64,000 nt of DNA, from positions 62,001 to 126,000 of the forward strand of contig CADCVH010000001.1 of NCBI GenBank assembly GCA_902806085.1, written 5' to 3'. Under the pieces are notes generated by a model. The model was not told the DNA's origin. It did not search any database and was given only the letters and a program-made list of their open reading frames with translations. This document shows, piece by piece, positions 1 to 64,000 of the stretch. The position numbers were made by a program, and so were the translations under genes. Source of the stretch: an uncultured Rubrobacteraceae bacterium (GTDB lineage: Bacteria > Actinomycetota > Rubrobacteria > Rubrobacterales > Rubrobacteraceae). Numbering within the stretch: the first letter of the stretch is position 1; every line of letters starts with the position of its first letter.

Positions 1-337
1 CGCCGCGGGCGTAGAGGGAACCGTCGCGGACCGTAGGCTCGAACGGGTCGCTCTCCCAGAGGTCCAGGGGCTCGGGTGGTTGCACGTCGTAGTGGCCGTA
101 GGAGAGGAGCGTGCGGTCACCGTCACCTATCTCGGCGTAGACGACCGGGTGTCCTTCCGTCTCCATGATGCGGGTTTCGGCCCCGGCGTCCCGCAGTTTG
201 CCCGCGACCCATTCCGCGCACGCTCTGAAACCCTTCCCGTCGTCCTCGCGGGCGGAGATCGAGGGCATCCGCAGGAACTCCTTCAGCTCCTCCAGCAGGG
301 CGTCCTTCGACTCTTCTATACGTCTGTCGGTCTGCAT
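1..337 (-). CDS. M20 family dipeptidase/amidohydrolase, N-terminal part (cut by window edge)
   Basis: This is the first 112 or so residues of a zinc-dependent M20 exopeptidase that would hydrolyse dipeptides or N-acyl amino acids in the cytoplasm. The metal-site motif YGHYDVQPPEP is present about 80 residues in, preceded by a typical LLEELKEFLRMPSIS helix and loop. The ATG at 335-337 has GGAGG a few bases upstream on the minus strand. The remaining metal ligands and the lid domain lie outside the window. The family call is firm; the substrate is unknown. Confidence 0.88.
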   Translation of the reverse strand, partial: MQTDRRIEESKDALLEELKEFLRMPSISAREDDGKGFRACAEWVAGKLRDAGAETRIMETEGHPVVYAEIGDGDRTLLSYGHYDVQPPEPLDLWESDPFEPTVRDGSLYARG

Positions 338-443
338 CAAAGATCCTCCGTTCGGTTCGTGGGCAGGTTAGCATCTCGATGGGTCCACGCCATCCGGGTG
401 TCCAGCCCTGGGGCTGCTGTTATATTGGGGACGGAGGTTGTCT

Positions 444-980
444 GTGGAGCAGAAACCGGATCGCGAGCTAGAAAAGCGCCGGGAGGGACCCGCCCGTCGG
501 AGTTCCGACGCGGACGAGTTCTGGAGCGGTATCGGCCTCGACGTGGACAGCATGGGCCCGACGGCCCAGCTCACGACCTCGCTCGCGGTCCTGATTCCCG
601 TGGTGGTCGCATCCGTCGCCGTTTTGTTCTTTTTCACCAACTTCTGGTGGTTTGTTTTCTTTTTCGGGTGGGCGCTCTTCCCGGCCTTCGGGTTGTTGCT
701 CCGGGGCATCGCGGGGTTGTCCGAGGGGGAGGGGCGGAGGGGGCTCCACGGATCGAACGACAAAGAGCGCGAGCTGCTCTCCGTGTTGCGCGAACACGAA
801 GAGATCACGCCGACCGGGGCCGCGATGGAGACCTCGCTGACCGTGGAGGAGGCCGACGGCATGCTCAAGGACCTGGCCGCCAAGGGCCACCTGGAGGCGA
901 GGGTGCGCGGGGGCGGCATCTTCTACGGTCTCTGGCGGGCGGAGGACTCGGAGAAGCGGGGGATCGAGGAGGGGCGTTAG
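444..980 (+). CDS. hypothetical membrane protein with C-terminal winged-helix-like domain
   Basis: The protein has about 178 residues. It has a charged N-terminus, two closely spaced hydrophobic segments (roughly residues 45-95, very rich in Phe and Trp), then a soluble tail of about 70 residues. The tail reads like a small winged helix (LLSVLREHEEITPTGAAM, then DGMLKDLAAKGHLEARV). I chose GTG 444 because GGAGG at 433-437 has normal spacing to it; an in-frame TTG at 438 is too close. The tail suggests a membrane-tethered regulator or a cytosolic protein-protein module, but no function can be assigned. Confidence 0.6.
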   Translation: MEQKPDRELEKRREGPARRSSDADEFWSGIGLDVDSMGPTAQLTTSLAVLIPVVVASVAVLFFFTNFWWFVFFFGWALFPAFGLLLRGIAGLSEGEGRRGLHGSNDKERELLSVLREHEEITPTGAAMETSLTVEEADGMLKDLAAKGHLEARVRGGGIFYGLWRAEDSEKRGIEEGR

Positions 981-1070
981 GTGTCGTGGCGGGTGGCGCC
1001 CGTGTTATCATTCTGTGCCCGGAAGGGGTTTCGGCGCGTGAGATCGAGAGCATAGGGTAAACACGTCTTT

Positions 1071-1811
1071 ATGGAAGAGCGCAGGATACCGGAGACGCTC
1101 GAAGAGGCCTACGGGCTGCGGGACTCGGCGGGCTCGTTGCAGGAGAGGGACTTCTACCAGGAGCAGGTCTACCTGCTGCGGCGCGAGGAGTACCGTTCGC
1201 GCGGCATCCGCACGGAGATCTCCTCCCGCCGCCGCGAGCGCCAGAGCGCTCTTGAGTTCTCCCGCGAGATGTTCTTCCTCGAGGTCGCTGAGATCTCGGG
1301 CCGCCGCTCCGGGAGCCGCGAGGCCCGCGCCACCCAGCAGGATGCCCGCCGCTACGCCACCCGCCTCGACACCCACGCCTTCCTGAAACAGCTCGCCTCG
1401 CCCCACTCGGGCGCCGTCGAGCTCTACCGGCGCAACTACCTGGAGCTACTGAGGATGGGCAAGTCTCCGGCCGAGGCCTACTACCTCTCGCGGGTCATAG
1501 GGCTCGCGGGCGAGGGGGAGTTCCGCCGGGCCACCGAGAGCGTTCGGGAGTCCGGCTACCCGACCAGGGGGCGGCTCGCCTACACGGTCGAGAAGACGGC
1601 CATCCAGATAAGGGACCTGCCGGGGGGCATGATCCTTATCCTGCTCACCTTCTTCGCCTCGCTCTTCGCCTTCGTGTGGGCGACGCAGACTTGGAGCCAG
1701 GCAGGGGCGGGAACCATCTTCTTCGTCTCTTTGGGCCTGATCGCGGCCAGCGCCCTGATGCTGATCTCGGCCATCTTTATCGTCACCTTTATCAGGTCGA
1801 TAAACAAATAG
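1071..1811 (+). CDS. hypothetical protein with C-terminal two-helix membrane anchor
   Basis: The protein has 246 residues. The first 180 are charged and probably helical, rich in Arg and Glu, with repeated RREEYRSRG-like segments. Two membrane helices follow near residues 185-205 and 215-240, and it ends in a short basic tail. I do not recognise a family. The ATG at 1071 has no clear ribosome site. The last 14 or so codons and the bases after the stop recur at 2433-2483, so this gene's 3' end was the substrate of a duplication or insertion event. Confidence 0.6.
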   Translation: MEERRIPETLEEAYGLRDSAGSLQERDFYQEQVYLLRREEYRSRGIRTEISSRRRERQSALEFSREMFFLEVAEISGRRSGSREARATQQDARRYATRLDTHAFLKQLASPHSGAVELYRRNYLELLRMGKSPAEAYYLSRVIGLAGEGEFRRATESVRESGYPTRGRLAYTVEKTAIQIRDLPGGMILILLTFFASLFAFVWATQTWSQAGAGTIFFVSLGLIAASALMLISAIFIVTFIRSINK

Positions 1812-1818
1812 CCCCGGC
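1768..1818 (+). repeat. 51-bp direct repeat, copy 1 (3' end of the preceding gene)
   Basis: The stretch begins CGGCCATCTTTATCGT and ends GCCCCGGC. It covers the last codons of the gene ending at 1811 and matches 2433-2483 with about eight differences. Confidence 0.8.
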
Positions 1819-1916
1819 ACGAGTGCGCCTTTTGCGCCGTACAGGACGCTTCGATATTCTCTGCTACCGCCGATCTCCGTCACCGTGAACCGTCGACTTT
1901 CTGGCCGCCTATCCGA

Positions 1917-2201
1917 TCACCCCGCCTTGCTCGCCAGTATCTGGTCAACCACGCCCTTGGGGTTGTCGGTCGTTCCGACGTAAATGCTGTGGTTCTTGCC
2001 CTCCTTGACGAATTTGAAGTACCAGTACGGCCCGCGGCGGGTACCCTTGTCGGTGTAACGGTATTCCGATTGGAGCCAGCCGCTGCGGTAGTTGATGCGC
2101 TGCTCTACCGTGCTAGCGGGGTTGAGCTTGTCGTCTATGTACATCCTGAGTTCCGCCAACTGGTTGCGGTCCAGTCGGTCTATCTGCTCCCGAAGCTCCA
2201 T
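1917..2201 (-). CDS. small hypothetical protein with an RGPYWYFKF core (DUF6788-like)
   Basis: The protein has 94 residues. A helical N-terminal half (LREQIDRLDRNQLAELRMY) leads into a compact beta-rich half with RRGPYWYFKFVKEGKNHSIYVG. That pattern resembles small DUF6788-type proteins found near mobile and accessory genes, but the match is by eye. ATG 2201 was chosen because AAGGGAG lies 8-14 bases upstream; an upstream extension would read through an unlikely Cys-rich stretch. It is the only intact gene between the two copies of the 51-bp repeat, so it may be the cargo of a small insertion. Confidence 0.6.
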   Translation of the reverse strand: MELREQIDRLDRNQLAELRMYIDDKLNPASTVEQRINYRSGWLQSEYRYTDKGTRRGPYWYFKFVKEGKNHSIYVGTTDNPKGVVDQILASKAG

Positions 2202-2282
2202 CCCGTCAACTCCCTTCCTGTCGTGTGCAGCACACAGAATACAGGCTGCACTGCCGGGTGTCAAGTGCGGTGGGGTGAGGGC

Positions 2283-2307
2283 GGGGAGAGAAGCGCAGGC
2301 TCTCCCC
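2283..2307 (-). terminator. hairpin after the surface-protein remnant
   Basis: GGGGAGAG at 2283-2290 pairs with CTCTCCCC at 2300-2307. It sits just downstream of the remnant stop codon at 2318-2320 (minus strand) and looks like the terminator of the lost gene. There is no long T run. Confidence 0.5.
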
Positions 2308-2317
2308 CCGAAGAACG

Positions 2318-2386
2318 TTACCTGCGTCGGATGATGCTGGCCGAAGTGATACCGCTGCCGACCAACAGCAGAGCCGCCACTATACG
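2318..2386 (-). pseudogene. remnant of an LPxTG-type surface protein C-terminus
   Basis: The minus strand reads VAALLLVGSGITSASIIRRR followed by a stop. This closely parallels the last residues of the intact LPTSG protein at 24050-24349 (AAALLVGSGILTYAILRRR). A stop codon at 2387-2389 lies directly upstream in frame, and no LPxTG box or signal peptide remains. I infer the 3' end of a deleted sortase-substrate gene, still followed by its hairpin. The rest of 2202-2594 holds no gene I can support. Confidence 0.6.
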
Positions 2387-2432
2387 TTAGGGGTGAGCTG
2401 GGGTTCTTTGGGTGGGTGAGGGGAGTTGCACG

Positions 2433-2483
2433 CGGCCATCTTTATCGTTACCTTTATCCGGTCGATAAGAGAGCAGCCCCGGC
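2433..2483 (+). repeat. 51-bp direct repeat, copy 2
   Basis: This is the second copy of 1768-1818. It still encodes AIFIVTFIRSI in one frame but has no gene attached. It is 665 bp from copy 1. Confidence 0.8.
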
Positions 2484-2594
2484 GCCCCCGCGCCGGGTGC
2501 GAGGGGGATAGGAATCTACGCGCCGTCGTCCAGACCGGATACGCCCCAGGAGACGGGGCTCTCCCGCCGCGAGCGAAACCAACGCCGCAGGCAA

Positions 2595-3614
2595 TTGAGG
2601 AAGGCCCGCCAGCGGACCTCCAGGCGGCGCCTGCTTCTGCTCCTACCCGTGGGCCTACTTCTGGCCGGGTTTCTCTTCTTCCTGGTCTTCGCGAACGAGG
2701 ACACCGTAACCCGCGCCCAGGCCCCCGTCGTCCGACCCGACCTCCGGCCGCCGGCCGCGACAGGGTCCGCCGGGGAAGGGGGGCGCCCCGAGGGGCGATC
2801 CAGCGCGCGGTCAGACACACAGCCCGGGATCTCGGCCGCGGAGAAGGGGCCCTTGCGGGAGAGGCTGAGGCAGATAGCCGGGGCATACCCCGGCAGGTAC
2901 GGGGTCGTGGTCTCCGACCCGTCCACCGGCCAGACCGTCTCGATGGATCCCGACGGACGCTTCCTGGCCGCGAGCCTCAACAAGCTCCCGGTCCTCATGA
3001 CGCTCTACCGGGCGGCGGCGGCCGGGACGGTGGATCTGGACGACAAGATCTCCATGCAGGCCTCCGACGTGCAGGCCTACGGCACCGGCTCGCTCTACAC
3101 GTACCCGGTCGGACACACGATCACGTTGCGCGAGTGCGCGGCGTTCCTAATAAAAGAGAGCGATAACACCGCCTGGAAGATGCTCGACCGCTACCTGGGC
3201 CGGAACTACATCCGCTCCGAGCTCCAGCGCGTCGGCGCGCGCTCGACGGAGTACTGGATCCCGAACACCACCACCCCCAACGAGGTCTTGCTGATGCTGG
3301 AGAAGATCTCGGACCCCTCCTACACGAGCCCCGAGCTCTCCGCCGAGATGCTGAACCTGATGACGAACACCGACTTTGAGGACCGCCTGCCCCAACCCCT
3401 ACCCGAAGGCGCCAGGATCTCGCACAAGATCGGCTCCTACGGCGCCACCTTCGGCGACGCCGGCGTCGTCTTCCCGAAGGGCTACCGCCAACCGGATGAC
3501 GCCTACTTTATAGTGGTGATGGTGGACGAGACCGGCGAGGGAACCGCCCGCGCCGCCATGCGAAAGATGTCCCTCACCACCTACCGGACCTTCGTAGAAC
3601 CCGGGCGCCAGTAG
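2595..3614 (+). CDS. secreted class A beta-lactamase-fold serine hydrolase
   Basis: The 339-residue protein has a basic N-terminus and one signal/anchor helix (about residues 12-34), then a Pro-rich linker. The rest is a penicillin-recognising serine hydrolase domain. The active-site triad motifs are in order: SLNK (SxxK), SDN in KESDNTAW, and KIGSYG in place of KTG. The fold acts outside the membrane. It may be a beta-lactamase or a peptidoglycan-directed enzyme; KIG for KTG is seen in non-lactamase members. The TTG start at 2595 is the only start before the signal sequence, and its ribosome site is weak. Confidence 0.82.
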   Translation: MRKARQRTSRRRLLLLLPVGLLLAGFLFFLVFANEDTVTRAQAPVVRPDLRPPAATGSAGEGGRPEGRSSARSDTQPGISAAEKGPLRERLRQIAGAYPGRYGVVVSDPSTGQTVSMDPDGRFLAASLNKLPVLMTLYRAAAAGTVDLDDKISMQASDVQAYGTGSLYTYPVGHTITLRECAAFLIKESDNTAWKMLDRYLGRNYIRSELQRVGARSTEYWIPNTTTPNEVLLMLEKISDPSYTSPELSAEMLNLMTNTDFEDRLPQPLPEGARISHKIGSYGATFGDAGVVFPKGYRQPDDAYFIVVMVDETGEGTARAAMRKMSLTTYRTFVEPGRQ

Positions 3615-3662
3615 GGCGAACGTGTGCTGCCTCGCACTGGCATAACACCCCACGCCCTCTAG

Positions 3663-3668
3663 TATATT
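3663..3668 (+). promoter_or_regulatory. -10 box (TATATT) for the CAP-domain gene
   Basis: TATATT lies in an AT-rich patch 36 bases before the GTG at 3705. A GGGGGAAA ribosome site follows. No convincing -35 is seen. Confidence 0.45.
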
Positions 3669-3704
3669 TTGCAGCATTGTTAGAAAGCAGGGGGGAAATC
3701 CACC

Positions 3705-4256
3705 GTGAGATACCTGACGGTTTTGTTGGCATCTGTCTTGGCTGCGACGGCGTTCGCGGCCGTGGCCCTCGTGACGGCCCCGCCAGAGGCCGAGGCCGCC
3801 ACCGGCGGATACGTGGCGAAGTGCGGCGGGGGCAAGATCTTCTTGAACGCCAACGAGAGGCAGAGCCTTTACCTGCACAATGAGCGGCGCAAGGCCCACA
3901 ACCTCAGGCTTTTCTGCGTTCATCCCGCCTTGCAAAAGGTCGCCAGGTCGCACTCGAAAGACATGATCCAACGCGACTACTTCTCCCACACCACGAAAGG
4001 CACCAGCCGGGACGGGTGCGACCGCGTCAAGAACGCCGGCTACCGCTTCCGCTACTGCGGCGAGAACATCGCCTACGGCTCCGGTACGAAGGGCAGCCCC
4101 GGAAACATCATGAACGCCTGGATGAACAGCAGCAGCCACCGCCGCAACATCCTGAACGGCAAGTTCCGCGAGATCGGCGTCGGCACCTACACCGGCGATT
4201 TCAAAGGAACGGGGAACACGACGATGTACACCGTGGACTTCGGGACCCGGCTGTAA
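3705..4256 (+). CDS. secreted CAP-domain (SCP/PR1, YkwD-like) protein
   Basis: The 183-residue protein has a clear signal peptide (residues 1-31, ending PPEAEA). A CAP domain follows with the family signatures HNERRKAH, HSKDMIQRDYFSH, GENIAYG and WMNSSSHRRNILN. The conserved His and Glu residues of the CAP cavity are present. Four or more cysteines suggest disulphides. Bacterial members act outside the cell, and their substrates are mostly unknown. GTG 3705 is preceded by GGGGGAAA. It is transcribed in the same direction as the hydrolase before it but has its own promoter-like region. Confidence 0.88.
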   Translation: MRYLTVLLASVLAATAFAAVALVTAPPEAEAATGGYVAKCGGGKIFLNANERQSLYLHNERRKAHNLRLFCVHPALQKVARSHSKDMIQRDYFSHTTKGTSRDGCDRVKNAGYRFRYCGENIAYGSGTKGSPGNIMNAWMNSSSHRRNILNGKFREIGVGTYTGDFKGTGNTTMYTVDFGTRL

Positions 4257-4383
4257 AGAAAGCGGGTCTCCGCCCACGCGACGGCCAAGCGCAAGCCCGC
4301 GGCGACGCGCTTCTCGGCACGGGCGCCATCCCGCGTATTGTTAAGTAATCTTAAGAAAATAGGAAAAAATACGCGGAATGGTG

Positions 4384-4412
4384 TTGACATTGGGGACTCC
4401 GGGTATGAAAAT
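4384..4412 (+). promoter_or_regulatory. promoter of the LPETG surface-protein gene
   Basis: TTGACA at 4384-4389 is followed after 17 bases by GAAAAT (4407-4412), within TATGAAAAT. The upstream 4257-4380 stretch has no gene; it is AT-rich at 4338-4378 and contains a TTAAG/CTTAA inverted repeat around 4340-4354. Confidence 0.6.
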
Positions 4413-4450
4413 GCTCGTCGTAGGTAATTGTCGAGCAGGAGGTAGTGAAG

Positions 4451-5029
4451 TTGAGGAAAGTAATGCTTTTGGCGGCCATGCTGGCCATGGTGCTCGCCGC
4501 GGCGGCCCCGGCCTTCGCCCAGGCTGTCATCGAGGACGATGGCGACGACGGTAACACCAACGTTCAGTACGTCGATTGCTCCCAGGTGCAGGCTGCCGCT
4601 GCTGCCCAGGGTCAGTACGGCGACGCGAACGCCGCCGCCGACGACGAGAGCGTCGCGATCGCCAACATCTCGCAGGATCTGGACATCACCCAGAACCAGG
4701 TGAACGCTTGCCTCGGTGGTATCGAGGACAGCAACATCGCGCAGGGTGGCGAGAACGGCGGCGTGATCTTCGACGTCGACGATGATGGTGTGGACGACGA
4801 TGGCGACGGCGCCGTTGACGAGGACGAGGGCAGCGCTTCCGCCTCCGCTTCCGCCTCCGCTTCCGCCTCCGCCGCTGCTGAGGAAGAGGGCAGCGCTTCC
4901 GCCTCCGCCTCCGCCGCTTCCGAGGACGTCGCCGAGCTCCCCGAGACGGGTGGCGCTTCGCTGCTCGCGCTCGGTGCTGGTGCCCTTCTGGTCGCCGGTG
5001 GCCTCGTGGCCCGCAGGATCGTTCGGTAA
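4451..5029 (+). CDS. LPETG-anchored acidic surface protein with Ser-Ala repeats
   Basis: The protein has 192 residues from TTG 4451, chosen because AGGAGG (4437-4442) is 8 bases away; GTG 4445 is only 2 away. A signal peptide ends near APAFAQ. An acidic Asp-rich region follows (VDDDGVDDDGDGAVDEDEG, possibly cation-binding). Then come two blocks of alternating Ser-Ala (about residues 130-160) split by Glu. LPETGG, a hydrophobic helix and an RRIVR tail follow. This is a complete sortase signal, so the protein should be linked to the cell wall. No sortase lies in this window. Confidence 0.88.
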   Translation: MRKVMLLAAMLAMVLAAAAPAFAQAVIEDDGDDGNTNVQYVDCSQVQAAAAAQGQYGDANAAADDESVAIANISQDLDITQNQVNACLGGIEDSNIAQGGENGGVIFDVDDDGVDDDGDGAVDEDEGSASASASASASASAAAEEEGSASASASAASEDVAELPETGGASLLALGAGALLVAGGLVARRIVR

Positions 5030-5055
5030 CTAACTAACCGAACGCAGCATCATAG

Positions 5056-5085
5056 GACGGGCCCCTTCGGGGGCCCGTCTTTTTT
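5056..5085 (+). terminator. intrinsic terminator
   Basis: GACGGGCCCC, loop TTCGG, GGGGCCCGTC, then six T. It ends the surface-protein transcript. Confidence 0.92.
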
Positions 5086-5176
5086 CGTGCCCGGCTTTGC
5101 GCCGGGCGCTTTGCGGTCTCTCCGTTTCCTTGTATTCGGGGGGGGTTGTGGATATGCTCATGCGCGGTGATACTGG

Positions 5177-5983
5177 TTGAGCGGTTCGATATTCAGAGTT
5201 TCCGTGGGGTTCCTGGTGGGGGTTTTGGCGTTGATGGCCCTGGCGCTCTGCGCGGCGAACTACTACACGGGGGAGCAGCAGCGGCTGGCGGCCGCCGGGG
5301 ACGCGCGGGGCGCGCTCGAGGCCTCGCGGCTGGCGCTCCGGCTCGACCCGTTCGACACCGACGCCCTGGAGGCGCAGGCCCTCACCCTGCAGCAGCAGAG
5401 AAGGTACGAGGAGGCCGCGGCGGCGTTGCGGGAGGCCATAGAGCGTGACCCGAACAACTACCTCCCGTACCTGCTGTTGGGCAACCTGCAGCTCGCCATG
5501 GAAGACCCCGACGCCGCGGTGGAGAGCTACCGGGACGTGCTGGAGCTCAACCCCAAGGCGACCTCGGCCAGCATCTACCTGGCGCAGACCCTCATCGGAC
5601 AGGGCGGGTTGCGGGAGGCCAAAGAGGAGTACCTGAAGCTCGAGAAGGAGGGTAGGATCTCCTACGAGGCGCTCTACAACCTGGGCAGGATCGAGGTCCG
5701 CACCGGCGAGGCCGAGAAGGGCCTCAAGGACATAAAAAGCGCCAGGCGCCAGGCGCGCTCGGACCTCGAGGAGCTTCGAGGGCCGCTGAGAAACCAGCGC
5801 CTGGCCCTCTTGCGGTCCATGGACCTCGCCGTGGCAGACGCGATGGTGGTCGCGGGCCGCGAGTCCCGGGCGCGCGAGATCCTCGCGGACAGCCCCTCGG
5901 AGCAGGCCCCGTCGCTGCTGCAGCTCCTCGACTCGGACCCCGACGCGTACCGCGAGCAGGTGGTGAACAGTGACATCTACTGA
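5177..5983 (+). CDS. TPR-repeat membrane-anchored protein, first gene of the polysaccharide locus
   Basis: The protein has 268 residues, with one N-terminal hydrophobic helix and then about five tetratricopeptide repeats (for example GDARGALEASRLALRLDP and EEAAAALREAIERDPNN). TPR proteins scaffold envelope complexes. Here it overlaps the Wzz-like gene by 14 bases and heads the exopolysaccharide operon, so a role in assembling the export/polymerisation machinery is likely. TTG 5177 is a weak start; the GTG about nine codons later would still include the membrane helix. Confidence 0.75.
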   Translation: MSGSIFRVSVGFLVGVLALMALALCAANYYTGEQQRLAAAGDARGALEASRLALRLDPFDTDALEAQALTLQQQRRYEEAAAALREAIERDPNNYLPYLLLGNLQLAMEDPDAAVESYRDVLELNPKATSASIYLAQTLIGQGGLREAKEEYLKLEKEGRISYEALYNLGRIEVRTGEAEKGLKDIKSARRQARSDLEELRGPLRNQRLALLRSMDLAVADAMVVAGRESRAREILADSPSEQAPSLLQLLDSDPDAYREQVVNSDIY

Positions 5984-6701
5984 CCGGCGGGGTTGGCAGG
6001 ACGGCCGCAGGGACGCCGCCTCGCTTGCCGAGATCCTGCACGTGTTGAAGGGCCGGCGGTTGCTGGTCGTCGGCGCGGTGCTGGTGCTGGCGGGGGTCGC
6101 GCTGCTCCTCGGGCTCTTCAGGGAGCCGGCGTACACCGCGGAGGCCGTGGTGGACTTCGCGCCCCGGCAGGCGCCCGAGGACGAGGACGCGCGGCGGGCC
6201 TTCGCGCAGGAGGTGTTTTCGGCCGTCACCTCGCCCGAGGAATTCTCCGAGGGCGTCAAGGAGAGGGTCGCGTGGCGCGGCCCGCCGGAGGAGTTCCGGG
6301 ATCGGCTCGACCCGGGCGTCTCCTCGGTGGGGGGCGGTGTCGAGATGAGGGTCGAGTTCGCCGGGCGGGAGCCCGAGGAGGCGGCCCGCGTCGCCAACGC
6401 TTACGCGCAGATGTTCGCGCTGGAGGCCGGGCGCCTCGGCGACGCGCAGCTCTCCGGGGGGACCGGCGTCGCCGAGGCGCGGGTGATACGCAGGGCCGTT
6501 CCGGCCGGGGGCTCCGGGCCACCGGCCCTGCTCTACGCCGCCGTCGCCGCCGGGCTGGGGCTCCTCGTCGGGGGGGGCGCCGCGCTCTCGCTGGAGGGAA
6601 AGGCCGGCGGGTGGCGCGACGCCCGCGACGCCGAGGTGACCCTCAGGGCCCCGGTGCTCGGGTCCATACCGGACTACTCCCCTGCCGAGAACGAGGGCTG
6701 A
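5970..6701 (+). CDS. Wzz-type polysaccharide chain-length/co-polymerase protein
   Basis: The protein has 243 residues. The layout is that of a polysaccharide co-polymerase: a cytoplasmic start, a first membrane helix (about 25-50), an external domain of about 130 residues, then a second helix (about 180-203) and a short cytoplasmic tail. It partners the Wzy-like polymerase and the CpsD-like ATPase that follow, setting chain length in related systems. GTG 5970 overlaps the TPR gene by 14 bases, suggesting translational coupling. Confidence 0.75.
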   Translation: MTSTDRRGWQDGRRDAASLAEILHVLKGRRLLVVGAVLVLAGVALLLGLFREPAYTAEAVVDFAPRQAPEDEDARRAFAQEVFSAVTSPEEFSEGVKERVAWRGPPEEFRDRLDPGVSSVGGGVEMRVEFAGREPEEAARVANAYAQMFALEAGRLGDAQLSGGTGVAEARVIRRAVPAGGSGPPALLYAAVAAGLGLLVGGGAALSLEGKAGGWRDARDAEVTLRAPVLGSIPDYSPAENEG

Positions 6702-6702
6702 G

Positions 6703-7335
6703 GTGGGCCTGGAGGCCGTCAGCGGGGGCGGCGTGCGGTCGCTGCTCGACGCCGGCTCGCCCGTCAGGCCCCACTACGAGGACCTGGCCGAAAAGCTGCT
6801 CTCCCTGGAGGGTGTCCGCAGCCTGGTGGTCACGAGCCCGCAGGCCGGGGCGGGGCGCACGAGCGTCTGCGTCGGCCTCGCGGGCGCCGTGGCCGGCATG
6901 GGCCGGCGGGCCGCCATCGTGGACTGCAACCTCGGGGACCCTCAACTTCACCGGGTGCTCGGCGAGCCGAACTTCGTTGGCCTCACCAGCGGCCTCGAAG
7001 GCGACAAGCCCCTAGAGCACTACGGCCACGAGGTGGCGCCGGGCCTGCTGGTCGTGCCGACCGGGCTCGTGCCCCCGGACCCCGCCTCCCGCCTCGAGGA
7101 CGAGGGCCTCGTGGGCGCCGTGCGCTCGCTCGAAGAGGGCCGGGACCTCGTGGTTATAGACGGGCCCGTCGCGGGCGGGGTTCTTGCCTCCCCGAACCTC
7201 TCCGGCGGCTTCGACGGCCTGCTGCTCGTCGTGCACGCCTCCCGGACGCCGAAGAGCCTGGCCCGCGAGACCACCGACGACCTCCTTGAGGCGGGTACGA
7301 ACCTGCTCGGGGTGGTGTTGAACGGGTGCTCGTGA
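6703..7335 (+). CDS. CpsD/BY-kinase-like P-loop ATPase, with altered Walker A
   Basis: The protein has 210 residues. Order of motifs: Walker A-like SPQAGAGRTS (residues 45-54), Walker A'-like AAIVDCNLGDP, and Walker B DLVVIDGP. This matches the cytoplasmic ATPase that works with Wzz proteins. Two things are odd. The Walker A lysine is arginine (R52), and there is no C-terminal tyrosine cluster. It may be a non-kinase partner or a weakened ATPase. It starts at GTG 6703, one base after the stop of the Wzz-like gene. Confidence 0.78.
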   Translation: MGLEAVSGGGVRSLLDAGSPVRPHYEDLAEKLLSLEGVRSLVVTSPQAGAGRTSVCVGLAGAVAGMGRRAAIVDCNLGDPQLHRVLGEPNFVGLTSGLEGDKPLEHYGHEVAPGLLVVPTGLVPPDPASRLEDEGLVGAVRSLEEGRDLVVIDGPVAGGVLASPNLSGGFDGLLLVVHASRTPKSLARETTDDLLEAGTNLLGVVLNGCS

Positions 7336-7360
7336 GCGACTCCGTGGCGGGGGGCCCCGC

Positions 7361-9109
7361 GTGAGGGGGGTCGAGACGGCCAGGAACCGGCTCTTCGGCG
7401 CGGACCGCAAGGAGGGCGGGGAGAGGGGGCGGCGTCCCGGACGTCTGCTCGTCGCCTTCAAGGCCTTCGCCGTGCTCGCGCTCGTCGGCGCGACCGTCTT
7501 CGGGCTCATGAGCGCCGGGCTCTACGAAGACGAGCTGTGGCTGCCGGTGGCCGCCAGCGTGCTGGTGCTGCTCTTCACGACCGTGCTCGCGCGCGGCTTC
7601 TACGGCGGGGTGTCGCGGGAGGGGTGGGTCCTGATCTCGCTCCTCGCCCTCCTCGTCCTCGTGAAGGGGCTCTCCATGATCTGGACGATAAGCGAGACGG
7701 AGACTATAAAGGAGGCCTTGCGGGCCTCGATGTACCTGGCGGCCTTCGCCGTCGCCCTGGCCGTGGACGTCACCGTGCCGCGCCTCGGGTGGGCGTTGGT
7801 GGTCTCCATGGCGGTGTTGCTTGGCGCGTTCCGGGAGACCTCCTACTGGTTCGCCCTGCTCCTGCTGCTCCTGGCGGCCGTCGTCGGGGCGAGCGCCTTC
7901 GCCCGGGGCGGCCTGCCCGGACACCGGCAGGTGGGCCCCCTGGTGGACGGCCTCGGCCTGGCCGTGGGCGCGGTGGCGGGATACGGGCTCCTGCAGAAAG
8001 CCTACCCGCAGGACTACGAGATCACGTCCATAGACGGTTACAGGGTGGACTCCACTTTGGGATACCCGAACACGGCGGCCGCCGTCCTCGGCATGGGGGC
8101 GCTGCTCGCGCTCTCGCGGATGACCGCGCTGCGCAACCCCCTCTGGCGGGGGCTCTACGCCGCGCTCGTGCTCGGCTCCCTGGTCACGCTCTACCTCACC
8201 CTCTCCCGCGGCGGCATCTGGTCCTTCGGGGTGGGCCTCGGCGTCCTCTTCGCGCTCGGCAACAACCGCCTGCAGATGCTCGCCAACTTTCTCCTCGTCT
8301 GCGCCCCCGGCGCCTGGCTCTGGTGGCGGATGCAAGACCTCGGGGCGCTCCTGAACCCCAGCGCGCCCGTGCAAGAGAAGGTCGCCGACGGGCTCGCCTT
8401 CCGGAACGACCTGATCCTGGCCCTCTTCGTCGCCTTCGTGCTGCAGGCGGCCTACGCCCTCTTCGTCTCCCGCTACGAGCTGACCTCTATAGCGAGGCGC
8501 TACGTCGGCCTCGCGGTCGGAGCCCTCGGGGCCCTGGCGGCGGCGGCGCTCGCGGTGGCGGTGGTGGCGGGGTACGGCGGGATCGGCCGGGCCGCCCGCG
8601 CGATCTTCAGCAACCCGGACCAGGAGGGAAACGCCGCCCAGAGGCTCGTCTCCCTGGGCGTGGGCTTCAGGGCCGAGTACTGGAAGGTGGGCTGGAACGC
8701 CTGGCTGGAACGCCCCTTCACCGGGACCGGGGCTGGCACTTTCCAGTACACGTGGCTCGAAAACCGGCAGGGCATCCAGGGCGTAAAGCAGATCCACAAC
8801 CTCTACCTGGAGCAGGGCACCGAGACCGGGATCGTCGCCTTCCTGGCCCTTCTGGCCTTCGCGGGCTTTCTCCTCTTCTACACCGGCAGGGCCGCCTGGC
8901 GGTACCGGCCGGAGGGCGAGGGCAGGCTCCTGCTCGCCGGGCTCGTGGCGGCCGTGACGGTCTACCTGGTCTCCTCGATTTTCGAGTGGCACTGGTACCT
9001 GCCGGGCTCGACGCTCTTCTTCTTCGTGGTCGCCGCCGTCGCCGTGCGGCTGGCCCGGGCCGAAGACCCCCCGAAGACCGCCGCCGACGACGAGACCGTC
9101 CCCGGCTGA
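7361..9109 (+). CDS. O-antigen polymerase/ligase family protein (Wzy-like)
   Basis: The 582-residue protein has about 12 membrane helices. The Wzy_C hallmark TLSRGGIW lies near residue 285. The large external loop carries ERPFTGTGAGTFQYTW and IHNLYLEQGTETGIV, typical of O-antigen polymerases and ligases. It joins repeat units at the outer face of the membrane. Its position after the Wzz/CpsD-like pair argues for polymerase rather than ligase. GTG 7361 is the most upstream start with a sensible cytoplasmic N-terminus. Confidence 0.85.
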   Translation: MRGVETARNRLFGADRKEGGERGRRPGRLLVAFKAFAVLALVGATVFGLMSAGLYEDELWLPVAASVLVLLFTTVLARGFYGGVSREGWVLISLLALLVLVKGLSMIWTISETETIKEALRASMYLAAFAVALAVDVTVPRLGWALVVSMAVLLGAFRETSYWFALLLLLLAAVVGASAFARGGLPGHRQVGPLVDGLGLAVGAVAGYGLLQKAYPQDYEITSIDGYRVDSTLGYPNTAAAVLGMGALLALSRMTALRNPLWRGLYAALVLGSLVTLYLTLSRGGIWSFGVGLGVLFALGNNRLQMLANFLLVCAPGAWLWWRMQDLGALLNPSAPVQEKVADGLAFRNDLILALFVAFVLQAAYALFVSRYELTSIARRYVGLAVGALGALAAAALAVAVVAGYGGIGRAARAIFSNPDQEGNAAQRLVSLGVGFRAEYWKVGWNAWLERPFTGTGAGTFQYTWLENRQGIQGVKQIHNLYLEQGTETGIVAFLALLAFAGFLLFYTGRAAWRYRPEGEGRLLLAGLVAAVTVYLVSSIFEWHWYLPGSTLFFFVVAAVAVRLARAEDPPKTAADDETVPG

Positions 9110-9132
9110 GGGAGGCCGCCGCGGGCCCCTCG

Positions 9133-10053
9133 GTGGTCGGGGACCGTCTCGGGAGGCTCCTGGGCGGCCTCTACCTCGACCTGGCGGGGGACCACCGCGG
9201 CTCCGTCTTTCTCGCCGGAACCGGGCGCAGCGGGACGACGTGGCTGGGCGGCCTCGTGAACCACGACCGGCGCTACCGCTACGTCTTCGAGCCGTTTCAC
9301 CCCGGAAAGGTGGAGGCTTTCGGCGGTTTCCTGAGCAAGCAGTACCTCAGGCCCGGCGATCGGCGGGAGGAGTTCCTGGATCCGGCCCGGCGGGTCCTCT
9401 CCGGTGGGATCCGGAACGGCTGGACGGACCGGGGCGGCGCCCTCCTGGCCCGGCGGCGGCTCGTCAAGGACATAAGGGCGAACCTGCTGCTCGGCTGGAT
9501 GGCCGAAAACTTCCCCGGCATGCCCATCGTGCTGCTCATGCGCCACCCGGGCGCCGTCGTCTCTTCCCGGCTCGCGCTCGGGTGGCGCGACAACCTAATG
9601 GAGACGATGGGCCAGGGGGATCTCGTAGGGGACCACCTCCTGCCGATGGAGAGCGAGATCCTGGCCGCCCGCGACCCCTTCGAGCGGCACCTCTTTCTCT
9701 GGTGCATAGACAACTACGTGCCCCTCAGGCAATTCCCGCCCGGCGGCATCCACCTCGCTTTTTACGAGAACTTGCTCCTGGACCCGGAGCCCGAACTGCG
9801 CCGCCTGTTCGCTTTTCTCGGCCAGGACTTCGACGGGAGGGTCCTTCGCCGGGTAGGCCGGGCTTCCCCGACGAGCCGGCGAGACGCCTCCCCGGGCCAT
9901 CCGGTCGACGGGTGGCCTCGTGGGGTGAAGGGACGCCGGCTGGAGAGGACCCTGGAGATCCTGGGCCTCTTCGGCCTGGACCGCGTCTACGGCGAGGGGC
10001 CCGTGCCCGACCCCTCCGGCGCCCGCGCCCTCATGGCCGAAATCCGGGGGTAG
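9133..10053 (+). CDS. PAPS-dependent sulfotransferase
   Basis: The protein has 306 residues from GTG 9133. The phosphosulfate-binding loop GTGRSGTTWL lies about 25 residues in, and the 3'-phosphate site MRHPGAVVSSR near residue 137. YENLL and LFAFLG motifs follow. It would transfer sulfate from PAPS to a sugar hydroxyl, on a lipid-linked repeat unit if cytoplasmic. The region upstream in the same frame belongs to the polymerase gene in another frame. With the second sulfotransferase at 18842 it implies a sulfated polysaccharide. Confidence 0.86.
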   Translation: MVGDRLGRLLGGLYLDLAGDHRGSVFLAGTGRSGTTWLGGLVNHDRRYRYVFEPFHPGKVEAFGGFLSKQYLRPGDRREEFLDPARRVLSGGIRNGWTDRGGALLARRRLVKDIRANLLLGWMAENFPGMPIVLLMRHPGAVVSSRLALGWRDNLMETMGQGDLVGDHLLPMESEILAARDPFERHLFLWCIDNYVPLRQFPPGGIHLAFYENLLLDPEPELRRLFAFLGQDFDGRVLRRVGRASPTSRRDASPGHPVDGWPRGVKGRRLERTLEILGLFGLDRVYGEGPVPDPSGARALMAEIRG

Positions 10054-10057
10054 GCGG

Positions 10058-11188
10058 GTGCCAAGGCCTCCCGTCGTTATCCTCTCCGGCGTACGCTGGG
10101 GCTTTCTCTGGCAGCGTCACCAAACGCTCGCCACGCTCTTCGACCGGGCCGGATACCCCACCGTCTTCGTGGAGACGACCGGCCTCGCCAACCCACGACC
10201 GTCAGCCTTCCTCAGGGTCGCAGCGAGGCTGCGTAAGGCCGGGTCCGGGGCCAAACGCCAGGGCGACGGGCCCCGGGTCTATTCCCCGCTCGCGCTGCCG
10301 CCGACCCTCCGGGTCTTCCGGGCGGCGAACCGCAGGCTTCTGCTGCCGCGGGTCGCGCGGGACCTCCGCAAACTCCTGGGCGAGAGGGCCATCGTGGTGG
10401 CCTATCCGCCGACCCGCACGACGCTCGACCTGATCCCGCGCCTCGACCCCCGCCTCGTCCTCTACGACTGCGCGGACGACTACGAGCACTTCCCCGGCGC
10501 CCCGAAAGACATAGCGGCCACCGAGGAGGAGCTCTTCGCGCGGGCCGACCTCGTCTCCTGCACCTCCGGACCCTTGCTCGAGAAGGCCAGGCGCACGAGG
10601 CCCGACGCATTTCGGAGCGGCCCGGCGGTGGACTACGGGCGGTTCGCCGCCCTGCGGGAACAGCCCCGCGCCTTGCCGGTGCGCACGGTGTGCTTCTTCG
10701 GGCACCTGGGCCGGGAGCGTCTGGACTTCGACGTCCTGCGGGCGGTCGCCCGCGCGGGCTTCCGGGTGAGGTTGTTGGGGGACGCGGGACGCGCGGAGAA
10801 GGGTTTCCTCGAAAGACCGAACGTGGAGTACCGTGGGGAGGTCCCCCATGGGCGGTTGCCGGCGGCACTCGCGGGCGTGGACGCCTTCGTGTTGCCGTAC
10901 AAAGCGGGCGGCCTGACGCGCGCGATCTCGCCCGCCAAGACCTACGAGTGCCTCGCCACCGGCCGGCCCATCGTGGCGTCCCCGCTCCCGGACCTGGGGG
11001 AGATCTCGGACCACGTGTACCTGGAGAGTCATCCCGAAGGCTTCGTAAAAGCCCTGCGGAACCTGCCGCACACGGAGACCGATGAGAGAGCCCGGGCCAG
11101 GACCGAACTGGCGCGGCAGAACTCGTGGGAAGCGCGGTTTCGGGAGCTGGAGGAGGGCGTGCTGCGCGCTTTGGAAGGCCGGACGTGA
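10058..11188 (+). CDS. GT-B glycosyltransferase (GT1/GT4-like)
   Basis: The protein has 376 residues. The N-terminal Rossmann half begins VVILSGVRWGFLWQRHQTLA, as in glycosyltransferases of surface-polymer loci. The C-terminal half has YRGEVPHGRLPAALAGVDAFVLPY and SPAKTYECLATGRPIVAS, the nucleotide-sugar end of GT-B enzymes. It should add one sugar to the lipid-linked repeat unit on the cytoplasmic face. The start is GTG 10058, four bases after the sulfotransferase stop; its stop overlaps the next start as GTGA. Confidence 0.87.
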   Translation: MPRPPVVILSGVRWGFLWQRHQTLATLFDRAGYPTVFVETTGLANPRPSAFLRVAARLRKAGSGAKRQGDGPRVYSPLALPPTLRVFRAANRRLLLPRVARDLRKLLGERAIVVAYPPTRTTLDLIPRLDPRLVLYDCADDYEHFPGAPKDIAATEEELFARADLVSCTSGPLLEKARRTRPDAFRSGPAVDYGRFAALREQPRALPVRTVCFFGHLGRERLDFDVLRAVARAGFRVRLLGDAGRAEKGFLERPNVEYRGEVPHGRLPAALAGVDAFVLPYKAGGLTRAISPAKTYECLATGRPIVASPLPDLGEISDHVYLESHPEGFVKALRNLPHTETDERARARTELARQNSWEARFRELEEGVLRALEGRT

Positions 11189-11943
11189 GCCGTCCCGGCC
11201 GGGTCGAGGTGCTCGGGGTCGGGGTGGACCCGGCGACCGTGGACGGGTTGCACGCGGAGATACGGCGCCTCGTCCGCCGCCGGGGCGGGGTCGTGCTCAA
11301 CGCCAACGCCCACTGCCTCAACCTATGTTACAGAGACCCCGCGCTGCGCCGGTTCTTCGGCGCGGCCGACCTCGTCTTCTGCGACGGGGCAGGCGTGAAG
11401 CTGGCGGCGAGGATGCTTGGGGGGCGACTTCCCGAGAGGATCACCTACGCCGACTGGCTCCCGCGCCTCGCGGACTTCGCCGAAGAGGAAGGCCTCTCGC
11501 TCTTCTTTTTGGGCGCCCGGCCCGGCGTGGCCGAGAGGGCCGCGAAGAGGCTCCGGGCGACGCGCCCGGCCCTGAAAGTCGTCGGCGTCCGGCACGGCTA
11601 CTTTGACCGGGACGCGGACGGCGCGGAGAACGGGGTCGTGGTGGCGGAGATCAACGCCGCCAGGCCGGACGTGCTCCTCCTCGGCCTCGGCATGCCCCTC
11701 CAGGAACGTTGGCTGATGGAGAACCGGCGCAGGCTGGACGTCGGCGTCGCCCTCACGGGCGGGGCCGTCTTCGATTACGCTTCGGGCGGGCTGCGTCGCG
11801 GCCCACGCCTCCTCACGGACAACGGCCTGGAATGGCTCGCGCGGCTCCTCGTGGAGCCCCGGCGGCTGTGGCGGCGGTACCTGCTCGGCAACCCGCTCTT
11901 CCTGTTGCGCGTGCTGCGCCAGCGCCTGGGGGGCCCCCGGTGA
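11185..11943 (+). CDS. WecG/TagA/CpsF family glycosyltransferase (GT26)
   Basis: The protein has 252 residues from GTG 11185, which overlaps the previous stop by four bases. Family motifs: LNANAHCLNL, FCDGAGVKLAAR, YADWLP, LFFLGARPGVAERAA, LLLGLGMPLQERW and ALTGGAVFDYASG. The family transfers ManNAc(A)-type sugars to undecaprenyl-linked acceptors. It is probably the second transferase of the repeat unit. The basic C-terminal helix (RLLVEPRRLWRRYLL) is the usual membrane-association segment. Confidence 0.9.
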   Translation: MSRPGRVEVLGVGVDPATVDGLHAEIRRLVRRRGGVVLNANAHCLNLCYRDPALRRFFGAADLVFCDGAGVKLAARMLGGRLPERITYADWLPRLADFAEEEGLSLFFLGARPGVAERAAKRLRATRPALKVVGVRHGYFDRDADGAENGVVVAEINAARPDVLLLGLGMPLQERWLMENRRRLDVGVALTGGAVFDYASGGLRRGPRLLTDNGLEWLARLLVEPRRLWRRYLLGNPLFLLRVLRQRLGGPR

Positions 11944-12100
11944 CGGAGCGTCCATAGAGAGGGAGGGCCGAACATATCCAACGTCCCCGCGCCACGTCTC
12001 TACAAGATATTGCAAGTGTAAGACGACACCCTTAATCATTTTGCGATTTTGTTCGATAATACGTTTATAGCAAAAGAGACTTTACCTTGAGGGGGGAAAG

Positions 12101-13552
12101 TTGCGACACGGAGTTTTGGCCTTGTTGACCCTGACGTTGGCGACAGCCATGGGGGCGGTTGTTTCCGTGGCCGGCGTGCAGGCCCAGCAGGCAACGGACG
12201 GGACCGCCACCCAGAAGACGGGGGGGGATGCGGTCGGGGCCTCGGTCGTGCACCCCGCGAAATGGGTCGTCGAGCGCGAGCCTTACACCTTCGACAAGAC
12301 TTACGGTTACACGCTGTGGTACCCGGACACCGAGGAGGCCCACGATCACGGAGGGAGACCCGCGCTTAGGGTCGCGCTGGCCTACGACCTCCAGCCCGGG
12401 GACATCGAAGACGAGGTCCGCGCCACGCTCGCCGACTACCCGGACCTGCCGGTGGGGCGGCAGGAGGTGAAGGTCGCCAGGAGACACGAGGGCGTGGCGG
12501 TCGGCCCCATCCCGGGCAGCACGCCGTTTACGCGGATCTACGTGCCGGTCAACGGTCGGGTGTACAGCATCAACGTATACTCCGAGGAGCCGGGCGAGGA
12601 GGGCCTCGACTCGGACGACAAGGCCTCGCTCTCCGACGTTCGCTTCGAGCGGCCGTCGCGGTCGGTGGGCGCGCTCGGGTTGCCGAAGGCCAACTCGTCA
12701 GAGGAGCTGTACCTCTCCGGCGCCGAGGCGCGCGCGGTGCAACGCCAGGAGGACGGCAAGGTGCCCGCGGAGTCCGCCACCCGGTACTCCGTTGAGGACG
12801 GGGCTCCGGCCACGGCCGCGCGGACGACGACGAAGGCCGGCGGCGAGGCGCGTATCACAGAGGGTTGCTGGCGGGCCGACCCAGGCTTCTACGTGCAGAC
12901 CCAGCACGGGTACGGTGCCAACGGCTCCAGCAAAGACGGCATACCTACCGGGTGGAGCCAGATCGGCATCCCCAACTTCTGGGGCCAGTACACCCACGGC
13001 AACCTCGGCTACGGTCGGTGCACCGAACCCTACTACGCCAACGACAAGTACGCCGTGGACTACCCGCTCAACAGAGGGAACTACGTCTTCTCGCCCTTCA
13101 AGTGCGGGCGCGTGACCTACGCCGGCCGCAACCAGACCCATGCGGACTACGGGATCTTCGTCTCGATCCGGGCGTGCAACGGCAAGTACGTCAACCTTTC
13201 GGCGCACCTGGATGCCCTCGGGGTCAACGGCGGGGACAGGTTGAGCAGGGGTGACGCGGTGACGAAGGACACCGTGATCGGCTACGCCGGCAACACCGGC
13301 GGGGGGTCCATCCCGGTCGGCAGGGTGCACCTCCACACGGCATTCTACCGCTACCCGAAGGCGAACCCGGACGGCTCGCCCTACGGGGGCGCGGGTTTGC
13401 AGGTTACCCGCAACCGCTACGTCGGCACCGCGGCGCGCAGGAGCGGCTTCAAGGTCGACTCACACGTCTACGACTACGCGAAGGTCACGCCCAGAAAGGC
13501 CGCCTGCCGTGAGGGAATACGGTGTGGGGAGCAATACCTGGTAAGCAACTGA
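12101..13552 (+). CDS. secreted M23-like protein with incomplete zinc site
   Basis: The 483-residue protein has a signal peptide (about 1-28). A first domain (about 45-190) is of unknown type, and a C-terminal domain (about 260-460) resembles M23/LytM peptidases. Of the M23 motifs, SAHLD and the HLH pair (H410, H412) are there, and D320 in KYAVD. The first zinc ligand of HxxxD is a lysine (K316). Either the zinc site is lost or the domain only binds cell wall. TTG 12101 follows GGGGGGAAAG. The 157 bases upstream are AT-rich and probably hold its promoter. Confidence 0.72.
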   Translation: MRHGVLALLTLTLATAMGAVVSVAGVQAQQATDGTATQKTGGDAVGASVVHPAKWVVEREPYTFDKTYGYTLWYPDTEEAHDHGGRPALRVALAYDLQPGDIEDEVRATLADYPDLPVGRQEVKVARRHEGVAVGPIPGSTPFTRIYVPVNGRVYSINVYSEEPGEEGLDSDDKASLSDVRFERPSRSVGALGLPKANSSEELYLSGAEARAVQRQEDGKVPAESATRYSVEDGAPATAARTTTKAGGEARITEGCWRADPGFYVQTQHGYGANGSSKDGIPTGWSQIGIPNFWGQYTHGNLGYGRCTEPYYANDKYAVDYPLNRGNYVFSPFKCGRVTYAGRNQTHADYGIFVSIRACNGKYVNLSAHLDALGVNGGDRLSRGDAVTKDTVIGYAGNTGGGSIPVGRVHLHTAFYRYPKANPDGSPYGGAGLQVTRNRYVGTAARRSGFKVDSHVYDYAKVTPRKAACREGIRCGEQYLVSN

Positions 13553-13582
13553 ATCACGGGTTTCTCTAAAAGGACCGCACGC

Positions 13583-13606
13583 GGGGCGGACGGTATACTC
13601 CGCCCC
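13583..13606 (+). promoter_or_regulatory. -10 box inside a GC-rich inverted repeat
   Basis: GGGGCGG (13583-13589) and CCGCCCC (13600-13606) flank a loop that contains TATACT (13594-13599). The arrangement suggests an operator over the promoter of the sugar transferase that starts at 13618. Confidence 0.5.
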
Positions 13607-13617
13607 GGTAGGCCCTC

Positions 13618-15006
13618 GTGCGAATCCTGAAAAACATCCCGAAGAGGCTCCTAGGTTTGAAGACCTTGCGCCGTACCTTGAGCGTGGTGGTCCTCGCGCT
13701 TCTGGACGGGGCCGCGCTCCTCTTCGGGTTGCTCGGGGCGGTGCGGCTCCTGGACGGCGCCGGGGGAGACCGGATGCTCTCGCTCTTCCCGCTCCTGATC
13801 GGCGGTTGGGTTGTGGTGTGCGCCGCCTTCCGGCTCTACGACCGGGCGCCGGTAAGGCGCAACCCGGGGGCTTTGATCGGGTCGTCCGCCTGCTGGGCGG
13901 GCCTCGCGCTCCTGGGGGCAGCGGTCTACCCGGAGAGCGGCCTGGGCCTCGCCGGCGTTCTCCTCTCCGCCCTTCTGGCCTTCGTCTTCGCCGGCGCCCT
14001 GAGGTTCCTCTTCGAGTGGGGTGTGGCGCGGGTCTACCGCCGCGGTCTCGGGCAGACGCCCGTGCTGGTGGCCGGCCGGGAGCAAGACCGGGCGCGGGTC
14101 TCGCGGACGATGGGGCGGGCGGGCGGGGCCTACGTCCTGGCGGGCGAGGTGGACCTTGTGGGTAGTGGCGCGGACCTGGCGGCGCTTCGGGCCGCCCTGG
14201 ACAGGACGGGCGCCCGCATCGTCGTGCTCGCCGGGGCCGAGCGGCTGCCGGACGACGAGCTTCTCGAGCTACTGCACTCCGTACGATTGCGCGGTGTGCC
14301 CCTGCGCGTGGCGCCCGGCGCCCTCGCCCTGATGCGGGGCCGGACCATCCTGTCCGAGGGTATGGGTATGCCGCTGCTAGAAGTCCGCTACCCCCGGCTC
14401 GACAACTCCCAGCGCGCCCTCAAGCGCGCCCTCGACGTCGCCGTCTCGGTGGCCGGCCTACTGGTGATCTCGCCGCTACTCCTCGCCATCGCGCTGGCCG
14501 TCCGGCTCGACTCCCCGGGCCCGGTGCTTTTCAGGCAGAAGCGGGTGGGGGCGGACGAGAAGACCTTCGTCTGCCTCATGTTCCGGTCCATGCGGGCCGA
14601 CGCCGAGGGGCTGCAAGAGGAGATGGAGGAGATGAACGAGGCCGAGGGGCCGGTCTTCAAGATCAGGCACGATCCCCGCGTGACCCGCGTTGGCAGGTCC
14701 CTGCGGCGCTGGAGCCTGGACGAGTTGCCGCAGCTCGTCAACGTGCTCAAGGGAGAGATGAGCCTCGTGGGGCCGAGGCCGCTGCCGGTTCGGGATTTCT
14801 TGAGGATGGAGGAGGAGCACAAGCGCAGGCTCGGCGCGGTGCCGGGGATGACCGGGTACTGGCAGATCAGTGGCCGCAGCGACCTCTCGTTCGAGGACAT
14901 GGTCCGCCTCGACCTCTACTACATGGAGAACTGGTCGCTCTCTTTCGACCTCAAGATCATACTGAAGACCCTCGGCGCCGTCCGGCGCCGGGAAGGAGCG
15001 TACTAG
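13618..15006 (+). CDS. polyprenyl-phosphate sugar-1-phosphate transferase (WbaP/WcaJ type)
   Basis: The 462-residue protein has four N-terminal membrane helices, a nucleotide-binding-like middle domain, and a fifth helix at KRALDVAVSVAGLLVISP. The PF02397 catalytic domain follows: SPGPVLFRQKRVG, FKIRHDPRVTRVGR, SLDELPQLVNVLKGEMSLVG and GYWQISGR. It starts repeat-unit synthesis by moving a hexose-1-phosphate to undecaprenyl phosphate at the inner face. It starts with GTG 13618 and has its own promoter region. Confidence 0.93.
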   Translation: MRILKNIPKRLLGLKTLRRTLSVVVLALLDGAALLFGLLGAVRLLDGAGGDRMLSLFPLLIGGWVVVCAAFRLYDRAPVRRNPGALIGSSACWAGLALLGAAVYPESGLGLAGVLLSALLAFVFAGALRFLFEWGVARVYRRGLGQTPVLVAGREQDRARVSRTMGRAGGAYVLAGEVDLVGSGADLAALRAALDRTGARIVVLAGAERLPDDELLELLHSVRLRGVPLRVAPGALALMRGRTILSEGMGMPLLEVRYPRLDNSQRALKRALDVAVSVAGLLVISPLLLAIALAVRLDSPGPVLFRQKRVGADEKTFVCLMFRSMRADAEGLQEEMEEMNEAEGPVFKIRHDPRVTRVGRSLRRWSLDELPQLVNVLKGEMSLVGPRPLPVRDFLRMEEEHKRRLGAVPGMTGYWQISGRSDLSFEDMVRLDLYYMENWSLSFDLKIILKTLGAVRRREGAY

Positions 15007-15052
15007 CCGTCAGCACGGCCCGCGCGATGGCGACGGCCTCACAAATTCTCCA

Positions 15053-15092
15053 CGGCGGTTCGCGGGATACTCCCGGTCTTCGCGAACCGCCG
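15053..15092 (+). terminator. perfect 12-bp inverted repeat after the sugar transferase
   Basis: CGGCGGTTCGCG (15053-15064) pairs with CGCGAACCGCCG (15081-15092). A weak T run follows. It probably ends the sugar-transferase transcript or works for both converging genes. Confidence 0.6.
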
Positions 15093-15105
15093 CGGGCTTT
15101 CCGGC

Positions 15106-15147
15106 CCGACGCGCCTAACGCCGACGCGCCTAACGCCGACGCGCTAC
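15106..15147. repeat. 15-bp tandem repeat, about 2.7 copies
   Basis: CCGACGCGCCTAACG occurs at 15106-15120 and 15121-15135, followed by a partial copy. It lies just past the stop of the minus-strand gene at 15171. Confidence 0.75.
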
Positions 15148-15170
15148 TTCATGAAGGGGCCTATACGCCT

Positions 15171-15530
15171 CTACTGTGAGACGTCGAGGGCTCCGGCCGT
15201 GGCGAAGTCGCCGCCGAAGAAGGTGCTCTCGGCGACCACGTCGTTCTCGACCGGGCCCACGCCGGCCACGGCGAAGTTGGAATTCAGCGGCTCGTTTACG
15301 CCGAGGGCGAAGGGGTTCGGCGGGAAGGGGTTGCCGGCCACCGCTATGTCGGTGCCGAGGGGCAGGGTCGGGGCGGGCCCGCCGGCCAGAGCCGGGCTAC
15401 CGGCAACCGTTATGTTCTCCGAGATGGGGCCCGCCACAAGGCCGCCCACCGATACCGTGTCCGCCGAGGCCGGGGCGGCCATCGCCAGCACCATCGCCGC
15501 GGTCGCCGCTATCGCCATCAGTCTCTTCAT
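15171..15530 (-). CDS. small secreted protein with degenerate VAG repeats
   Basis: The protein has 119 residues. A signal peptide (MKRLMAIAATAAMVLAMAAPASA) is followed by about five short units of the form (I/F)xVAGxP: LVAGPI, ITVAGSP, IAVAGNP, FAVAGVG and FATAG, spaced 15-25 residues. It has no cysteine and little charge, so a small beta-structured surface or matrix protein is likely; I recognise no family. ATG 15530 has GGAGGAGCG just upstream. It lies between the sugar transferase and sulfatase-like genes on the opposite strand. Confidence 0.7.
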   Translation of the reverse strand: MKRLMAIAATAAMVLAMAAPASADTVSVGGLVAGPISENITVAGSPALAGGPAPTLPLGTDIAVAGNPFPPNPFALGVNEPLNSNFAVAGVGPVENDVVAESTFFGGDFATAGALDVSQ

Positions 15531-15744
15531 CGCTCCTCCAGACGTTTTTCGGCGGACGATCCTACACCGCCCGACTCCCTCCCTACAGTCTAAACACGAT
15601 GGATCGTAACAATCAATACAGAATTCGGCGTATTTAGAGGCGGGGTTCGGGGCGTCGCGGCCATCGGGGCGGTTTGATCTAGAATAGGCCGCGGCGCACC
15701 GGTCGAGATCCGGACGCGAAGAATCTTTTTTCGGAGGTAAGAGC

Positions 15745-17076
15745 ATGAACGTTATCCTGGTCATACTGGACTCCTTGCGCAAAGATCACCTCGGCGTCTA
15801 CGGCAGCGACCGCGTCAAGACCCCGAACCTGGATGCCCTCGCCGACGAGAGCTTCCGGTTTACCCGGGCCCACCCGGAGTCCCTGCCGACGATCTGCGCC
15901 CGCCGCGCCATCCACACGGGGCTCAGGACCTTCCCGTTCAGGAACAGGGTCGAGCTGCCGGGGGAGACCTTCCAGCCGGCCGGCTGGCAGCCCATCCCGG
16001 AGGACCAGGTCACGCTCTCGGAGACGCTCGTCGCCCAGGAGTACAACACGGTCCTCTTCTCGGACACCCAGCCGATGTTCCACCCGTCCATGAACTTCCA
16101 GCGCGGCTTCCGGGTCTTTGACTGGCTCCGGGGCCAGGAGCGCGACCGTTACCGCCCGAAGTCCCTGGCGCCTGAGGACCTGGTCCAGAAGAACACCGTC
16201 CCGGGCAACGACGAGGGCATGATCAGCAAGGTCCAGCAGTACCTCGCCAACACCCGCGACCGCAAGACCGAGGAAGACTACTTCGCCCCGCGCCTCTTCG
16301 CCCGCGGGATGGACTTTCTGGACCGCTCGGAGGCCGGCCAGCCGTTCTTCCTGGTCCTCGACTCCTTCGACCCCCACGAGCCCTGGGACCCGCCCGAGGA
16401 GTACGCGGGCATGTACTCGGACGGCTACGACGGCCGAGACCCGATCGTCCCGAACTACGGCGGCTCACAGTGGATACAGGACGCCGAGCTCGAAAGGATG
16501 CGCGCCCTGTACGCCGGCGAGGTGACGATGGTGGACCGCTGGTTCGGGCGTTTCATGGAAAAGATGCAGCAGACCGGACGGGCCGACGACACCCTGCTCC
16601 TCGTCATCTCCGACCACGGGGTCGCCCTCGGCGAGCACGGCTTCACCGGCAAGCCCTTCAACGCGCTCTGGCCCGAGCTCACGGACATACCGTTCATGAT
16701 CCGCCACCCCGAAGGCCTCGGCGCCGGAGAGACGAGCGACTTTTTCGCCTCCACCCACGACGTCGCCCCGACCATCCTCGGCCTCCTCGGCCTCCTCCCG
16801 CAGCAGCAGATGGACGGCCAGTACTTGTCCATCCTGATGGAAGGCGGAGACCTGCCACCAAGGGACCACTTCACCCTTGGTTACGCCGACCACGTCTGGG
16901 CCCGCGACGACCGCTACCTCATGTTCTCCCGCACCGACCGCTCCGAGCCCCACCTCTACGACCTCCAGAACGACCCCGGCGCGAACCGGAACCTCGCCGA
17001 CGACGACCCGGACCGGGTCCGCCGCATGTTCGAAGACTACGTCCTCGCCGACGCCGGCGGCTCCCTGGATGGTTAA
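15745..17076 (+). CDS. alkaline-phosphatase-superfamily sulfatase-like hydrolase, Thr at the nucleophile position
   Basis: The 443-residue protein has a sulfatase fold: VILDSLRKDHLGVYG with metal ligand D9, HEPWDPP, and the metal-site VISDHGVALGEHG. The nucleophile region reads PTICARRAIHTG. Aligning R53 and T58-G59 to the CxPxR...TG consensus puts T49 where formylglycine would form, and C51 is out of register. It may therefore use Thr, as phosphatases and phosphotransferases of the superfamily do. No signal peptide is seen. ATG 15745 follows CGGAGGTAAGAGC. Confidence 0.82.
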   Translation: MNVILVILDSLRKDHLGVYGSDRVKTPNLDALADESFRFTRAHPESLPTICARRAIHTGLRTFPFRNRVELPGETFQPAGWQPIPEDQVTLSETLVAQEYNTVLFSDTQPMFHPSMNFQRGFRVFDWLRGQERDRYRPKSLAPEDLVQKNTVPGNDEGMISKVQQYLANTRDRKTEEDYFAPRLFARGMDFLDRSEAGQPFFLVLDSFDPHEPWDPPEEYAGMYSDGYDGRDPIVPNYGGSQWIQDAELERMRALYAGEVTMVDRWFGRFMEKMQQTGRADDTLLLVISDHGVALGEHGFTGKPFNALWPELTDIPFMIRHPEGLGAGETSDFFASTHDVAPTILGLLGLLPQQQMDGQYLSILMEGGDLPPRDHFTLGYADHVWARDDRYLMFSRTDRSEPHLYDLQNDPGANRNLADDDPDRVRRMFEDYVLADAGGSLDG

Positions 17077-17113
17077 GTCCGCCCGCCGGGCTTTTCGTCG
17101 GGACGAAAATCCC

Positions 17114-17119
17114 TATAAT
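17114..17119 (+). promoter_or_regulatory. -10 box (TATAAT) of a leaderless gene
   Basis: It is 8 bases before the flippase GTG at 17128, with no ribosome site between, so the mRNA should start at or next to the start codon. Confidence 0.7.
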
Positions 17120-17127
17120 CTCGTGCC

Positions 17128-18849
17128 GTGAACACCGAAGAAAATCCGAAACGCGACGAGACCGCTGCCGAGGAGCGCGTCGCCGATCCCGGAACCGCGA
17201 CCAACGGGGGGCAAGGCGTCCCGCCCGCGGCCGCGGGAGACGCGCCTTCCGGGGTGCCGGGGGTCGCCGAGACCGATTCGCTCGGTGAAGACAAAGACGA
17301 CTCCTACGTCGCGCGGGTGGCGCGCGGGGCCGGTATCAGCACGGCGGGGCAGGGCATCGGGCGCGTGCTCGGCTACCTCTCCCTGCTCGCCATGGCCCGC
17401 CTGTTCGGGCCCACGGCGCAAGGTTTCTACCAGGCTGGCGTCGCCATCTTGAACGGCGCGCAGATCCTGTCGCGCTTCGGCATGGAGAACGGCGTGGTGC
17501 GCTACGTCGCCCACTACCGGGCCCAGGAGGACACCGCAAGGGTCAAGGGCACGATAATCCAGGCCATCGCGATCACCTTCGCCTTGAGCATGGTCATCTC
17601 GGCGGTCATGATCTTCGGGTCGAGCCTGGAGGTGGTGCAAAACTGGCAGTTCAAGGACTACTCCATGGCGCCGGTGCTCCGGGCCTTCGCGGTCGTTTTG
17701 CCGTTCTTCGTGTTCATGATGATGGTGCTCTGGGCCACGCAGGGGTTCCAAACCGTCACCTACGCCAGCTACGTGCAGCAGATAATCCGTCCCGCGCTGT
17801 TCCTGGCGTTTCTCTTCGTCTTCTACCTGCTCGGCACGAGGACCGTTGGCATCATAGCGGCCTTCGGCATCTCTATGGCGCTGGGCTCCGTGGTCGCCGT
17901 CTACTACCTGTGGAAGCTGTTTCCTGAGGTCTTCGACCGCAGCGTTCCGGCGAAGTACGAGACAAAAGCGTTGTTCAACGTCTCTGTGCCGATGAGCATC
18001 ACCACCGGCGCGCAGTACCTAAACACCTGGTCGGCGGTGCTCGTGCTGGGAATATTCGCGATCGGCCCCCCCGTGGCGGTCTTCGGCACCGCAGCCCGTA
18101 CGGCGACGCTGTCGACCATCGTGCGTTTCGCGTTTTCCGGGATCTTCTCGCCGATGATCTCGAGCTTCTACTCGCGCGGGGAGATGGGGGAGCTCGACCG
18201 GCTGTACAAGGACATATCCCGCTGGATCTTCACGGGCGCGTTCGCCATCTTCTTGCTGCTCGTGCTGCTCTCCTACGAGGTCCTCGCCGTGTTCGGCGAG
18301 AAGTACGTCGAGGGCATAGCGGCCCTGATCATCGTGGCCCTCGCGCAACTCTTCAGTTCCTCGGTCGGCCCGACGCCGCGGATGCTCGCTATGACCGAGA
18401 ATCAGAACGTGGTCATGGTCGCCACTGCTATAGCGGCCATCATCGGGCTCTCCGTCAGCACCGTCCTGATCGTGACCGCGCCCACTCCCGAAGGCAAGAT
18501 CCTGGGCGCCGCTATCGGAATGGCCTCGGGCATCGTCGTGGAGAACGCGGCCACCCTCTTGGCCGTCCGTCGACGCCTCGGCTTCTGGCCGTACAACCTC
18601 GCGTGGCTGAAGCCGCTGCTGGCCGGCCTGGCCGCCGCCGCGCTAGCCTTCCTGGTAAACCTGCTCCTGCCCGTGCCGGTGCTCGTCACCATAGCGGTCG
18701 TCGGGGCCGTCTTCGGCATCGCCTACCTCGCCTTGCTCTTACTCTTCGGCCTATCGGAGACGGACAAAGAGTTCCTCGGCGCTTTCTGGAACGTCGCCAA
18801 ACGTCGCCTCCCGGCCCGCTTCCGCGGGGGGGGAGAGAGCCGTGGATAA
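17128..18849 (+). CDS. polysaccharide flippase (Wzx/MATE-like, MVF superfamily)
   Basis: The 573-residue protein has a hydrophilic acidic N-terminus of about 60 residues, then 14 predicted membrane helices with the signature GRVLGYLSLLAMARLFGPTA at helix 1. It matches oligosaccharide flippases that turn undecaprenyl-linked repeat units to the outer face. The 60-residue N-terminal tail is longer than usual. Its stop overlaps the start of the sulfotransferase by eight bases. Confidence 0.9.
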   Translation: MNTEENPKRDETAAEERVADPGTATNGGQGVPPAAAGDAPSGVPGVAETDSLGEDKDDSYVARVARGAGISTAGQGIGRVLGYLSLLAMARLFGPTAQGFYQAGVAILNGAQILSRFGMENGVVRYVAHYRAQEDTARVKGTIIQAIAITFALSMVISAVMIFGSSLEVVQNWQFKDYSMAPVLRAFAVVLPFFVFMMMVLWATQGFQTVTYASYVQQIIRPALFLAFLFVFYLLGTRTVGIIAAFGISMALGSVVAVYYLWKLFPEVFDRSVPAKYETKALFNVSVPMSITTGAQYLNTWSAVLVLGIFAIGPPVAVFGTAARTATLSTIVRFAFSGIFSPMISSFYSRGEMGELDRLYKDISRWIFTGAFAIFLLLVLLSYEVLAVFGEKYVEGIAALIIVALAQLFSSSVGPTPRMLAMTENQNVVMVATAIAAIIGLSVSTVLIVTAPTPEGKILGAAIGMASGIVVENAATLLAVRRRLGFWPYNLAWLKPLLAGLAAAALAFLVNLLLPVPVLVTIAVVGAVFGIAYLALLLLFGLSETDKEFLGAFWNVAKRRLPARFRGGGESRG

Positions 18850-19777
18850 CGCCCCCGTAAAGGTCCTCTACGTCGCCGGCCTCGGGCGGAGCGGGAGCAC
18901 GATCCTCGCGAACACTTTGGGCCAGGTCGAAGGCTTCTTCTCCGGCGGCGAGCTGAACTTTATCTGGAAGCACGCCCTCATAGAGAACCGGCTCTGCGGC
19001 TGCGGCAGGCCCGCCCGCGAGTGCCCGTTCTGGGGCCCCGTCTTCGACGGCGAGTTCGGCGGTCAGAGCGAGTCCCTCGCCCGCGAGATGATGCGCCTCC
19101 AGTACTCCGGCGCCCGCACCCGCCACATCCCGATGATGCTGACGGAAGGCGGCAGGGAGAAGATCCGGGCGCGCCTCGGCAAGTTCCTGGACAACACGGG
19201 GCGCCTCTACGGGGCCATACGCTCGGTCTCCGGCAGCCGCGTGGTGGTGGACACCTCCAAGGAGCCGGCCTACGGTTACGCCCTCGGGATGGTCCCCGGC
19301 ATCGACCTGCGCGTCCTGCACCTGGTCCGCGACCCGCGGGCCGCCGCCTACTCCTGGGCGAAGAAGAAGCGCCAGCCCGACAGCGCCGACCGCGAGTTCA
19401 TGCACCAGAAGACCCCGGCCCAGAGCGCCGTCCTCTGGGACGCCTGGAACGCCGCCATAGAGGCCCTCTGGCGCCCGACCCCGGCCCGGTACCTCCGCCT
19501 CCGCTACGAGGACTTTATCGCCGACCCGCGGGCCAGCTTCGAGGCCATGCTGAGGCTAGTCGGGGAGGAGGGCGCCCGGTTGCCGCTCGTGGGCGACCGG
19601 GAGGTCAAGCTCGGCATCAGCCACACCGTTTCGGGCAACCCTAACCGCTTCGACACCGGTGCCGTCGAGCTCAAACAGGACCAGGCCTGGACGGAGAAGA
19701 TGAACCCGCGCGACCAGAGGCTCGTCACGGCCCTAACCCTTCCGCTTCTCAAGCGCTACCATTACCCGCTGGCCTAG
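18842..19777 (+). CDS. PAPS-dependent sulfotransferase (second in the locus)
   Basis: The 311-residue protein has a 5'-phosphosulfate loop GLGRSGSTILANTL about 11 residues in, and a 3'-phosphate site LVRDPRAAAYSW near residue 160. RYEDFIADP and the GISHTVSGNP loop follow. A Cys cluster (CGCGRPARECPFW) resembles other bacterial sulfotransferases of this type. GTG 18842 overlaps the flippase gene, so the two are likely co-translated. It differs from the enzyme at 9133 and probably sulfates a different position or sugar. Confidence 0.86.
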   Translation: MDNAPVKVLYVAGLGRSGSTILANTLGQVEGFFSGGELNFIWKHALIENRLCGCGRPARECPFWGPVFDGEFGGQSESLAREMMRLQYSGARTRHIPMMLTEGGREKIRARLGKFLDNTGRLYGAIRSVSGSRVVVDTSKEPAYGYALGMVPGIDLRVLHLVRDPRAAAYSWAKKKRQPDSADREFMHQKTPAQSAVLWDAWNAAIEALWRPTPARYLRLRYEDFIADPRASFEAMLRLVGEEGARLPLVGDREVKLGISHTVSGNPNRFDTGAVELKQDQAWTEKMNPRDQRLVTALTLPLLKRYHYPLA

Positions 19778-19782
19778 CCCAC

Positions 19783-19950
19783 TTGGTAGACGCAGCCGTC
19801 GGCACGATACTGCGCGTGGCGGCGAGGCCCGACGCCACCGAGTTCCGCGTCTCGGAGCCCGCGGGGGACACCTTCGGGCTGGAGCTACCCGGCGTCGAGG
19901 CCGAACGTTGGGAACTACCGGACTACGAGAAACGCGGGCCCAAGAGGTAG
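19783..19950 (+). CDS. small ORF of unknown function
   Basis: The ORF has 55 codons from TTG 19783. The product has a mixed coding-like composition (GTILRVAARPDATEFRVSEP...) and ends GPKR. It follows the sulfotransferase by five bases with no visible ribosome site, so it may be a fragment of a larger lost gene. Its stop lies inside the 30-bp palindrome at 19939-19968. Confidence 0.4.
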   Translation: MVDAAVGTILRVAARPDATEFRVSEPAGDTFGLELPGVEAERWELPDYEKRGPKR

Positions 19951-19968
19951 GGCGCCCTACCTCTTGGG
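19939..19968. terminator. 30-bp perfect palindrome spanning two convergent stop codons
   Basis: CCCAAGAGGTAGGGC is followed directly by its exact complement. It holds both stop codons and encodes PKR at the end of each protein. It could form a terminator-like hairpin in both directions but has no T run. Confidence 0.6.
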
Positions 19969-20574
19969 CTTGCGGCCGATGCTGACCATCTCGGGCTGGA
20001 CGCCCTCGGTTGGGCCGTCGCCCAAGGCCTCGTCGCGGTACTGGTAGACGCCGCGGCAGGTGTGGCCGCCTGTGGTGCGCTTCTCGGTGTAGGAGAGCTT
20101 CACGTTCGGGTTTATGGCCTCGACCATCGCCTTCTCGTAGGTGGAGAACGCGGCGCAGGGCTTCACGTCCCACCCGGGGACGCCGTCGTGGCCCATGCCG
20201 CCGAACCAGGGGCAACGGTCGGCGTTTATGACGTACTCGCCGTCCTTGGTCTCGGTCAGCGTGATCTCGATGTCGAAGAAGCGGTTGGCGAGCATGACCA
20301 CGTCCACGGCGTCCTTCATCGTGGTGACGTTCAGCTGCTCGCGCAGGTCGCCCCCCTGCTTCTCCCCGATGCGGCTCATGGCGAGCTTGCCGACCTTCTG
20401 CCCGTCGTAGCCGAGGTCGTCGGCCGCCCGGATCATCTCGTCCAAAATAACCCCGGTCCCGGCGCTCGCCGCCTTCCACTTGTACCACGTCGGGCCCGGC
20501 AGCCCGAGCTTCATCGCCCACTTCGCCAAAAACAGCGGTAGGCGGGGCAGACCGTAGACCTGGAGCCACTTCAT
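19957..20574 (-). CDS. hypothetical Cys-containing protein (ATC-hydrolase/4VR-like?)
   Basis: The protein has 205 residues: an N-terminal helical part, then an alpha/beta part with CPWFGG, PCAAFSTYEKAMVEAINPNV and GGHTCRGVYQYRD. Three spaced cysteines in such motifs recall the L-2-amino-thiazoline-4-carboxylate hydrolase-like or 4-vinyl-reductase-like families, but I am not sure. ATG 20574 follows AGAGAGGAC. A TATAAT box (complement of 20612-20617) lies upstream on the minus strand. Confidence 0.65.
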   Translation of the reverse strand: MKWLQVYGLPRLPLFLAKWAMKLGLPGPTWYKWKAASAGTGVILDEMIRAADDLGYDGQKVGKLAMSRIGEKQGGDLREQLNVTTMKDAVDVVMLANRFFDIEITLTETKDGEYVINADRCPWFGGMGHDGVPGWDVKPCAAFSTYEKAMVEAINPNVKLSYTEKRTTGGHTCRGVYQYRDEALGDGPTEGVQPEMVSIGRKPKR

Positions 20575-20611
20575 TTCGATGAGTCCTCTCTAAGCTTTCG
20601 ACGAACCCCCA

Positions 20612-20617
20612 TTATAC
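20612..20617 (-). promoter_or_regulatory. -10 box (TATAAT) of the hypothetical gene ending at 19957
   Basis: TATAAT on the minus strand sits 37 bases before ATG 20574. A TATACC on the plus strand overlaps the same spot, so it may serve the divergent methyltransferase too. Confidence 0.5.
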
Positions 20618-20652
20618 CCGCGCCCGACGGAGGGTTCCCCTTTGCCTTACCA

Positions 20653-21519
20653 TTGAACGCCACCGCCCAGACGAACGGAGTGAACGCGCGTATGCCCGTA
20701 CGCAACCCGGAGCCGTTGAGAACCGCAGCCCTGCTCCTCTCCCTGCTCCGGCATCACCCCCGCGAACTCCTCGACCGCGCCGCCGGCTACGCCGACCTCG
20801 GCCTCGAGCGGCTCTCCGGCCCGACGCCAACCTACGAGACGACGACCTGGGAGGTGGCCCTGCGGGACCTCGACGACCCATCCGGCCGCGTGCGGGAGGT
20901 GCTCGAGGAACCGGCCCTCGGGGAGATCGAAGGGCGCACGCGCCGGCTGCTCGCAGACATCCGCGCGGAGGACGCCTTCAGCCAGCGCTGGGCCGCCGAC
21001 TCCCTCTTCGCCCGCCTGAACTACCTGGTCTGCCGCCTCCTCGAACCCGAAGTCGTCCTGGAGACCGGGGTCGCCTACGGCGTCAGCTCCGCCTTCCTGC
21101 TGAGGGCCCTGCAGGAGAACGGCCGCGGCACGCTCCACAGCGTGGACCTTCCGCCCCTCAGGAGGGAATACGAACGCTACTGGGGCGTCGCCGTGCCCGA
21201 GGGCCTCCGCGACGGCTGGTGCCTGCACCGCGGCTCCAGCGCGCGCATCCTGCCGGATCTCCTCCGCAAGACCGGCCCCCTGGACCTCTTCGTCCACGAC
21301 AGCCTCCACACCCGCCGCAACATGCGCCGGGAGTTCGAGACCGTCTGGCCGCACCTGCGGCCCGGAGGCGTCCTCCTCGCCGACGACGTCGAGAGAAACC
21401 CGGCCTTCGCCGACCTGCGCCAGAAAAGCCCCGCCCTCTGGCGCGTGGTCCGGGACCGGGAGAGGGCCCCCCTGCACGGCAAGGCCGCCCCCGTCGTCTT
21501 CGGAATAGCGACGAAGTAG
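20653..21519 (+). CDS. class I SAM-dependent methyltransferase (Methyltransf_24-like)
   Basis: The 288-residue protein has a helical N-terminal region (about 1-115), then a Rossmann methyltransferase core. Motif I is VVLETGVAYGVSS, motif II GTLHSVDLPP, a DLFVHDSLHTRRNM segment carries the Asp-His pair, and PGGVLLADDVE is motif IV-like. Family members methylate sugars or small molecules. The nearby polysaccharide locus makes a sugar substrate plausible, which is inference. TTG 20653 is uncertain; later ATG/GTG codons within 15 residues are alternatives. Confidence 0.82.
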   Translation: MNATAQTNGVNARMPVRNPEPLRTAALLLSLLRHHPRELLDRAAGYADLGLERLSGPTPTYETTTWEVALRDLDDPSGRVREVLEEPALGEIEGRTRRLLADIRAEDAFSQRWAADSLFARLNYLVCRLLEPEVVLETGVAYGVSSAFLLRALQENGRGTLHSVDLPPLRREYERYWGVAVPEGLRDGWCLHRGSSARILPDLLRKTGPLDLFVHDSLHTRRNMRREFETVWPHLRPGGVLLADDVERNPAFADLRQKSPALWRVVRDRERAPLHGKAAPVVFGIATK

Positions 21520-21544
21520 CACGCTGCGGCTTCGCCAGCGTGCT
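21518..21544. repeat. extragenic palindrome between convergent genes
   Basis: AGCACGCTG (21518-21526) and CAGCGTGCT (21536-21544) flank CGGCTTCGC. It is one of several intergenic repeats in the window with AGCACG/CGTGCT ends, placed between the methyltransferase and pgi stops. It may end both transcripts. Confidence 0.65.
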
Positions 21545-21545
21545 A

Positions 21546-22838
21546 CTAGTGCCCGGGCCTGCCCATCCTTTTGTACGTGATCTCTTTGCCCGCCTCGACG
21601 CCGGGTTGGTCGAAGGCGTTGACGCCGTAGAGGGCGCCGGAGGCGGCGGTCTGTATCTCCAGGGCCTGGAAGAGGTAGCCCAGGTTCTCCTCGTTTACGG
21701 CGCCAAGCTTTATGGTCGAGTTGGGGCGGCCGGCCTCGGTGAGGGCTTTCCTCGTGGCGTCGCACTCGACGTTGAGGAGCTCGGCCATGGTGTGGCCGCC
21801 GAGGTAGCCGACCCCTTCTAGGTCGTCGTAGGCTTTGGGGATGGGGAGGTCGCGCGGGTGCTCTTGGACCTCGACGATCTCGATGACCTTGTCCTGCGGG
21901 CCTTCCATGTAGAGCTGAACCTGGGAGTGCTGGTCGGTTGTGCCGACGGCGCCGTGGGGGGTGGAGCCCTTGCCGTCCTTGCCGAGCGACTCCGCCCAGA
22001 GCTGGACGAACCACGCCGCGAGCCGCTCCAAAGAGTCGGCGTAGGGCATCATGACCCGCACGTTGCGCCCCCTCGCCGTGTCCATCAGGTAGTGCATCGC
22101 CGCCCCGACGACCGCCGGGTGCTCCGCCCCCTGCTCCCGCACCTCGTCCACGCACTGGGCGGCGCCGGTCAGCAGGGCGTTCACGTCGAGGCCCGTCACG
22201 GCGGCCGGGAGGAGGCCGACCGGGGTGAGCACGGAGAAGCGGCCCCCGACGTCGGCGGGTATCGGCAGCACCCGCAAGTCCTCGCGCTCGGAGATCTCCT
22301 TCAAAAAGCCCTTTTCGGGGTCGGTCGTGGCGATGGTGCGCCCCTGGTAGCCGAAGGAGCCGAGGGCATCCACGAGGAAACCCCGGATAACAAGGAAGTT
22401 CGCCATCGTCTCGGCCGTCGAGCCGGACTTGGTTACGACGTTGACCCACGTGCCGGCCGGGTCTGCGACGTCGAGTATTGCCGAGAGGGTCGCGGGGTCG
22501 GTGTTCTCCGCGAAGTGGACCCTCGGGCCCCTGCGCCCGGAGAGGGCGTTGTGGTAAGGGTGGTTCAACGCCCGGTGCACGGCCATCGGGCCAAGGGCGG
22601 AGCCCCCGATGCCGACGTGGACGAAGTCCGTGGCCCCGGAGCCCCGGATCTCATCCGCCAGGCCCGACGAGGCCTCCGCGTACTCCCGCGTCTTCGGCAG
22701 CCGCATGAAACCGGGCGGATCCCCCAGCAGCCCGTCCACCGCCTCTTTCAGGCGGGGTTGGATCCCATCCAGGTCTTCCTTCCCCAGGCCCCCTTCCACC
22801 TCTCGCAGGTTCAGGTAATCGAAGGTGACTTCGGCCAT
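21546..22838 (-). CDS. pgi: glucose-6-phosphate isomerase
   Basis: The 430-residue protein interconverts glucose-6-phosphate and fructose-6-phosphate in glycolysis and sugar-nucleotide supply. SIS-domain signatures: VHVGIGGSALGPMA, NVVTKSGSTAETMANF, GGRFSVLTPVGLLP, ESLGKDGKGSTPHGAVGTTDQHSQ and GVEAGK. The length fits the shorter Bacillus-type enzymes. ATG 22838 is chosen because GAGAGGGGAG precedes it; an open frame continues far upstream but without homology. It supplies precursors for the polysaccharide locus nearby. Confidence 0.95.
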   Translation of the reverse strand: MAEVTFDYLNLREVEGGLGKEDLDGIQPRLKEAVDGLLGDPPGFMRLPKTREYAEASSGLADEIRGSGATDFVHVGIGGSALGPMAVHRALNHPYHNALSGRRGPRVHFAENTDPATLSAILDVADPAGTWVNVVTKSGSTAETMANFLVIRGFLVDALGSFGYQGRTIATTDPEKGFLKEISEREDLRVLPIPADVGGRFSVLTPVGLLPAAVTGLDVNALLTGAAQCVDEVREQGAEHPAVVGAAMHYLMDTARGRNVRVMMPYADSLERLAAWFVQLWAESLGKDGKGSTPHGAVGTTDQHSQVQLYMEGPQDKVIEIVEVQEHPRDLPIPKAYDDLEGVGYLGGHTMAELLNVECDATRKALTEAGRPNSTIKLGAVNEENLGYLFQALEIQTAASGALYGVNAFDQPGVEAGKEITYKRMGRPGH

Positions 22839-22866
22839 GCTGGATCTCCCCTCTCTGCAGGACGCC

Positions 22867-22896
22867 TTACGGGGACAGTGTAGTCCACGGTATAAT
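22867..22896 (+). promoter_or_regulatory. promoter of nth
   Basis: TTACGG (22867-22872), an 18-base spacer and TATAAT (22891-22896), 11 bases before GTG 22908. The transcript would have almost no leader. Confidence 0.7.
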
Positions 22897-22907
22897 CCCC
22901 GGCCATC

Positions 22908-23543
22908 GTGGAAGATAAAGCACCGGCCAAAGAGACCATCGCGCGCCTGAAGTCCGCCTACCCCGACGCCCGCACGGCGCTGGACTGGACGAACCCCCTG
23001 GAGCTCCTGGTCGCCACCATCCTCTCCGCCCAGACCACCGACGTCCGGGTCAACCTGGTGACCCCGAACCTCTTCGCGAAGTACCCGACCGCCGCCGACT
23101 ACGCGCGGGCCGACCCGGCCGAGCTGGAAGAAGCCATCCGCCCGACCGGGTTCTTTCGCAACAAGGCGAAGTCCCTGCAGGGGATGGCCCGCGCCCTCGT
23201 CGAGGACCACGGCGGGGAGGTCCCGCGCACGATGGCGGAGCTCGTCGCCCTGCCCGGCGTCGGGCGCAAGACGGCCAACGTGGTGCTCGGCAATGCTTTC
23301 TCCATCGACGAGGGCGTCGTGGTCGACACCCACGTCCGGCGGCTCTCGAACAGGCTCGGCTTCACCGATCAGAAGGATCCCGAGAAGATAGAGAGGGATT
23401 TGATGGAGACGGTCCCGAGGGAGGACTGGACGGTCTTCTCGCACCTCCTGATCCTGCACGGCCGCAGCGTCTGCAAGTCCCGCAAGCCGGAGTGCGAGAA
23501 CTGCACCCTCAACGACCTCTGTCCCTCGGCCTTCCGGGTCTAA
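22908..23543 (+). CDS. nth: endonuclease III
   Basis: The 211-residue DNA glycosylase/AP lyase acts on oxidised pyrimidines. The HhH motif [14 protein letters not shown] contains the catalytic Lys, and [13 protein letters not shown] the catalytic Asp. Four cysteines with spacing C-x6-C-x2-C-x5-C at the end bind a 4Fe-4S cluster. The first motif [13 protein letters not shown] is intact. GTG 22908 has a -10 box 11 bases upstream and no ribosome site. Confidence 0.96.
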
Positions 23544-23549
23544 AACGCC

Positions 23550-23795
23550 ATGGCCCCGAACGACGCCCTCCACGCCCACGTCCCCCCAGAAGAGGGCTAC
23601 GAGCTCTACCGGCACCGGAACGCGGGCGCGATGCGTACCCGGGGCTGGCACGGCTACTACTGGGCCAGGCGCGACGCGGCGGGTGACTACGAGATCCGGA
23701 GCGTTCCCTCCTCCCTGGGCGAGCCTTCCGTGCCGGGCGGCGTCATGCCCAAAGAGGCCTTCGAGAGGCTCTACGAGAGGACCGACCGCGTATAA
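23550..23795 (+). CDS. small hypothetical protein downstream of nth
   Basis: The protein has 81 residues, with aromatic and charged composition (YELYRHRNAGAMRTRGWHGYYWARRD) and no cysteine or membrane segment. It begins six bases after nth stops, with no strong ribosome site, so it may be read by coupling. Its last codons form the -10 box of the tRNA-Ser gene. I do not recognise the family. Confidence 0.55.
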   Translation: MAPNDALHAHVPPEEGYELYRHRNAGAMRTRGWHGYYWARRDAAGDYEIRSVPSSLGEPSVPGGVMPKEAFERLYERTDRV

Positions 23796-23796
23796 T
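23791..23796 (+). promoter_or_regulatory. -10 box (TATAAT) for tRNA-Ser
   Basis: It overlaps the stop codon of the preceding small gene and lies 16 bases before the mature tRNA. Confidence 0.6.
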
Positions 23797-23812
23797 GCCC
23801 CCGATGGAACGA

Positions 23813-23897
23813 GGGGGCATGGCAGAGCGGACGAATGCGCTGGTCTTGAAAACCAGAGGCGCCGAAACGCCCGAAGGTTCGAATCCTTCTGCCCCCG
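23813..23897 (+). tRNA. tRNA-Ser (TGA)
   Basis: GGGGGCA pairs with TGCCCCC as acceptor stem. The anticodon stem CTGGT/ACCAG holds the loop CTTGAAA with anticodon TGA. A long variable arm follows, as expected for Ser, and a T arm GGTTCGAATCC. The discriminator is G and CCA is not encoded. Confidence 0.95.
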
Positions 23898-24049
23898 CCG
23901 ACCCGGGTGTACGCCGCATATTAAATTTGTTAAAAAACATTAAGATATTGGAGACTTTTGCGTTTCGGTTATGTACACTGTGGGTAACTTCTTGGCGGAG
24001 AAGGAAATGCAGGCCGCTTGAGAGACGCAAACGATAGAAGGAGGACTGG

Positions 24050-24349
24050 ATGAAGAGGGCAATACTCTTGGCAACTGTCGCGCTCCTGGCCATGCTGGTC
24101 CTGGTGCCGATGGCGATGGCTCAGGATACCACCATGATGATGGGCGACACCATGATGATGGAGCAGACGGGTGGCCAGATGATGGGCGACTCGATGATGA
24201 TGGAAGACTCCATGATGATGGAGCAGACGAGCGGCCAGATGGCCGAAGACGACCTGCCGACCAGCGGTGGCCCGGCCATACTCTTGCCGGCGGCTGCTTT
24301 GCTTGTGGGTTCGGGCATCTTGACCTACGCGATTCTGCGCCGCAGGTAG
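24050..24349 (+). CDS. Met-rich LPTSG-type surface protein
   Basis: The 99-residue protein has a signal peptide (residues 1-24, ending AMAQ). About 45 residues follow in which Met makes up nearly half, in runs of two or three (TMMMGDTMMM, DSMMMEDSMMMEQ) spaced by Asp, Glu and Gln. It ends LPTSGG, a hydrophobic helix and RRR. LPTSG departs from LPxTG but the three-part layout is that of a sortase substrate. Met clusters of this type can bind Cu(I) or Ag(I), which is inference. ATG 24050 follows GAAGGAGGACTGG. Confidence 0.8.
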   Translation: MKRAILLATVALLAMLVLVPMAMAQDTTMMMGDTMMMEQTGGQMMGDSMMMEDSMMMEQTSGQMAEDDLPTSGGPAILLPAAALLVGSGILTYAILRRR

Positions 24350-24365
24350 CAGAGAACGCAACGAG

Positions 24366-24397
24366 CGGGGGGCGGGCCACCGAGTGGCCCGCCCCCT
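24366..24397 (+). terminator. GC-rich terminator hairpin
   Basis: GGGGGGCGGGCCAC, loop CGA, GTGGCCCGCCCCC, then CTATTT. It ends the Met-rich protein gene. Confidence 0.8.
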
Positions 24398-24441
24398 ATT
24401 TGGCCGGGGGAGAGCCTGCACCTCCCCGGTCTTTTATTTTG

Positions 24442-24630
24442 AGCAAGCCTCCTTAGGAGGCCCTCGGCACGCCGCCCTCCGGGCGGCTTTCTGCTTTCTG
24501 GTGGGTGCGTTGTTACCCGGGTCGCCGGACCGATTGTCTTGAGATCGAACCGACGGCCGCCGCTGGTGCAGGATCCGGGTTGGTTACCAGAGAGCAAGCT
24601 GAGAGCGAGGGCCTCCTAAAGAGGCGTGCT
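24442..24630. mobile_element. candidate 189-bp non-coding element with 25-bp terminal inverted repeats
   Basis: The ends 24442-24466 and 24606-24630 are inverted copies with two mismatches (AGCAAGCCTCCTTAGGAGG... at the left). Inside is a GCCGCCC/GGGCGGC hairpin near 24472-24487 and no ORF. It lies between a terminator and a tRNA. No target duplication is visible. It may be a MITE-like element or a large hairpin in one transcript. Confidence 0.5.
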
Positions 24631-24662
24631 AAGAGCCGGCGAATCTGATGTGCTACGCGAAG

Positions 24663-24735
24663 TGAGCCGCCCAGGACTCGAACCTGGAACCTAAAGATTA
24701 AGAGTCTTTTGCTCTGCCAATTGAGCTAGCGGCCC
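24663..24735 (-). tRNA. tRNA-Lys (CTT)
   Basis: On the minus strand GGGCCGC pairs with GCGGCTC, D arm GCTCAATTGGCAGAGC, anticodon loop CTCTTAA (anticodon CTT), T arm around GGTTCGAGTCC. The discriminator is A and CCA is not encoded. Confidence 0.95.
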
Positions 24736-24803
24736 GTGCGGGCGAATTATAGCATCGCCGCCAGGGATGGCTAGGGTCCAAAGTTAAGTTTTGTTTAGGG
24801 GGC

Positions 24804-24833
24804 TTGCGGGGGTCCGGGACGGGCGTTTATACT
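24804..24833 (+). promoter_or_regulatory. promoter of the small RNA candidate
   Basis: TTGCGG (24804-24809), an 18-base spacer, TATACT (24828-24833). Confidence 0.6.
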
Positions 24834-24839
24834 GTTTGT

Positions 24840-24913
24840 ATCATCCTAGCGGTCCTTCTACGGGCCGCTAAGGGCCGGAAAAGGGGCTTCCCTGTGAACG
24901 CCGGCCCTTTTTT
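24840..24913 (+). ncRNA. candidate small RNA of about 74 nt with terminator
   Basis: Downstream of the promoter, TAGCGGTCC (24847-24855) pairs with GGGCCGCTA (24862-24870) with one G-U. Then AGGGCCGG (24871-24878) pairs with CCGGCCCT (24901-24908), followed by six T. No ORF fits. It is flanked by tRNA-Lys and, after about 245 bases (24914-25159) with no gene I can support, the HD-fold gene on the other strand. Confidence 0.5.
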
Positions 24914-25159
24914 CTTGCGGTTTGCGGCCAGTCGGCCTACCGGCACGCCTCTTTCGGCGTGTCGCTACGCGCTTTCGGCAGTTCAGATAATCGTCTGTGG
25001 TCGCCGCCCGGTGTGTAGCGCGTAACCGTTCCAACGATGGGACTACCGTGGGCCGTTCTTTGTCCGTGGCCCGATCGGGGTGCCATCGGACGAAAGCCGA
25101 CGGCCGAGAGGGCGGAGCCTGTGGGGCGTGGCTTGCCGACGGCGGCCTAGAGTACCGGC

Positions 25160-26521
25160 TCACCCGACCTCTCTTGCGATGGTGAAGAGTTCGTCGGCGT
25201 GGCGTTTTACGGAGGCGGCCAGGTTCTCGTTTGCGGCGGCGATGGTTACGCGGCGGAGGGGGGCGTGGAAGCGGGTCAGGTCGTCTTCGGACATGCCCGA
25301 GAGGTTTCGCCAGCCGACCGGGTTTCGTTCGCCGGGGAGGAGTTGTTTGCGGATCAGGCGCAGGTCCACGGAGAAGTCCTGTCGCCTGGGGAGGTCTATG
25401 AGGATGTCGAAGGGGCCGGCGATACCCTTGCGGTAGCGGGTGAGGTAGCGGGACCAGGCCTCCTCGACCCGGCGGCGCCAGGAGGCGTCGTCGCGGAGGC
25501 GTATCAGGGGGTCGTAGCCCGGGTGACGCTCGTCGAATTGCAGGGCGAGATGGTAGGGCTTTCGCCCGGCGAGGCGCTTCATCAGGGTCGCCGTGGAGCT
25601 CTCGGGTTCGGACGAACCCTCCAATAGCATGAAGGCGCCCGCGTCGTCCTGTTCGGAGAGCCTGTCGAAGGTAACGGTGTTGTCTTGCACGGCGTCCTGG
25701 ACGGCGCGGAGGAACATCACCGTGGGGATGCGCAGGGCGTGGTGGCCGTAGACGTTGTGGTGGACCATGTACCGGGAGAAGACCAGGGACTGTAGGCAGC
25801 CGGCGCCCTCCTCGTCTAGGGAGAGGACCGCCCTGTTCTCCTGGCCCACGATCCTCAGGTTCTCGATCAGGGGCGGGGCCTCGACGAGGCCGAAGGGCAC
25901 CCTGGCCCCCCGGCCGTCGCGCACGAGGCTGTCCAGGCCGTCAACGTCGAGGGGGCCGAAGAGGATGTCGCGCAGGAGGTGCTCGGTTGGGGTGAGGCCG
26001 CGCGGGGGGGTGTCCCCCCGGGAGACGAGCCGGAAGACGTTGTGGGGTTCAAGATCCCAATCGCCGCGCAGGACTTTGGCGACCTCGGTATGCTCGATCC
26101 AGCGCCGGCTCAACTCCTTGAAGGTCGGCGCCCCCGGCAGGGCGATGCCCTCGACGGCCCCGGAACAGGGGTAACGGCCCGCGTTGAGGAGGAGGGCCGC
26201 GGCCAGGGCGGCCTGCACATCCCGGTCCTCGAGGTAGGCGCCGGTGTCCACGATCCTCTTCAAGGTCAACCGGGCGAGGTGGTAGGTGCCGACGGCGTGG
26301 TCCAGGCGCGTATGCCGGGCCTTCGGGAAGGCCGCGAACGCGAGGCCGAGCTGGCTCAGGCCCTCCAGGCGTTGCATCGCGCCGGTCTCGAGCAAGGCCC
26401 TCACCGACCTGTCCGTGGGAACGTCCCCCCAAATTACGTCCCGAATTCTTCTCCCGGAGCCCCCGAAGAACTCCCCGACCGTTCCGCTCACAGACGCTCC
26501 CGGTTTCCTGGACCAGCCCAT
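25160..26521 (-). CDS. HD-superfamily protein with degenerate HD site
   Basis: The protein has about 453 residues and resembles dNTPase/SAMHD1-like HD phosphohydrolases: TRLDHAVGTYHLARL carries the first His, and DVDGLDSLVRDGRG parallels the late Asp motif. Where the HD pair should be (ALLHDIGHGPFSH type) it reads LLLNAGRYPCSG, so both metal ligands are gone. It may be a non-catalytic nucleotide sensor. ATG 26521 is used; TTG 26530 is also possible. It is divergent from the acetyltransferase gene. Confidence 0.75.
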   Translation of the reverse strand: MGWSRKPGASVSGTVGEFFGGSGRRIRDVIWGDVPTDRSVRALLETGAMQRLEGLSQLGLAFAAFPKARHTRLDHAVGTYHLARLTLKRIVDTGAYLEDRDVQAALAAALLLNAGRYPCSGAVEGIALPGAPTFKELSRRWIEHTEVAKVLRGDWDLEPHNVFRLVSRGDTPPRGLTPTEHLLRDILFGPLDVDGLDSLVRDGRGARVPFGLVEAPPLIENLRIVGQENRAVLSLDEEGAGCLQSLVFSRYMVHHNVYGHHALRIPTVMFLRAVQDAVQDNTVTFDRLSEQDDAGAFMLLEGSSEPESSTATLMKRLAGRKPYHLALQFDERHPGYDPLIRLRDDASWRRRVEEAWSRYLTRYRKGIAGPFDILIDLPRRQDFSVDLRLIRKQLLPGERNPVGWRNLSGMSEDDLTRFHAPLRRVTIAAANENLAASVKRHADELFTIAREVG

Positions 26522-26568
26522 TCTAACCAATATGGCCCCGCGCGCCCGACGGGTGTAACATTCCCATT

Positions 26569-27114
26569 TTGGATAAGGGGGCAGAAATACACGCCGAAGA
26601 TGTCGAGGTCCTGCGCGGGGATGCCGTCATCCTCAGGCCGCCGCGCGAGTCGGACGTGGAGGCGGCCTACTCCTGGGACCGCGACCCCGAGCTCGCCGCC
26701 TGGAACGGGCGCTCCCCGATAAAGGTCTCCCTCTCGGCCGCCCGCCGCGACTACCTGGCCCGCTGGGAGGACAGGTCCGTAAAGACGTTCATCATCGAGG
26801 CTGAGGGGGACCCGATCGGCATGGCGACCCTCTACGACTTCCGCAAGGGCGGTTGCGAGCTCGGCATCAAGATCGGCCCGAACGACCTCCGCGGCAAGGG
26901 CTACGCGAGCGAGGCCGTCGAACTCCTCGTCGACTACGTCTTCGACACCCTGAACCTCGAAAACGTCCGCGGCTCCACCCTCTCCCACAACCACCGCATG
27001 CAGCGCGTCTTCGAAAAGAGCGGCTTCGGGCAGGTCGGCGATGGCACCCTCCTCAGCCGCTACGACAACCGCCGCTACACCGAGCTCTTCTACGAACGCC
27101 GCAGGCAAGAGTAG
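26569..27114 (+). CDS. GNAT family N-acetyltransferase (RimJ/RimL-like)
   Basis: The protein has 181 residues. AVILRPPRESDVEAAYSW opens the fold; the acetyl-CoA loop is RGKGYASEAV, followed by LLVDYVFDTLNLENV and NHRMQRVFEKSGF. This is the RimJ/L branch that acetylates protein N-termini or small amines. A TAACAT box lies seven bases before TTG 26569, so it may be leaderless. The substrate is unknown. Confidence 0.88.
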   Translation: MDKGAEIHAEDVEVLRGDAVILRPPRESDVEAAYSWDRDPELAAWNGRSPIKVSLSAARRDYLARWEDRSVKTFIIEAEGDPIGMATLYDFRKGGCELGIKIGPNDLRGKGYASEAVELLVDYVFDTLNLENVRGSTLSHNHRMQRVFEKSGFGQVGDGTLLSRYDNRRYTELFYERRRQE

Positions 27115-27149
27115 GGTCGAACCACCAGCATGCCGGCCTCTTCACCGGC

Positions 27150-27155
27150 TACAAT
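27150..27155 (+). promoter_or_regulatory. -10 box (TACAAT) of a leaderless gene
   Basis: It is seven bases before ATG 27163, with no ribosome site. Confidence 0.55.
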
Positions 27156-27162
27156 AAGGCGG

Positions 27163-28077
27163 ATGAAGACGCAGCTGGAGTTGAACGTCAGCAGTCGGGG
27201 CGCGATGAGCGGGGTGCTCACGATGGGCAGCCTGGACCCGGCGTTTGCGGCGGCCACGGAGGTCCGGGGGGAGCCCGTGGAGGTGGATCTCAGGACGGTC
27301 GAGTTCGTGGAGCCGGCCGGGCTCTGCGGGCTCGCGGCGCTGCTGGAGTTTCTGTGCGCGCGCTGCCAGGACGTTAGCCTGACGCTACCGAGGCGCGACG
27401 TGCCAGCCTACCTGGAGCGGATGAACTTTTTCAGGATCTTCGGTGACCGGATCGGGACCAATGCCGACGTCGAGGCCCTGGAGGAGCGCCGGCGGCACAA
27501 CCCCGGCACGCTACAGGAACTCATCAACTTCCACACAGAAGAGGAGATACCCGGCATCATCCACAGGATCTCCGAGATCCTCGAAAATCAGGGCTACCGC
27601 CTGCGCGAGCGGGTCGCCATCTGCTCCACGCTCTCCGAGGTCTGCGCGAACGCCGCCGAGCACGGCGTCTCCTCTTTCGGGGCCTACGCCGCGGTCCAGG
27701 CCTACCACCACATCGTCAGCGGCTCCCGCCGCCGCGGCGAGGAGGTCCTCATAGCCATCGCCGACGGGGGCGTGGGCGTGCGCGAGACCCTGTCGCGCAA
27801 CCCGAAGTACGCCGAGGAGACCGCCACGGACAACGACGCCCTGCGTTACGCGCTCGAGATGGGCGTCTCGGGGACGGGCGAGATCGGGCGCGGTGGGGGC
27901 CTCGCCCTCGTCGCCGGCATCGCCGCCCGCTCCGGCGGATCCCTCTCCCTACGCTCCGGCACCGGCCGCGTCACCGTCTACGAGAGCCGCAAGAACTCCC
28001 GCAACGTCCCCCGTTTTCCGGGCACTTTCGTCCGCGTCTCCCTGCCCCGAACCCCGCAAGAGAAACCCGCCCGATGA
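27163..28077 (+). CDS. STAS-like plus HATPase (GHKL) regulator
   Basis: The 304-residue protein has an N-terminal alpha/beta half (about 1-100, VEVDLRTVEFVEPAGLCGLAAL) resembling a STAS-like domain. The second half is a GHKL ATPase: N box EVCANAAEHG, G1 box IADGGVGV, G2 box GRGGGLALV. This combines a partner-switch antagonist-like domain and a kinase-like domain in one chain. ATG 27163 is chosen for the adjacent -10 box; the frame is open to 27130. It pairs with the next gene. Confidence 0.78.
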   Translation: MKTQLELNVSSRGAMSGVLTMGSLDPAFAAATEVRGEPVEVDLRTVEFVEPAGLCGLAALLEFLCARCQDVSLTLPRRDVPAYLERMNFFRIFGDRIGTNADVEALEERRRHNPGTLQELINFHTEEEIPGIIHRISEILENQGYRLRERVAICSTLSEVCANAAEHGVSSFGAYAAVQAYHHIVSGSRRRGEEVLIAIADGGVGVRETLSRNPKYAEETATDNDALRYALEMGVSGTGEIGRGGGLALVAGIAARSGGSLSLRSGTGRVTVYESRKNSRNVPRFPGTFVRVSLPRTPQEKPAR

Positions 28078-28103
28078 AGACGAAATATCCCCCCAATGTG
28101 CCG

Positions 28104-28132
28104 TTGACTTATCCCTACCACGCCGGTACAAT
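28104..28132 (+). promoter_or_regulatory. strong leaderless promoter
   Basis: TTGACT (28104-28109), a 17-base spacer, TACAAT (28127-28132), then eight bases to ATG 28141. Confidence 0.8.
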
Positions 28133-28140
28133 CCCATCAT

Positions 28141-28746
28141 ATGATTTCACTGACGACAGTGAGGACGGGTACGGTGCCTGAGGAGCGGGCGCAGCAGACC
28201 TTCGAGATCGCCGGCGGCGACTTCGGGGGCAAGCTGATGGTCACGCGCCGGACGGGCCGGGCGGTACGGTCGGCCCTGGAGGAGGCCCTTATGGACCTTC
28301 CCAAGGGCGGGACGTTGTACGTGGACACGCGAGGGGTCGAGCTCATGGACTACTCGTTCGCCGACGAGGCGCTTGGGATACTGGCGTCGAGGGTGGCGAG
28401 CGGGGAGTACGGGGAGCGGCACCTGGTGCTGGTCGAGGAGGACCGGGACATGTTGGAGAACGTGGAGGCGTCGCTCATGCAGCGGTCGCTCGCCATGATC
28501 CGGGTGGACGAGGTTGGGGCCGAGCCGGCCATCGTCGGCAAGGTGCCGGACCATCTGGTGGACACCTTGCAGGCGATCTACGACGCCGGTTCGATCACGA
28601 ACACGGCGCTCGCCGCGAAGCTCGGGCTCAACAACACCGCCTGCAACAACCGGGCAACCAGGCTCGCCAAGCTCGGCCTCATCCACCGCAAGACCGAGAC
28701 GGCCGCTCCCGGCGGTCGTCAGTACGCCTACGAGAGGATCGCCTGA
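28141..28746 (+). CDS. STAS-like (DUF4325-type) protein with C-terminal winged helix
   Basis: The 201-residue protein has an N-terminal half (about 15-125) of the STAS-like DUF4325 type: GGTLYVDTRGVELMDYSFADEAL. A C-terminal DNA-binding domain follows: SITNTALAAKLGLNNTACNN, RATRLAKLGLIHR and a wing (APGGRQYAYERI). It may bind DNA under control of the GHKL protein before it. It has a near-consensus promoter at the ATG, so it can be expressed on its own. Confidence 0.75.
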   Translation: MISLTTVRTGTVPEERAQQTFEIAGGDFGGKLMVTRRTGRAVRSALEEALMDLPKGGTLYVDTRGVELMDYSFADEALGILASRVASGEYGERHLVLVEEDRDMLENVEASLMQRSLAMIRVDEVGAEPAIVGKVPDHLVDTLQAIYDAGSITNTALAAKLGLNNTACNNRATRLAKLGLIHRKTETAAPGGRQYAYERIA

Positions 28747-28821
28747 TGCTTCTTTTTGCTTTCAGTCTCACTAGGTTCAGTGAAGGTAACGACGGTGAAC
28801 GGCACCGGAGGAGGTACAGCC

Positions 28822-29430
28822 GTGCGTGAGGAGTACATGATCGAGCGTCAGGGCAAGCGTTTTGTCCTTTATGCGGGCCTGTTGGAGGAGGCGCACACCC
28901 GGGGTTTGCGGAGCATCGAGACGGAGCTCTTGCAGGTGCCGGCCGCCGAGAACGGCGACGTGGCGATAGTGCGGGCCGTGGTCCGGTTGGAGGACGGCAA
29001 GTACGCGGGGATAGGTGATGCGAGCCCGCAGAACGTGGGTCGTCAGATAGTCCCGCACATCATCCGGATGGCCGAGACGCGGGCCAAGGCGCGGGCTCTT
29101 AGGGACGCGATCAACGTCGGCGTCACCGCCTTCGAGGAGCTCGGCGGGGAAGAGGCGCCCGGGGAGAGGTACCCGGCCGCGTCCTTCGCCGAAGGTGAGG
29201 GGGACGGCTCCGGGCAGAAGGCCGGCGGCGGGCGTCAGGCGGCCAGGGAGGAGAACAGGGGCGAGTTGCCGGCTACACGTAAGCAGCTCAACTACCTGGA
29301 GGCTCTCGTCTCTGATGTGGTCGAGGACGGCATCGGCAAGTTCGAGGAGATGGTCGGCAAGCCCATCGGCGAGCTCACGCGCGAGGAGGCCAGCGACTGG
29401 ATCGGGCGCCTCTCCGGGAGGGCCGCTTAG
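28822..29430 (+). CDS. putative single-strand annealing protein (Rad52/DdrA-like)
   Basis: The protein has 202 residues from GTG 28822, chosen because GGAGGAGG ends eight bases upstream. The N-terminal domain (FVLYAGLLEEAHTRGL, GKYAGIGDASPQNVG, HIIRMAETRAKARALRD) looks like the annealing-protein fold of Rad52-type recombinases. The C-terminal part (RKQLNYLEAL ... LTREEASDWIGRL) is a small helical domain common at the end of such proteins. The assignment is by pattern only. Confidence 0.55.
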   Translation: MREEYMIERQGKRFVLYAGLLEEAHTRGLRSIETELLQVPAAENGDVAIVRAVVRLEDGKYAGIGDASPQNVGRQIVPHIIRMAETRAKARALRDAINVGVTAFEELGGEEAPGERYPAASFAEGEGDGSGQKAGGGRQAAREENRGELPATRKQLNYLEALVSDVVEDGIGKFEEMVGKPIGELTREEASDWIGRLSGRAA

Positions 29431-29636
29431 TGCATGGCTCCGCCTGGATCGCCGCCCTGGGTGAGGAGGTCGTCTACGAGGCGGACCTCCCCGCCTGCTG
29501 CGTCCGCACCGCGCGGTCCATCGAGGGCTCGTTCGAGTGCCCGGACTGTGGGGCGATGTGGCGCGAGCCCTTGCCCGTCGTGCCCGAGCACGACGCCTTC
29601 ATGCGCGGCGACGAAGAGCAGAGAGGCGCGGCGTAA
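29430..29636 (+). CDS. Cys-rich mini-protein A (zinc-ribbon-like)
   Basis: The protein has 68 residues. LPACCVR is followed 15 or so residues later by FECPDCGAMW, giving four cysteines that could bind one zinc. GTG 29430 overlaps the stop of the Rad52-like gene by one base. The core LPACC(V/L)R...F-x-C-xx-C-x-x-x-W recurs in the protein at 29887, so the two are paralogues. No known function. Confidence 0.6.
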   Translation: MHGSAWIAALGEEVVYEADLPACCVRTARSIEGSFECPDCGAMWREPLPVVPEHDAFMRGDEEQRGAA

Positions 29637-29671
29637 GACGGCCATGACGACGGGGGCGGGGAGGTCCGACG

Positions 29672-29890
29672 TTGCACGGAATGGGAGGGGACCTGCGGCT
29701 GTGGAAACTGCACCGGGAAGAGGTAAGACGGGAGATCCGGGCGCTGCGCCGGCCAGGACGGTCGCGTGGGGCGCGCGAGGAGGTGGGCCGGTTGGCGGCC
29801 TTCTGGCAGGAGTTGAAGGTAGACGCCGTGCGTCTCGTCGGGGTCTTCGGCCTGCCGGCGAAGGCCCGCAAGCGGAAGGGAGTGACGTGA
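29672..29890 (+). CDS. small basic helical hypothetical protein
   Basis: The 72-residue protein is rich in Arg and Leu (HREEVRREIRALRRPGRSRG), with a hydrophobic C-terminal helix. TTG 29672 has GGGGAGG about eight bases upstream. Its stop overlaps the next start as GTGA, so it is translated with the Cys-rich paralogue. The family is unknown. Confidence 0.5.
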   Translation: MHGMGGDLRLWKLHREEVRREIRALRRPGRSRGAREEVGRLAAFWQELKVDAVRLVGVFGLPAKARKRKGVT

Positions 29891-30156
29891 GGAGAAAGAG
29901 CGCCCTCAGGCCGGACACGACGCTCTCGCCGGCGGGGGATGTGGAGGGGGAGATCTACGTTCGGGCGTTACCGGCGTGCTGCCTGCGCTCCTTCAAGGAG
30001 GCGACGCTGGCCGTGGCCGAGGAGAGACGGCGGCTCGGCTTCGGGTGCGCGTGCGGCAGGAGCTGGAAGATCACGTCCAGCCTCGACGACCGCGTGCTCG
30101 ACCGTTTCGTCATGCACGCGGGCCCCCGGGCCGGCGGCTCTTACCCCGCGGCATAG
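29887..30156 (+). CDS. Cys-rich mini-protein B, paralogue of 29430
   Basis: The protein has 89 residues from GTG 29887. LPACCLRS and FGCACGRSW match the cysteine layout of the protein at 29430, with a longer spacer and different ends. A zinc ribbon is likely. It lies 28 bases before the sigma factor gene. Confidence 0.58.
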   Translation: MRRKSALRPDTTLSPAGDVEGEIYVRALPACCLRSFKEATLAVAEERRRLGFGCACGRSWKITSSLDDRVLDRFVMHAGPRAGGSYPAA

Positions 30157-30184
30157 ACGCTAACAGGATGGAAGGGGAATCGGG

Positions 30185-31030
30185 ATGAATGGGATGGCGC
30201 AGGACGTTCTTACGCAGTACCTCGGTAGGATCCGGGACGGCAAGTTGCTGGACGCGCGGGAGGAGAAGGAGCTGAGCCGTCGCGCGCGCGAGGGCGACAG
30301 GATGGCGCGGCGGAGGCTCATCGAGTGCAACCTGCGGCTCGTCATCTCCATCGCCAAGAAGTACCGCGGGCGGGGCGTGCTCTTCGAGGATCTCATCCAG
30401 GAGGGGAACGCCGGCCTGATCCGGGCGGTAGAGAAGTTCGACCCCGAGATGGGCAACCGCTTCTCGACCTATGCTACGTGGTGGATCCGCCAGGCCGTCA
30501 CCCGCGCCGTCGCCGACAGCGCCCGCACGGTCCGCCTCCCCGCCCACGTCGTGGACGCCCTCTACCGCTTGCGCCGCGCGGAGAACTCCCTGAGCCTGGA
30601 GCTTGGCCGTGACGCGACCGAGGAGGAGCTCGCCGAGAGGCTGGACGTCAAGCCCCAGGAGGCCCGTCGCCTGCGCGAGGCCGGCCAGCCCATCTCCAGC
30701 ATCCACGCGCGCATGGGCTCCGAGGACGGCTCGGAGGTGGGCGAGCTGCTGCCGGACGAGAAGAGCGGGGACGATTACGCCCGGGTCGAGGTCGGACAGT
30801 GGGAGCTGACGCTCGTCGAGGCGGTCAGGTCCCTGCCCGAGCGCGAGGCGAAGGTCATCCAGATGCGCCACGGCCTCGACGGCAGCGAGACCCGCACCCT
30901 GCGCGAGGTCTCAGAAGCCCTCGGCATAAGCCAGGAGAGGGCCCGTCAGGTTGAGATGAAGGCGCTGCGCACCATCCGGACCGGCCGCCACGCGGGCACC
31001 CTCCGCCGCGCCCTCTCGGAGGCCGTGTAG
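30185..31030 (+). CDS. sigma-70 family RNA polymerase sigma factor (group 2-like)
   Basis: The 281-residue protein has region 1.2 ([10 protein letters not shown]), region 2 ([44 protein letters not shown]), region 3 (RLPAHV) and region 4 ([23 protein letters not shown]) all present. It lacks the large N-terminal extension of the housekeeping factor, so it is an alternative sigma close to RpoD. ATG 30185 follows GAAGGGGAATCGGG. The small genes just upstream run in the same direction and may share its transcript. Confidence 0.93.
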
Positions 31031-31083
31031 GAGGGGGCCAAATGGGCTAACCTTCTGCGGAACGCACCTCAGAAGGGAGCCTA

Positions 31084-32019
31084 TTGGAGACCACCGAGCG
31101 CAACGCCGCACGCGCGGAAGAGCTTTTCGAGGAGTTGGGCGGGACCGTCCAGGACGGTTTCCCCGCCATCCACTCCCCGGTCCACCACACCCCGGCCGGG
31201 ACGGCGTACCTGAGGTCGCCCGGGGTGGTCGTCCTGACGAAACCCCAGACCAACGTCGCGGGCCTCGGCGGTTTTTTGGAGGGCTTCGATCCCGGCCTCC
31301 GCTTCCCGGAGTACCTGCACGATCCCACCGAACTGCCGGATTCTTCCCAGCTCTGCAAGACCGCGGGACAGCTCTGTTACGCCTCGTTCGGCCCCAGGCG
31401 CACCACCAACGAGAACGCCGCCTCGTACTTCGAGCGCCTCACCTCGGCCGGGCACGGCTCGGTGCTCGAGCACGCGAGCTTCAGCTGCGTGCTCTACGGC
31501 ATTAGCCGCAGCGTCACCCACGAGCTGGTGCGACACAGGGCAGGGGCGGCTTTCTCCCAGATCTCGCAACGCTACGTATCCGGAAGCGTACTACGCTTCG
31601 TGGAGCGGCCGGAGTACCAGGAGGACGAGGAATTGCACCGGCTCTTCGAGGGGCGGGCCGACCGGGCTGCCGCGGGGTACGAGGAGATGGCCCAGAGCCT
31701 GTTGGGGCGCCAGGGCGAGGGGCACGCCATGCTCTCCGCGGACCAGAAGACGGACGCGCGCAAGAAGGTGCAGCAGACGGCGCGTTCGCTCCTGCCCAAC
31801 GAGACCGAGGCGCCGATGGTGTTTACGGGGAACGTGCGGGCCCTCAGGCACATCGTCGAGATGCGGGCCGACGCGCACGCGGAGAGCGAGATCCGGGGCC
31901 TCGCCCTCCGCCTCTTCCTCTGCCTGAGGACGGCCGACCCGATCCTCTTCGGCGACTACGAGCTCGGCGGCCTCCCCGACGGCACGGTAACGGTCTCGAC
32001 CCGCAACAGGAAGGCGTAG
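31084..32019 (+). CDS. thyX: FAD-dependent thymidylate synthase
   Basis: The 311-residue enzyme makes dTMP from dUMP using FAD, NADPH and methylene-tetrahydrofolate. The ThyX signature RHRAGAAFSQISQRY is intact, and HGSVLEHASF gives the nucleotide-site His. It is about 60-90 residues longer than many ThyX proteins, with an N-terminal extension (about 1-90) of no obvious motif. TTG 31084 follows AGAAGGGAGCC. dut at 35886 makes the substrate dUMP. Confidence 0.93.
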   Translation: METTERNAARAEELFEELGGTVQDGFPAIHSPVHHTPAGTAYLRSPGVVVLTKPQTNVAGLGGFLEGFDPGLRFPEYLHDPTELPDSSQLCKTAGQLCYASFGPRRTTNENAASYFERLTSAGHGSVLEHASFSCVLYGISRSVTHELVRHRAGAAFSQISQRYVSGSVLRFVERPEYQEDEELHRLFEGRADRAAAGYEEMAQSLLGRQGEGHAMLSADQKTDARKKVQQTARSLLPNETEAPMVFTGNVRALRHIVEMRADAHAESEIRGLALRLFLCLRTADPILFGDYELGGLPDGTVTVSTRNRKA

Positions 32020-32078
32020 CCGGCACCACCGGCTGCTAACATCTGGCCCCGGAGGACGACGCGAGAGGGAGGGACGCC

Positions 32079-32438
32079 GTGGCGAAGAGCTACGAGGAGC
32101 TGGTGGCCGAGGCGAGGGCCGGGACGGAGAAGACGGACGCCGGCGCGGTCCACGACGCGCTCCGCACCGGCGAGGACGTCACGGTGGTGGACGTGCGGGA
32201 ACCCGACGAGTACGAGGCCGGGCACATACCGGGCGCCAGGCACGTGCCACGAGGGTTGCTGGAGTTGCGGTCCGGGGAGGAGCTTCCGGACAGGGACGCC
32301 CGCATCGTGGTCCACTGCGCCCTCGGCGGGCGGGGGGCCCTGGCGGCAAAGAGCCTCAAGGAGATGGGCTACACGAACGTCGCCAACATGGAGGGCGGCC
32401 TGAAGGACTGGAAGGAAAAGGGTTACGAGGTCGAGTAG
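32079..32438 (+). CDS. rhodanese-domain protein
   Basis: This 119-residue single-domain rhodanese transfers sulfane sulfur through a Cys persulfide. VTVVDVREPDEYEAGHIPGA is the CH2A motif and HCALGGRG the active-site loop with the catalytic Cys; WKEKGYEV ends the fold. GTG 32079 follows GAGGGAGG. The MFS gene's coding frame begins within or directly after its end. Confidence 0.92.
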   Translation: MAKSYEELVAEARAGTEKTDAGAVHDALRTGEDVTVVDVREPDEYEAGHIPGARHVPRGLLELRSGEELPDRDARIVVHCALGGRGALAAKSLKEMGYTNVANMEGGLKDWKEKGYEVE

Positions 32439-32466
32439 CGGGGCCGGCCTAGCGCCGCGCGGGCTC

Positions 32467-33618
32467 CTGGCCGTCGGGCTGGGGGCCTTCGGCTTTTTCG
32501 GGCTCTTCTGGGGCGTCTTCGCGGTCCTTCTCACGGACCTGACCCGCGGCCTCGGGCTCTCGCCGGGGCCTCTCGGGCTCGCGCTCTTCGTCGGGGCCGG
32601 GGCTTCGATCTTCACGATGGCCGTCTTCGGGTGGACGGCCGACCGGCTGGGCCGCAAGGCGTTTCTCCTGGTCTCCGGGGGCGTGATGGGGCTCGGGATC
32701 TCGGGCCTCGCCCTCTCCGGCGGCTACGCGGCCCTGCTCGTGACGCTCGTCGTGCTCTACTCGGCCTCGGGCCTCTACGACGTCGGCATAAACTCCGCCG
32801 CCGTGGACCTCGAACAGACGTCGGGCCGCCGCTTCATGAACCTCCTGCACGCGGCCTTCTCGGCCGGGGCCACCCTCGGGGCGGTGGCCGCCGGCGTCCT
32901 GGTCCAGGCCGGCACCGACTACCGGCTGGTCTACCTGGGCCTGCTCCTCCCGCTGGCCTTCTTGCTTCTGGCCTTCGCGACGACCCGGTTCCCCGCCGGC
33001 ACGCGGAACACGCCAGAAGGAGGCGAGGAGGGGGGGCGTTACGGGCTCTACCGGCACCTGCCGCTGCTGCTGGTCGGCGGGATCGCGTTGCTCGGGCTCG
33101 GCTCCGAGGGGGAGATGGAGCACTGGTCGGGCCTCTACCTGCGGGAGACGTTGGGGCTGCCGGCGCTGCTCGGCGGGTCCGGGGTCGCCGTCTTCTACGC
33201 GGCGATGGCCGTGGGCAGGCTCGGGACCGCGGGGGTCGTGCGCCTCTTCGGGAACCGGAGGACCCTGGTCCTCGCGGGCGTGCTCACCGCCGCCGGCATG
33301 GTCCTGGCCCTCGCCACCCGCGAGCCCTTGCTGGTCGTCGCCGGTTTCCTGATGGTGGGGCTCTCGCTCTCCGGGGTCGCGCCCATAGCCTTCTCCGTCG
33401 CCGGCGACCTGGCACCCGGGCGGGCCGGGGCCGCCATCTCCGTCGTCACCACCCTCGGATACGGCGGCTTTCTGCTCGGTCCCGTCCTCGTGGGCGGGCT
33501 GGCCGAGCTTGTCGGGCTCAGGACCGCGCTCTTCACCATAGCGGCGGCCGGGCTCGTCATAGCCGCCCTCGGCTACCGGGTCTCGGCCGCAAGCGACCGG
33601 CCCAAACACGCGGGCTGA
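32467..33618 (+). CDS. MFS transporter lacking a normal start codon at its true N-terminus
   Basis: The protein has about 383 residues and 12 membrane helices. Between helices 2 and 3 is the MFS motif GWTADRLGRKAF. Helix 1 (LLAVGLGAFGFFGLFW) lies upstream of the first ATG at 32617 and is plainly coding. In that frame, between the stop at 32401 and 32617, there is no ATG, GTG or TTG; CTG 32467 is the best candidate. Starting at 32617 would remove the first helix or two. The substrate is unknown (sugar/drug MFS class). Confidence 0.75.
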   Translation: MAVGLGAFGFFGLFWGVFAVLLTDLTRGLGLSPGPLGLALFVGAGASIFTMAVFGWTADRLGRKAFLLVSGGVMGLGISGLALSGGYAALLVTLVVLYSASGLYDVGINSAAVDLEQTSGRRFMNLLHAAFSAGATLGAVAAGVLVQAGTDYRLVYLGLLLPLAFLLLAFATTRFPAGTRNTPEGGEEGGRYGLYRHLPLLLVGGIALLGLGSEGEMEHWSGLYLRETLGLPALLGGSGVAVFYAAMAVGRLGTAGVVRLFGNRRTLVLAGVLTAAGMVLALATREPLLVVAGFLMVGLSLSGVAPIAFSVAGDLAPGRAGAAISVVTTLGYGGFLLGPVLVGGLAELVGLRTALFTIAAAGLVIAALGYRVSAASDRPKHAG

Positions 33619-33702
33619 CGCCGAACCTGTGCACGAACGGAGATGGGGCCGCCACTCCCGGACGACAAAACGGCCGTTGGTGGGAAGCTCGTTGGTGGGA
33701 AG

Positions 33703-35421
33703 CTATTCCCCCCGCATCGCGCGGGAGAGTTGCTCCTCGGCGGCCAAGATCTCCTCGTCCTCTATCCTCTGGAAAAGCGGCGTCGCCCCGGTCGAACGGT
33801 AGCCCTCCGGCAGCTCTTCCAGATCGAGAATCCGGGCTGTGGGCCCCTCGAAGAACCCCTGTAGCCGCTCGATCGCTTCGGGGACGTAGGGGGCGGCGTG
33901 GTAGGCGATGGAGCCGAGGAGGGCGGAGCAGACGTAGAGGGTCGCCCGGGTGAGCTCCGGGTCGTCCTTGCGGGTCTTCCAGGGCGCCGACGCGTCGAAG
34001 AAGCGGTTGGCCCGCTTTCCCATGGCGAGCAGCTCGCCTAAAGCCTCGCGCGGTTTCGGGGCGAGCATCCGCTCCTCGTAGCGCCTCTCCAACTCCTTGA
34101 AGTCTTCGAGGACGGCGTTGGCCTCGTCGGGCAGGGACCCGGGCCGCCGGGACTCGCCGTTTGCGTACTTTTCGGTGAAGGAGAGGACGCGGTTTATGTA
34201 GTTGCCGAGGTTGCCGATCAGGTCGGAGTTCACCCGGCTCCCGAAATCCCGCCAGGAGAAGACCACGTCGCCGGTCTCGGGCAGGTTGGAGGCGAGGTAG
34301 AACCGCAAGGGGTCGGCCGGGAAACGGTCGAGCGCCTCGTGCAGCCACACGGCGAGGTTGCGGCTCGTGGACATCTGGACCGCCCGCCGCTCGCCGTCGA
34401 CGACCACCTCGAGGTTCATGAACTCGTTGGCCGGCACGTCGTAGGGCAGCACGAACGGCTCCTCGCCGTCTTCGCCCACGCCCATGAGCTGCGCGGGCCA
34501 GATGACGGTGTGGAAGACCGTGTTGTCCTTCGCGAGGAAGTGGTAGAGCCTCGTGTTCGGTTCCTGCCAGTACTCGCGCCAGCGGTCCGGATCTCCCGTG
34601 TTCTCGGCCCACTCCATCGTGGAGGAGACGTAGCCGATGCAGGCGTCGAACCAGACGTAGAAGCGCTTGTCCTCGAAGCCCGGCTCCGGCACGGGGACGC
34701 CCCATTTTATGTCCCGCGTTATGGGCCGCTTGTCCAGGCCGCCGTCTATTATCCCCAGGATGAAGTTCTTGACGGAAGCGCGCCAGTGCTTCTGGCCGCC
34801 GACGTACTCCCTGAGACGGTCTGAGAACTTCGGGAGATCCAGGTAGAGGTGCGTCGTCTCCCTGACCTCCGCCGGCCCGCCCGTGACCTTCGAATGCGGA
34901 TCTATGAGCTCGTAGGCCTCGTACCAGGACCCGCAGTTGTCGCACTGGTCGCCGCGGGCCTCCTTGTAGCCGCAGACCGGGCACGTCCCCTCGACGTAGC
35001 GGTCGGGCAGGAAGCGCCCCTCGGTCGGGCTGTACATCTGCTTGGACTCCGCCTCGGAGATGTACCCGCCCTCCTTGAGCTTGCGGTAGAAGAGCTGGGT
35101 GTTCTCCGCGTGCAGGGGTGTGGAGGTGTGGGAGAAGTTGTCGAAGGAGATGCCGAAGCGGGCGAAGGTCTCCTTCATGTGCGCCCACCAGTAGTCGACG
35201 ACGTCTTGTGGGTCCTTGCCCTCCCGTTCGGCGGTGAGGGTGATCGGGACGCCGTGCTCGTCCGTGCCGCAGACGTAGACCACGTCCTCCCCCCGGGCCC
35301 TCAGGTAGCGCACGAAGGCGTCCGCGGGCAGGTAGGCGCCCACGATCTGGCCGACGTGCAGGGGCCCGTTGGCGTACGGCAACGCGGAGGTGACGAGATA
35401 GCGCGGTTTCTTTTCGTTCAT
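33703..35421 (-). CDS. metG: methionyl-tRNA synthetase
   Basis: The 572-residue class I synthetase has HIGH-like HVGQ in ALPYANGPLHVGQIVGAY and a zinc knuckle with four cysteines, CPVC and CDNC. The KMSKS loop reads QMSTSRN, a departure at two positions. The anticodon-binding helical domain is present, but there is no C-terminal Trbp111-like dimer domain. ATG 35421 is six bases from a TATTCT box, so the gene is leaderless; TTG 35427 is an alternative. Confidence 0.94.
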   Translation of the reverse strand: MNEKKPRYLVTSALPYANGPLHVGQIVGAYLPADAFVRYLRARGEDVVYVCGTDEHGVPITLTAEREGKDPQDVVDYWWAHMKETFARFGISFDNFSHTSTPLHAENTQLFYRKLKEGGYISEAESKQMYSPTEGRFLPDRYVEGTCPVCGYKEARGDQCDNCGSWYEAYELIDPHSKVTGGPAEVRETTHLYLDLPKFSDRLREYVGGQKHWRASVKNFILGIIDGGLDKRPITRDIKWGVPVPEPGFEDKRFYVWFDACIGYVSSTMEWAENTGDPDRWREYWQEPNTRLYHFLAKDNTVFHTVIWPAQLMGVGEDGEEPFVLPYDVPANEFMNLEVVVDGERRAVQMSTSRNLAVWLHEALDRFPADPLRFYLASNLPETGDVVFSWRDFGSRVNSDLIGNLGNYINRVLSFTEKYANGESRRPGSLPDEANAVLEDFKELERRYEERMLAPKPREALGELLAMGKRANRFFDASAPWKTRKDDPELTRATLYVCSALLGSIAYHAAPYVPEAIERLQGFFEGPTARILDLEELPEGYRSTGATPLFQRIEDEEILAAEEQLSRAMRGE

Positions 35422-35427
35422 GGTCAA

Positions 35428-35433
35428 AGAATA
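35428..35433 (-). promoter_or_regulatory. -10 box (TATTCT) of leaderless metG
   Basis: It ends six bases before ATG 35421 on the minus strand. Confidence 0.55.
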
Positions 35434-35496
35434 GCACCTCTGTCACCCTCCACGGACCCCGCAGGCCGGGCCGTGGGGAGTCGTATACTGTCGCGG

Positions 35497-35571
35497 GTGA
35501 CCGGGTCGCACGGCTGGAGCGTTTCTCCGGGCTCACGGCCTGGCATGGCCGATCCCGGCGGTCGGTCTTGA
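35497..35571 (+). CDS. possible 24-codon leaderless leader peptide
   Basis: GTG 35497 lies seven bases after TATACT (35484-35489). The peptide ends TGA at 35569-35571, overlapping TTG 35568 of the next frame (TTGA), an arrangement typical of translational coupling. There is no homology evidence. Confidence 0.35.
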   Translation: MTGSHGWSVSPGSRPGMADPGGRS

Positions 35572-35880
35572 TCTCCCTGCTCCTGTACGCCGTGGGCTTC
35601 GCCGGGGTGGCAGCCGTCCTACTCGCGCCGGAGGAGCCGGCCCTCAGGGGTGGGCGGTGGTTCGACGCTTCGTTGGCCCTGGGCTGGACGACATATGCGC
35701 TGTCTCTGTCGGCTATGCCCCCTGCGCGGGCACGTTCGGGAACCGCCACGAACCGCAGGGGAGGATGCTCCGGGCGGTGGCCGCGCTCGGTGCGATTCCT
35801 GCGGGGTTTCTCTTGTCCGCGGCGACAGGCTACATGGTGTTCGGCGCGGCGGGCGCGGTGGTGGCCGTGCTAAGATGGCC
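35568..35880 (+). pseudogene. small membrane protein gene, apparently frameshifted
   Basis: From TTG 35568 a hydrophobic helix (LLLYAVGFAGVAAVLLA) and a plausible soluble segment are read to about 35710. A second hydrophobic stretch (AVAALGAIPAGFLLSAATGY, then a further helix) is in another frame, about 35755-35875. Joined by one frameshift they would make a protein of about 100 residues with two or three helices. No stop-free single frame gives both. It lies 5 bases before dut. Confidence 0.4.
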
Positions 35881-35885
35881 GCCCG

Positions 35886-36347
35886 ATGGCCCCCGAAGAC
35901 CCCCCCACGCTACGGCTTCCGTTCATGCTGCTACACGAAAAGGCTCAGGCTCCCGTGCGGGCGCACGCGGGGGATGCCGGGTACGACCTGCGCGCGGTCG
36001 AGGGGGCGGAGCTTCCGCCCGGCAGTCGCGCGGTCGTGCGGACCGGGATCTCGGTCGCGATCCCGGACGGTTACGCGGGGCTGGTGTTGCCGCGGAGCGG
36101 GCTTGCGGTAAAGCACGGCATCTCCCTGGTCAACGCGCCCGGGCTCATAGACTCGGGGTACCGGGGCGAGCTCCTGGTCCCCCTCATAAACCACGACCGG
36201 AAGGAGACCTTCGCGGTCGAGCCGGGGATGAGGATCGCCCAACTCGTCCTCGTCCGGGCCGCAGGCGCCGCCTTTGTGCAGGTCGAGCTACTGGAGGGCG
36301 GAACCGACGGCAGGGGGGAGGGGGGCTTCGGTTCGTCCGGGGCCTAG
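35886..36347 (+). CDS. dut: dUTP diphosphatase
   Basis: This 153-residue trimeric dUTPase hydrolyses dUTP to dUMP. All five motifs are present in order: AGDAGYDLRA, PRSGLAVKHG, NAPGLIDSGYRGE, GMRIAQLV and GRGEGGFGSSG. The catalytic Asp is in motif 3. A TAAGAT box lies nine bases before ATG 35886 with no ribosome site. It feeds thyX. Confidence 0.95.
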   Translation: MAPEDPPTLRLPFMLLHEKAQAPVRAHAGDAGYDLRAVEGAELPPGSRAVVRTGISVAIPDGYAGLVLPRSGLAVKHGISLVNAPGLIDSGYRGELLVPLINHDRKETFAVEPGMRIAQLVLVRAAGAAFVQVELLEGGTDGRGEGGFGSSGA

Positions 36348-36496
36348 CCCGCGGGTTCGCCCGGGTGCCCCGGCAACACGGCCGAATCATACTTTCGAAT
36401 GGAGGCGTCACACCTTTGGGTGATGCGCGCGCCGGCTTCCCGTCCTACAATGCGTGGCGTCGGAAAGGCCCTGCAAACGATCCTTGGGAGGAAACG

Positions 36497-36865
36497 ATGA
36501 GAAGGAAGCTGGCGCTCGCTTGCGTCGTTATGTTGATTGGGGTGTTTATGGTCGGCGGGGTTGCGCTGGCGGCCGGGTTCAGGGGGACCTCCGGGCCGGA
36601 CGAGATCTCGGGCACCAACGGGGCGGACCTGATCAGGGGCCTGGGCGGTAACGACCGCCTCTCCGGCCGCGGCGGGGACGACGACGTTTACGGCGACGGC
36701 GGCTACGACACGATCCGGGGCAACAACGGCGACGACTACCTGGTGGCGAACGACGGAAGGCGCGACACCATCTACTGCGGCGACGGCAAAGACTACGTCT
36801 ACGCCGACGCCGTGGACCTGGTCTACTACGGTTGCGAGACGGTCAGGATAGACAGGTCCCGGTAA
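36497..36865 (+). CDS. secreted RTX-type calcium-binding repeat protein
   Basis: The 122-residue protein has a signal peptide (about 1-26). Nonapeptide RTX repeats follow (GPDEISGTNGADLIRGLGG, GGNDRLSGRGGDD, DGGYDTIRGNNGDD), which fold into a calcium-binding beta roll. There is a short C-terminal part with two cysteines (IYCGDGKD, YYGCETV). No toxin or protease domain is attached. ATG 36497 follows GGGAGGAAACG. Confidence 0.85.
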   Translation: MRRKLALACVVMLIGVFMVGGVALAAGFRGTSGPDEISGTNGADLIRGLGGNDRLSGRGGDDDVYGDGGYDTIRGNNGDDYLVANDGRRDTIYCGDGKDYVYADAVDLVYYGCETVRIDRSR

Positions 36866-36910
36866 CCCGGGGCGCCCGCCCCCTCCCGAATTGCTAAACT
36901 GCGCCGCGGA

Positions 36911-37474
36911 TTGAACGGGACTACACACGCCGTTTTCGGGATCGCGGCGCTCGCGGGCACGGCCCTCGTGACGGGGGCCGACCCGCCCGCCTACGTCTAC
37001 CCGGCGGCCGTGGTGGCGGCCTGGCTGCCGGACGTGGACAACCCCCGCAGCACTTTGGGCAACGGCCTCAGCCGGTCGAAGAACCCCATCCTGAACGTCT
37101 TGAGCCGGCCCTTGAGCTGGGCCCTGCGGACCACCTCGTTCGTGCTCGTCCGGACGGTCGGGCACCGGACGCTGACGCACTCGATCCTGGGCGCCCTGCT
37201 CTTCGCGCTGGCCGTCTACCTCTCTCTGGACGGCTTCCCGAACCTCACCCTAGCCCTCGTCGCGGGCTACGCCTCGCACGTCTTCGCCGATGCCTTGAAC
37301 ACGAGGGGCGTCCCGCTCTTGTGGCCGCTCGGCAGGCCGTTCCGTCTGCTGCCGGGGGGCATAAGGTCCGGCGGGGCGGTGGAGGTCGCGGTCGCGCTGG
37401 GGGCCCTGATGGTGGCCCTCTACGCCATCCTGCAGCTCACCCCGTCGCTACGCGCCCTCCTCGGCCTCCTCTAG
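36911..37474 (+). CDS. YdjM-like membrane-bound metal-dependent hydrolase (DUF457)
   Basis: The 187-residue protein has four membrane helices with the family residues: THAVFG near the start, LPDVDNPRSTLG, GHRTLTHSIL and SHVFADALNTRGVPLLWP. His and Asp in these motifs form the predicted metal site. The biochemical role is unproven; E. coli YdjM is LexA-regulated. TTG 36911 has a TAAACT box ten bases upstream. Its end overlaps the convergent yqeK by 27 bases. Confidence 0.88.
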   Translation: MNGTTHAVFGIAALAGTALVTGADPPAYVYPAAVVAAWLPDVDNPRSTLGNGLSRSKNPILNVLSRPLSWALRTTSFVLVRTVGHRTLTHSILGALLFALAVYLSLDGFPNLTLALVAGYASHVFADALNTRGVPLLWPLGRPFRLLPGGIRSGGAVEVAVALGALMVALYAILQLTPSLRALLGLL

Positions 37475-38041
37475 CCACGCGAGCGCCTCGACGCTCGCCG
37501 GGTGCGTGGGGCGCCTGCGCTCCTCGTTGTGGGCGATGGACCGCCGCAGCGACTCGGCGGCCGCCCCGCGCAGGTCCTCCCGGGCCAACCGGCGCAGGCG
37601 CCCCACGCTCGGGTAGTCGCGGGCGGGCTCCACCTTGTCCGCGACGTACAGGACCAGCGAGAGCGGGCCCATCCCCGGACGCCCCGTGGTGTGCTCCCGG
37701 ATCGCGTCGAGGACCTCCCCATCCTCCACACCAAGCTCCCGCCGCGCCAGCTCCGCGGCCACCGGGCCGTGCAAGAGCTTCGGGCTCTCCCGCTCCGGTT
37801 CGCCGACGGGCAGGCCCCAGTCGTGGGCCAGGTTCAGGAACTCTTCCGCCGGCATCTCGCGCGCGGCGTCGTGCAGGAGGGCGGCGAAGCGGGCCCGGTC
37901 CGGGTCTAAACCGTGGATTCGCGCGAGGTCTTCCACCGTGTCGGCGACGCGCAAGGTGTGGCCGTAGCGTTTGGCGGAGAGGCGTTCGCGGGCGAGGAGG
38001 TCGGCGGCCTCTTCGGGGTACATCTTCTTACGGTCTTCCAT
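37448..38041 (-). CDS. yqeK: HD-domain Ap4A hydrolase-type protein YqeK
   Basis: This 197-residue HD protein cleaves dinucleoside tetraphosphates symmetrically in its family. RYGHTLRVADTVEDLA carries the first His, AALLHDAARE the HD pair, and HGPVAA and IREHTTG further metal ligands; YVADKVEPARD closes the site. ATG 38041 is seven bases from a TACAAT box, and only 23 bases from the divergent cinA start. yqeK usually sits with nadD, which is not in this window. Confidence 0.9.
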   Translation of the reverse strand: MEDRKKMYPEEAADLLARERLSAKRYGHTLRVADTVEDLARIHGLDPDRARFAALLHDAAREMPAEEFLNLAHDWGLPVGEPERESPKLLHGPVAAELARRELGVEDGEVLDAIREHTTGRPGMGPLSLVLYVADKVEPARDYPSVGRLRRLAREDLRGAAAESLRRSIAHNEERRRPTHPASVEALAWLEEAEEGA

Positions 38042-38048
38042 CCGGCGG

Positions 38049-38058
38049 ATTGTAGAAT
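38049..38058. promoter_or_regulatory. two overlapping divergent -10 boxes (yqeK and cinA)
   Basis: TACAAT on the minus strand (38049-38054) and TAGAAT on the plus strand (38053-38058) share two bases. The start codons are at 38041 and 38065. Both genes are leaderless. Confidence 0.65.
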
Positions 38059-38064
38059 AAACGG

Positions 38065-39330
38065 ATGCAAAACGGACAGAGAAACATAACAAGCGCTGAG
38101 ATAGTGACCATCGGGACCGAGATGCTGCTCGGGGATCTCGTGGACACGAACACGGCCTGGATCAGCAACAGGCTCGCCGGCCTCGGGGTGGGCATCTACC
38201 GCCACACCACGGTGGGCGACAACACGGACCGCATCGTCGGCGCCCTCGTGGACGCAGCCTCCCGGGCCGACCTGGTCGTCACGACCGGGGGCCTCGGCCC
38301 GACCTCAGACGACCTGACCAACGCGTGCCTGGGCCTGCTGACGGGCCGCGAGATGGTCGAGTATCCGGAGGCGCGGGCGCACGTGGACGAGAAGTTCGCG
38401 AAGTTTGGCCGCGAGCCGACGCCCTCCAACTACAAGCAGGCGCTCTTTCCCGAAGGGACGGAGCTTATACCGAACCCGCTGGGGACGGCGATGGGGGCGC
38501 TCGTCGAGTGGGAGGGGACGCTCTTCGCGACCCTGCCCGGCGTCCCCTCGGAGATGAAGGGGATGTTCGAGGAGACCATCGCGCCCCTGATACGGGCCCG
38601 CAGCGACGGCTCCATCGTCTCCAAGACCCTGCACTTCGCCGGCATCGGCGAGTCCGCCCTCGCGGAAAGGGTCCAGGAATTCCTCGACGCCGCCGACCCC
38701 ACGGTCGCCCCCCTGGCCGGCCAGGGGCGGGTACGCCTGCGCATAACCACCCGCGCCGCCACCGAAGAAGAGGCGCACCAGAAAATATCCCCCGTGGAGA
38801 GGGAGATCCTGGCCCGCCTCGGCGACTACTTTTTCGGCGAGGACGAGGAGACCCTGGAGAGCTCGGTGGGACGCCTCTTGCGCGAGCGGGGCGCGACCGT
38901 GGCGCTGGCGGAGAGCTGCACGGGGGGCCTGATCTCCAAGCGCCTCACGGACGTCGCCGGCTCCTCCGAGTATTTCGGGGAGGGCTTCGTCACCTACTCG
39001 AACGAATCCAAGGAGCGCCTGCTCGGCGTCCCGATGGAGATGCTCCAGGAGCACGGCGCCGTCTCGGAGCCCGTCGCCCGCGCGATGGCCGAGGGCGCCC
39101 GAAAGCTCGCCGGCGCGGACTACGGGCTCTCGGTCACGGGCGTGGCCGGTCCCGGTGGCGGCACCCGGGAGAAGCCCGTCGGCCTGGTCTTCGTCGGGGT
39201 TGCCGACGCGGAGGGGGCGACCGCGGAGAGGCTCGACCTCACGGCGTGGGCGCGTTCCAGGAACTCCGTCCGGGAGCGCAGCGCCAACCGGGCGCTGGAC
39301 CTGCTGCGGCTGCGGCTGGAAGGGGCCTAG
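38065..39330 (+). CDS. cinA: CinA family protein (ADP-ribose pyrophosphatase/nicotinamide-nucleotide amidase)
   Basis: The protein has 421 residues. The N-terminal molybdopterin-binding-like domain has [12 protein letters not shown], a KG-rich middle part follows, and the C-terminal PncC domain has [25 protein letters not shown] and GVAGPGGGT. It deamidates NMN in pyridine-nucleotide salvage and, in some bacteria, is tied to competence. Full length for a two-domain CinA. ATG 38065 has a -10 box six bases upstream. Confidence 0.94.
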
Positions 39331-39351
39331 AGAGGGCCGGAAAAATATCTC

Positions 39352-39380
39352 TTGCCGCGTGTCTATTGTGGTAGTAAAAT
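39352..39380 (+). promoter_or_regulatory. promoter of the structured RNA
   Basis: TTGCCG (39352-39357), a 17-base spacer, TAAAAT (39375-39380). Transcription should start near 39387. Confidence 0.7.
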
Positions 39381-39386
39381 CCCCGC

Positions 39387-39619
39387 TAGTCGAAAGCACG
39401 CGAGAGGAGGTGATCCAGATAGACGCATCGAGCAGTAGTAGCCGCGGGTATCTTCTGGGAGAGGTGGCTCTGACCTAGCCCCACCTAAATCCCATGTGGG
39501 ATCCTGGGTTATCTCTACTCCGCCTCTCTAGTCGTTTAGGCGGACGTGCTAGAAACAAGGATACCCGCGCAAGGCTCAAATGGGTACGGCCCCCGGATCT
39601 CTCCGGGGGCTCGTTTTTT
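39387..39619 (+). ncRNA. candidate structured RNA, about 230 nt, with multi-branch fold
   Basis: CGCGGGTATC (39443-39452) is exactly complementary to GATACCCGCG (39560-39569) and encloses three local hairpins: AGGTGG/CCACCT (39462-39467 with 39481-39486), ATCCC/GGGAT (39489-39493 with 39498-39502) and CCGCCT/AGGCGG (39520-39525 with 39538-39543). Upstream, GGAGGTGATCCA (near 39407-39418) is complementary to the usual 16S rRNA 3' end. A 22-codon ORF from GTG 39411 (ending at the TAG near 39476) lies within. It has its own promoter and terminator; the next gene is on the other strand. Confidence 0.6.
39589..39619 (+). terminator. strong intrinsic terminator of the structured RNA
   Basis: GCCCCCGGA, loop, TCCGGGGGC, CG, then six T. 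Confidence 0.93.
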
Positions 39620-39623
39620 GCCG

Positions 39624-40571
39624 TTATTGGCCCTTAGCTAGCGGCCCTTCTCTTTTCGAACTCGCCGGTTTGCCGCCGATCTCTCCGGTCTCTTCTTCCA
39701 GCGCGGCCCGCAGGTGCAGGGCTACCCACGTCCGGTACGGACGCCATTTCTCGCTTATTTCTCTTAGTTCTTCGACTCCCGGTGTTTCTTCCAGACCGTA
39801 AGCCCTCGCGACGGCGCGTGCCAGGCGCGGCTCTTGCGTCGGCAGGCGGTCCGGTTCGCCGGCGCCGCGGAGCAGGATCAACTCCGCCGAGAAAGGCCCG
39901 ATGCCGGGCAACTCTTGTAGCCGGGACAGGGCCTCTTGGACGGGGAGCGAGCGCAGGAGGTGCGCCTCTATCTTCCCCTCGCCGGCCGCCAGGGCAAGGT
40001 GCCTCAGGCGCTCGACCTTTGTCCCGGACAACCCCGGGAAGCTTTCCAACCCCGCCAGGCATGAGGGACCGGGGAAGGCGTGTTCTGGCCTGCCATCTAC
40101 CGCCACCTTCGACCCCAACTCCTCCGCCATGCGGGCCTTGATCCGGGCCGCCTGCACGATGCGAACGCGGTGGCCGATGATAGCCCAGGCCGCCGCCTCG
40201 TACGGCGAGTGGAAGCACACCGGCCTCAAGCCCGGGTAGCGCCTTTGTAGCTTCCCCACGACCGGATCGCGCCCGGCCACTTCCGGAAAACCGCGCCCGT
40301 CGACGTCGAGGGAGAGTATCCTCGCGACCTGCCGTTCGACGACCCCGACGTCCGCCTCGCCGAAGACCTCCCCGATCACCACCCCGTCTTCTTGGCGCAC
40401 GCCTACCCCGGCGACCCGCTCTTCCCCGGGGCGGCCGTCCGCCACGAAAGCGAGACGGAGCCGGTCGGTGTCGCCACCCTCGTAAGCGGCCGGCGCGAAG
40501 CCTTCGAGGAACCTTACGCTCGATGCGAGCGAGTAGGGCCCCACCGGCTCCGTCTCGAATCGCCTAGCCAT
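39624..40571 (-). CDS. AlkA-like HhH-GPD DNA glycosylase with Glu at the catalytic Asp position
   Basis: The 315-residue protein has an N-terminal beta-rich AlkA domain, then HhH-GPD: SPYEAAAWAIIGHRV and the hairpin LPGIGPFSAELILLRGAG. After it AlkA enzymes have PATDLGL with catalytic Asp; here it is PTQEPRL, so Glu replaces Asp. It should excise alkylated bases if Glu can serve. ATG 40571 overlaps the VOC gene's stop by eight bases, so the two form an operon. Confidence 0.82.
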   Translation of the reverse strand: MARRFETEPVGPYSLASSVRFLEGFAPAAYEGGDTDRLRLAFVADGRPGEERVAGVGVRQEDGVVIGEVFGEADVGVVERQVARILSLDVDGRGFPEVAGRDPVVGKLQRRYPGLRPVCFHSPYEAAAWAIIGHRVRIVQAARIKARMAEELGSKVAVDGRPEHAFPGPSCLAGLESFPGLSGTKVERLRHLALAAGEGKIEAHLLRSLPVQEALSRLQELPGIGPFSAELILLRGAGEPDRLPTQEPRLARAVARAYGLEETPGVEELREISEKWRPYRTWVALHLRAALEEETGEIGGKPASSKREGPLAKGQ

Positions 40572-40938
40572 CGTGTAGCGTCACCGTGTATCCGTCGGGG
40601 TCAACGAACGCGAACGTGCGCCCGAATGGCCCATCGAACGGCCCGCGGGCTATGGGAACGCCCGCCTCCTCTAGCGACTCGTAGAGGGCCTGCGCGTCGT
40701 CGCACCGCATCCACAACGCAACACCCCAGCCGAGCCTCTCGACCGCGTCGAGGTCCACGAGCGGTTTGCGCACCGCGAACGGTACCGGCTCCGTCGCGAA
40801 GACCACCGCGTCAGGCGAAACCCGCGGCATACGCTCCAGCCCCAGGCGCTCCTCGTAGAACCGCGCGCTACGTTCGGGATCCCGCACCTGCAAGGCCACG
40901 AAGTCCGGCCCCAACACCCTCGCCATCTCCGCCTCCAT
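40564..40938 (-). CDS. VOC (glyoxalase/dioxygenase-fold) protein
   Basis: The protein has 124 residues and two beta-alpha-beta-beta-beta modules: FVALQVRDPERSARFYEERLGL and then EEAGVPIARGPFDGPFGRTFAFVDPDGYTVTL. Metal ligands are not all obvious, so it may be a binding protein instead of an enzyme. It shares an operon with the glycosylase. The gap to the divergent MarR gene holds ATTGATAA repeats. Confidence 0.85.
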   Translation of the reverse strand: MEAEMARVLGPDFVALQVRDPERSARFYEERLGLERMPRVSPDAVVFATEPVPFAVRKPLVDLDAVERLGWGVALWMRCDDAQALYESLEEAGVPIARGPFDGPFGRTFAFVDPDGYTVTLHDG

Positions 40939-40953
40939 CGTCTATATTTGTCA

Positions 40954-40985
40954 GGACATTGATAATAATATAAGGATATTGATAA
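40954..40985. promoter_or_regulatory. operator-like direct repeats between VOC and MarR genes
   Basis: GGACATTGATAA (40954-40965) and GGATATTGATAA (40974-40985) are exactly 20 bp apart, two helical turns, in an AT-rich gap. A MarR-family regulator is encoded next door. The second repeat overlaps the TTG at 40979. Confidence 0.6.
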
Positions 40986-41446
40986 ACCACAAGGGGTATT
41001 TCGTGGGATACGGGGAAATTTTTGGGGGCAGGATCGGGTACGAGCTAAAGCGGGCGCAGCACGCTTTGCGGGTCGAGATGGACGGGGCCCTCAGGCGGGT
41101 AGGGTTGACGACGCCGCAGTACGCGGCGCTCGCGGTGCTGGAGGAGGAGTCCGGGTTGTCGGGGGCGACGTTGGCGCGGCGGTGTTTCGTGACGCCGCAG
41201 ACGATGAACGGGATCCTGGTGAACCTGGAGAGCGCCGGGCTTGTGGAGCGAAGGCCGCACCCCGAGCACGGGCGGGTGTTGCAGGCTTACCTCACGGAAG
41301 AGGGGAGGGCGATGGTTTCGCGGGCCCACGCGCCCATCGAGGCCATCCAGGGGCGGATGCTGGCCGGCCTCGGGGAGGACGAGCGGGGCCGGTTTCTTCG
41401 CGCCCTCCGCGGCTGCGCGGACGCGCTGGAGGGCCGGAGGGGGTGA
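40979..41446 (+). CDS. MarR family transcriptional regulator
   Basis: The 155-residue protein has a winged helix: TTPQYAALAVLEEESGLSGATLARRCFVTPQTMNGILVNLESAGLVER, and a wing HPEHGRVLQAYLTEEG. It would be a dimeric repressor. The start may be TTG 40979, inside the repeat, or GTG 41003, which leaves the operator free; the second fits better. Targets are probably itself and the VOC/glycosylase operon. Confidence 0.88.
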   Translation: MINHKGYFVGYGEIFGGRIGYELKRAQHALRVEMDGALRRVGLTTPQYAALAVLEEESGLSGATLARRCFVTPQTMNGILVNLESAGLVERRPHPEHGRVLQAYLTEEGRAMVSRAHAPIEAIQGRMLAGLGEDERGRFLRALRGCADALEGRRG

Positions 41447-41449
41447 TCT

Positions 41450-42577
41450 CTACCGCTCCCCGGGCGGCCTCCAGGACCGGCCCGTGGCCCCCACGTACTC
41501 GGACTGTGGCCGGATGAGGCGGTCTTCGGCCTGCTGTTCGAGGCAGTGGGCCGTCCAGCCGGCGACCCGGCCGACGGCGAAGGTGGGGGTGAAGAGGTCC
41601 GTGGGGAGGCCGAGGCCGTGCAGCAGGAGGGCCGTGTAGAACTCGACGTTGGTCTGGAGGTTGCGGCCGGGCCTGTGCTCTTCGAGGAGGCGCAGCGCGG
41701 TCTTCTCTACTTGCAGCGCCAGGTCGTAGAGGTCCCTGTCCCCGTCCGTGGTGAAGAGGCGCTCCGCGGCGGCGGCCAGGACGTCGGCGCGGGGGTCGCG
41801 GACGCGGTAGATCCTGTGCCCAAAGCCCATGAGCCGCTCGCCGCGCCGGAGTCTCTCGCGCAGGACGGGCTCGGCGTTCTCGGCGGCCCCGATCTCGAAG
41901 ACCACGTCCAGCGCGGGACCCGGCGCCCCGCCGTGCAGCGGTCCCTTGAGCGCCCCGATGGCCCCTACTATGGCGGAGACGGGGTCGGAGCGGGTGGCGA
42001 CGATCACGCGCGCCGCGAAGGTCGAGGCGTTCATGCCGTGGTCGGAAACGGTGTTGAGGTAGGTCTCGAGCGCCCGCACGGAGCCCCCGCCTGGCCTCTC
42101 GTCCCGGAGCATGTACAGGTAGTTGGCGGCGTGGCCCAACCCCGGGTCGGGGGCCACGGGCTCTTCGCCCCGAAGCAGCCGGTGGTAGGCGGCCACTATC
42201 GTCGGGGTGCGCGCGACGAGATCGAGCGCCGGGTCTTCGGGGGCGTCGAGGCTCAACGTGTCCGCAGCCACGCGCAGCGCGTCCATCGCCGGGACCTTCC
42301 GCGCGGCGGCCGTCCTCAGGAGGTCCAGGGTGGCCCCTGGCAACTCCCGGCGCTCCGCGAGCGCCCCCCGGAACGCGGCGAGCTCCTCGGCGTCAGGCAA
42401 CCCGTCGCGCCAGAGGAGGTAGACCATCTCCTCGAACGAGGCGTGGCCCGAGATCTCCTCCACCGAGTAACCCGCCAGCGTCAGCACCCCGGCCCCGCCG
42501 TCGACGCCGCTGATCCTCGTCCGCACCGCGACCACGCCCTCCAACCCCGGCGCGAAAGATGCTCCCGAACTACCCAT
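41450..42577 (-). CDS. citrate synthase family protein
   Basis: The 375-residue protein condenses an acyl-CoA with oxaloacetate. Active-site regions: SDHGMNASTFAAR, KGPLHGGAPG (His), GFGHRIYRVRDPRA (His) and NVEFYTALLL. It may be citrate or 2-methylcitrate synthase. ATG 42577 is used because GGAGGTATCGGG precedes it. It ends four bases from the convergent MarR gene and is divergent from the HTH-fused paralogue. Confidence 0.92.
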   Translation of the reverse strand: MGSSGASFAPGLEGVVAVRTRISGVDGGAGVLTLAGYSVEEISGHASFEEMVYLLWRDGLPDAEELAAFRGALAERRELPGATLDLLRTAAARKVPAMDALRVAADTLSLDAPEDPALDLVARTPTIVAAYHRLLRGEEPVAPDPGLGHAANYLYMLRDERPGGGSVRALETYLNTVSDHGMNASTFAARVIVATRSDPVSAIVGAIGALKGPLHGGAPGPALDVVFEIGAAENAEPVLRERLRRGERLMGFGHRIYRVRDPRADVLAAAAERLFTTDGDRDLYDLALQVEKTALRLLEEHRPGRNLQTNVEFYTALLLHGLGLPTDLFTPTFAVGRVAGWTAHCLEQQAEDRLIRPQSEYVGATGRSWRPPGER

Positions 42578-42663
42578 CCCGATACCTCCGATCCCGTACA
42601 AACCCGCCCAACCGGAGCCTCCGCGCTCCCGTGCCCAGCATCCTAGCCCCTCGCAGTTTAGCT

Positions 42664-42691
42664 ATCAACATTGATCCATAAATCAATATAT
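42664..42691. promoter_or_regulatory. operator-like half-sites between the divergent citrate synthases
   Basis: ATCAA, ATTGAT and ATCAAT alternate (42665-42669, 42670-42675, 42682-42687), giving overlapping inverted repeats in an AT-rich island. The ATTGAT element is the one seen at 40954-40985. Confidence 0.55.
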
Positions 42692-42732
42692 TGTAGGGTG
42701 TCGGTGTTGCTGGCGGATCGGGTGGGAGGGTG

Positions 42733-43935
42733 ATGGGGGAGGGGCGTTATATGACGGCGGGGGAGGCGGCCGGGGAGTTGGGGGTGAGTTTGCCGACGTT
42801 GTACGCCTACGTGAGCCGGGGGATGGTCCGGTCGGAGGCGGCGGAGGGGGGGCGGCGCAGCCGGCGGTACAGGGCCGAGGACGTGCGGGCCCTCCTCGAG
42901 CGCAAGGAGGGCAGGCGGGACCCCCGGCGGGCGGCGGAGGGGGCTCTACGCTGGGGGACGCCGGTGCTGGAGTCCGGCATCACGCTCGTCGACGGGGGGC
43001 GGTTGTTTTACCGGGGGCGCGACGTGGAGGAGTTGGCGGCCGGGAGCAGCATCGAGGAGGTGGCGGTCCTGATCTGGGCGGGGGATCCCGGGGACGCTGG
43101 GGCGATCTTCGCCCGCCCGGAAGCGCCGTCCCGGCGGGCGCGGGGGACGATGGCGACCCTGAAGGGGCTTCCGCCGGTCGAGGCCTTCCAGGCGCTGTTG
43201 CCGGTGGCGGCCGCCGAGGACCCGGCCGGGTACGACCTGCGGCCCGCGGCCGTCGCGCGCACGGGCGCGAAGATCCTGGGCCTCATGGCGGGCGCGGTCG
43301 GCGGCGGGGGGACCGGGCGTGCGGCGGAGACGCTCGCGCGTGGCTGGTGTCAGGGCGAACCGGACGCGGCGGGGCTGATAGACGCCGCGCTCGTCTACTG
43401 CGCGGACCACGAGTTGCCCGTATCGACCTTCGCGGCCCGGTGCGTCGCCTCGGCGCGTGCAACCCCGTATGCCGCCGTGCAGGCGGGCCTCGCGGCGCTC
43501 GGCGGCGTCAAGCACGGGGGGCAGGTGGAGCTCGTCGAGGCCTTTCTTCAAGAGGTTGGAGCGGTGGGGGACGCGCGGGCGGTCGTGGCCGGACGGCTCA
43601 GGCGCGGGGACGTCGTACCGGGGTTCGGGCACCGGCTCTACCCCGAAGGAGACCCGCGCGGGGCGGGCCTGCTGCGGGCTACCGCCGGATCTTACCCGCG
43701 GAGCCCCGCCGTTGCGCTGGCCGAAGCCGCCTGCGAAGCGGTGCTCGAACTCACGGGGGAGAGGCCAACCGTGGACCTGGCGCTCGCGACCGTAGGGCGG
43801 ACTTTGGGCCTGCCGCCCGGCGGCGCCGTCGCCCTCTTCGCGGTCGGCAGGACCGTCGGTTGGATCGGGCACGCCATCGAGCAATACGCCAGCGACGACC
43901 TGGTGCGCCCGAGGGCCCGTTACGTGGGACGCTAG
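42733..43935 (+). CDS. citrate synthase with N-terminal MerR-like DNA-binding domain
   Basis: The protein has 400 residues. About 1-60 is a MerR/excisionase helix-turn-helix: MTAGEAAGELGVSLPTLYAYV and RRYRAEDVRALLE. The rest is a citrate synthase: PVSTFAARCVASARA, GGVKHGGQVE (His), GFGHRLYPEGDPRG (His). Such fusions are known in several phyla but not well studied. It lies divergent to a plain citrate synthase with an operator-like gap between, so it may both sense a substrate and regulate. ATG 42733 follows GGTGGGAGGG. Confidence 0.88.
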   Translation: MGEGRYMTAGEAAGELGVSLPTLYAYVSRGMVRSEAAEGGRRSRRYRAEDVRALLERKEGRRDPRRAAEGALRWGTPVLESGITLVDGGRLFYRGRDVEELAAGSSIEEVAVLIWAGDPGDAGAIFARPEAPSRRARGTMATLKGLPPVEAFQALLPVAAAEDPAGYDLRPAAVARTGAKILGLMAGAVGGGGTGRAAETLARGWCQGEPDAAGLIDAALVYCADHELPVSTFAARCVASARATPYAAVQAGLAALGGVKHGGQVELVEAFLQEVGAVGDARAVVAGRLRRGDVVPGFGHRLYPEGDPRGAGLLRATAGSYPRSPAVALAEAACEAVLELTGERPTVDLALATVGRTLGLPPGGAVALFAVGRTVGWIGHAIEQYASDDLVRPRARYVGR

Positions 43936-43967
43936 CACGTGCTGAAAGCCGGCGCAGCCGGCGTGCT
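43934..43967. repeat. extragenic palindrome between convergent genes
   Basis: AGCACG (43934-43939) and CGTGCT (43962-43967) flank GCCGGC, GCA, GCCGGC. It belongs to the same family as 21518, 49441 and 61146. Confidence 0.6.
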
Positions 43968-44739
43968 ACGCGGGTATCTCGAAGACGCCTAGGCCGTTGA
44001 GGATGATGAGCGAGGTGGCGAAGGAGTTGAACGTCGCGTGGGCCACGAAGGAGGGGAGGAGGCTTCCGGTGCGTTGGAAGAGGGCGCACAGGGCGATGGC
44101 GAGGAGGAAGATGGCGGGCAGTAGGACCGGCTCCAGGTGCAGGAGGGCGAAGAACACGGAGGAGACGAGGGCGGAGAGGACGAAAGAAGCCTTGCTTGTG
44201 GTCCTTGCGGGGTTCTCGCTTCCGACGGTGCGGGAGGAGATCAGGGCCCCGAGCCGGTTGAGGCCGTTGAAGATCGCGCCCCGGAAGACGAGCTCCTCGA
44301 CGGCCGGACCGAAGAGGACGACGACGAGGACGATGGTGGGTATCGCCGTCGCCGGGTTGCTCTCCACCCAGCCGACGAGGCCGCGCATGAACGGTTGTTG
44401 GACGGTGGACTCCGTCGAATAACCGAGACGGTCCAGGACGAAGACGCTGATGGGGTTGACGATCACGCTCATGACGACGGCCGCGACGCCGAGGACTGCC
44501 CCGAGACCGATGCCCGCGAGCAGGCCGCCTCTGGGCCGCCTGAAACCGAGCGGCGCGAGGGAGAAGCTCGCCTTCCGGCCGAAGGCCCGGGCCACAACGA
44601 CCCCGAGCCAGAACACGCAGATCACGAGCGCCGAGATCAGGGCGTTCGTCAGCACGACGGAGAGCAGCGTTCCCTGCGGGTCGTTAACGGTGTCCGCCTT
44701 CCAGGTAGACCTCGTCCGCCGCCCAGCCGCCGGGGGCAT
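43966..44739 (-). CDS. CPBP family intramembrane metalloprotease (CAAX-like)
   Basis: The 257-residue protein has about seven membrane helices with the CPBP motifs EELVFRG (EExxxR), FALLHLEP and the HATFN motif. These give the Glu and His residues of the intramembrane active site. Family members process prenylated proteins or serve in immunity to bacteriocins. The start is uncertain: ATG 44739 overlaps the Nudix gene by 56 bases; an internal GTG some 27 codons later is an alternative. Confidence 0.87.
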   Translation of the reverse strand: MPPAAGRRTRSTWKADTVNDPQGTLLSVVLTNALISALVICVFWLGVVVARAFGRKASFSLAPLGFRRPRGGLLAGIGLGAVLGVAAVVMSVIVNPISVFVLDRLGYSTESTVQQPFMRGLVGWVESNPATAIPTIVLVVVLFGPAVEELVFRGAIFNGLNRLGALISSRTVGSENPARTTSKASFVLSALVSSVFFALLHLEPVLLPAIFLLAIALCALFQRTGSLLPSFVAHATFNSFATSLIILNGLGVFEIPA

Positions 44740-45175
44740 CCTTCAGCAACCGTTCCTTGAGGGGGGCCGGAAGGAGCCCGATCTCCTCCAGTTCCTCGAC
44801 GCCGACCCAGCGCAGCTCGCGCAGGGTCGGCTCCGCGCCGGGCGCCACCTCCGGGTCGCTTCCGAGGGCGGCCTCGGATCCTTCGTCCACGGCCATCCGG
44901 GCGGTCACGTCCACCGTGTGCCTGCCTTCGCGCAGGAACTCGCCCACGTAGAGGAGGCCGGAGAAGTGGGCGTTTAGGCCGGTCTCCTCGGCCACCTCGC
45001 GTTCGGCGCACTCGGGGATGGTCTCTCCCGGCTCCAGCCTGCCGCCCGGCAGGACCCAGTACGGGTCCCGACCCGGCTTCTGGTGCCGGACGAGCAGGAG
45101 GCGGCCTTCGCGCTCCACCACCGCGGCGACGCGCACCCCGAAATCCATCCCGGACGATGACCTGTGCTTGCCCAT
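44684..45175 (-). CDS. Nudix hydrolase
   Basis: The 163-residue protein has a Nudix box GGRLEPGETIPECAEREVAEETGL in full (GX5EX7REUXEEXGU pattern). It hydrolyses a nucleoside diphosphate-X; the substrate is unknown. A TATACT box (45184-45189) ends eight bases before ATG 45175, so it is leaderless. The downstream protease gene overlaps its end. Confidence 0.92.
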   Translation of the reverse strand: MGKHRSSSGMDFGVRVAAVVEREGRLLLVRHQKPGRDPYWVLPGGRLEPGETIPECAEREVAEETGLNAHFSGLLYVGEFLREGRHTVDVTARMAVDEGSEAALGSDPEVAPGAEPTLRELRWVGVEELEEIGLLPAPLKERLLKDAPGGWAADEVYLEGGHR

Positions 45176-45208
45176 GCCGCGAGAGTATAACCGCGCGGTT
45201 CGAAGGGG

Positions 45209-46568
45209 CTACGTCGCGCGGGCCGGCTCCTCTTCGGGTTCGAGCGGCCGGTCCAGGCGAGAGACCTGCGCCTCCAGCTCGTCGCAGGCCCACAGGACGA
45301 GGCCGAGCCCGTCCTCTTGGGAGATGGGGCCGTCTCCTGGGGCGTGGGTCTCGAGGATCTCCCTCTCCGTGGTCGGGTAGACGCCTTCGTGCATCCGACG
45401 GTCCCTCAAACCTTCGAGGCGCGCCCCTGGGTTTTCGACGATCTCCAGCACGGAGTCCAGGTAGGCCGTCATGGTTGGGTCTTCGGCGTTCCCGGCGACC
45501 GCCGCGTGGAACAGGTCGCCGCTGAGGCGATCGAAGGTGGGCACGAGGAGCCTGTCGCCGGAGACGCGGAAGGTGGAGGTTTCCCCGTCCGGGGTTACGG
45601 TCAGGCCGTCCTCCCGGACCCTGGCGACGGCGGCTAGCACCAGCTCGAAGGCGGCGAAGGTTATGCCGGGCAGGTTGCTGTCCAGGCCGCGGAGCTCCAG
45701 GGTGCCCCGGCGGTTGAGCCTCACCGGGTTCCAGGCGGGCCTCAGCAGGTCGCCGCCGGACCCCACGAAGAGGCCGAGGTCTACGCCGGCCTCCCTCATG
45801 GCGGAGAGCCAGGCCCTGTAGCGGTCGAACTGCTGGCGGACGAGTTGTTCGGGGCCGCCGGCGTAGGGGCGCAGGGCGCCGACTTCCGGAAGGTGCCTGT
45901 AGACGCCGTCCCAGCCGAAGGCCTCGTTGCCCCTGTAGCGGGCGGTTCGGGGGGAGAGGCCCGTGGCCCGGCCCTCGTAGAACGGGCAGGAGCGGGACAG
46001 GAAGATCAGGGCCGGGTCGAGCGCCGTGGCCAGGTTGTGGAGGTCGAGGAGCTCCTTGCGGGCCCCGTCCGAAGCACCGGGGGACAGCCCTTGTTCGGTG
46101 TCTACCGTGCCGGCGGGGAGCTCGATGTGCAGGTGGGTTCCGGCGCACCGGCCGGCGTCCATGAACCTCTCTGGGCCGACGGTGAGGACCTGGACCCGGT
46201 AGTCCGGATCTTCCCGGACGGCGGGCTCCAGCGGCAGCGGGTAGGTGCCCAAAGGGTAGAGCCTGAGCCCGATCTCGCCCGTCGAGCGGAGGGCCAGGCG
46301 CACGTTGTTCGCGTACTCGCGCTCCAGGTCCGCAAGCGAGCGCACCGGGGGCGTGTTGACCTCGACCACGCCCTTTACCCACTCCGCCTCCAGGCGGGCC
46401 GCCCCGCCGTCGCTCTCCGCCTGCTCCCTGCAGCGCTCCAGGAACTCGTCGGCCCGCACCGAAGGCTCGCCGGATTCCTCGACCAGGAAAAACTCCTGCT
46501 TCCAGGCCGATACAGCGGTCCAACGGCCGGTTTCTCCCGTCCATATTGCCCCGTGAGAAGTGCGTCAT
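45209..46568 (-). pseudogene. GCS2-type carboxylate-amine ligase with a one-base frameshift near its N-terminus
   Basis: The frame from 46459 to 45209 (416 residues) carries a glutamate-cysteine ligase-like (YbdK/EgtA class) core: EVNTPPVRSL, GTHLHIELP, NEAFGWDGVYRHLPE and ELRGLDSNLPG. The conserved N-terminal strand is split: RCIGLEA in one frame, EFFLVEESGEP in the next. Removing one G at about 46495 joins them as GLEAEFFLV. From ATG 46568, behind GGAAAGGAGG, the span is 1360 bases, one too many for a whole reading frame. It may be a sequencing error or a real lesion. Confidence 0.75.
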
Positions 46569-46732
46569 GTACCTCCTTTCCACGGGGAACTCTAACCCAG
46601 GGTCGGCCCCGCGTCGTTGGCCGGCAGGAGAAAAGCGGGGGCGGCCGTGCCCCGGGGCTTGCGTCGGGCTGTAACCTTCGGGGTGTTTGTGGAGGCGGAA
46701 GGTGGCGTGGGACGCGCCGGGAGGAGGCCGGT

Positions 46733-47104
46733 TTGGGGAACCAGGAAGAGGCGCCGGGGCGCGACACCGAGATCCGGGAGCACCTGGCGAACGAGCGGAC
46801 GTTGCTCTCGTGGGTGAGGACGGGGGTCGGCCTGATCTCGATAGGCCTCGTCGTCGAGCGGGCGGGTGCTTTGGCGACCACGGCCGGCGTGAAAGTGGGC
46901 TCCACCAACGCCTCCGAGCTCTTCGGCCTCGCGCTCGCCGTGCTCGGCGTCCTCACCCTCGTCATAGGGACGGTGCAGTTCCTGCGCACCCGGCGCAGGA
47001 TCTCCGCCGGGGTCTTCGTCCCGTCGGCGGCGGCCTACCTGGTCATCGTCGCCGGCAGCCTCGCCCTCGCCGGCGCGTTTATCGTCTACGTGCTCTTCAC
47101 TTGA
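46733..47104 (+). CDS. DUF202 (YidH) family membrane protein
   Basis: The 123-residue protein has a soluble start, then REHLANERTLLSWVRTGVGL, the DUF202 hallmark, followed by three membrane helices (the second GLALAVLGVLTLVIG, the third YLVIVAGSLALAGAFIVYV). Function is unknown. TTG 46733 is chosen for GGGAGGAGG just upstream; the longer open frame before it is the antisense of the ligase gene. Confidence 0.88.
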   Translation: MGNQEEAPGRDTEIREHLANERTLLSWVRTGVGLISIGLVVERAGALATTAGVKVGSTNASELFGLALAVLGVLTLVIGTVQFLRTRRRISAGVFVPSAAAYLVIVAGSLALAGAFIVYVLFT

Positions 47105-47154
47105 GATCCCGGCAGAGGCCCGGTTCGGCCGTCAGAGAAGCGGGTTCCTTGCGC

Positions 47155-47189
47155 GTAGCGCGGCGCGCGTGCGCGGCCTGCCGCGCTAC
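47155..47189. repeat. extragenic inverted repeat overlapping the moaE stop
   Basis: GTAGCGCGGC (47155-47164) and GCCGCGCTAC (47180-47189) form a perfect stem between the convergent DUF202 and moaE genes. It may end both transcripts. Confidence 0.6.
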
Positions 47190-47614
47190 GCCTGCCTCGT
47201 CCCGACCTGGCTGCCGACCCAGACGTAACCGTCGGACCAGACCTCGCGCTTCCAGATCGGCACGATCTCCTTGATCCGCTCTATCGCGTACCGGCTGGCC
47301 TCGAAGGCCGGGCCCCGCCTCGGCGAGGCGACCACGATGGCGACGCTCGCCTCTGCGGGGTCCACGCGCCCGACCCTGTGCACGATCGAGACGTGCCCGA
47401 CGTCCCAACGCGACCGAATCTCCGCCCCGATCTCCTCCAGCTTCCGGTCCGCCATCGGCCTGTAGGCCTCGTACTCCAGGTACTCGACGGAGTTTCCCCC
47501 CGACTCGTCCACCCGCGTCGTCCCGACGAAGGTGCAGACCGCGCCGCAGTCCGGCCTGCTGGCGGCCCCGATCATCGCCCCCACGTCTATCTTCTCTTCG
47601 ACGATCCCGAACAC
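47186..47614 (-). CDS. moaE: molybdopterin synthase catalytic subunit
   Basis: The 142-residue protein adds dithiolene sulfur to precursor Z together with MoaD. Motifs: CGAVCTFVGTTR, YLEYEAYRPMAD, VSIVHRVGRVDPAEASVAI and SRYAIERIKEIVPIWKRE with the catalytic Lys. GTG 47614 is one base after the moaD stop; an upstream extension would overlap moaD without homology. Confidence 0.94.
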   Translation of the reverse strand: MFGIVEEKIDVGAMIGAASRPDCGAVCTFVGTTRVDESGGNSVEYLEYEAYRPMADRKLEEIGAEIRSRWDVGHVSIVHRVGRVDPAEASVAIVVASPRRGPAFEASRYAIERIKEIVPIWKREVWSDGYVWVGSQVGTRQA

Positions 47615-47615
47615 G

Positions 47616-47858
47616 CTAACCGCCCGAGACGGGCGGGAGCACGGCCACCTCGTCGCCCGGACCAACGCGCCCGTCCATCCTCGCGTACTCGCCGTTGACG
47701 GCGAAGGCCAGGGTGTCGCGCATGGGGCAGAGCCCCGGGTACCTGTCGGTGAGCAGCGGCCAGATTTCGGCCAGGGTGGAGTCTTCTTCCACTTCCAGCC
47801 GGACCTTGCGCGTGCCGGCCCGGTCGGCCGCCGCGCCGAAGAGCAGGACTTCGATCAC
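47616..47858 (-). CDS. moaD: molybdopterin synthase sulfur-carrier subunit
   Basis: This 80-residue beta-grasp protein ends VSGG; the terminal Gly-Gly is thiocarboxylated. MIEVLLFGAAADRAG and LAFAVNGEY are typical. It is between the lipid kinase (4-base overlap at its start) and moaE. Other moa genes are outside the window. Confidence 0.94.
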   Translation of the reverse strand: MIEVLLFGAAADRAGTRKVRLEVEEDSTLAEIWPLLTDRYPGLCPMRDTLAFAVNGEYARMDGRVGPGDEVAVLPPVSGG

Positions 47859-48784
47859 GCCCCCGTCCCCCGCGGTTCCGGGACGTAGTCGGGGCCGACG
47901 ATGACCTTCAGGGCGTGGGGGACGACTGAGAACCGGGCCGGCTCGTCGCCGACCACCTCGCCGTCCACGGTGAACTCCAGGCCCGGCGGCTGGGTGCCTA
48001 CCTGGATCTCCTTCGCCCGGGCGCTGAACACGCCCTCTTTGCCCAGGTAATCCGACCTCGCCACGGACGCGGGCGCTAGCTGGAGCAGGTCCGTCAACCC
48101 CAGCTTCTCTATGATGACGACGTCAAGCAGGCCGTCCTCGGGGTTGGCCCTGGGGGCCGCGAGCCAACCGCCCCCCGCGAACCGGCAGTTGCCGACGACC
48201 ACGTTCACGGCCCGCACCCTGCGCAACTCGCCGTCCAGGTAGAGGTCGAGCTCCTTGACGTCGAAGTCTTTGGCGATCTCGAAGGACGCCCGCAGGTAGG
48301 AGAGCTTGCCCCACCTCTTCTTCAACTCGCCCTCGTTGGCGTCCGAGATCTCGGCCCCCAGCCCCCCGGTCGCCACGTTGATAAAGAACCGCTCCCCGAT
48401 ACCGTCGGAGCGCACCCGCGCGACGTCCAGCGTCCGCACCCGCCCCTGCCTTATGACGTCCTCCGCCTCGTCCGGATCGTCCGGGATGCGAAGGGTCGCC
48501 GCCAGGTCGTTGCCGGTCCCGGCTGGCAGGATGCCGAGCGTAACACCCTCCGGGAAACCGGCCTTTCCGAGGCCGTTGACGACGTCGTTGATCGTGCCGT
48601 CGCCCCCCGCGACGATAAGCAGCCCCTCGCGCCACTCGGCGGCGGCCTCCCCGGCGTCGCCCGGCCCTTCGGTCTGGACCCAGTCGAGCTCGTAACCGTC
48701 AAACTCCGCGCGCAACTCGTCCGGGTCGTAAGCCCCGCCGCCCGAAGTGGGGTTGCAGATCACCCTTGCTGCGGGCCGTGCCAT
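47855..48784 (-). CDS. diacylglycerol/lipid kinase family protein (YegS/DagK-like)
   Basis: The 309-residue protein has ICNPTSGGG at the start, GGDGTINDVVNGL as the ATP-binding motif, LPAGTGNDLAATL, and a C-terminal beta domain with EFTVDGEVVGDEP. It would phosphorylate diacylglycerol or a related lipid using ATP. ATG 48784 heads an operon with moaD and moaE, a pairing with no known functional reason. Confidence 0.92.
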   Translation of the reverse strand: MARPAARVICNPTSGGGAYDPDELRAEFDGYELDWVQTEGPGDAGEAAAEWREGLLIVAGGDGTINDVVNGLGKAGFPEGVTLGILPAGTGNDLAATLRIPDDPDEAEDVIRQGRVRTLDVARVRSDGIGERFFINVATGGLGAEISDANEGELKKRWGKLSYLRASFEIAKDFDVKELDLYLDGELRRVRAVNVVVGNCRFAGGGWLAAPRANPEDGLLDVVIIEKLGLTDLLQLAPASVARSDYLGKEGVFSARAKEIQVGTQPPGLEFTVDGEVVGDEPARFSVVPHALKVIVGPDYVPEPRGTGA

Positions 48785-48855
48785 CGCCTGCTCCTCCGTA
48801 GCCTTACACTCGCCCTAGTCTACCCGGAAACCCCCGGAACTAACGCCGCTTAGGG

Positions 48856-49392
48856 CTACGAAGCCCGCCGCACCTCCGCCTCGGGGCGCGAGATCCTGGC
48901 GACCGGCAACCACACCTCCTGCCTTGACCCCCCGTCCAGCCGGATCGCCGCGTCCTGCCCGCTCTCCGAGACGTACCGGACCTCTCCGGTACCGAAGGGC
49001 GTCTGCACCTGCTCCCCCACGGTCAACTCCCCGAGAAAAGCCTCCCGCAACGCCGCCACGTACGCGAGCGCGAGCGACCGCCCCAGGTTCGCACCCTCGT
49101 CCCGCCTGTCCGCCACCAGGATGCCCGCGATCCTGTACAGGTTCGCCCGGCTGACCTGCGAGACCAGGCAAGCCCTGACCGTCTGCCGCACCAACTCCTT
49201 CTCGAAAGGCGAGTACCGCTCCCCGCTCCTCTCCAGGATCGCAATAACCCGCGGCACCGCCCGCCCGACGGCCTCCTCCACCGTCAACCCGTTGACCCCA
49301 CGCTTGTAGACGTGCGGATCCAACCGCTCCTCCTCCCGCCGACGCGGGACGCTCAACCATTCCTGACGCACGCTATTTTTCGTATCTGTCAT
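48856..49392 (-). CDS. hypothetical protein with SH3-like C-terminal domain
   Basis: The 178-residue protein has a helical middle (about 30-125; EKELVRQTVRACLVSQ) and a C-terminal beta barrel-like part, GEQVQTPFGTGEVRYVSESGQ ... EVWLPVARISR, similar to CarD/KOW-type modules. It may bind DNA or RNA polymerase, which is a guess. A TATAAT box (complement of 49399-49404) ends six bases before ATG 49392. Upstream are GTTTCAC and GTTTCAG direct repeats (near 49412-49430). Confidence 0.6.
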   Translation of the reverse strand: MTDTKNSVRQEWLSVPRRREEERLDPHVYKRGVNGLTVEEAVGRAVPRVIAILERSGERYSPFEKELVRQTVRACLVSQVSRANLYRIAGILVADRRDEGANLGRSLALAYVAALREAFLGELTVGEQVQTPFGTGEVRYVSESGQDAAIRLDGGSRQEVWLPVARISRPEAEVRRAS

Positions 49393-49398
49393 GGTGAA

Positions 49399-49404
49399 AT
49401 TATA
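49399..49404 (-). promoter_or_regulatory. -10 box (TATAAT) of a leaderless gene
   Basis: It is six bases before ATG 49392 on the minus strand. Confidence 0.65.
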
Positions 49405-49440
49405 CCTCACTGAAACTAGTGAAACCACCGCAAAGTAGGA

Positions 49441-49695
49441 GTTTAGCACGGCGCCTCTGGCGCCTCTCGGCGCGCTCCGGCTTCGCCGGCTTTCAGCCGG
49501 GGGGTGGGCGGCGTTGGCCGGATCGCCTGCCGGACGGTCCCGCGACGGGACTGCTAAAAGCGGTTTCTGGTACGAGCCCGGGTGGATCCGACGCGGCCGA
49601 AAGCCCAAAGTGGAACCCGAAGGGCGCAGCGCGCCGAAAGGCGTGAAGCGCCTTGCCGAAAGCCGGCGGAGCCGGCGTGCCCCGTTGCGCTAAAC
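49441..49695. repeat. 255-bp imperfect inverted-repeat element, non-coding
   Basis: GTTTAGC (49441-49447) and GCTAAAC (49689-49695) form the ends. Inside are CTCCGGCTTCGCCGGCTTTC near the left and its near-complement near the right. The stretch 49607-49635 matches the complement of 61196-61224 with three differences in 29. No gene is supported here. Confidence 0.6.
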
Positions 49696-49724
49696 TAGGA
49701 GAACTGCGACGGATGGAGTGCGAG

Positions 49725-50453
49725 ATGAACCCCCAAGAGTTTCTCAGCCGCTTGAAGCGCGAGGTTATAGGGCACCCGGCGTTGACGCATCCTTTTTTGG
49801 AGAGGTTCGGGGATGGGGACGTGGGGGTGGAGGGGGTGAGGACTTTTGCGATCCAGTACTACCGCCACGTCCGGGTGAGCCGGTTGTACCTGGCCGCCCT
49901 GATCTCCAACTGCGGGCACGACGAGGCGCTGCAGCTCGCGCTTGCGGAGGTGCTGTTCGACGAGTACGGGCATCTCGACCCGGCCGAGACGCACCCGGCG
50001 CTGTACCGGCGTTTTCTCGGGGCGCTCGGTATCACGGAGGAGGAGTGGGAGGGGCCGGCGACTTTGCCGGAGATAGACCTCTACGTCTCCGCGCACCGGG
50101 AGCTCTCCGGGCATCCTGACTTCCGGCTCGGGCTCGGGGCATTGGGGCCTGCGAGCGAGTGGCCTGTGCCCCCGATCTACGTGCGGCTCGCCGAGGGGTT
50201 GAAGAAGGCGACGGGGCTGCCGGAGGCGGCGCTGGAGATCTTCACCAGCCACGTCACGATGGACGTGACCCACGCCCGCATCATGATGGACGCGATCGCC
50301 CCCTACACGGGGGGCGAGGAGGGCCAGAGGCGGGTCCGCGAGGGCGCCATGCGCTCGCTCGACGCCCGCTGCGTGATGCTCGACGGGCTCTACAAGGCCG
50401 TCTTCCGGGAGCCGGCCCCGCTGCCTTACGTCCCCGCCCGGGTCGGCGGCTAG
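49725..50453 (+). CDS. iron-dependent heme-oxygenase-like (HDO/TenA-fold) protein
   Basis: The 242-residue all-helical protein has HPALTHPFLERFGDG, FAIQYYRHVRVSR, EVLFDEYGHLDPAETHPALYRRF and SHVTMDVTHARIM. The spaced Glu, His and Asp residues match diiron HDO enzymes, which do oxidative cleavages, rather than thiaminase TenA. The substrate is unknown. ATG 49725 has GGAG at 7 bases; ATG 49713, behind TAGGAGAA, is also possible. A broken methyltransferase follows. Confidence 0.82.
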   Translation: MNPQEFLSRLKREVIGHPALTHPFLERFGDGDVGVEGVRTFAIQYYRHVRVSRLYLAALISNCGHDEALQLALAEVLFDEYGHLDPAETHPALYRRFLGALGITEEEWEGPATLPEIDLYVSAHRELSGHPDFRLGLGALGPASEWPVPPIYVRLAEGLKKATGLPEAALEIFTSHVTMDVTHARIMMDAIAPYTGGEEGQRRVREGAMRSLDARCVMLDGLYKAVFREPAPLPYVPARVGG

Positions 50454-50462
50454 AAGGCCCGC

Positions 50463-51121
50463 GTGGCCGGGTGGTACCGGGAGGACCTGGCCCACATCCA
50501 CGACGTCGGCCACGCCGACTTCGCCCTCCGGTCGGCGCCGGGCTGTGGGCGCGGGAGCTTCTGGAGGCCGGGTACCGGGTGCTCGGTATCGACATCTCCG
50601 AAGCGAAAGTCCAGATCGCGCGCCAAAAGGCGCCCGGCGCGGAGTTCCATGCGGGTTCGCTGTTCGAGGCCGACATCCCGCCGTGCGATGCCGTGACCGC
50701 GGTGGGTGAGGTCCTCAATTATCTGTTCGACCCGGAGAACGAGGAGCGGGGCCCCGACCGGGTCTTCCGGCGCGTCTACGAGGCCTTGAGGCCCGGCGGC
50801 GTCTTCGTCTTCGACGTCCTGGGCCCGGGGCAGGTCTCCGGGGGCAGGACATCGAGCTTCTCCGAAGGCCCGGACTGGGCGGTCCTCAACGAGAGAACGG
50901 AAGACCCGGGGTGGGGAACGTTGACGCGCCGCATCGTCAGCTTTAGGAAGGTCGGGGATCACTACCGGCGGGACGGCGAGGAGCGCAGGGTGCGGTTGCA
51001 CGGTCCCGAGGAGGTCGCAGGCAGGCTCGGCCGGGTTGGTTTCGAGGTCACGACCATGCGCGCTTACGGGGATTACCGGCTTGGCGAGAACCACGCCGCG
51101 TTCGCCGCCCGCAGGCTGTGA
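50463..51121 (+). pseudogene. class I methyltransferase with SAM motif I deleted
   Basis: From GTG 50463 the frame reads MAGWYREDLAHIHDVGHADFAL and then leaves homology at about 50535. Another frame resumes at about 50542 with LWARELLEAGYRVLGIDIS and goes on to GEVLNYLFD, ALRPGGVFVFDVLGPG and VGFEVTTMRAYG up to 51121. In this family about 20 residues including VVDLGCGSG lie between. The join lies in GGCGCCGGGC, so a deletion plus frameshift is likely. Without motif I it cannot bind SAM normally. Confidence 0.78.
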
Positions 51122-51153
51122 GGAATTCGCGCGTTCCGGAGGCCGCGCGGGGG

Positions 51154-51159
51154 TATAAC
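51154..51159 (+). promoter_or_regulatory. -10 box (TATAAC) of leaderless mutM
   Basis: It is six bases before GTG 51166. Confidence 0.5.
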
Positions 51160-51165
51160 TAGACC

Positions 51166-52026
51166 GTGCCCGAACTGCCCGAAGTCGAGACGATAAAAGA
51201 AGACCTGCGCGAGCTTGTCGTGGGTTCGAGGGTAGGGGGTGCGGAGTTGCCCTACCCGACCCTCGTGGAGCAGCCGTCTCCCGAAGAGTTCGTCCGACGA
51301 CTGGAGGGCGCTCGGGTGGTGGGGACTCGGCGGCGGGCGAAGCACCTGGTCGTCGACCTCGACTCCGGTGACGCGCTCGTGTTGCAGCTCAAGATCGGGG
51401 GCCAATTCCTGCTCGTTCCCCCCGTGGAGGAGCCGACGACGGCGCTCATGCTCGTGCTGCGCCTGGACGGGGGCCGGGGCCTCTTCCTGCGGGACGAGAC
51501 CGGCTTCACCCGGGCGCGGCTCCTGGACGCGGACGGGCTGGAGGAGCGGTTCGCGGACCTGGGGCCAGAACCCTTAGGCGGGGAGTTCCACGACGGCTAC
51601 CTGCGGGAAGAGCTCGGCGGACGCAGGGCCAGGATCAAGGGCCTCCTCCTCGACCAGAAGGTCGTGGCCGGCGTCGGCAACATCTACGTGGACGAGGCCC
51701 TCTTCGACGCCCGCATACACCCCACGCGCAAAGCGAACGCGCTGACGGAAGGGGAGTGGACGAGGCTCCAGTCCGCCGTAAAGGAGAACCTCGCTGCCGG
51801 CATAGAGCACCGGGGCACCACCTTCAGCCTCTACAGGGACGTGCTCGGGCGCAAGGGCCACCACCAGGACCACCTCAAGGTCTTCGTGCAGGCGGGCAAA
51901 CCCTGCCCCGGCGGGTGCGGCGGGAGGGTCGTCAAGGAGAAGGTAGGCGGTAGGGCGACTTTCCTGTGTCCCGCTTGCCAGCCGGAGAATGGCCCGGAGG
52001 AAGAGGGCCGGTTAGAATTGGAGTAG
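51166..52026 (+). CDS. mutM: formamidopyrimidine-DNA glycosylase
   Basis: The 286-residue enzyme removes 8-oxoguanine and Fapy lesions, using Pro2 as nucleophile: the start MPELPEVETI is intact. RRAKHLVVDL carries the conserved Lys; the H2TH region has DQKVVAGVGNIYVDEALF. The zinc finger CPGGCGG ... FLCPACQ closes the core, followed by a 15-residue acidic tail. GTG 51166 is the only sensible start because Pro2 must be second. Confidence 0.96.
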   Translation: MPELPEVETIKEDLRELVVGSRVGGAELPYPTLVEQPSPEEFVRRLEGARVVGTRRRAKHLVVDLDSGDALVLQLKIGGQFLLVPPVEEPTTALMLVLRLDGGRGLFLRDETGFTRARLLDADGLEERFADLGPEPLGGEFHDGYLREELGGRRARIKGLLLDQKVVAGVGNIYVDEALFDARIHPTRKANALTEGEWTRLQSAVKENLAAGIEHRGTTFSLYRDVLGRKGHHQDHLKVFVQAGKPCPGGCGGRVVKEKVGGRATFLCPACQPENGPEEEGRLELE

Positions 52027-52122
52027 GAGGCTTCAGGTATCAGGCAGCAAGAGGAGGGCTTGGAAGTACCGCCCGAAACCTACAGCCTGGGGCTCGAAGC
52101 CAAAACAGAAAGGGGATTGTTG

Positions 52123-53610
52123 GTGGCTGAGAAATTCGATCTCGTAATCATCGGTGGGGGGAACGCCGGGTACATACCGGCGATCCGGGCGAGCCAGCTC
52201 GGGATGAAGGTGGCGCTTATCGAGAAGCGCGAGGGGGGGCACCTCGGGGGGACGTGCCTGAACGTCGGCTGCATCCCGACCAAGGCGCTTTTGCACACCG
52301 CGACCCTCCTGCACGACGCCAAAAACGGCGAGGAGTTCGGCGTCAACGTAAGCGACGTCGAGTTCGACTACCCGAAGGCCGCCGAGAGAAGAGAGAAGGT
52401 CGTAACGCAGCTTCGCAGGGGCGTGCAGGGCCTGATGAAGAAGAACAAGGTGACCGTCTACAACGGCGTCGGCTCGTTCGTCGAGCCGAAGAAGATCCAG
52501 GTTCAGAACGGCGAAGGCACCGAGGAGCTCGAGGCCGGGAAGGTCCTGATCTCGACCGGTTCTGCCGTGAACACGCTGCCGGGGCTCGAGTTCGACGGGG
52601 AGAAGGTCATCTCCAGCGACGACATAGTCACCAACAACGAGAGCTACCCCAAGAGCGTCATCATCCTCGGCTCCGGGGCGGTAGGCGTCGAGTTCGCGAG
52701 CATGTACAAGGACTTCGGCACCGACGTGACCATCGTCGAGATCCTGGACAGGCTCGTGCCGCTCGAAGACCCGGAGATCTGCGCCGAGCTCAAGAAGTCC
52801 TTCGAGAAGCGCGGCATCAAGGTAATGACGAGCACCAAGGCCGACCCCCAGAGCCTGGAGAAGACGGACTCGGGCGTCAAGATCAAGATAGCCGGCGCCG
52901 ACTCCGGCGAGCAGGAAGGCGCCGAGGGCGAGGGCGGCTCCTACGGCGGCGAGGACGCGCCGACCGGAGACGTCGACGGCGGAGATACGTTGGAGGCCGA
53001 GGCGCTCCTGGTCGCGGTCGGGCGCAAGACCGTCACCGAGGATCTGAACCTCGACGTGACCGACGTGGAGGTCAACGAGCGCGGGATCATCCGGGTCGAC
53101 GGCTACGGCCAGACGGCCGCCGAGGGGATCTACGCCGCCGGCGACGTCGTGGGCGGCTACTGGCTGGCGCACGAGGCCGGCCACGAGGGCCTCACCGCCG
53201 TCGAGCACATGGCGGGCGAGGACCCGATGCCCAAAGACCGGAGCCTCGTCCCGCGGGTGACGTACTGCCGGCCGGAGATCGCCTCTTTCGGCCTCACCAA
53301 GGCGCAGGCCGAGGAGGAGGGCTACGAGGCCAAGGAGGCCAAGTTCCCCTTCCAGGCCATCGGCAAGGCGCTCATCGAGGGCGAGCCCAACGGCTTCTTC
53401 AAGATCGTCTCCGACGCCGAGACCGACATGATCCTCGGGATGCACGCCATAGGCCCCAAGGTGACCGACCTCATCACCGAGGGGGTCTTCGCCAAGCTCG
53501 TCGAGGGCACGCCGGAGGAGATCAGCATGACGATCCACCCCCACCCCAGCCTTTCGGAGGTGGTCGGCGAGGCCGCGATGGCCGCAGAGGGGCATCCGAT
53601 TCATTTTTAG
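52123..53610 (+). CDS. lpdA: dihydrolipoyl dehydrogenase
   Basis: This 495-residue FAD enzyme reoxidises the lipoyl arms of 2-oxoacid dehydrogenase complexes. FAD site VIIGGGNAGYIPAI, redox pair GGTCLNVGCIPTK, NAD site VIILGSGAVGVEFASM, second FAD site GIYAAGDVVGG, and the catalytic HPHPSLSE are all present. An insertion of about 30 Gly/Glu/Asp-rich residues (near residues 262-292) interrupts the NAD domain. GTG 52123 follows AAAGGGG; the frame is open to 52060. Confidence 0.95.
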   Translation: MAEKFDLVIIGGGNAGYIPAIRASQLGMKVALIEKREGGHLGGTCLNVGCIPTKALLHTATLLHDAKNGEEFGVNVSDVEFDYPKAAERREKVVTQLRRGVQGLMKKNKVTVYNGVGSFVEPKKIQVQNGEGTEELEAGKVLISTGSAVNTLPGLEFDGEKVISSDDIVTNNESYPKSVIILGSGAVGVEFASMYKDFGTDVTIVEILDRLVPLEDPEICAELKKSFEKRGIKVMTSTKADPQSLEKTDSGVKIKIAGADSGEQEGAEGEGGSYGGEDAPTGDVDGGDTLEAEALLVAVGRKTVTEDLNLDVTDVEVNERGIIRVDGYGQTAAEGIYAAGDVVGGYWLAHEAGHEGLTAVEHMAGEDPMPKDRSLVPRVTYCRPEIASFGLTKAQAEEEGYEAKEAKFPFQAIGKALIEGEPNGFFKIVSDAETDMILGMHAIGPKVTDLITEGVFAKLVEGTPEEISMTIHPHPSLSEVVGEAAMAAEGHPIHF

Positions 53611-53760
53611 GCTTCAGGCTCTAGGCTTTGAGGTGTTAGGCCCTCGGGGCGCGACCGTTTTCGGGGAGCGCCCCCGGCCTGTTCGAGCGGGGCTTACAGG
53701 CTTACAACCAAAGGGCTTTCTCCTGTAGCCTAGAACCTCGTGCCTAAAGCCTCTAAAGCC
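53611..53760. repeat. degenerate GGCTTTAG-type repeats in inverted orientation
   Basis: GGCTTCAGGCTCTAGGCTTT at 53611-53630 and, on the other strand, GGCTTTAGAGGCTTTAGG at 53742-53759 mirror each other. A further copy, GGCTTCAGGTATCAGGC, is at 52029-52045, before lpdA. The last copy runs into the start of the Nudix gene. Confidence 0.5.
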
Positions 53761-54237
53761 GAGTTTTTCTACGACGACCCGAACGCGCCGCGGCCCAACC
53801 GGCCGATCGGGGTGGGGGTGCTGGCCCTGATCGAGCGCGACGGCGGGCTGCTCATGGAGCGGCGGAGCGACTGCGGGCGGTGGGGGTTCGTCGGCGGTGA
53901 GATCGAGGTGGAGGAGTCCCTGGAGGAGGGCCTCCGCCGCGAGGTGCTGGAGGAGACGGGGCTCGTCGTGGTGGACGAGGAACTGTTCGCCGTGTTCCCC
54001 GGGCCCTCGCGGGTCGTCCGGTATCCGGATGGGAACGTGGTGCGGCTGCTGACGTTCGTGTACAGGGCGCGGGTGGAGGACTTCGGGCCGCTGCGGCGCA
54101 GCGAGGAGTCCGAGGAGCTGCGGTTCTTCCGGCCGGAGGAGCTTTCGGGGCTGGACGTGATCGAGACGTCGACGCCGATCCTGGACGCGTACCTCGATCC
54201 TTCCTCGGGCACGAAGCCGGGGATGCTTCCGGACTAG
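53740..54237 (+). CDS. Nudix hydrolase
   Basis: The 165-residue protein has an intact Nudix box, GGEIEVEESLEEGLRREVLEETGL, preceded by IGVGVLALIERDGGLLMERRSDCGRWGF. It is like YjhB/ADP-ribose-type enzymes; the substrate is unknown. It lies between lpdA and lipA in the same direction. GTG 53740 has a TAGAAC box three bases upstream, which is close for a leaderless start. Its first codons overlap the repeat described for 53611-53760. Confidence 0.9.
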   Translation: MPKASKAEFFYDDPNAPRPNRPIGVGVLALIERDGGLLMERRSDCGRWGFVGGEIEVEESLEEGLRREVLEETGLVVVDEELFAVFPGPSRVVRYPDGNVVRLLTFVYRARVEDFGPLRRSEESEELRFFRPEELSGLDVIETSTPILDAYLDPSSGTKPGMLPD

Positions 54238-54374
54238 GCCAGGCTCTGGGGGATACACTCCGCCGCAAGCGGACGTCAGAACCCCCCGGAGCCCGCGCCG
54301 CCCGGGTCCGGCTTCACGGCAGCGCCGGCTTATTGGGATAGAATTGGGTCTCTCAAACGTCAAAGAGGAGAACC

Positions 54375-55409
54375 GTGGCCCGCAGACAGATCAACGTCAA
54401 GGTCCTTGAGAACGGCACGAAGACCTTCGAGGTGCGTCACCGCTGGGAAGACAGGCCCGTCCCGCCGCCGCCGGACGGCACGCCCGTTGAGTACCTGCCC
54501 TTCAGGCAGCAGGTGAGGGGCGCGCCTGGGTTGCACGGCCGCCCGGACTGGCTCAAGGCGAAGGTGCCGGACGGCGAGGTCTACCGGGACATCAAGGAGA
54601 CGATGCGCGGCCTGAACCTGCACACCGTCTGCGAAGAGGCCCGCTGCCCGAACATCGGGGAGTGCTGGAACAACCGGACGGCGACGTTCATGATCCTCGG
54701 CAACGTCTGCACGAGGAGTTGCGGCTTCTGCGCCGTGCTCACGGGCAAGCCGACCGAGCTCGACCTCGACGAGCCAGTGCGCGTCGCCGACGCCGCGAAG
54801 AGGATGGGCCTCGAGCACGCCGTCATCACGAGCGTCAACCGCGACGAGCTCTCCGACGGCGGCGCCTCGATCTTTGCCGCCGTGATCCGGGAGATAAGGG
54901 GGCAGGTACCCGGCTGCGCCGTCGAGGTGCTCACCCCCGACTTCAAGGGGAACCGCGACGCGATAAAGGCCGTCATAGACGCCGGGCCCGACACCTTCAA
55001 CCACAACATAGAGACGGTCCCGCGCCTGTACCCGGCGGTGAGGCCGCAGGCGAAGTTCGGGAGGTCGCTGGAGGTGCTGCGGTACGCCAAGGAGCTCAAC
55101 CCGGACGGGTTGACCAAGAGCGGGTTCATGGTTGGCCTGGGCGAGGCGGAGGAGGAGATCCACCAGACCATGGCCGACCTGCGCGACCACGAGGTGGACA
55201 TCCTGACCATCGGGCAGTACCTCCGTCCGTCTGAGAACCACCTGCCGATGAGCCGCTACTACAGGCCCAAGGAGTTCGCCGACCTGCGCAAGCACGGCTT
55301 CTCTTTGGGGTTCAAGCACGTCGAGAGCGGGCCGCTCGTGCGCTCCTCGTACCACGCCCACGAGCAGACCACGGACGCCCGCCTGGGCGTGCTGGGGGCG
55401 AAGGCCTAG
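54375..55409 (+). CDS. lipA: lipoyl synthase
   Basis: This 344-residue radical SAM enzyme inserts two sulfurs into octanoyl-E2. The auxiliary cluster cysteines are in [12 protein letters not shown], the radical SAM cluster in CTRSCGFC, and the RSSY motif near the end is present. The N-terminal extension of about 60 residues is longer than in E. coli LipA. GTG 54375 follows AAAGAGGAG. It is followed by the nitronate monooxygenase and lipB. Confidence 0.96.
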
Positions 55410-55428
55410 GGAGAAAGGTCGGCGGGCC

Positions 55429-56403
55429 GTGATCTCGACTGACCTCACGCGCCTCCTCGGCGTCAGGCACCCTATCGTCTCTGCTCCGATGGCCGGCTGG
55501 TCTGGGGGAGAGTTGGCCGGCGCCGTGGGCGCCGCCGGTGCCTTCGGCATGATCGGGGTCGGCGGCGCCACCCCCACCGGCTGGCTCCCCGAGCAGGCAA
55601 AGCTCGCCCGGGCCAACGGCCCCTTCGGCGTCGGCCTGATGTCCTGGGTCCTCGAGAGGCGTCCGGAGCTCCTGGACGCCGTCCTCGCCGAAGAACCCGC
55701 CGCGGTCTCGCTCTCTTTCGGCGACCCGGCCCCGTTCGTCGAACGGGTGCGCAAGGCCGGTGCGATCGCGATGAGCCAGGTCCAGGACGCGGAGAAGGCC
55801 GAGAGGGCGGTGGCGGCGGGCGTGGACGTGCTGGTCGCCCAGGGCACGGACGCGGGTGGACACACCGGCAGGGTCGGTACCATGCCGCTCCTGCAAAAGG
55901 TGCTTGAGATCGGGGAGAGGGCGGGGAGGCCGGTGCTCGCGGCGGGCGGAATAGGGACCGGGCGCGGCATCGCGGGCGTGCTGGCGATGGGGGCTTCGGG
56001 GGCCTGGATCGGCACGCGCTTCTGCGCCACCCGGGAGTCCACGGGAACCGGGGAAGCGAAGCGCCTCATCCTTGGGGCCGACGAGACCGCCACGGTCCAC
56101 ACCCGCGTCTTCGACCTCGTACAGGGCATACCCTGGCCCGAGGAGTTCGCCGGAAGGGCGATCCGCAACTCCTTCTCCGACCGCTGGCACGGCCGCGAGA
56201 CCCTGCTCGAAGAGCAACGTTCCATCGTGGGCCCCGAGTTCGAGGCGGCGCGCGGGAATTACGCGGAGGACTTCGTCTACGCCGGACAGGCCGCCGGCCT
56301 CGTGGGAGACGTACCGTCGGCCGGGGACCTGGTGGACCGCCTGATGGCCGAGGCCGAGGCCAGGCTTGGGGCCTGCAACGCGCTGCTCGGGGGGGCGTCG
56401 TGA
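55429..56403 (+). CDS. nitronate monooxygenase/FabK-like FMN enzyme
   Basis: The 324-residue TIM-barrel flavoprotein begins LLGVRHPIVSAPMAGWSGGELAGAV. The FMN-phosphate region has VAQGTDAGGHTG, VLAAGGIGTGRGIAGVLAMGA and GAWIGTRFCATRES. It may oxidise nitronates or reduce enoyl-ACP. Its end overlaps the lipB start by four bases, so it is in the lipoate operon. GTG 55429. Confidence 0.88.
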   Translation: MISTDLTRLLGVRHPIVSAPMAGWSGGELAGAVGAAGAFGMIGVGGATPTGWLPEQAKLARANGPFGVGLMSWVLERRPELLDAVLAEEPAAVSLSFGDPAPFVERVRKAGAIAMSQVQDAEKAERAVAAGVDVLVAQGTDAGGHTGRVGTMPLLQKVLEIGERAGRPVLAAGGIGTGRGIAGVLAMGASGAWIGTRFCATRESTGTGEAKRLILGADETATVHTRVFDLVQGIPWPEEFAGRAIRNSFSDRWHGRETLLEEQRSIVGPEFEAARGNYAEDFVYAGQAAGLVGDVPSAGDLVDRLMAEAEARLGACNALLGGAS

Positions 56404-57059
56404 TAGAGGAGCGGCGCGGGGCGCGGGGCGGCCTCGAGGTGGTGCGGCTGCCGGGGCTGACGCCGTACGCGGAGGCGTGGGACTTGCAGGGGCGGCTTGT
56501 TCGGAAACGGAGAGACGATGAAGTTTCGGACACCTTCGTCCTGTGCGAGCACCCGCCGGTGTACACGGTGGGGCGGGCGGCGAAGGACGGGGCGAACCTC
56601 GGGGCGGGGGAGGAGTACCTGCGTTCGCTCGGGGCCGAGGTATTCTGGAGCGACAGGGGAGGGGACGCGACCTTCCACGGGCCGGGCCAGATCGTGGGCT
56701 ACCCCATCCTGCGCTTGAAGGACCGCGATACGCACGGTTACCTGAGGAGCTTGGAGGACGTCCTGATCCGGGTGCTCTCGGAGTACGGGCTCGAAGGGTG
56801 GCACCATCCGGAGTACACCGGCGTTTGGGTGGGGGAGAAGAAGATCGCGGCCATCGGCGTGAAGTTTTCCTCCGGCTGGATCGCCTCCCACGGCTTCGCC
56901 CTGAACGTGGAGACGGACCTCTCCTGGTTCGACCGCATAACCCCTTGCGGTATCAGGGAGTTCGGCGTCACGAGCCTCGCCCGGGAACTGGACCGGGCCG
57001 TCCCCCCGGCCGGGGTCCAGGAAAAGATCGTGGCCCACTTTCTCCGCCGGTTCGGTTAG
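56400..57059 (+). CDS. lipB: lipoyl(octanoyl) transferase
   Basis: The 219-residue protein moves octanoate from ACP to lipoyl domains. LCEHPPVYTVGRAA, RGGDATFHGPGQIVGYPIL, KIAAIGVKFS with the catalytic Lys, and CGIREFGVTSLARE with the catalytic Cys are all present. It overlaps the preceding gene by four bases (GTGA). With lipA and lpdA it forms a lipoate supply cluster. Confidence 0.95.
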   Translation: MIEERRGARGGLEVVRLPGLTPYAEAWDLQGRLVRKRRDDEVSDTFVLCEHPPVYTVGRAAKDGANLGAGEEYLRSLGAEVFWSDRGGDATFHGPGQIVGYPILRLKDRDTHGYLRSLEDVLIRVLSEYGLEGWHHPEYTGVWVGEKKIAAIGVKFSSGWIASHGFALNVETDLSWFDRITPCGIREFGVTSLARELDRAVPPAGVQEKIVAHFLRRFG

Positions 57060-57126
57060 TTTACTTACTGCCCGCACGGGTACTTCCTGACAAGCTAAGT
57101 ACGTTCAAACGAGAAGAGGAGGCACG

Positions 57127-57483
57127 ATGCTCAAAGGCGTAGCGGTGGTATGGATGCCGGTTCAGGACATAGACCGGGCGAAGAACTTCTACGGCAACAC
57201 CCTGGGTCTCTCCGTCACCAAAGAGGACGGCGACTGGGCCGAGGTGGACGCCAACGGCCTGACCATCGGCCTGAACGGCCGCGAGCCCGGCGGGGCGCAG
57301 GCCGAAGGCGGGCCCGTCGTTACCTTCCAGCCCGAGAGCAGCCTGGAAGATACCGTGGGCGAACTGCAAAACCAGGGCGTCGAGGTGCCCGCCGGCATCT
57401 CCGAGCACCCCTGGGGCCGCGTCGCCACCTTCAAGGACTCCGAAGGCAACGACGTCCAGCTCTACGAGCCGCCGAAGGGCTAG
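57127..57483 (+). CDS. VOC (glyoxalase-fold) protein
   Basis: The protein has 118 residues and two modules: VVWMPVQDIDRAKNFYGNTLGLSV and LQNQGVEVPAGISEHPWGRVATFKDSEGNDVQLYEP. It is a single-domain member of the bleomycin-resistance/glyoxalase group; substrate and metal are unknown. ATG 57127 follows GAAGAGGAGGCACG. A strong terminator follows. Confidence 0.9.
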   Translation: MLKGVAVVWMPVQDIDRAKNFYGNTLGLSVTKEDGDWAEVDANGLTIGLNGREPGGAQAEGGPVVTFQPESSLEDTVGELQNQGVEVPAGISEHPWGRVATFKDSEGNDVQLYEPPKG

Positions 57484-57512
57484 GTCGCACGGGGGAGCAA
57501 GCCCCTACGCGA

Positions 57513-57544
57513 AAGGGCCCCGCCGGCCGGCCGGCGGGGCCCTT
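57513..57544. terminator. 32-bp perfect palindrome, bidirectional terminator
   Basis: AAGGGCCCCGCCGGCC is followed by its exact complement, then CGTTTG. It separates the VOC gene from the convergent VIT gene. Confidence 0.85.
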
Positions 57545-57592
57545 CGTTTGCCGTTTGCGGGCCAGGGGGCCTGCGGTGGATCGCGCGCCGTC

Positions 57593-58117
57593 CTACGCGT
57601 TGCCGATAAGGATGCCGGAGGCGAAGACCAGCGCGCCGCCTATTATGACCTGGAACGCGCTCATCCAGAAGCTCATCGCGAAGTACCTGTAACGGATGTA
57701 GGAGATAGCCAGCAGCTCCAGTCCCACGACCGCAAAGGCCAGGTAGAGCGCCGCCTGGACATCCGGGATTAGGAACGGCAGCGTGTGCATGATGCCGCCG
57801 ACGAAGGTCGCAGCGCCCGTGATCCCACCCCGGAGCACCGGGCCGCCCCGCCCGGTCAGGGACCCGTCGTCCGAGAGCCCCTCGGAGAAGGCCATGCTGA
57901 TCGCCGCCCCGACCGCGGCCGCCAGCCCGATCAGGAACGTGAGCCGCGGGTCCCCGCTCGCCACCGCCACCGCGAACACCGGCGCCAACGTCGAGACCGA
58001 ACCGTCCATCAAACCGATGAGGCCCGGCTGGACCACCTTGAGCACGAAGTCCTTGCTGTGCCCGGCAACGGTCATCTCCCGACCCCCGAGGCCCATCCTC
58101 TCCATCAACGCGCCCAA
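57593..58117 (-). CDS. VIT/CCC1-family metal transporter
   Basis: The protein has 174 residues from TTG 58117, chosen for GGGAGGG upstream. It has five helices typical of the VIT family: GLIGLMDGSVSTLAPVFAVA, AISMAFSEGLSDDGS (metal-site Met/Glu) and GGIMHTLPF. Members move Fe(II) or Mn(II). It lacks the ferritin-like N-terminal domain seen in some bacterial relatives. A palindromic operator-like site overlaps its promoter. Confidence 0.85.
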   Translation of the reverse strand: MGALMERMGLGGREMTVAGHSKDFVLKVVQPGLIGLMDGSVSTLAPVFAVAVASGDPRLTFLIGLAAAVGAAISMAFSEGLSDDGSLTGRGGPVLRGGITGAATFVGGIMHTLPFLIPDVQAALYLAFAVVGLELLAISYIRYRYFAMSFWMSAFQVIIGGALVFASGILIGNA

Positions 58118-58155
58118 CGAACCACCCTCCCGCAAACCTCCGCAACTACCCCCGT

Positions 58156-58195
58156 ATTCTAGCGGGAATGGGCTATAAATCAAGAATAGTTCTTG
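58156..58195 (-). promoter_or_regulatory. promoter and operator-like palindrome of the VIT gene
   Basis: On the minus strand TTGATT (58178-58183), 16 bases, TAGAAT (58156-58161). The palindrome CAAGAACTATTCTTG (58181-58195) overlaps the -35 box. A metal-responsive repressor is plausible because the gene encodes a metal transporter. Confidence 0.65.
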
Positions 58196-58371
58196 TTATT
58201 GGTTAATGGGAGCCATTAGCGGTAGGAGGGGCCGTGGGGACCGTTTTTTGGGTTCTCCTGGGGTGTGTTGCGAACGGTTCCCCGTTGGCGCGGGGGGGCG
58301 AGCGTTGTGCGGCCGGCGAGGCAAGGGTCGCGCCCGCGGGGATACCTGTTGACTGGAGCCAGAGACCTCTC

Positions 58372-61119
58372 TCAGGCCGTCTGGTACAGGTCCAGTTCGG
58401 CCTTCACGACCATGTCTTCGGTGTCGCGGCGGAGGTGGAAGCCCAGGCGTTCGCTTATGCGTTGCATGGGGCGGTTGTCGAAGAGGATCTCGGCGGTGAT
58501 GCGGCGCAGGCCCTCGGCCCGGCCCACCTCCAGGAGGCGGCCCACGAGCAGGGTGCCGAGGCCCCGGCGCTGGAAGCGGTCGCTCACGAGCACGGAAAAC
58601 TCAGCCTCGCTGGAGACGGCGCCGTGGCGGCTGAGGCGGGCGACGCCCATGATCTCGCGTTCTCCGGTCTCGGGGTCTAACCTTTCGGCTACGAGGGCCA
58701 TCTCGCGGTCGTAGTCTATAAAGCAGATGCGCGTGAGGCGCTCGTGGGCGGTGCGCTGGTCGAGCTTCATCATGTGGAAGTAGCGCATGTAGACGCTCTG
58801 CTCGGAGAGGGACTCGTGGAACCGGATCATCAGGGGCTCGTCCTCGGGACGGATGGGGCGGACCCTGACCCTGGCGCCGTCCAGGGTCTCCTCGTCCGAG
58901 ACGTACTGGGTCGGGTAGGGGCGGATGGCGGTGCGGGGCAGGTCGCGCTCTTCGGTCTCGGGGTCGTGGAGGACGACGCGGGCGTCGAGGGCGATGAGGC
59001 GTTCGGGGGAGGCCAGGAGCGGGTTTATGTCGAGCTCCTCTATCCAGGGCTGCTCTACGACGAGCTGGGAGAAGCGCACGAGGAGCTTCTCCAGGGCCCC
59101 CACGTCCACCGGTGCCCGTCCGCGCACGCCACCCAGGGCGCCGAAAATGCGGGTCCCCTCCATCATGCGCCGGGCGAGCGTGGTGGTGAGGGGCGGGAGG
59201 GCCAGGGCCCTGTCCCTGTAGACCTCGACGAGCGAGCCGCCCGAGCCGAAGAGCAGCACGGGCCCGAACTGCGGGTCGAGGCTGCTGCCGACGATGAGCT
59301 CGTAGCCGTCGAGGTTCACCATCTGCTGCACCGCCGCCCCGCCGAAGTCCTCCGGGCGGAAGTTCTCGTGGATGGAGGAGCGCATCTCCTCGAAGGCCCG
59401 GCGGACCTCTTCCGGGTCTTGCAGGTTCAGGCGGACGCCGCCGACGTCGGTCTTGTGGGTGATGGTCTCGGAGTCGAGCTTGAGGACTACGGGGTAGCCC
59501 ATGCGCTCCGCTATGTCGACGGCTTCTTCCGGGGTGCGGGCGACCTCCGTCTGGACCGTCGGGATGCCGTAGGCGGCCAGGACCTTCTTGGCCTCGAACT
59601 CGGTGAGAGTCGTGCGGCCCGAGTCGCGGACGCCGGCGATGATCTCCTCGACCGCTTCGCGGTCGGCGTCGGCCTCTTCGGCGTGTTCGGGGGTCTCGTA
59701 GATGCCGCGCAGGTTGTAGGTGTAGCGCCACATGTTCGTAAAGGCGCGGGCGGCGGCGTCGGGGAAGTCGAAGGTCGGGATGCCGGCGCCGTTCAGGACG
59801 GATTCTCCGGCGGCGATCTCCGTGCCGCCCATCCAGCTCGCGAGCACGGGCTTGCCGGTCCTGTTGGCGTAGGGAACGAGGCGCTCGGCGGTGGCGGTCG
59901 GGTCCGTCATGTCCTGGGGGGTGAGGACGACGAGCAGGCCGTCGCTTTCGGGGTCTTCGGCGGCGGTCTCGAGCGTCTTTGCGTAGCGCTCCGGGTCGGC
60001 GTCGCCCAGGACGTCCACGGGGTTGCCGTGGCTCCAGGGGGCGGGGAGGAAGCCGTCGAGCTTCTCCATGGTCTCGGGCGAGATCTCCGCGAGGTCGCCG
60101 CCGCCGTTTATGAGGGCGTCGGTGGCGAGGACGCCCGGGCCGCCGGCGTTGGTCAGGATGGTGAGGCGCGGGCCTTTCGGGCGCGGCTGCTTGCCGAGGA
60201 CCTCGGCCATGGCGAACAGCTCGGAGATCTCGCCGACGCGCAGCACGCCGCTGCGGGCGAAGGCCGCGTCGAGCACCTCGTCTGAGCCGGTCAGGGAGCC
60301 CGTGTGGGAGGCGGCGGCCTTGCCCGCGGCCTCGGTGCGGCCAGCCTTTATGACGATGATGGGCTTGGTCAGGGCCACTTCCCTTGCCGCGGATAAGAAC
60401 GAGCGGGCGTCGCCTACGGACTCCATGTAGACGACGATGCTCTTGGTCTTCGGGTCGTCGCCGAGGTAGTAGATCAGGTCGCCCCAACCCACGTCCATCA
60501 TGGTCCCGACGGAGACGATGCTAGAGAACCCTACGTTCTCCTGGAAGCTCCGATCCAGGATGGCCGTGAGCAGGGCCCCGCTCTGGCTCAGGAAACCGAC
60601 GCTCCCCGGCCTGGCCATGGCGCCCGCGAAGGTGGCGTTCAGCCCGGTGGTCGGGTTCATCACGCCCAGGCAGTTGGGGCCAACGATCCTCATCCGGCCC
60701 CTGCGGGCCTCTTCGAGGACCCTCTCCTCGAGCTCCAGCCCCTCCCGCCCCGTCTCCCTGAAGCCGGCGGAGATGATGATGGCGCCCTCGACGCCCGCCT
60801 CGGCGCACTCGGCGATGATGTCCGGCACCGTCGGGGCGGGGGCCACGATCACGGCCAGATCCACCTTCTGGGGCACCTCAGAAACGGAAGGGTACGCCTT
60901 GATGCCGAGAACGTTCGGACGCCTGGAGTTGACCGGAAAGACCGTCCCGCCGAAGGGGCTCGAAACGAGGTTCCACATGATCGTGCGCCCCACGCTCCCC
61001 GGCCGCTCGGTCGCCCCGATTACGGCCACCGTCTCGGGCCGGAAGATCGCATCGAGCGTCCCCGCCTCGTACCCCAACACGTCGTGGGCCGGGTCTCCGC
61101 TTCTGGTCCCTCGCTTCAT
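58372..61119 (-). CDS. ADP-forming acyl-CoA synthetase fused to GNAT acetyltransferase (Pat-like)
   Basis: The protein has 915 residues. The order is CoA-binding domain ([14 protein letters not shown]), succinyl-CoA-ligase-like domain with the phospho-His in [14 protein letters not shown]-grasp domain ([20 protein letters not shown]), and a C-terminal GNAT domain ([19 protein letters not shown]). This is the Pat/YfiQ architecture, which acetylates metabolic enzymes such as acetyl-CoA synthetase. The upstream half has the intact active-site His, unlike Pat, so it may also make acyl-CoA. ATG 61119. Confidence 0.9.
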
Positions 61120-61145
61120 GTACGCCTCTCTTCGCCAGCTTGTCA

Positions 61146-61376
61146 GCACGTCCCCTTTTCGGGGACTTTCAGCACGCTCCGGCTTCTGCACCCTCGGCGC
61201 GCTGCGCCCTTTGGGCTCCGCTTTCAGCTATGTACCTTACGCACTTACTTTTGTAACACCGGGCTTCGCGGGGGGGCGTGAACCCGCCCACGGGCACCGC
61301 CACGAACGTTCTTTGCTGAAAGCCGTCTAAGACGGCGTGCTGGGAGCTTAGCGTGCTAACGGGAGCCGTAAGGCTG
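61146..61376. repeat. intergenic block of dispersed palindromic repeats
   Basis: The block holds CAGCACGTCCCC/GGGGACTTTCAGCACG, GCTCCGGCTTC, GGCGCGCTGCGCCCTTTGGG (61196 on) and, at the other end, GCTGAAAGCC...GGCGTGCT. The part at 61196-61224 recurs inverted at 49607-49635. No gene is supported here. Confidence 0.6.
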
Positions 61377-61380
61377 CGTG

Positions 61381-62184
61381 CTACGTCGTCCGTTTGCGGA
61401 CGACGTTCTCCAGGAGGGTGCGGTTCGGGATGCGGTGGAGGGTTCCGTCTTCGGAGCGGAGGGTTATGGAGGCGTAGCCGAGTTCTTCGACGGTGCCTTC
61501 GACCTCGGCCACGGAGATGACGTCGCCGACAACGGTGCCGTCCTGGACGTAGCGGCCGGCGGCTATGTTGCCGGAGAGGAGGGCGAGGCCCTGGCCGAGG
61601 GCGAGGGCGGTAACGAGGCCGATGGTGGAGAGGACGACTATGGCGAGCAGCACGACGACGTAGGTTTCGAGGCCAAGCTGGCTCGCCGCGATGAGGGCGG
61701 TGATGGCGACTACGGTGGTGAAGACGACGCGGCGGAGGGTGTTCTGGCCGCGCAGGCCGGAGCGTTCGGCCTCGCGGGCCACGAGCTCGGCTAGCCACCC
61801 GGCGCTCATGATGCCGGCAATGAGGATGACGAGGGCCACCAGCGCGCGGCCGGAGAGGTTGACGATCTGGTCCATCGTACTCTCCAGCGAGGAGAGGCCG
61901 AGGACGCTCAAAGACCCCGCGACCCCGGTCAGCATCACGCCCCAGAAGAGGACCGTGCCGAGCAGGCGCGAGGGGCCGCCCTCGTAGCCGAGCTGCCAGA
62001 GGGAGTTGGCAGCACCCGTCCTGTCGAAGAGGCCGTCGAGGCCGAGGCCCTCGAGGAAGCGGGCGAGGAGGCGCTGGAGCAGCAGGGCGGCGACGAGCGC
62101 CACGAGCAGCACGACCACGGCGCCCACGAGCCGCGGGACGAACTCGGCCAACGTGCCCAACAGGTCGTTCGTGGCTTCCGACAC
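61381..62184 (-). CDS. MscS-family mechanosensitive channel
   Basis: The 267-residue protein has five or so membrane helices, including two TM_helix repeats, then the pore helix region GLVTALALGQGLALLSGNIAAGRY and a short beta domain (GTVEELGYASITLRSEDGTLHRIPN). It ends RKRTT just after the beta domain, so the large cytoplasmic cage is absent. GTG 62184 overlaps the previous stop by one base. Confidence 0.88.
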   Translation of the reverse strand: MSEATNDLLGTLAEFVPRLVGAVVVLLVALVAALLLQRLLARFLEGLGLDGLFDRTGAANSLWQLGYEGGPSRLLGTVLFWGVMLTGVAGSLSVLGLSSLESTMDQIVNLSGRALVALVILIAGIMSAGWLAELVAREAERSGLRGQNTLRRVVFTTVVAITALIAASQLGLETYVVVLLAIVVLSTIGLVTALALGQGLALLSGNIAAGRYVQDGTVVGDVISVAEVEGTVEELGYASITLRSEDGTLHRIPNRTLLENVVRKRTT

Positions 62185-62543
62185 TAGATCCCTCCTCCGT
62201 AGCTCTCACGCGTCGTCTTGGGACGCAGCCCCAGATAATAGACGAACGCGTCGAGGTACGAACGGCCCAGGGAACTCAGGAAGACTTCGGCGCCGCGCAT
62301 GAAGGCCGAGACGTAGGCCCGCCTGACGGCGACGCTTATGACGGCCTCGGGGGCCTCCACGGGCTCGTTGCCCAAGGTGTTGAGCATGACGAGCATCTGG
62401 GCGTAGGACTCGGCCAGGCGCCGGTAGTCCGCGCGCTCGAAGATGAGCCGCTCGGCCTCGCGGGCCTCCTCGCCTTCGAGCTCGCCGGCGGCGTAGGCCC
62501 CGATCTTCTCCAGGATCTCCCAGCGCTCGCGCTCGGCCGCCAT
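62184..62543 (-). CDS. putative anti-sigma factor
   Basis: The 119-residue protein begins ERWEILEKIGAYAAGELEGEEAREAERLI, the helical start typical of anti-sigma domains, with the HxxxCxxC motif missing. The C-terminal 60 residues are amphipathic and not a clear membrane helix. Its ATG overlaps the sigma-factor stop by one base, which is the usual arrangement. It may hold the sigma factor through another signal. Confidence 0.7.
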   Translation of the reverse strand: MAAERERWEILEKIGAYAAGELEGEEAREAERLIFERADYRRLAESYAQMLVMLNTLGNEPVEAPEAVISVAVRRAYVSAFMRGAEVFLSSLGRSYLDAFVYYLGLRPKTTRESYGGGI

Positions 62544-63124
62544 CACGACCCGGTCCCATCGATCTCGTTGTGGCCGTTCCCTTTGGAGAGGGCGACGAGC
62601 ATGGCGGCGCGTCCCCTGCTGACCCAGCCCTTGGCCGTGCCGTCCGGGACGTCGAGCACCGCGGCTATCTCGGCGTAGGAGAGCCCCTCCATGTGGCGCA
62701 AGACCAGCGCGGCCCGGTGCTCGGCCCTGACGTGTTTGAGGGCCGACTCTATTTCCTCGCGGCGCTCGGAGTTGAGGGCCGCGGACTCGGGGTCGGCGTC
62801 GCCGCCGGCGGGCTCCGCAAGGTACGGCACCTCGCCCTCGTAGTGCCTCTCGTCGCGGCGGGATTCCTTCTGCCGGACGCTCAGGCAGGTGTTCATCGTG
62901 ATCCTGTACAGCCAAGTAGTGAAGGCGCTGTCTCCCCTGAAGTTCTTTATGTTGCGCCAGACCCTGACCCAGACCTCCTGGCTGGCGTCCTGGGCGTCGC
63001 GCGCCCCGAGCACGCGCAGGGACACCCTGTATACGAGGCCGGAATGTTCCTGGACCAGCGCGCTGAAGGCGCCCACGTCACCCCGGGCGGCGCGCAGGGC
63101 GAGGTCCCGATCCGCGGCACTCAC
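62543..63124 (-). CDS. ECF-type RNA polymerase sigma factor
   Basis: The protein has 193 residues. Region 2 has RDAQDASQEVWVRVWRNIKNF and TWLYRITMNTCL; region 4 has HMEGLSYAEIAAVLDVPDGTAKGWVSRGR. A linker of about 35 residues separates them. GTG 63124 is the likely start, and an anti-sigma gene follows with overlap. The signal it answers is unknown; an MscS channel follows in the same operon. Confidence 0.93.
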   Translation of the reverse strand: MSAADRDLALRAARGDVGAFSALVQEHSGLVYRVSLRVLGARDAQDASQEVWVRVWRNIKNFRGDSAFTTWLYRITMNTCLSVRQKESRRDERHYEGEVPYLAEPAGGDADPESAALNSERREEIESALKHVRAEHRAALVLRHMEGLSYAEIAAVLDVPDGTAKGWVSRGRAAMLVALSKGNGHNEIDGTGS

Positions 63125-63318
63125 TACTCTGACCCTGCCAAACGCCTATCGGATACGGGCAGCCCCGTGCGCGGTCCCATAACCCGGTACGATAGCAAAC
63201 CCGTCTTTCGCGAGATACACCGGGGGGGCCGCGAAAAATCTTCCTTCTCCTCGTAACCTTTCGCGCCCGGGTCGGGTCCTACGCTCGGTGGTCGGGAGTC
63301 GTACGGAAGGGTAGGATT

Positions 63319-63654
63319 TTGTTCGGTATTCGGGTAGAGGAGAACGGCTATGGGACGACGATAGGTATGTGGGGAGAGTTCGACGTTTCTTCTCTGCCTA
63401 GCTTGCGCGAGGCGTTCGACGAGGCCTCGGCGTCCGGCGGGCCGGCCGTGGTCGACCTCTCGGGGATCACCTTCCTCGACCTGCAGTCCGCCCGCGAGCT
63501 TGTGGTGCGGTCCTTGATACAGGCCCACCAACTCGTCTTCGAGAAACCCTCCCCGGACGTCCTGGCGAGTATCCGCGCCCTCGGCCTGGAGGACAGAACC
63601 CGCGCCTGGAACGACCTCGACCGCGAGGAACCCCCCGTCTTCTCGGAAGCCTGA
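63319..63654 (+). CDS. STAS-domain protein (anti-sigma antagonist-like)
   Basis: The protein has 111 residues. GTTIGMWGEFDVSSLPSLREAF opens the fold, and VVDLSGITFLDLQSARELVV is the STAS strand-loop-helix. Where SpoIIAA-type antagonists have D-S-S-G the loop is D-L-Q-S, so the usual phospho-Ser is displaced. It may not be phosphorylated in the normal way. TTG 63319. No partner kinase is adjacent. Confidence 0.78.
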   Translation: MFGIRVEENGYGTTIGMWGEFDVSSLPSLREAFDEASASGGPAVVDLSGITFLDLQSARELVVRSLIQAHQLVFEKPSPDVLASIRALGLEDRTRAWNDLDREEPPVFSEA

Positions 63655-63671
63655 GACCCTCCCAGACCCTT

Positions 63672-64000
63672 TTAAGAGACGAGCCGGGCGAGGGCGCCCA
63701 TCCCGGTGGCCCTGGCCTCCAATGCCGCGGAGACCGTGGCCGCGGCGGCCAGCGACACGAGCGACCCGGTCCCGAAGAACCCGATCAGGCGCTGGGACCT
63801 CGCCGCCGCCTCCGGCGTCTCCGGCGCGGGCTCCGTCCCCGATTCGACCGGCGTGTCGCCCTCCGGGGACTGCTTGGCGATCCTGGCCCCAAGCACCCCC
63901 GAGGCCACGCTGTTGAAGAGCGCCGCCCCGAGCAGCACGTCCTTCAAGCCGACGAGCGCGCCGGCCCCGATCCCAAGCTCCTCCTCGGCCTCCTTCAACC
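63672..64000 (-). CDS. hypothetical membrane protein, C-terminal part (cut by window edge)
   Basis: The visible 108 or so residues have a hydrophobic segment (LGAALFNSVASGVLGARIA), a Pro/Glu-rich loop and a second hydrophobic segment (GFFGTGSLVSLAAAATVSAAL). The open frame runs to the window edge, so the start is not seen. I do not recognise the family. Confidence 0.45.
   Translation of the reverse strand, partial: LKEAEEELGIGAGALVGLKDVLLGAALFNSVASGVLGARIAKQSPEGDTPVESGTEPAPETPEAAARSQRLIGFFGTGSLVSLAAAATVSAALEARATGMGALARLVS

Follow-up and report, generated by a model that had tools for sequence, protein, structure and literature searches.

Our analysis of a Rubrobacteraceae actinobacterium identified a complete Wzx/Wzy exopolysaccharide locus in which the assembly genes are accompanied by two PAPS-type sulfotransferases and a protein of the sulfatase fold. 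The locus occupies positions 5177–19777 of what we call the window, the whole 64,000-nucleotide stretch that was analysed (positions 62001–126000 of contig C1 in a 4.41 Mb draft genome, G000). We interpret it as a conserved Rubrobacteraceae operon group that would make a sulfated surface polymer and in which the sulfatase-fold protein, here called SULF, is predicted to be a Thr-nucleophile enzyme other than a sulfatase; we give this reading a probability of about 0.7.

A Wzx/Wzy locus conserved in the Rubrobacteraceae

Genes were identified by Pfam and NCBIfam profile matches. The named locus genes all lie on the plus strand, in the order TPR-Wzz-CpsD-Wzy-ST1-GT4-WecG-PGT-SULF-Wzx-ST2, with an M23-peptidase-like protein between WecG and PGT. 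A TPR protein bearing a single hydrophobic segment near its N-terminus (5177–5983; Pfam TPR), the first gene of the conserved block across the family, is followed by a Wzz-type co-polymerase with two hydrophobic segments (5970–6701; PF02706), a CpsD/BY-kinase-like ATPase homologue (6703–7335; best match TIGR01007, below cut-off) and a Wzy polymerase of the Wzy_C/O-antigen ligase family with about 13 hydrophobic segments (7361–9109; PF04932, E = 2.3e-13). Next come the 306-residue sulfotransferase ST1 (9133–10053; PF13469 (Sulfotransfer_3), E = 9.7e-10), a GT4-type glycosyltransferase (10058–11188; PF13692/PF13524, with TuaH as a weak best NCBIfam match) and a WecG/TagA/CpsF (GT26) glycosyltransferase (11185–11943; PF03808, E = 2.5e-56; best match NF041872 EpsA, below cut-off). 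ST1 probably starts at the GTG at 9133 and forms the 3' part of a long open reading frame (7537–10053) that overlaps wzy in another frame. From TPR to WecG the genes are separated by -14, 1, 25, 23, 4 and -4 bases. Downstream lie PGT, the initiating polyprenyl-phosphate hexose-1-phosphate transferase of the WbaP/WcaJ type (13618–15006; PF02397, E = 1.5e-64; TIGR03025 above cut-off), SULF, a member of the alkaline phosphatase superfamily (15745–17076; PF00884, E = 1.4e-43), a Wzx flippase with about 11 hydrophobic segments (17128–18849; PF01943) and the second sulfotransferase, ST2 (18842–19777; PF13469, E = 1.4e-12), with gaps of 51 and -8 bases from SULF to ST2.

An initiating phosphoglycosyl transferase, Wzx, Wzy and a Wzz/PCP protein are thus all present, and the profiles bear out the full set listed in the first-pass annotation (initiating transferase, two later transferases, co-polymerase, polymerase and flippase). 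The ATPase named in that set stood only in part. A CpsD-like homologue exists, but its P-loop Lys is Arg here and Arg or Cys in all 9 aligned homologues, which makes the label "ATPase" doubtful. The protein also lacks the C-terminal Tyr cluster and so does not have the features of a functional CpsD/BY-kinase partner; such a partner is not needed by every Wzx/Wzy system.

Three genes in this range were absent from the earlier annotation, namely the TPR gene, the secreted M23-peptidase-like protein (12101–13552; PF01551) and a small secreted open reading frame in antisense orientation (15171–15530). The M23-peptidase-like slot varies in the family, being taken by a C39-like peptidase in G010 and G025. 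The wzx gene (17128–18849) is a recombinant allele. A search for Rfam features in the locus found none, and the repeats detected there are low-identity matches. Just 5' of the locus, a terminator-like hairpin of 12 pairs (5054–5081, plus strand) was recognized as a consensus match only. Further upstream, a small secreted acidic, Ser-Ala-rich protein (4463–5029, plus strand) ends in LPETGG, a hydrophobic segment and an Arg tail, which is a sortase-type signal. LPETGG-type secreted proteins also directly precede the locus in G024, G014 (tandem copies), G010, G012 and G028, and the protein may have a role in the locus as a candidate associated gene.

Comparison of the locus across related genomes, suggested in the first-pass annotation, was carried out by mapping the window proteins onto relatives. 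The same gene order, with insertions and losses, was found in ten of them (G024, G022, G014, G015, G010, G011, G012, G025, G026 and G027). Because most family members retain this order with some variation, the locus is a core feature of the Rubrobacteraceae and not a strain-specific capsule, and orthologues in the same order across the family exclude a chance arrangement. An ST2 relative is present in 28 of 39 family genomes and in 21 of the 22 high-quality ones, and ST1 homologues (E ≤ 1e-10) were found in 11/13 sampled Rubrobacteraceae versus 2/136 other Actinomycetota. Two genomes, G028 and G036, have neither ST1 nor SULF in the part of the locus read, but other sulfotransferase-like or duplicated ST2 genes occur there.

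Two sulfotransferases and the supply of PAPS

The claim of two different PAPS-type sulfotransferases was confirmed, as both proteins match PF13469 with their PAPS-binding motifs intact. The 5'-PSB and 3'-PB motifs read GxxRSGT and RHPxAVxxSR in ST1, where they are invariant in 11 homologues, and GRSGST and RDPRAAAYSW in ST2, where they are nearly invariant among homologues. The ST1 and ST2 profiles match different solved structures, very weakly in the case of ST1. Since ST1 sits within the wzy-GT operon (23 bases 3' of wzy and 4 bases 5' of GT4) and the start of ST2 overlaps wzx by 8 bases, both sulfotransferases are embedded in assembly operons.

PAPS synthesis genes, which were to be looked for in the same genome, are present on contigs other than that of the locus, in a draft with 4.55% estimated contamination. 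An assimilation operon on contig C106 encodes a PAPS/APS reductase (CysH), sulfite reductase, a ferredoxin-like protein, ATP sulfurylase (Sat) and APS kinase (CysC). A second CysC lies on contig C79; its neighbours include a Cys-type sulfatase and a protein of 644 residues in which a Sulfotransfer_5 domain is fused to a complete ATP sulfurylase. APS kinase occurs in 37/39 family genomes.

We also considered that the product of the locus is an ordinary polysaccharide without sulfate and that ST1 and ST2 modify another acceptor (a glycolipid, a protein or a small molecule), their genes being merely sited in the operon. Roughly a dozen additional Sulfotransfer_3 genes are present in the host genome, which is in line with this idea; PAPS therefore also serves other products, and its supply is no specific evidence for the locus. 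The AlphaFold2 model of ST2 (pLDDT 93.7) has a sulfotransferase fold, and the nearest solved structures, tyrosylprotein and polyketide sulfotransferases at 13–20% identity, likewise fit this idea. In a tree of 67 ST2 relatives built by maximum likelihood, members from Nocardia, Dyella and others, at about 40% identity, form a distinct 12-row clade (support 100/100). Their conserved neighbours, as read from sequence, are an aminotransferase, an MFS protein, an SDR, a methyltransferase and an NRPS, a neighbourhood that looks like a small-molecule cluster, and the notion of a family devoted to polysaccharides only was rejected on this ground. The same tree argues against transferring this role to the locus, as the core Rubrobacteraceae ST2 proteins form one separate clade of 24 rows (support 99/94). 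A grouping of the sulfotransferases with small-molecule types, which the first-pass annotation had named as counting against its prediction, was thus not seen for ST2. Throughout the family, moreover, ST1 and ST2 tightly adjoin wzy/GT4 and wzx, so that we regard action on another acceptor alone as unlikely.

Because the nearest ST2 structures are non-glycan enzymes and the wider family is partly of the small-molecule kind, the assignment of a carbohydrate acceptor draws on the gene neighbours, from which a glycan is the best inference for both enzymes. ST2 relatives occur in 19/136 sampled Actinomycetota outside the Rubrobacteraceae, and those of several families have homologues of Wzx, PGT or CpsD nearby. 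As the locus is core to the family, PAPS supply is present and the ST2 clade stands apart from that of Nocardia, a sulfated polymer is the best prediction from the locus. A literature search on polysaccharide sulfation in Rubrobacter returned nothing relevant.

The working model that follows deduces substrates, sulfation order, polymer structure and the reaction of the Thr-type enzyme from the genes. PGT would place the first sugar-phosphate onto undecaprenyl phosphate, and WecG and GT4 would extend it by one or two sugars. In the cytoplasm, ST1 and ST2 would transfer sulfate from PAPS onto the lipid-linked repeat at two positions, after which Wzx would flip it and Wzy polymerize it, presumably regulated by Wzz together with the degenerate CpsD protein. 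From the gene counts a short repeat is plausible, a di- or trisaccharide with up to two sulfates, if no outside enzyme joins. The counts do not fix the exact repeat, because the locus in relatives carries extra sugar-nucleotide and other genes, including a UDP-glucose dehydrogenase and an epimerase.

A Thr-type enzyme of the sulfatase fold

SULF had been described as a sulfatase-like hydrolase; the PF00884 fold is indeed present, but the sulfatase reading fails on the catalytic residue. Its AlphaFold2 model (pLDDT 91.5) matches arylsulfatases and phosphonate monoester hydrolases over about 350–400 residues (Z 31–37, rmsd 2.4–4.4, among the matches listed), and SULF shares with these S1 and S1_0 enzymes the whole-chain fold, the metal ligands (D9, D290 and H291, fitting the D, D, N/H pattern of the alkaline phosphatase superfamily), Arg53 and Lys303; H211 is kept as well. 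It differs from them in its nucleophile, which is Thr where theirs is Cys or Ser. The formylglycine motif C/S-x-P-x-R reads T-I-C-A-R in SULF, with T49 at the nucleophile position, and T-[IL]-[CPN]-A-R in all syntenic copies. In an alignment of 30 homologues, 27 have Thr in this column and 3, all non-syntenic paralogues, have Ser; Cys does not occur, and every copy at the locus has Thr. The closest Foldseek match to the model, among the matches listed, is an E. faecium arylsulfatase whose catalytic C61 becomes formylglycine (PMC12421950). Thr-bearing PF00884 proteins have been noted in a sulfatase classification, according to which threonine oxidation would not yield formylglycine (PMC5066984). 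The replacement of the formylglycine Cys/Ser by Thr thus indicates that SULF is not a formylglycine sulfatase.

That SULF is a genuine sulfatase serving to edit or recycle the polymer sulfate is highly improbable for the same reason, even though the PF00884 match, the arylsulfatase-like fold and the FGE-like genes and Cys-type sulfatase elsewhere in the genome (L088) would fit it. SULF also has no signal peptide in the window genus, which further speaks against this role. In place of the Lys of the sulfatase GKxH motif SULF has D107, which would also count against a sulfatase, but this was rejected as a diagnostic, as Cys-type relatives from Haladaptatus, Rhizobium and Serratia share the Asp; only Thr49 was used as evidence against a formylglycine sulfatase.

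The SULF clade (E ≤ 1e-50) is confined to the Rubrobacteraceae among 296 sampled Actinomycetota, where it is found in 22 genomes. One 50% homologue, with the Thr and a Tat signal, lies near IS elements on a Martelella plasmid. In most of the family the N-terminus of SULF is of the twin-arginine type and mostly lipoprotein-like, and 35–155 bases further on follows a protein of about 200 residues that contains about five hydrophobic segments and matches no Pfam family. This membrane partner stands beside all syntenic exported copies tested. Both signal peptide and partner are missing in the window genus, a clade of five tree rows (100/100), and from a second SULF copy in G012. Reading the N-termini assigned signal losses to the window genus and to single copies from G012 and C108, with G001 as a possible further case; an earlier count of 7 label changes on the tree, based on a Tat regular expression, was revised, as three copies have Tat-like N-termini. 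In the window, the ATG at 15745 is closely preceded by GGAGG, a strong Shine-Dalgarno sequence, as is the SULF start in two relatives, and no lost signal peptide was found in the other frames upstream of 15745. Since signal and partner were lost together in a few evolutionary events, the partner may serve the exported form of SULF.

Several activities could be reconciled with these features. LtaS and EptA have active sites of a Thr plus one metal, which the T49, D9, D290 and H291 arrangement of SULF parallels, and an LtaS/EptA-like transferase that adds a phospho-substituent (e.g. phosphoglycerol or phosphoethanolamine) to the glycan would also suit the export with a roughly 5-TM partner in most relatives and the weak NCBIfam matches to PEtN transferases. 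These family scores are far under the cut-offs (18–24 bits versus 500 or more), the closest folds are those of arylsulfatases and phosphonate monoester hydrolases, SULF has no hydrophobic segment and hence lacks the multi-pass membrane domain expected at the N-terminus of such a transferase, and a cytoplasmic SULF, as predicted for the window genus, could not reach outer-leaflet phospholipid donors. No LtaS or EptA fold was among the matches listed for the model, which is not evidence of differing folds. On balance we consider this activity possible but doubtful. Somewhat less probable is a new glycan-tailoring transferase that would move a phospho- or sulfo-group via a Thr ester on the polymer and not hydrolyse it. 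That SULF is a catalytically dead scaffold in the window genus is suggested by the loss of signal peptide and partner and by the H110-to-P change in this genus; it is quite unlikely, given the invariant metal ligands, Arg53, H211 and K303, an identity of about 90% between species of the genus and the strong ribosome-binding site. We favor an active Thr-nucleophile enzyme that would not use formylglycine to remove sulfate and that most likely, at the glycan or its carrier, would cleave a phosphate diester or transfer a phospho-group. It would work extracellularly as a Tat lipoprotein in most Rubrobacteraceae and in the cytoplasm in the window genus.

Relation to known sulfated polysaccharide systems

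Wzx/Wzy clusters with two sulfotransferases are already known, from synechan, for which sulfation is proven, and from Actinoplanes missouriensis wps-1, for which it is predicted in a 2026 report (PMC8205485, PMC13390465). The synechan (xss) locus of Synechocystis PCC 6803 resembles the present one in combining Wzx, Wzy and a co-polymerase with two sulfotransferases of distinct subfamilies. It differs in having 8 glycosyltransferases, which with its 2 sulfotransferases correspond to 8 sugars and 2 sulfates, as against 2 plus the initiating one here, in its location on a cyanobacterial megaplasmid with its own regulators, in lacking a sulfatase-fold gene among the named xss genes and in its chemically proven product, that of the Rubrobacteraceae locus being a prediction (PMC8205485). 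Closer in host, wps-1 is an actinomycete cluster whose two sulfotransferases are annotated to different families (Gal/GlcNAc/GalNAc and heparan sulfate sulfotransferases), with a gene of the ATP sulfurylase/APS kinase family nearby; it is sporangium-specific in one species and contains other modifying genes (GH26, methyltransferase and kinase-like), with no sulfatase-fold gene in the description available (PMC13390465). What is new here is the conservation across a family and the lineage-specific Thr-type enzyme, which is absent from the available synechan and wps-1 descriptions.

Sulfated bacterial exopolysaccharides are said in recent papers to be confined to cyanobacteria, with actinomycetes merely suspected (PMC8205485, PMC13390465). 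The sulfated capsule of Vibrio sp. KMM 8419, with a structure determined by NMR, is an exception; it shares with our locus PAPS genes and sulfotransferases for a surface polysaccharide but is assembled through an ABC transporter in a Gram-negative marine host (PMC11641403). A polysaccharide cluster on a Sinorhizobium megaplasmid (CP140910) carries an ST2 homologue (34%) near Wzz, an O-antigen ligase family protein, GT4 and a second sulfotransferase, which favors a glycan acceptor for ST2; it belongs to a Gram-negative host, and the 19 kb read there carry no annotated gene for a sulfatase fold.

A whole actinobacterial family with such a locus, including cultured species noted for desiccation and radiation tolerance, makes actinomycete sulfation directly testable. 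The conserved Thr in place of Cys shows that the label "sulfatase" can be misleading for genes in glycan loci, and SULF offers a defined target for learning the role of Thr-type PF00884 members. As for the statement that such polymers are rare among actinomycetes, it holds for published products, which are few, but not for the genes: Sulfotransfer_3 was found in 57/149 sampled Actinomycetota genomes (44/136 outside the Rubrobacteraceae), apart from the ST2 relatives near polysaccharide assembly genes described above.

Variable genes and recombination inside the locus

The DNA of the flippase gene wzx (window 17128-18849) is approximately 89% identical to that of G007, a relative from another genus (stretch L038), versus approximately 69% to that of the same-genus relative G024. 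The flanking genes for ST2, a sulfotransferase, and SULF, the sulfatase-fold protein with Thr at its formylglycine nucleophile position, show the reverse pattern of identity to these two genomes. Because wzx is closer to G007 and its neighbors are not, it seems that wzx alone was swapped by recombination. Between the genes for WecG, a GT26 transferase, and PGT, the initiating transferase (window 12101-13552), lies a secreted hydrolase that differs by genus, being M23-like in the window and in G024 and a C39-like peptidase in G010 and G025. An antisense ORF of 119 aa with a signal-peptide-like start (window 15171-15530, minus strand) lies between PGT and SULF and is apparently missing in G024.

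The CpsD-like protein and an upstream LPETGG protein

In the alignment of the CpsD-like protein (window 6703-7335), the P-loop lysine is missing, with Arg or Cys in 9/9 homologues, and the protein has no Tyr cluster. The absence of both features suggests a degenerate, non-hydrolysing partner of Wzz. Directly upstream of the locus, a small secreted protein (window 4463-5029) ends in LPETGG, a hydrophobic segment and an Arg tail; relatives carry the same protein, some in tandem copies, and it is possibly a wall-anchored carrier.

Sulfotransferases and SULF-like proteins elsewhere

Sulfotransfer_3, the Pfam family of ST1 and ST2, has about 13 matches genome-wide at E<=1e-8 (on contigs C100, C102, C118, C129 and others), several of them in tandem arrays, and members of the Rubrobacteraceae have up to 20. 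On contig C79 (114820-116751, minus strand; L088:12318-14252), near an APS kinase gene, a 644-residue fusion protein carries a Sulfotransfer_5 domain at its N-terminus, followed by a complete ATP sulfurylase. Among 149 Actinomycetota sampled, matches to both halves were found in Rubrobacteraceae only, in some as separate neighboring genes.

A Tat-exported SULF paralogue on contig C115 (within the region L092:8981-17455) has the same membrane partner as exported SULF. From its sequence, we read a nearby epimerase, which Pfam assigns as Epimerase only, as resembling UDP-sulfoquinovose synthase (SqdB). In a second, distant set of proteins that resemble the sulfatase family PF00884 and are encoded in the same genome (contigs C73, C80 and C111; L096, L094 and L097), the nucleophile position is likewise Thr (TMPAR). 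Plasmid pMM259 of the alphaproteobacterium Martelella mediterranea (L163) carries a Thr-type SULF homologue of 50% identity with a Tat signal; its location near IS elements in this host suggests that Thr-type SULF moved between phyla.

Follow-up and report, generated by a model that had tools for sequence, protein, structure and literature searches.

In the window, a 64,000-nt stretch of a 4.41 Mb draft genome of an uncultured Rubrobacteraceae bacterium, a predicted structured RNA lies downstream of cinA, which is on the same strand, ends at 39330 and encodes Pfam CinA, MoCF and KH domains. The gene on the 3′ side (39624-40571) is on the opposite strand and convergent, and no co-directional gene follows the RNA in the window. 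Elsewhere, two neighbouring opposite-strand genes at 41450-42601 (-) and 42730-43935 (+) look like members of the citrate synthase family when their translations are read, and the product of the latter has a putative N-terminal MerR-like DNA-binding stretch. A first-pass annotation had placed a promoter, about 230 nt of RNA and a strong terminator at 39352-39619, and all three were recovered (Table 1). The promoter was the sole one found in 1.4 kb, where 0.1 would be expected, and the transcript start was placed ∼7 nt past its -10 box. Homologue promoters have a -35 of TTG[CT], a -10 of TANANT and constant spacing: one promoter pattern fits 27 of the 31 homologues with upstream sequence, with identical spacing in 26 of those 27, and in the remaining four AGTAGTA replaces the G[GA]TAGTA of the pattern. 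By its sequence signals, the segment at 39352-39619 is a free-standing transcription unit.

Table 1. Predicted features of the Rubrobacter RNA (window coordinates) and of the F2 RNAs (coordinates of their own loci).
Feature	Position	Strand	Basis or remark
Promoter: -35 TTGCCG, 17-nt spacer, -10 TAAAAT	39352-39380	+	promoter search
Predicted transcript, ∼230 nt	39387-39617	+	inferred from promoter and terminator
PK 5′ strand, AGCACG	39395-39400	+	220/221 cells paired; changes on both sides in two pairs
17-nt segment complementary to the 16S rRNA 3′ tail (extended Shine-Dalgarno)	39402-39418	+	unbroken in 37/37
Putative short ORF, AUA start, 19 codons, UAG stop, IDASSSSSRGYLLGEVALT	39419-39478	+	open in 37/37
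P0 5′ strand, CGAGC	39429-39433	+	GAGY:RCUC paired in 37/37
P1 5′ strand, long-range stem	39443-39453	+	11 bp, all pairs kept in 37/37
P2 5′ strand, GGAGAGGUGG	39458-39467	+	96.8% of cells paired; both sides changed in two pairs
P3 5′ strand, UGACCUAG, holds the stop codon	39471-39478	+	99% of cells paired
P4 apical hairpin	39489-39502	+	folding; CCC...GGG in most homologues
P3 3′ strand, CUGGGUUA	39504-39511	+	P3 covariation tests
P2 3′ strand, CCGCCUCUCU; first six bases also the P5 5′ strand	39520-39529	+	
P5 3′ strand, AGGCGG, alternative to P2	39538-39543	+	216/222 cells paired
PK 3′ strand, CGUGCU	39545-39550	+	same PK covariation test
P1 3′ strand	39559-39569	+	P1 covariation test
P0 3′ strand, GCUCA	39574-39578	+	P0 pairing test
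Intrinsic terminator, 10 bp and T-run	39588-39619	+	conserved in homologues
F2 in L163 (same range in L164 and L165)	∼1463-1760	+	
F2 in L168	∼1264-1561	-	

A 271-base search of 61 genomes detected the element in 36 of 37 genomes of its own family and in none of 24 from other families. With a covariance model, it was found in 38 of 40 genomes of the class, among them every one of the 22 good-quality genomes. The two without a match are a genome of 60% completeness and one whose element is divided between contigs. In a 397-genome sample of the phylum, the ∼360 genomes outside the class gave no credible match, only weak ones with E values of 0.002 or worse. When a 23-nt pattern of the element was used, almost all of its named matches were Rubrobacter or Rubrobacteraceae, and exact-pattern matches outside the family (L053, L054 and L057) were roughly as numerous as expected by chance; the L054 match, when read, resembles the terminal part of an unrelated coding region. 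Plasmid and phage records gave no match. Rfam likewise returned no match at the gathering score, and across gathering and relaxed thresholds yielded chance-level matches and the 5′ block of the CC2171 model only. The element is a new conserved RNA family, absent from Rfam and apparently universal in Rubrobacteria. Where the locus is long enough to judge, the RNA nearly always follows cinA, while the genes downstream differ between relatives and are mostly convergent. This context agrees with the first-pass view that the RNA, facing a gene on the opposite strand, is not a normal leader, and a leader of the downstream gene was ruled out by the convergent neighbour together with the varied downstream genes. 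Therefore, given class-wide conservation, cinA on the 5′ side, these varied downstream genes and the conserved promoter and terminator, we regard the RNA as a free-standing unit.

Near its 5′ end the RNA carries GARAGGAGGUGAUCCAG, complementary to the 3′ tail of 16S rRNA. The core GGAGGTGATCCA (39406-39417) had been recognised as 16S-complementary from the start; the match is confirmed but extends over 17 nt rather than 12. Complementarity of 17 nt holds in all 37 homologues and reaches 18 nt in 20 of them, and the sole variation within the 17 nt is A or G opposite U, at the third position of the block. The tail, CUGGAUCACCUCCUUUCU in relatives, was taken from six relatives in which the 16S end reads ...GGUGCGGCUGGAUCACCUCCUUUCU, the window's own assembly lacking the searched 16S end. 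No other 16S-tail match in the window is as long (the runner-up has 14 nt), and the whole genome has a single AGGAGGTGATCCAG whose next base is not C. The duplex with the 16S tail is predicted at about -32 kcal/mol, compared with -11.6 for an 8-nt Shine-Dalgarno sequence. Constancy across the full tail suggests that pairing with 16S rRNA is under selection, and we are highly confident both that this conserved structured RNA is real and that its 16S match is selected. One explanation would be an untranslated decoy, in which 17 bp with the 16S tail hold or protect the 30S subunit (in hibernation, assembly or tail processing) and the reading frame described below is incidental. In its favour, the complementarity far exceeds the needs of initiation and is preserved at each position through G-U pairing.

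The fold was assessed by covariation in 37 distinct homologues, with counts for P1 and PK made on a hand-corrected alignment and compensatory events in P1 counted on the tree. Across PK, P1, P2 and P3, 98.0% of cells were paired, against 33-47% with the partner strand slid, and seven pairs had changed on both sides compared with 2.4 in shuffles; none of 500 shuffles reached any of the covariation measures. The folding energy of the single sequence is unremarkable (z -1.75; 10 of 200 shuffles fold equally well), so it is the covariation that supplies the proof of structure. Helix-wise tests were used because an all-pairs search without prior helices, which found no significant pair, had too few variable columns and hence no power. 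The perfect 10-bp long-range stem of the first-pass annotation (39443-39452 with 39560-39569) is present and lies within P1, the first 11 pairs of which are intact in every homologue, with eight compensatory events on the tree. Just outside P1, the four pairs of P0 form in all 37 homologues, one of them as UA, CG and UG types. In place of the three hairpins proposed, the stem encloses a single long arm (P2-P3-P4) and a hairpin that is weak or alternative. The suggested four-way-junction-like fold is incomplete: it misses both the AGCACG:CGUGCU helix (PK) and the CCGCCU:AGGCGG alternative (P5).

The clearest change in PK is in homologue L034, where GCACG:CGUGC has become GCACA:UGUGC. P5 is conserved, yet shows no both-sided changes; its 3′ strand is otherwise unpaired in fold A, and its 5′ strand belongs to CCGCCUCUCU, an invariant core with two possible partners. 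Because PK crosses P1 and P5 excludes P2, the RNA either forms a pseudoknot or has two folds, A (P0-P3) and B (PK and P5); A and B could coexist as a single pseudoknot, and a switch between them is putative. Nested-only model folding gave species averages of 0.55 for P1, 0.47 for P2, 0.54 for P3, 0.37 for P5 and 0.32 for PK. When a ribosome-sized block was placed at the stop codon in the model, P5 rose from 0.37 to 0.87 and PK from 0.32 to 0.63, and P1 fell from 0.55 to 0.22. Two further pairings were rejected by eye: UCCAGA:UCUGGG is disrupted in several homologues, and for sequestration of the Shine-Dalgarno sequence by an internal CCUCUCC the correlation with its variants was unconvincing. 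A short frame, alternative hairpins and a terminator do give the RNA the look of an attenuator. However, with no co-directional gene next in the window, downstream genes that vary among relatives and helices that covary, an ordinary attenuator or gene leader, or a chance structure, is very unlikely.

Directly after the 17-nt block, whose pairing goes beyond a canonical Shine-Dalgarno interaction, stands AUA or AUC in every homologue (AUC in L031, L033, L034 and L035; AUA in the others), opening a frame of 18-19 codons that ends in UAG. A 22-codon ORF starting at GUG had been proposed earlier, which is doubtful: L034 has an extra base after CCAG, just 5′ of the start, which puts GUG out of frame and rejects it as a general start, whereas the AUC-to-UAG frame remains intact and contains an in-frame AUG. 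In Staphylococcus aureus, an extended Shine-Dalgarno sequence with an AUA or AUU start is a design for weak, regulated initiation (PMC13009471). The frame stays open in all 37 homologues, with internal length changes of 3 nt; both observations speak against the decoy, as does the stop-codon U, which pairs in P3 as U-G or U-A and never as C-G. In agreement with the decoy, the open frame offers no AUG, GUG or UUG at normal spacing, and a substitution test on the frame was not significant (26 of 64 changes synonymous, 19.9 expected; P = 0.19). The UUG start at the same place in three of four possibly related RNAs (F2, below) also speaks against the decoy, which is a possible but less likely account. 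We consider the short frame likely to be translated.

Alternatively, the RNA might be a tiny mRNA: its 18-19 amino acid peptide, with GEVALT as the last residues, would carry the function, and the structured remainder would be a tail for stability or regulation. Conservation of the frame and its stop in all 37 homologues fits this idea, as does homologue L023, in which the stop is kept as UAA (TAA) at the cost of one P3 pair. On the other hand, structure both within the frame and beyond it shows the same conservation as the frame itself, synonymous changes are not in significant excess and sequence constraint spans all 230 nt rather than the frame alone. We rate the tiny mRNA as less likely than the decoy.

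Among the regulatory RNA, ribosome-binding decoy and tiny mRNA put forward initially, the evidence favours an RNA that couples ribosome binding with its fold. The frame takes in the 5′ strands of P0, P1, P2 and P3, all of which belong to fold A, and its UAG falls inside P3; every strand of fold B lies outside it. A ribosome that occupied the frame would therefore disrupt fold A and leave fold B free to form. The capacity to pair with the entire free 16S tail and a tiny frame that overlaps the fold together indicate that the RNA probably senses or captures ribosomes. Our main reading, to which we assign a probability of about 45%, is a class-specific, free-standing regulatory RNA that acts on or through the ribosome, its fold switched by 30S docking or translation. 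The 17-nt segment would dock on the free 16S rRNA 3′ tail of a 30S subunit, and the near-cognate AUA or AUC right after it would be a deliberately weak start. With no ribosome present, the RNA would be mainly in fold A; a 30S subunit or 70S ribosome in the frame would open fold A and favour fold B (AGCACG:CGUGCU and CCGCCU:AGGCGG). Because a very strong dock is combined with a weak start codon, the outcome would depend on initiation capacity, so that the RNA may report or buffer this capacity (free 30S, IF3 and initiator tRNA), acting in trans or as a ribosome sink. The unit, its 16S complementarity, its open frame and both helix sets, which covary or are conserved, are present in the homologues; transcription, 30S binding, translation, switching and the output are what we infer. 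Counting against this reading are the substitution pattern of the frame, which is not significantly coding, the possible coexistence of both folds, the lack of both-sided changes in P5 and the absence of a downstream gene on which the RNA might act in cis.

Several known systems share parts of this organisation. RNAIII of S. aureus, like the Rubrobacter RNA, is structured, stands alone and has a short ORF within it; it is 514 nt long and has known mRNA targets. Of the traits of a dual-function sRNA, the Rubrobacter RNA has the conserved structure, and its putative short ORF is open in 37/37 with P = 0.19 in the substitution test. tmRNA is also stand-alone, contacts the ribosome and contains a short reading frame, but the Rubrobacter RNA differs in having no tRNA-like domain; neither ARAGORN nor Rfam gave a tmRNA match in the window, and a separate tmRNA is encoded elsewhere in the genome. 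With the Rfam model for 6S RNA (RF00013), no match was found in the window or in nine genomes of the class (G000-G008), although three other families of the phylum did yield a 6S RNA. These absences, next to the tmRNA found in the window's genome, would suit a functional stand-in for 6S or another protein-binding housekeeping RNA, with the ribosome segment serving only for turnover. We consider such a stand-in improbable, because there is no single-hairpin rod with a central bubble, the open frame and 16S-complementary segment are unlike 6S, and 6S RNA of this class may be too diverged for detection. The S. aureus genes infC (AUA), ccpN (AUA) and cvfC1 (AUU) combine an extended Shine-Dalgarno sequence and an AUA or AUU start with low, regulated initiation (PMC13009471). 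In contrast to these protein-coding genes, the Rubrobacter RNA has 18-19 codons in a conserved fold and 17-nt complementarity.

The closest likeness in Rfam is CC2171 (RF01867), a Caulobacter small RNA that has the same 17-nt block, GAAAGGAGGUGAUCCAG, near its 5′ end and whose model, like the Rubrobacter RNA, closes with a terminator-like 3′ hairpin. However, its covariance model scores the Rubrobacter RNA at 13 bits against a gathering cut-off of 75 bits; CC2171 belongs to alphaproteobacteria, has no demonstrated structure or flank in common with the Rubrobacter RNA, and its homology to that RNA is unproven. In a sub-threshold CC2171 relative from Rhodobacteraceae (L174:1485-1690, -), a short frame with a GUG start (VSRVILERGVRTVRRQTT, then a stop) comes immediately after the 16S block, which suggests that CC2171 may itself resemble a small mRNA.

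Another actinobacterial class (families f11 and f42; L163, L164, L165 and L168) yielded a second RNA, F2, in a pattern scan. It contains CACGC followed by AAGGRGGUGAUCCAG (varied in L165), a short frame that starts with UUG in three of four and ends TCEV[PA][DA]R, an ending GAGGUG.CUG.CC..UAG, a conserved GGCGGAATCC region and a terminator. F2 is a second free-standing structured RNA, apparently undescribed to date, and its alignment comprises four sequences; Rfam gave no match to it in L103 and L113, which span the loci of L163 and L168. Unlike the Rubrobacter RNA, F2 does not adjoin cinA and the rest of its structure is different. The Rubrobacter covariance model matches only its 5′ block (E ∼0.001 in three, 0.25 in L165), so homology between the two is unproven. 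On a viral contig (L203:8044-8130; IMGVR_UViG_3300043430_000085), hairpins and an intrinsic terminator come after GAAAGGAGGTGATCCAGAT, all within ∼85 nt; this is a possible small viral 16S-tail-binding RNA.

It is a speculative idea that Rubrobacteria, another actinobacterial class, CC2171-bearing alphaproteobacteria and perhaps a phage have dedicated small RNAs that bind the whole 3′ tail of 16S rRNA and that, through a weak start codon and a switching fold, sense or titrate the capacity of 30S subunits for initiation. If true, this would amount to an RNA-based gauge of translation initiation. For the Rubrobacter RNA itself, two helix sets, competing or pseudoknotted, and a conserved near-cognate start lead to testable predictions on sensing of free 30S subunits or IF3. 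A natural RNA selected to bind the entire anti-Shine-Dalgarno tail would represent an unusual kind of translation control.
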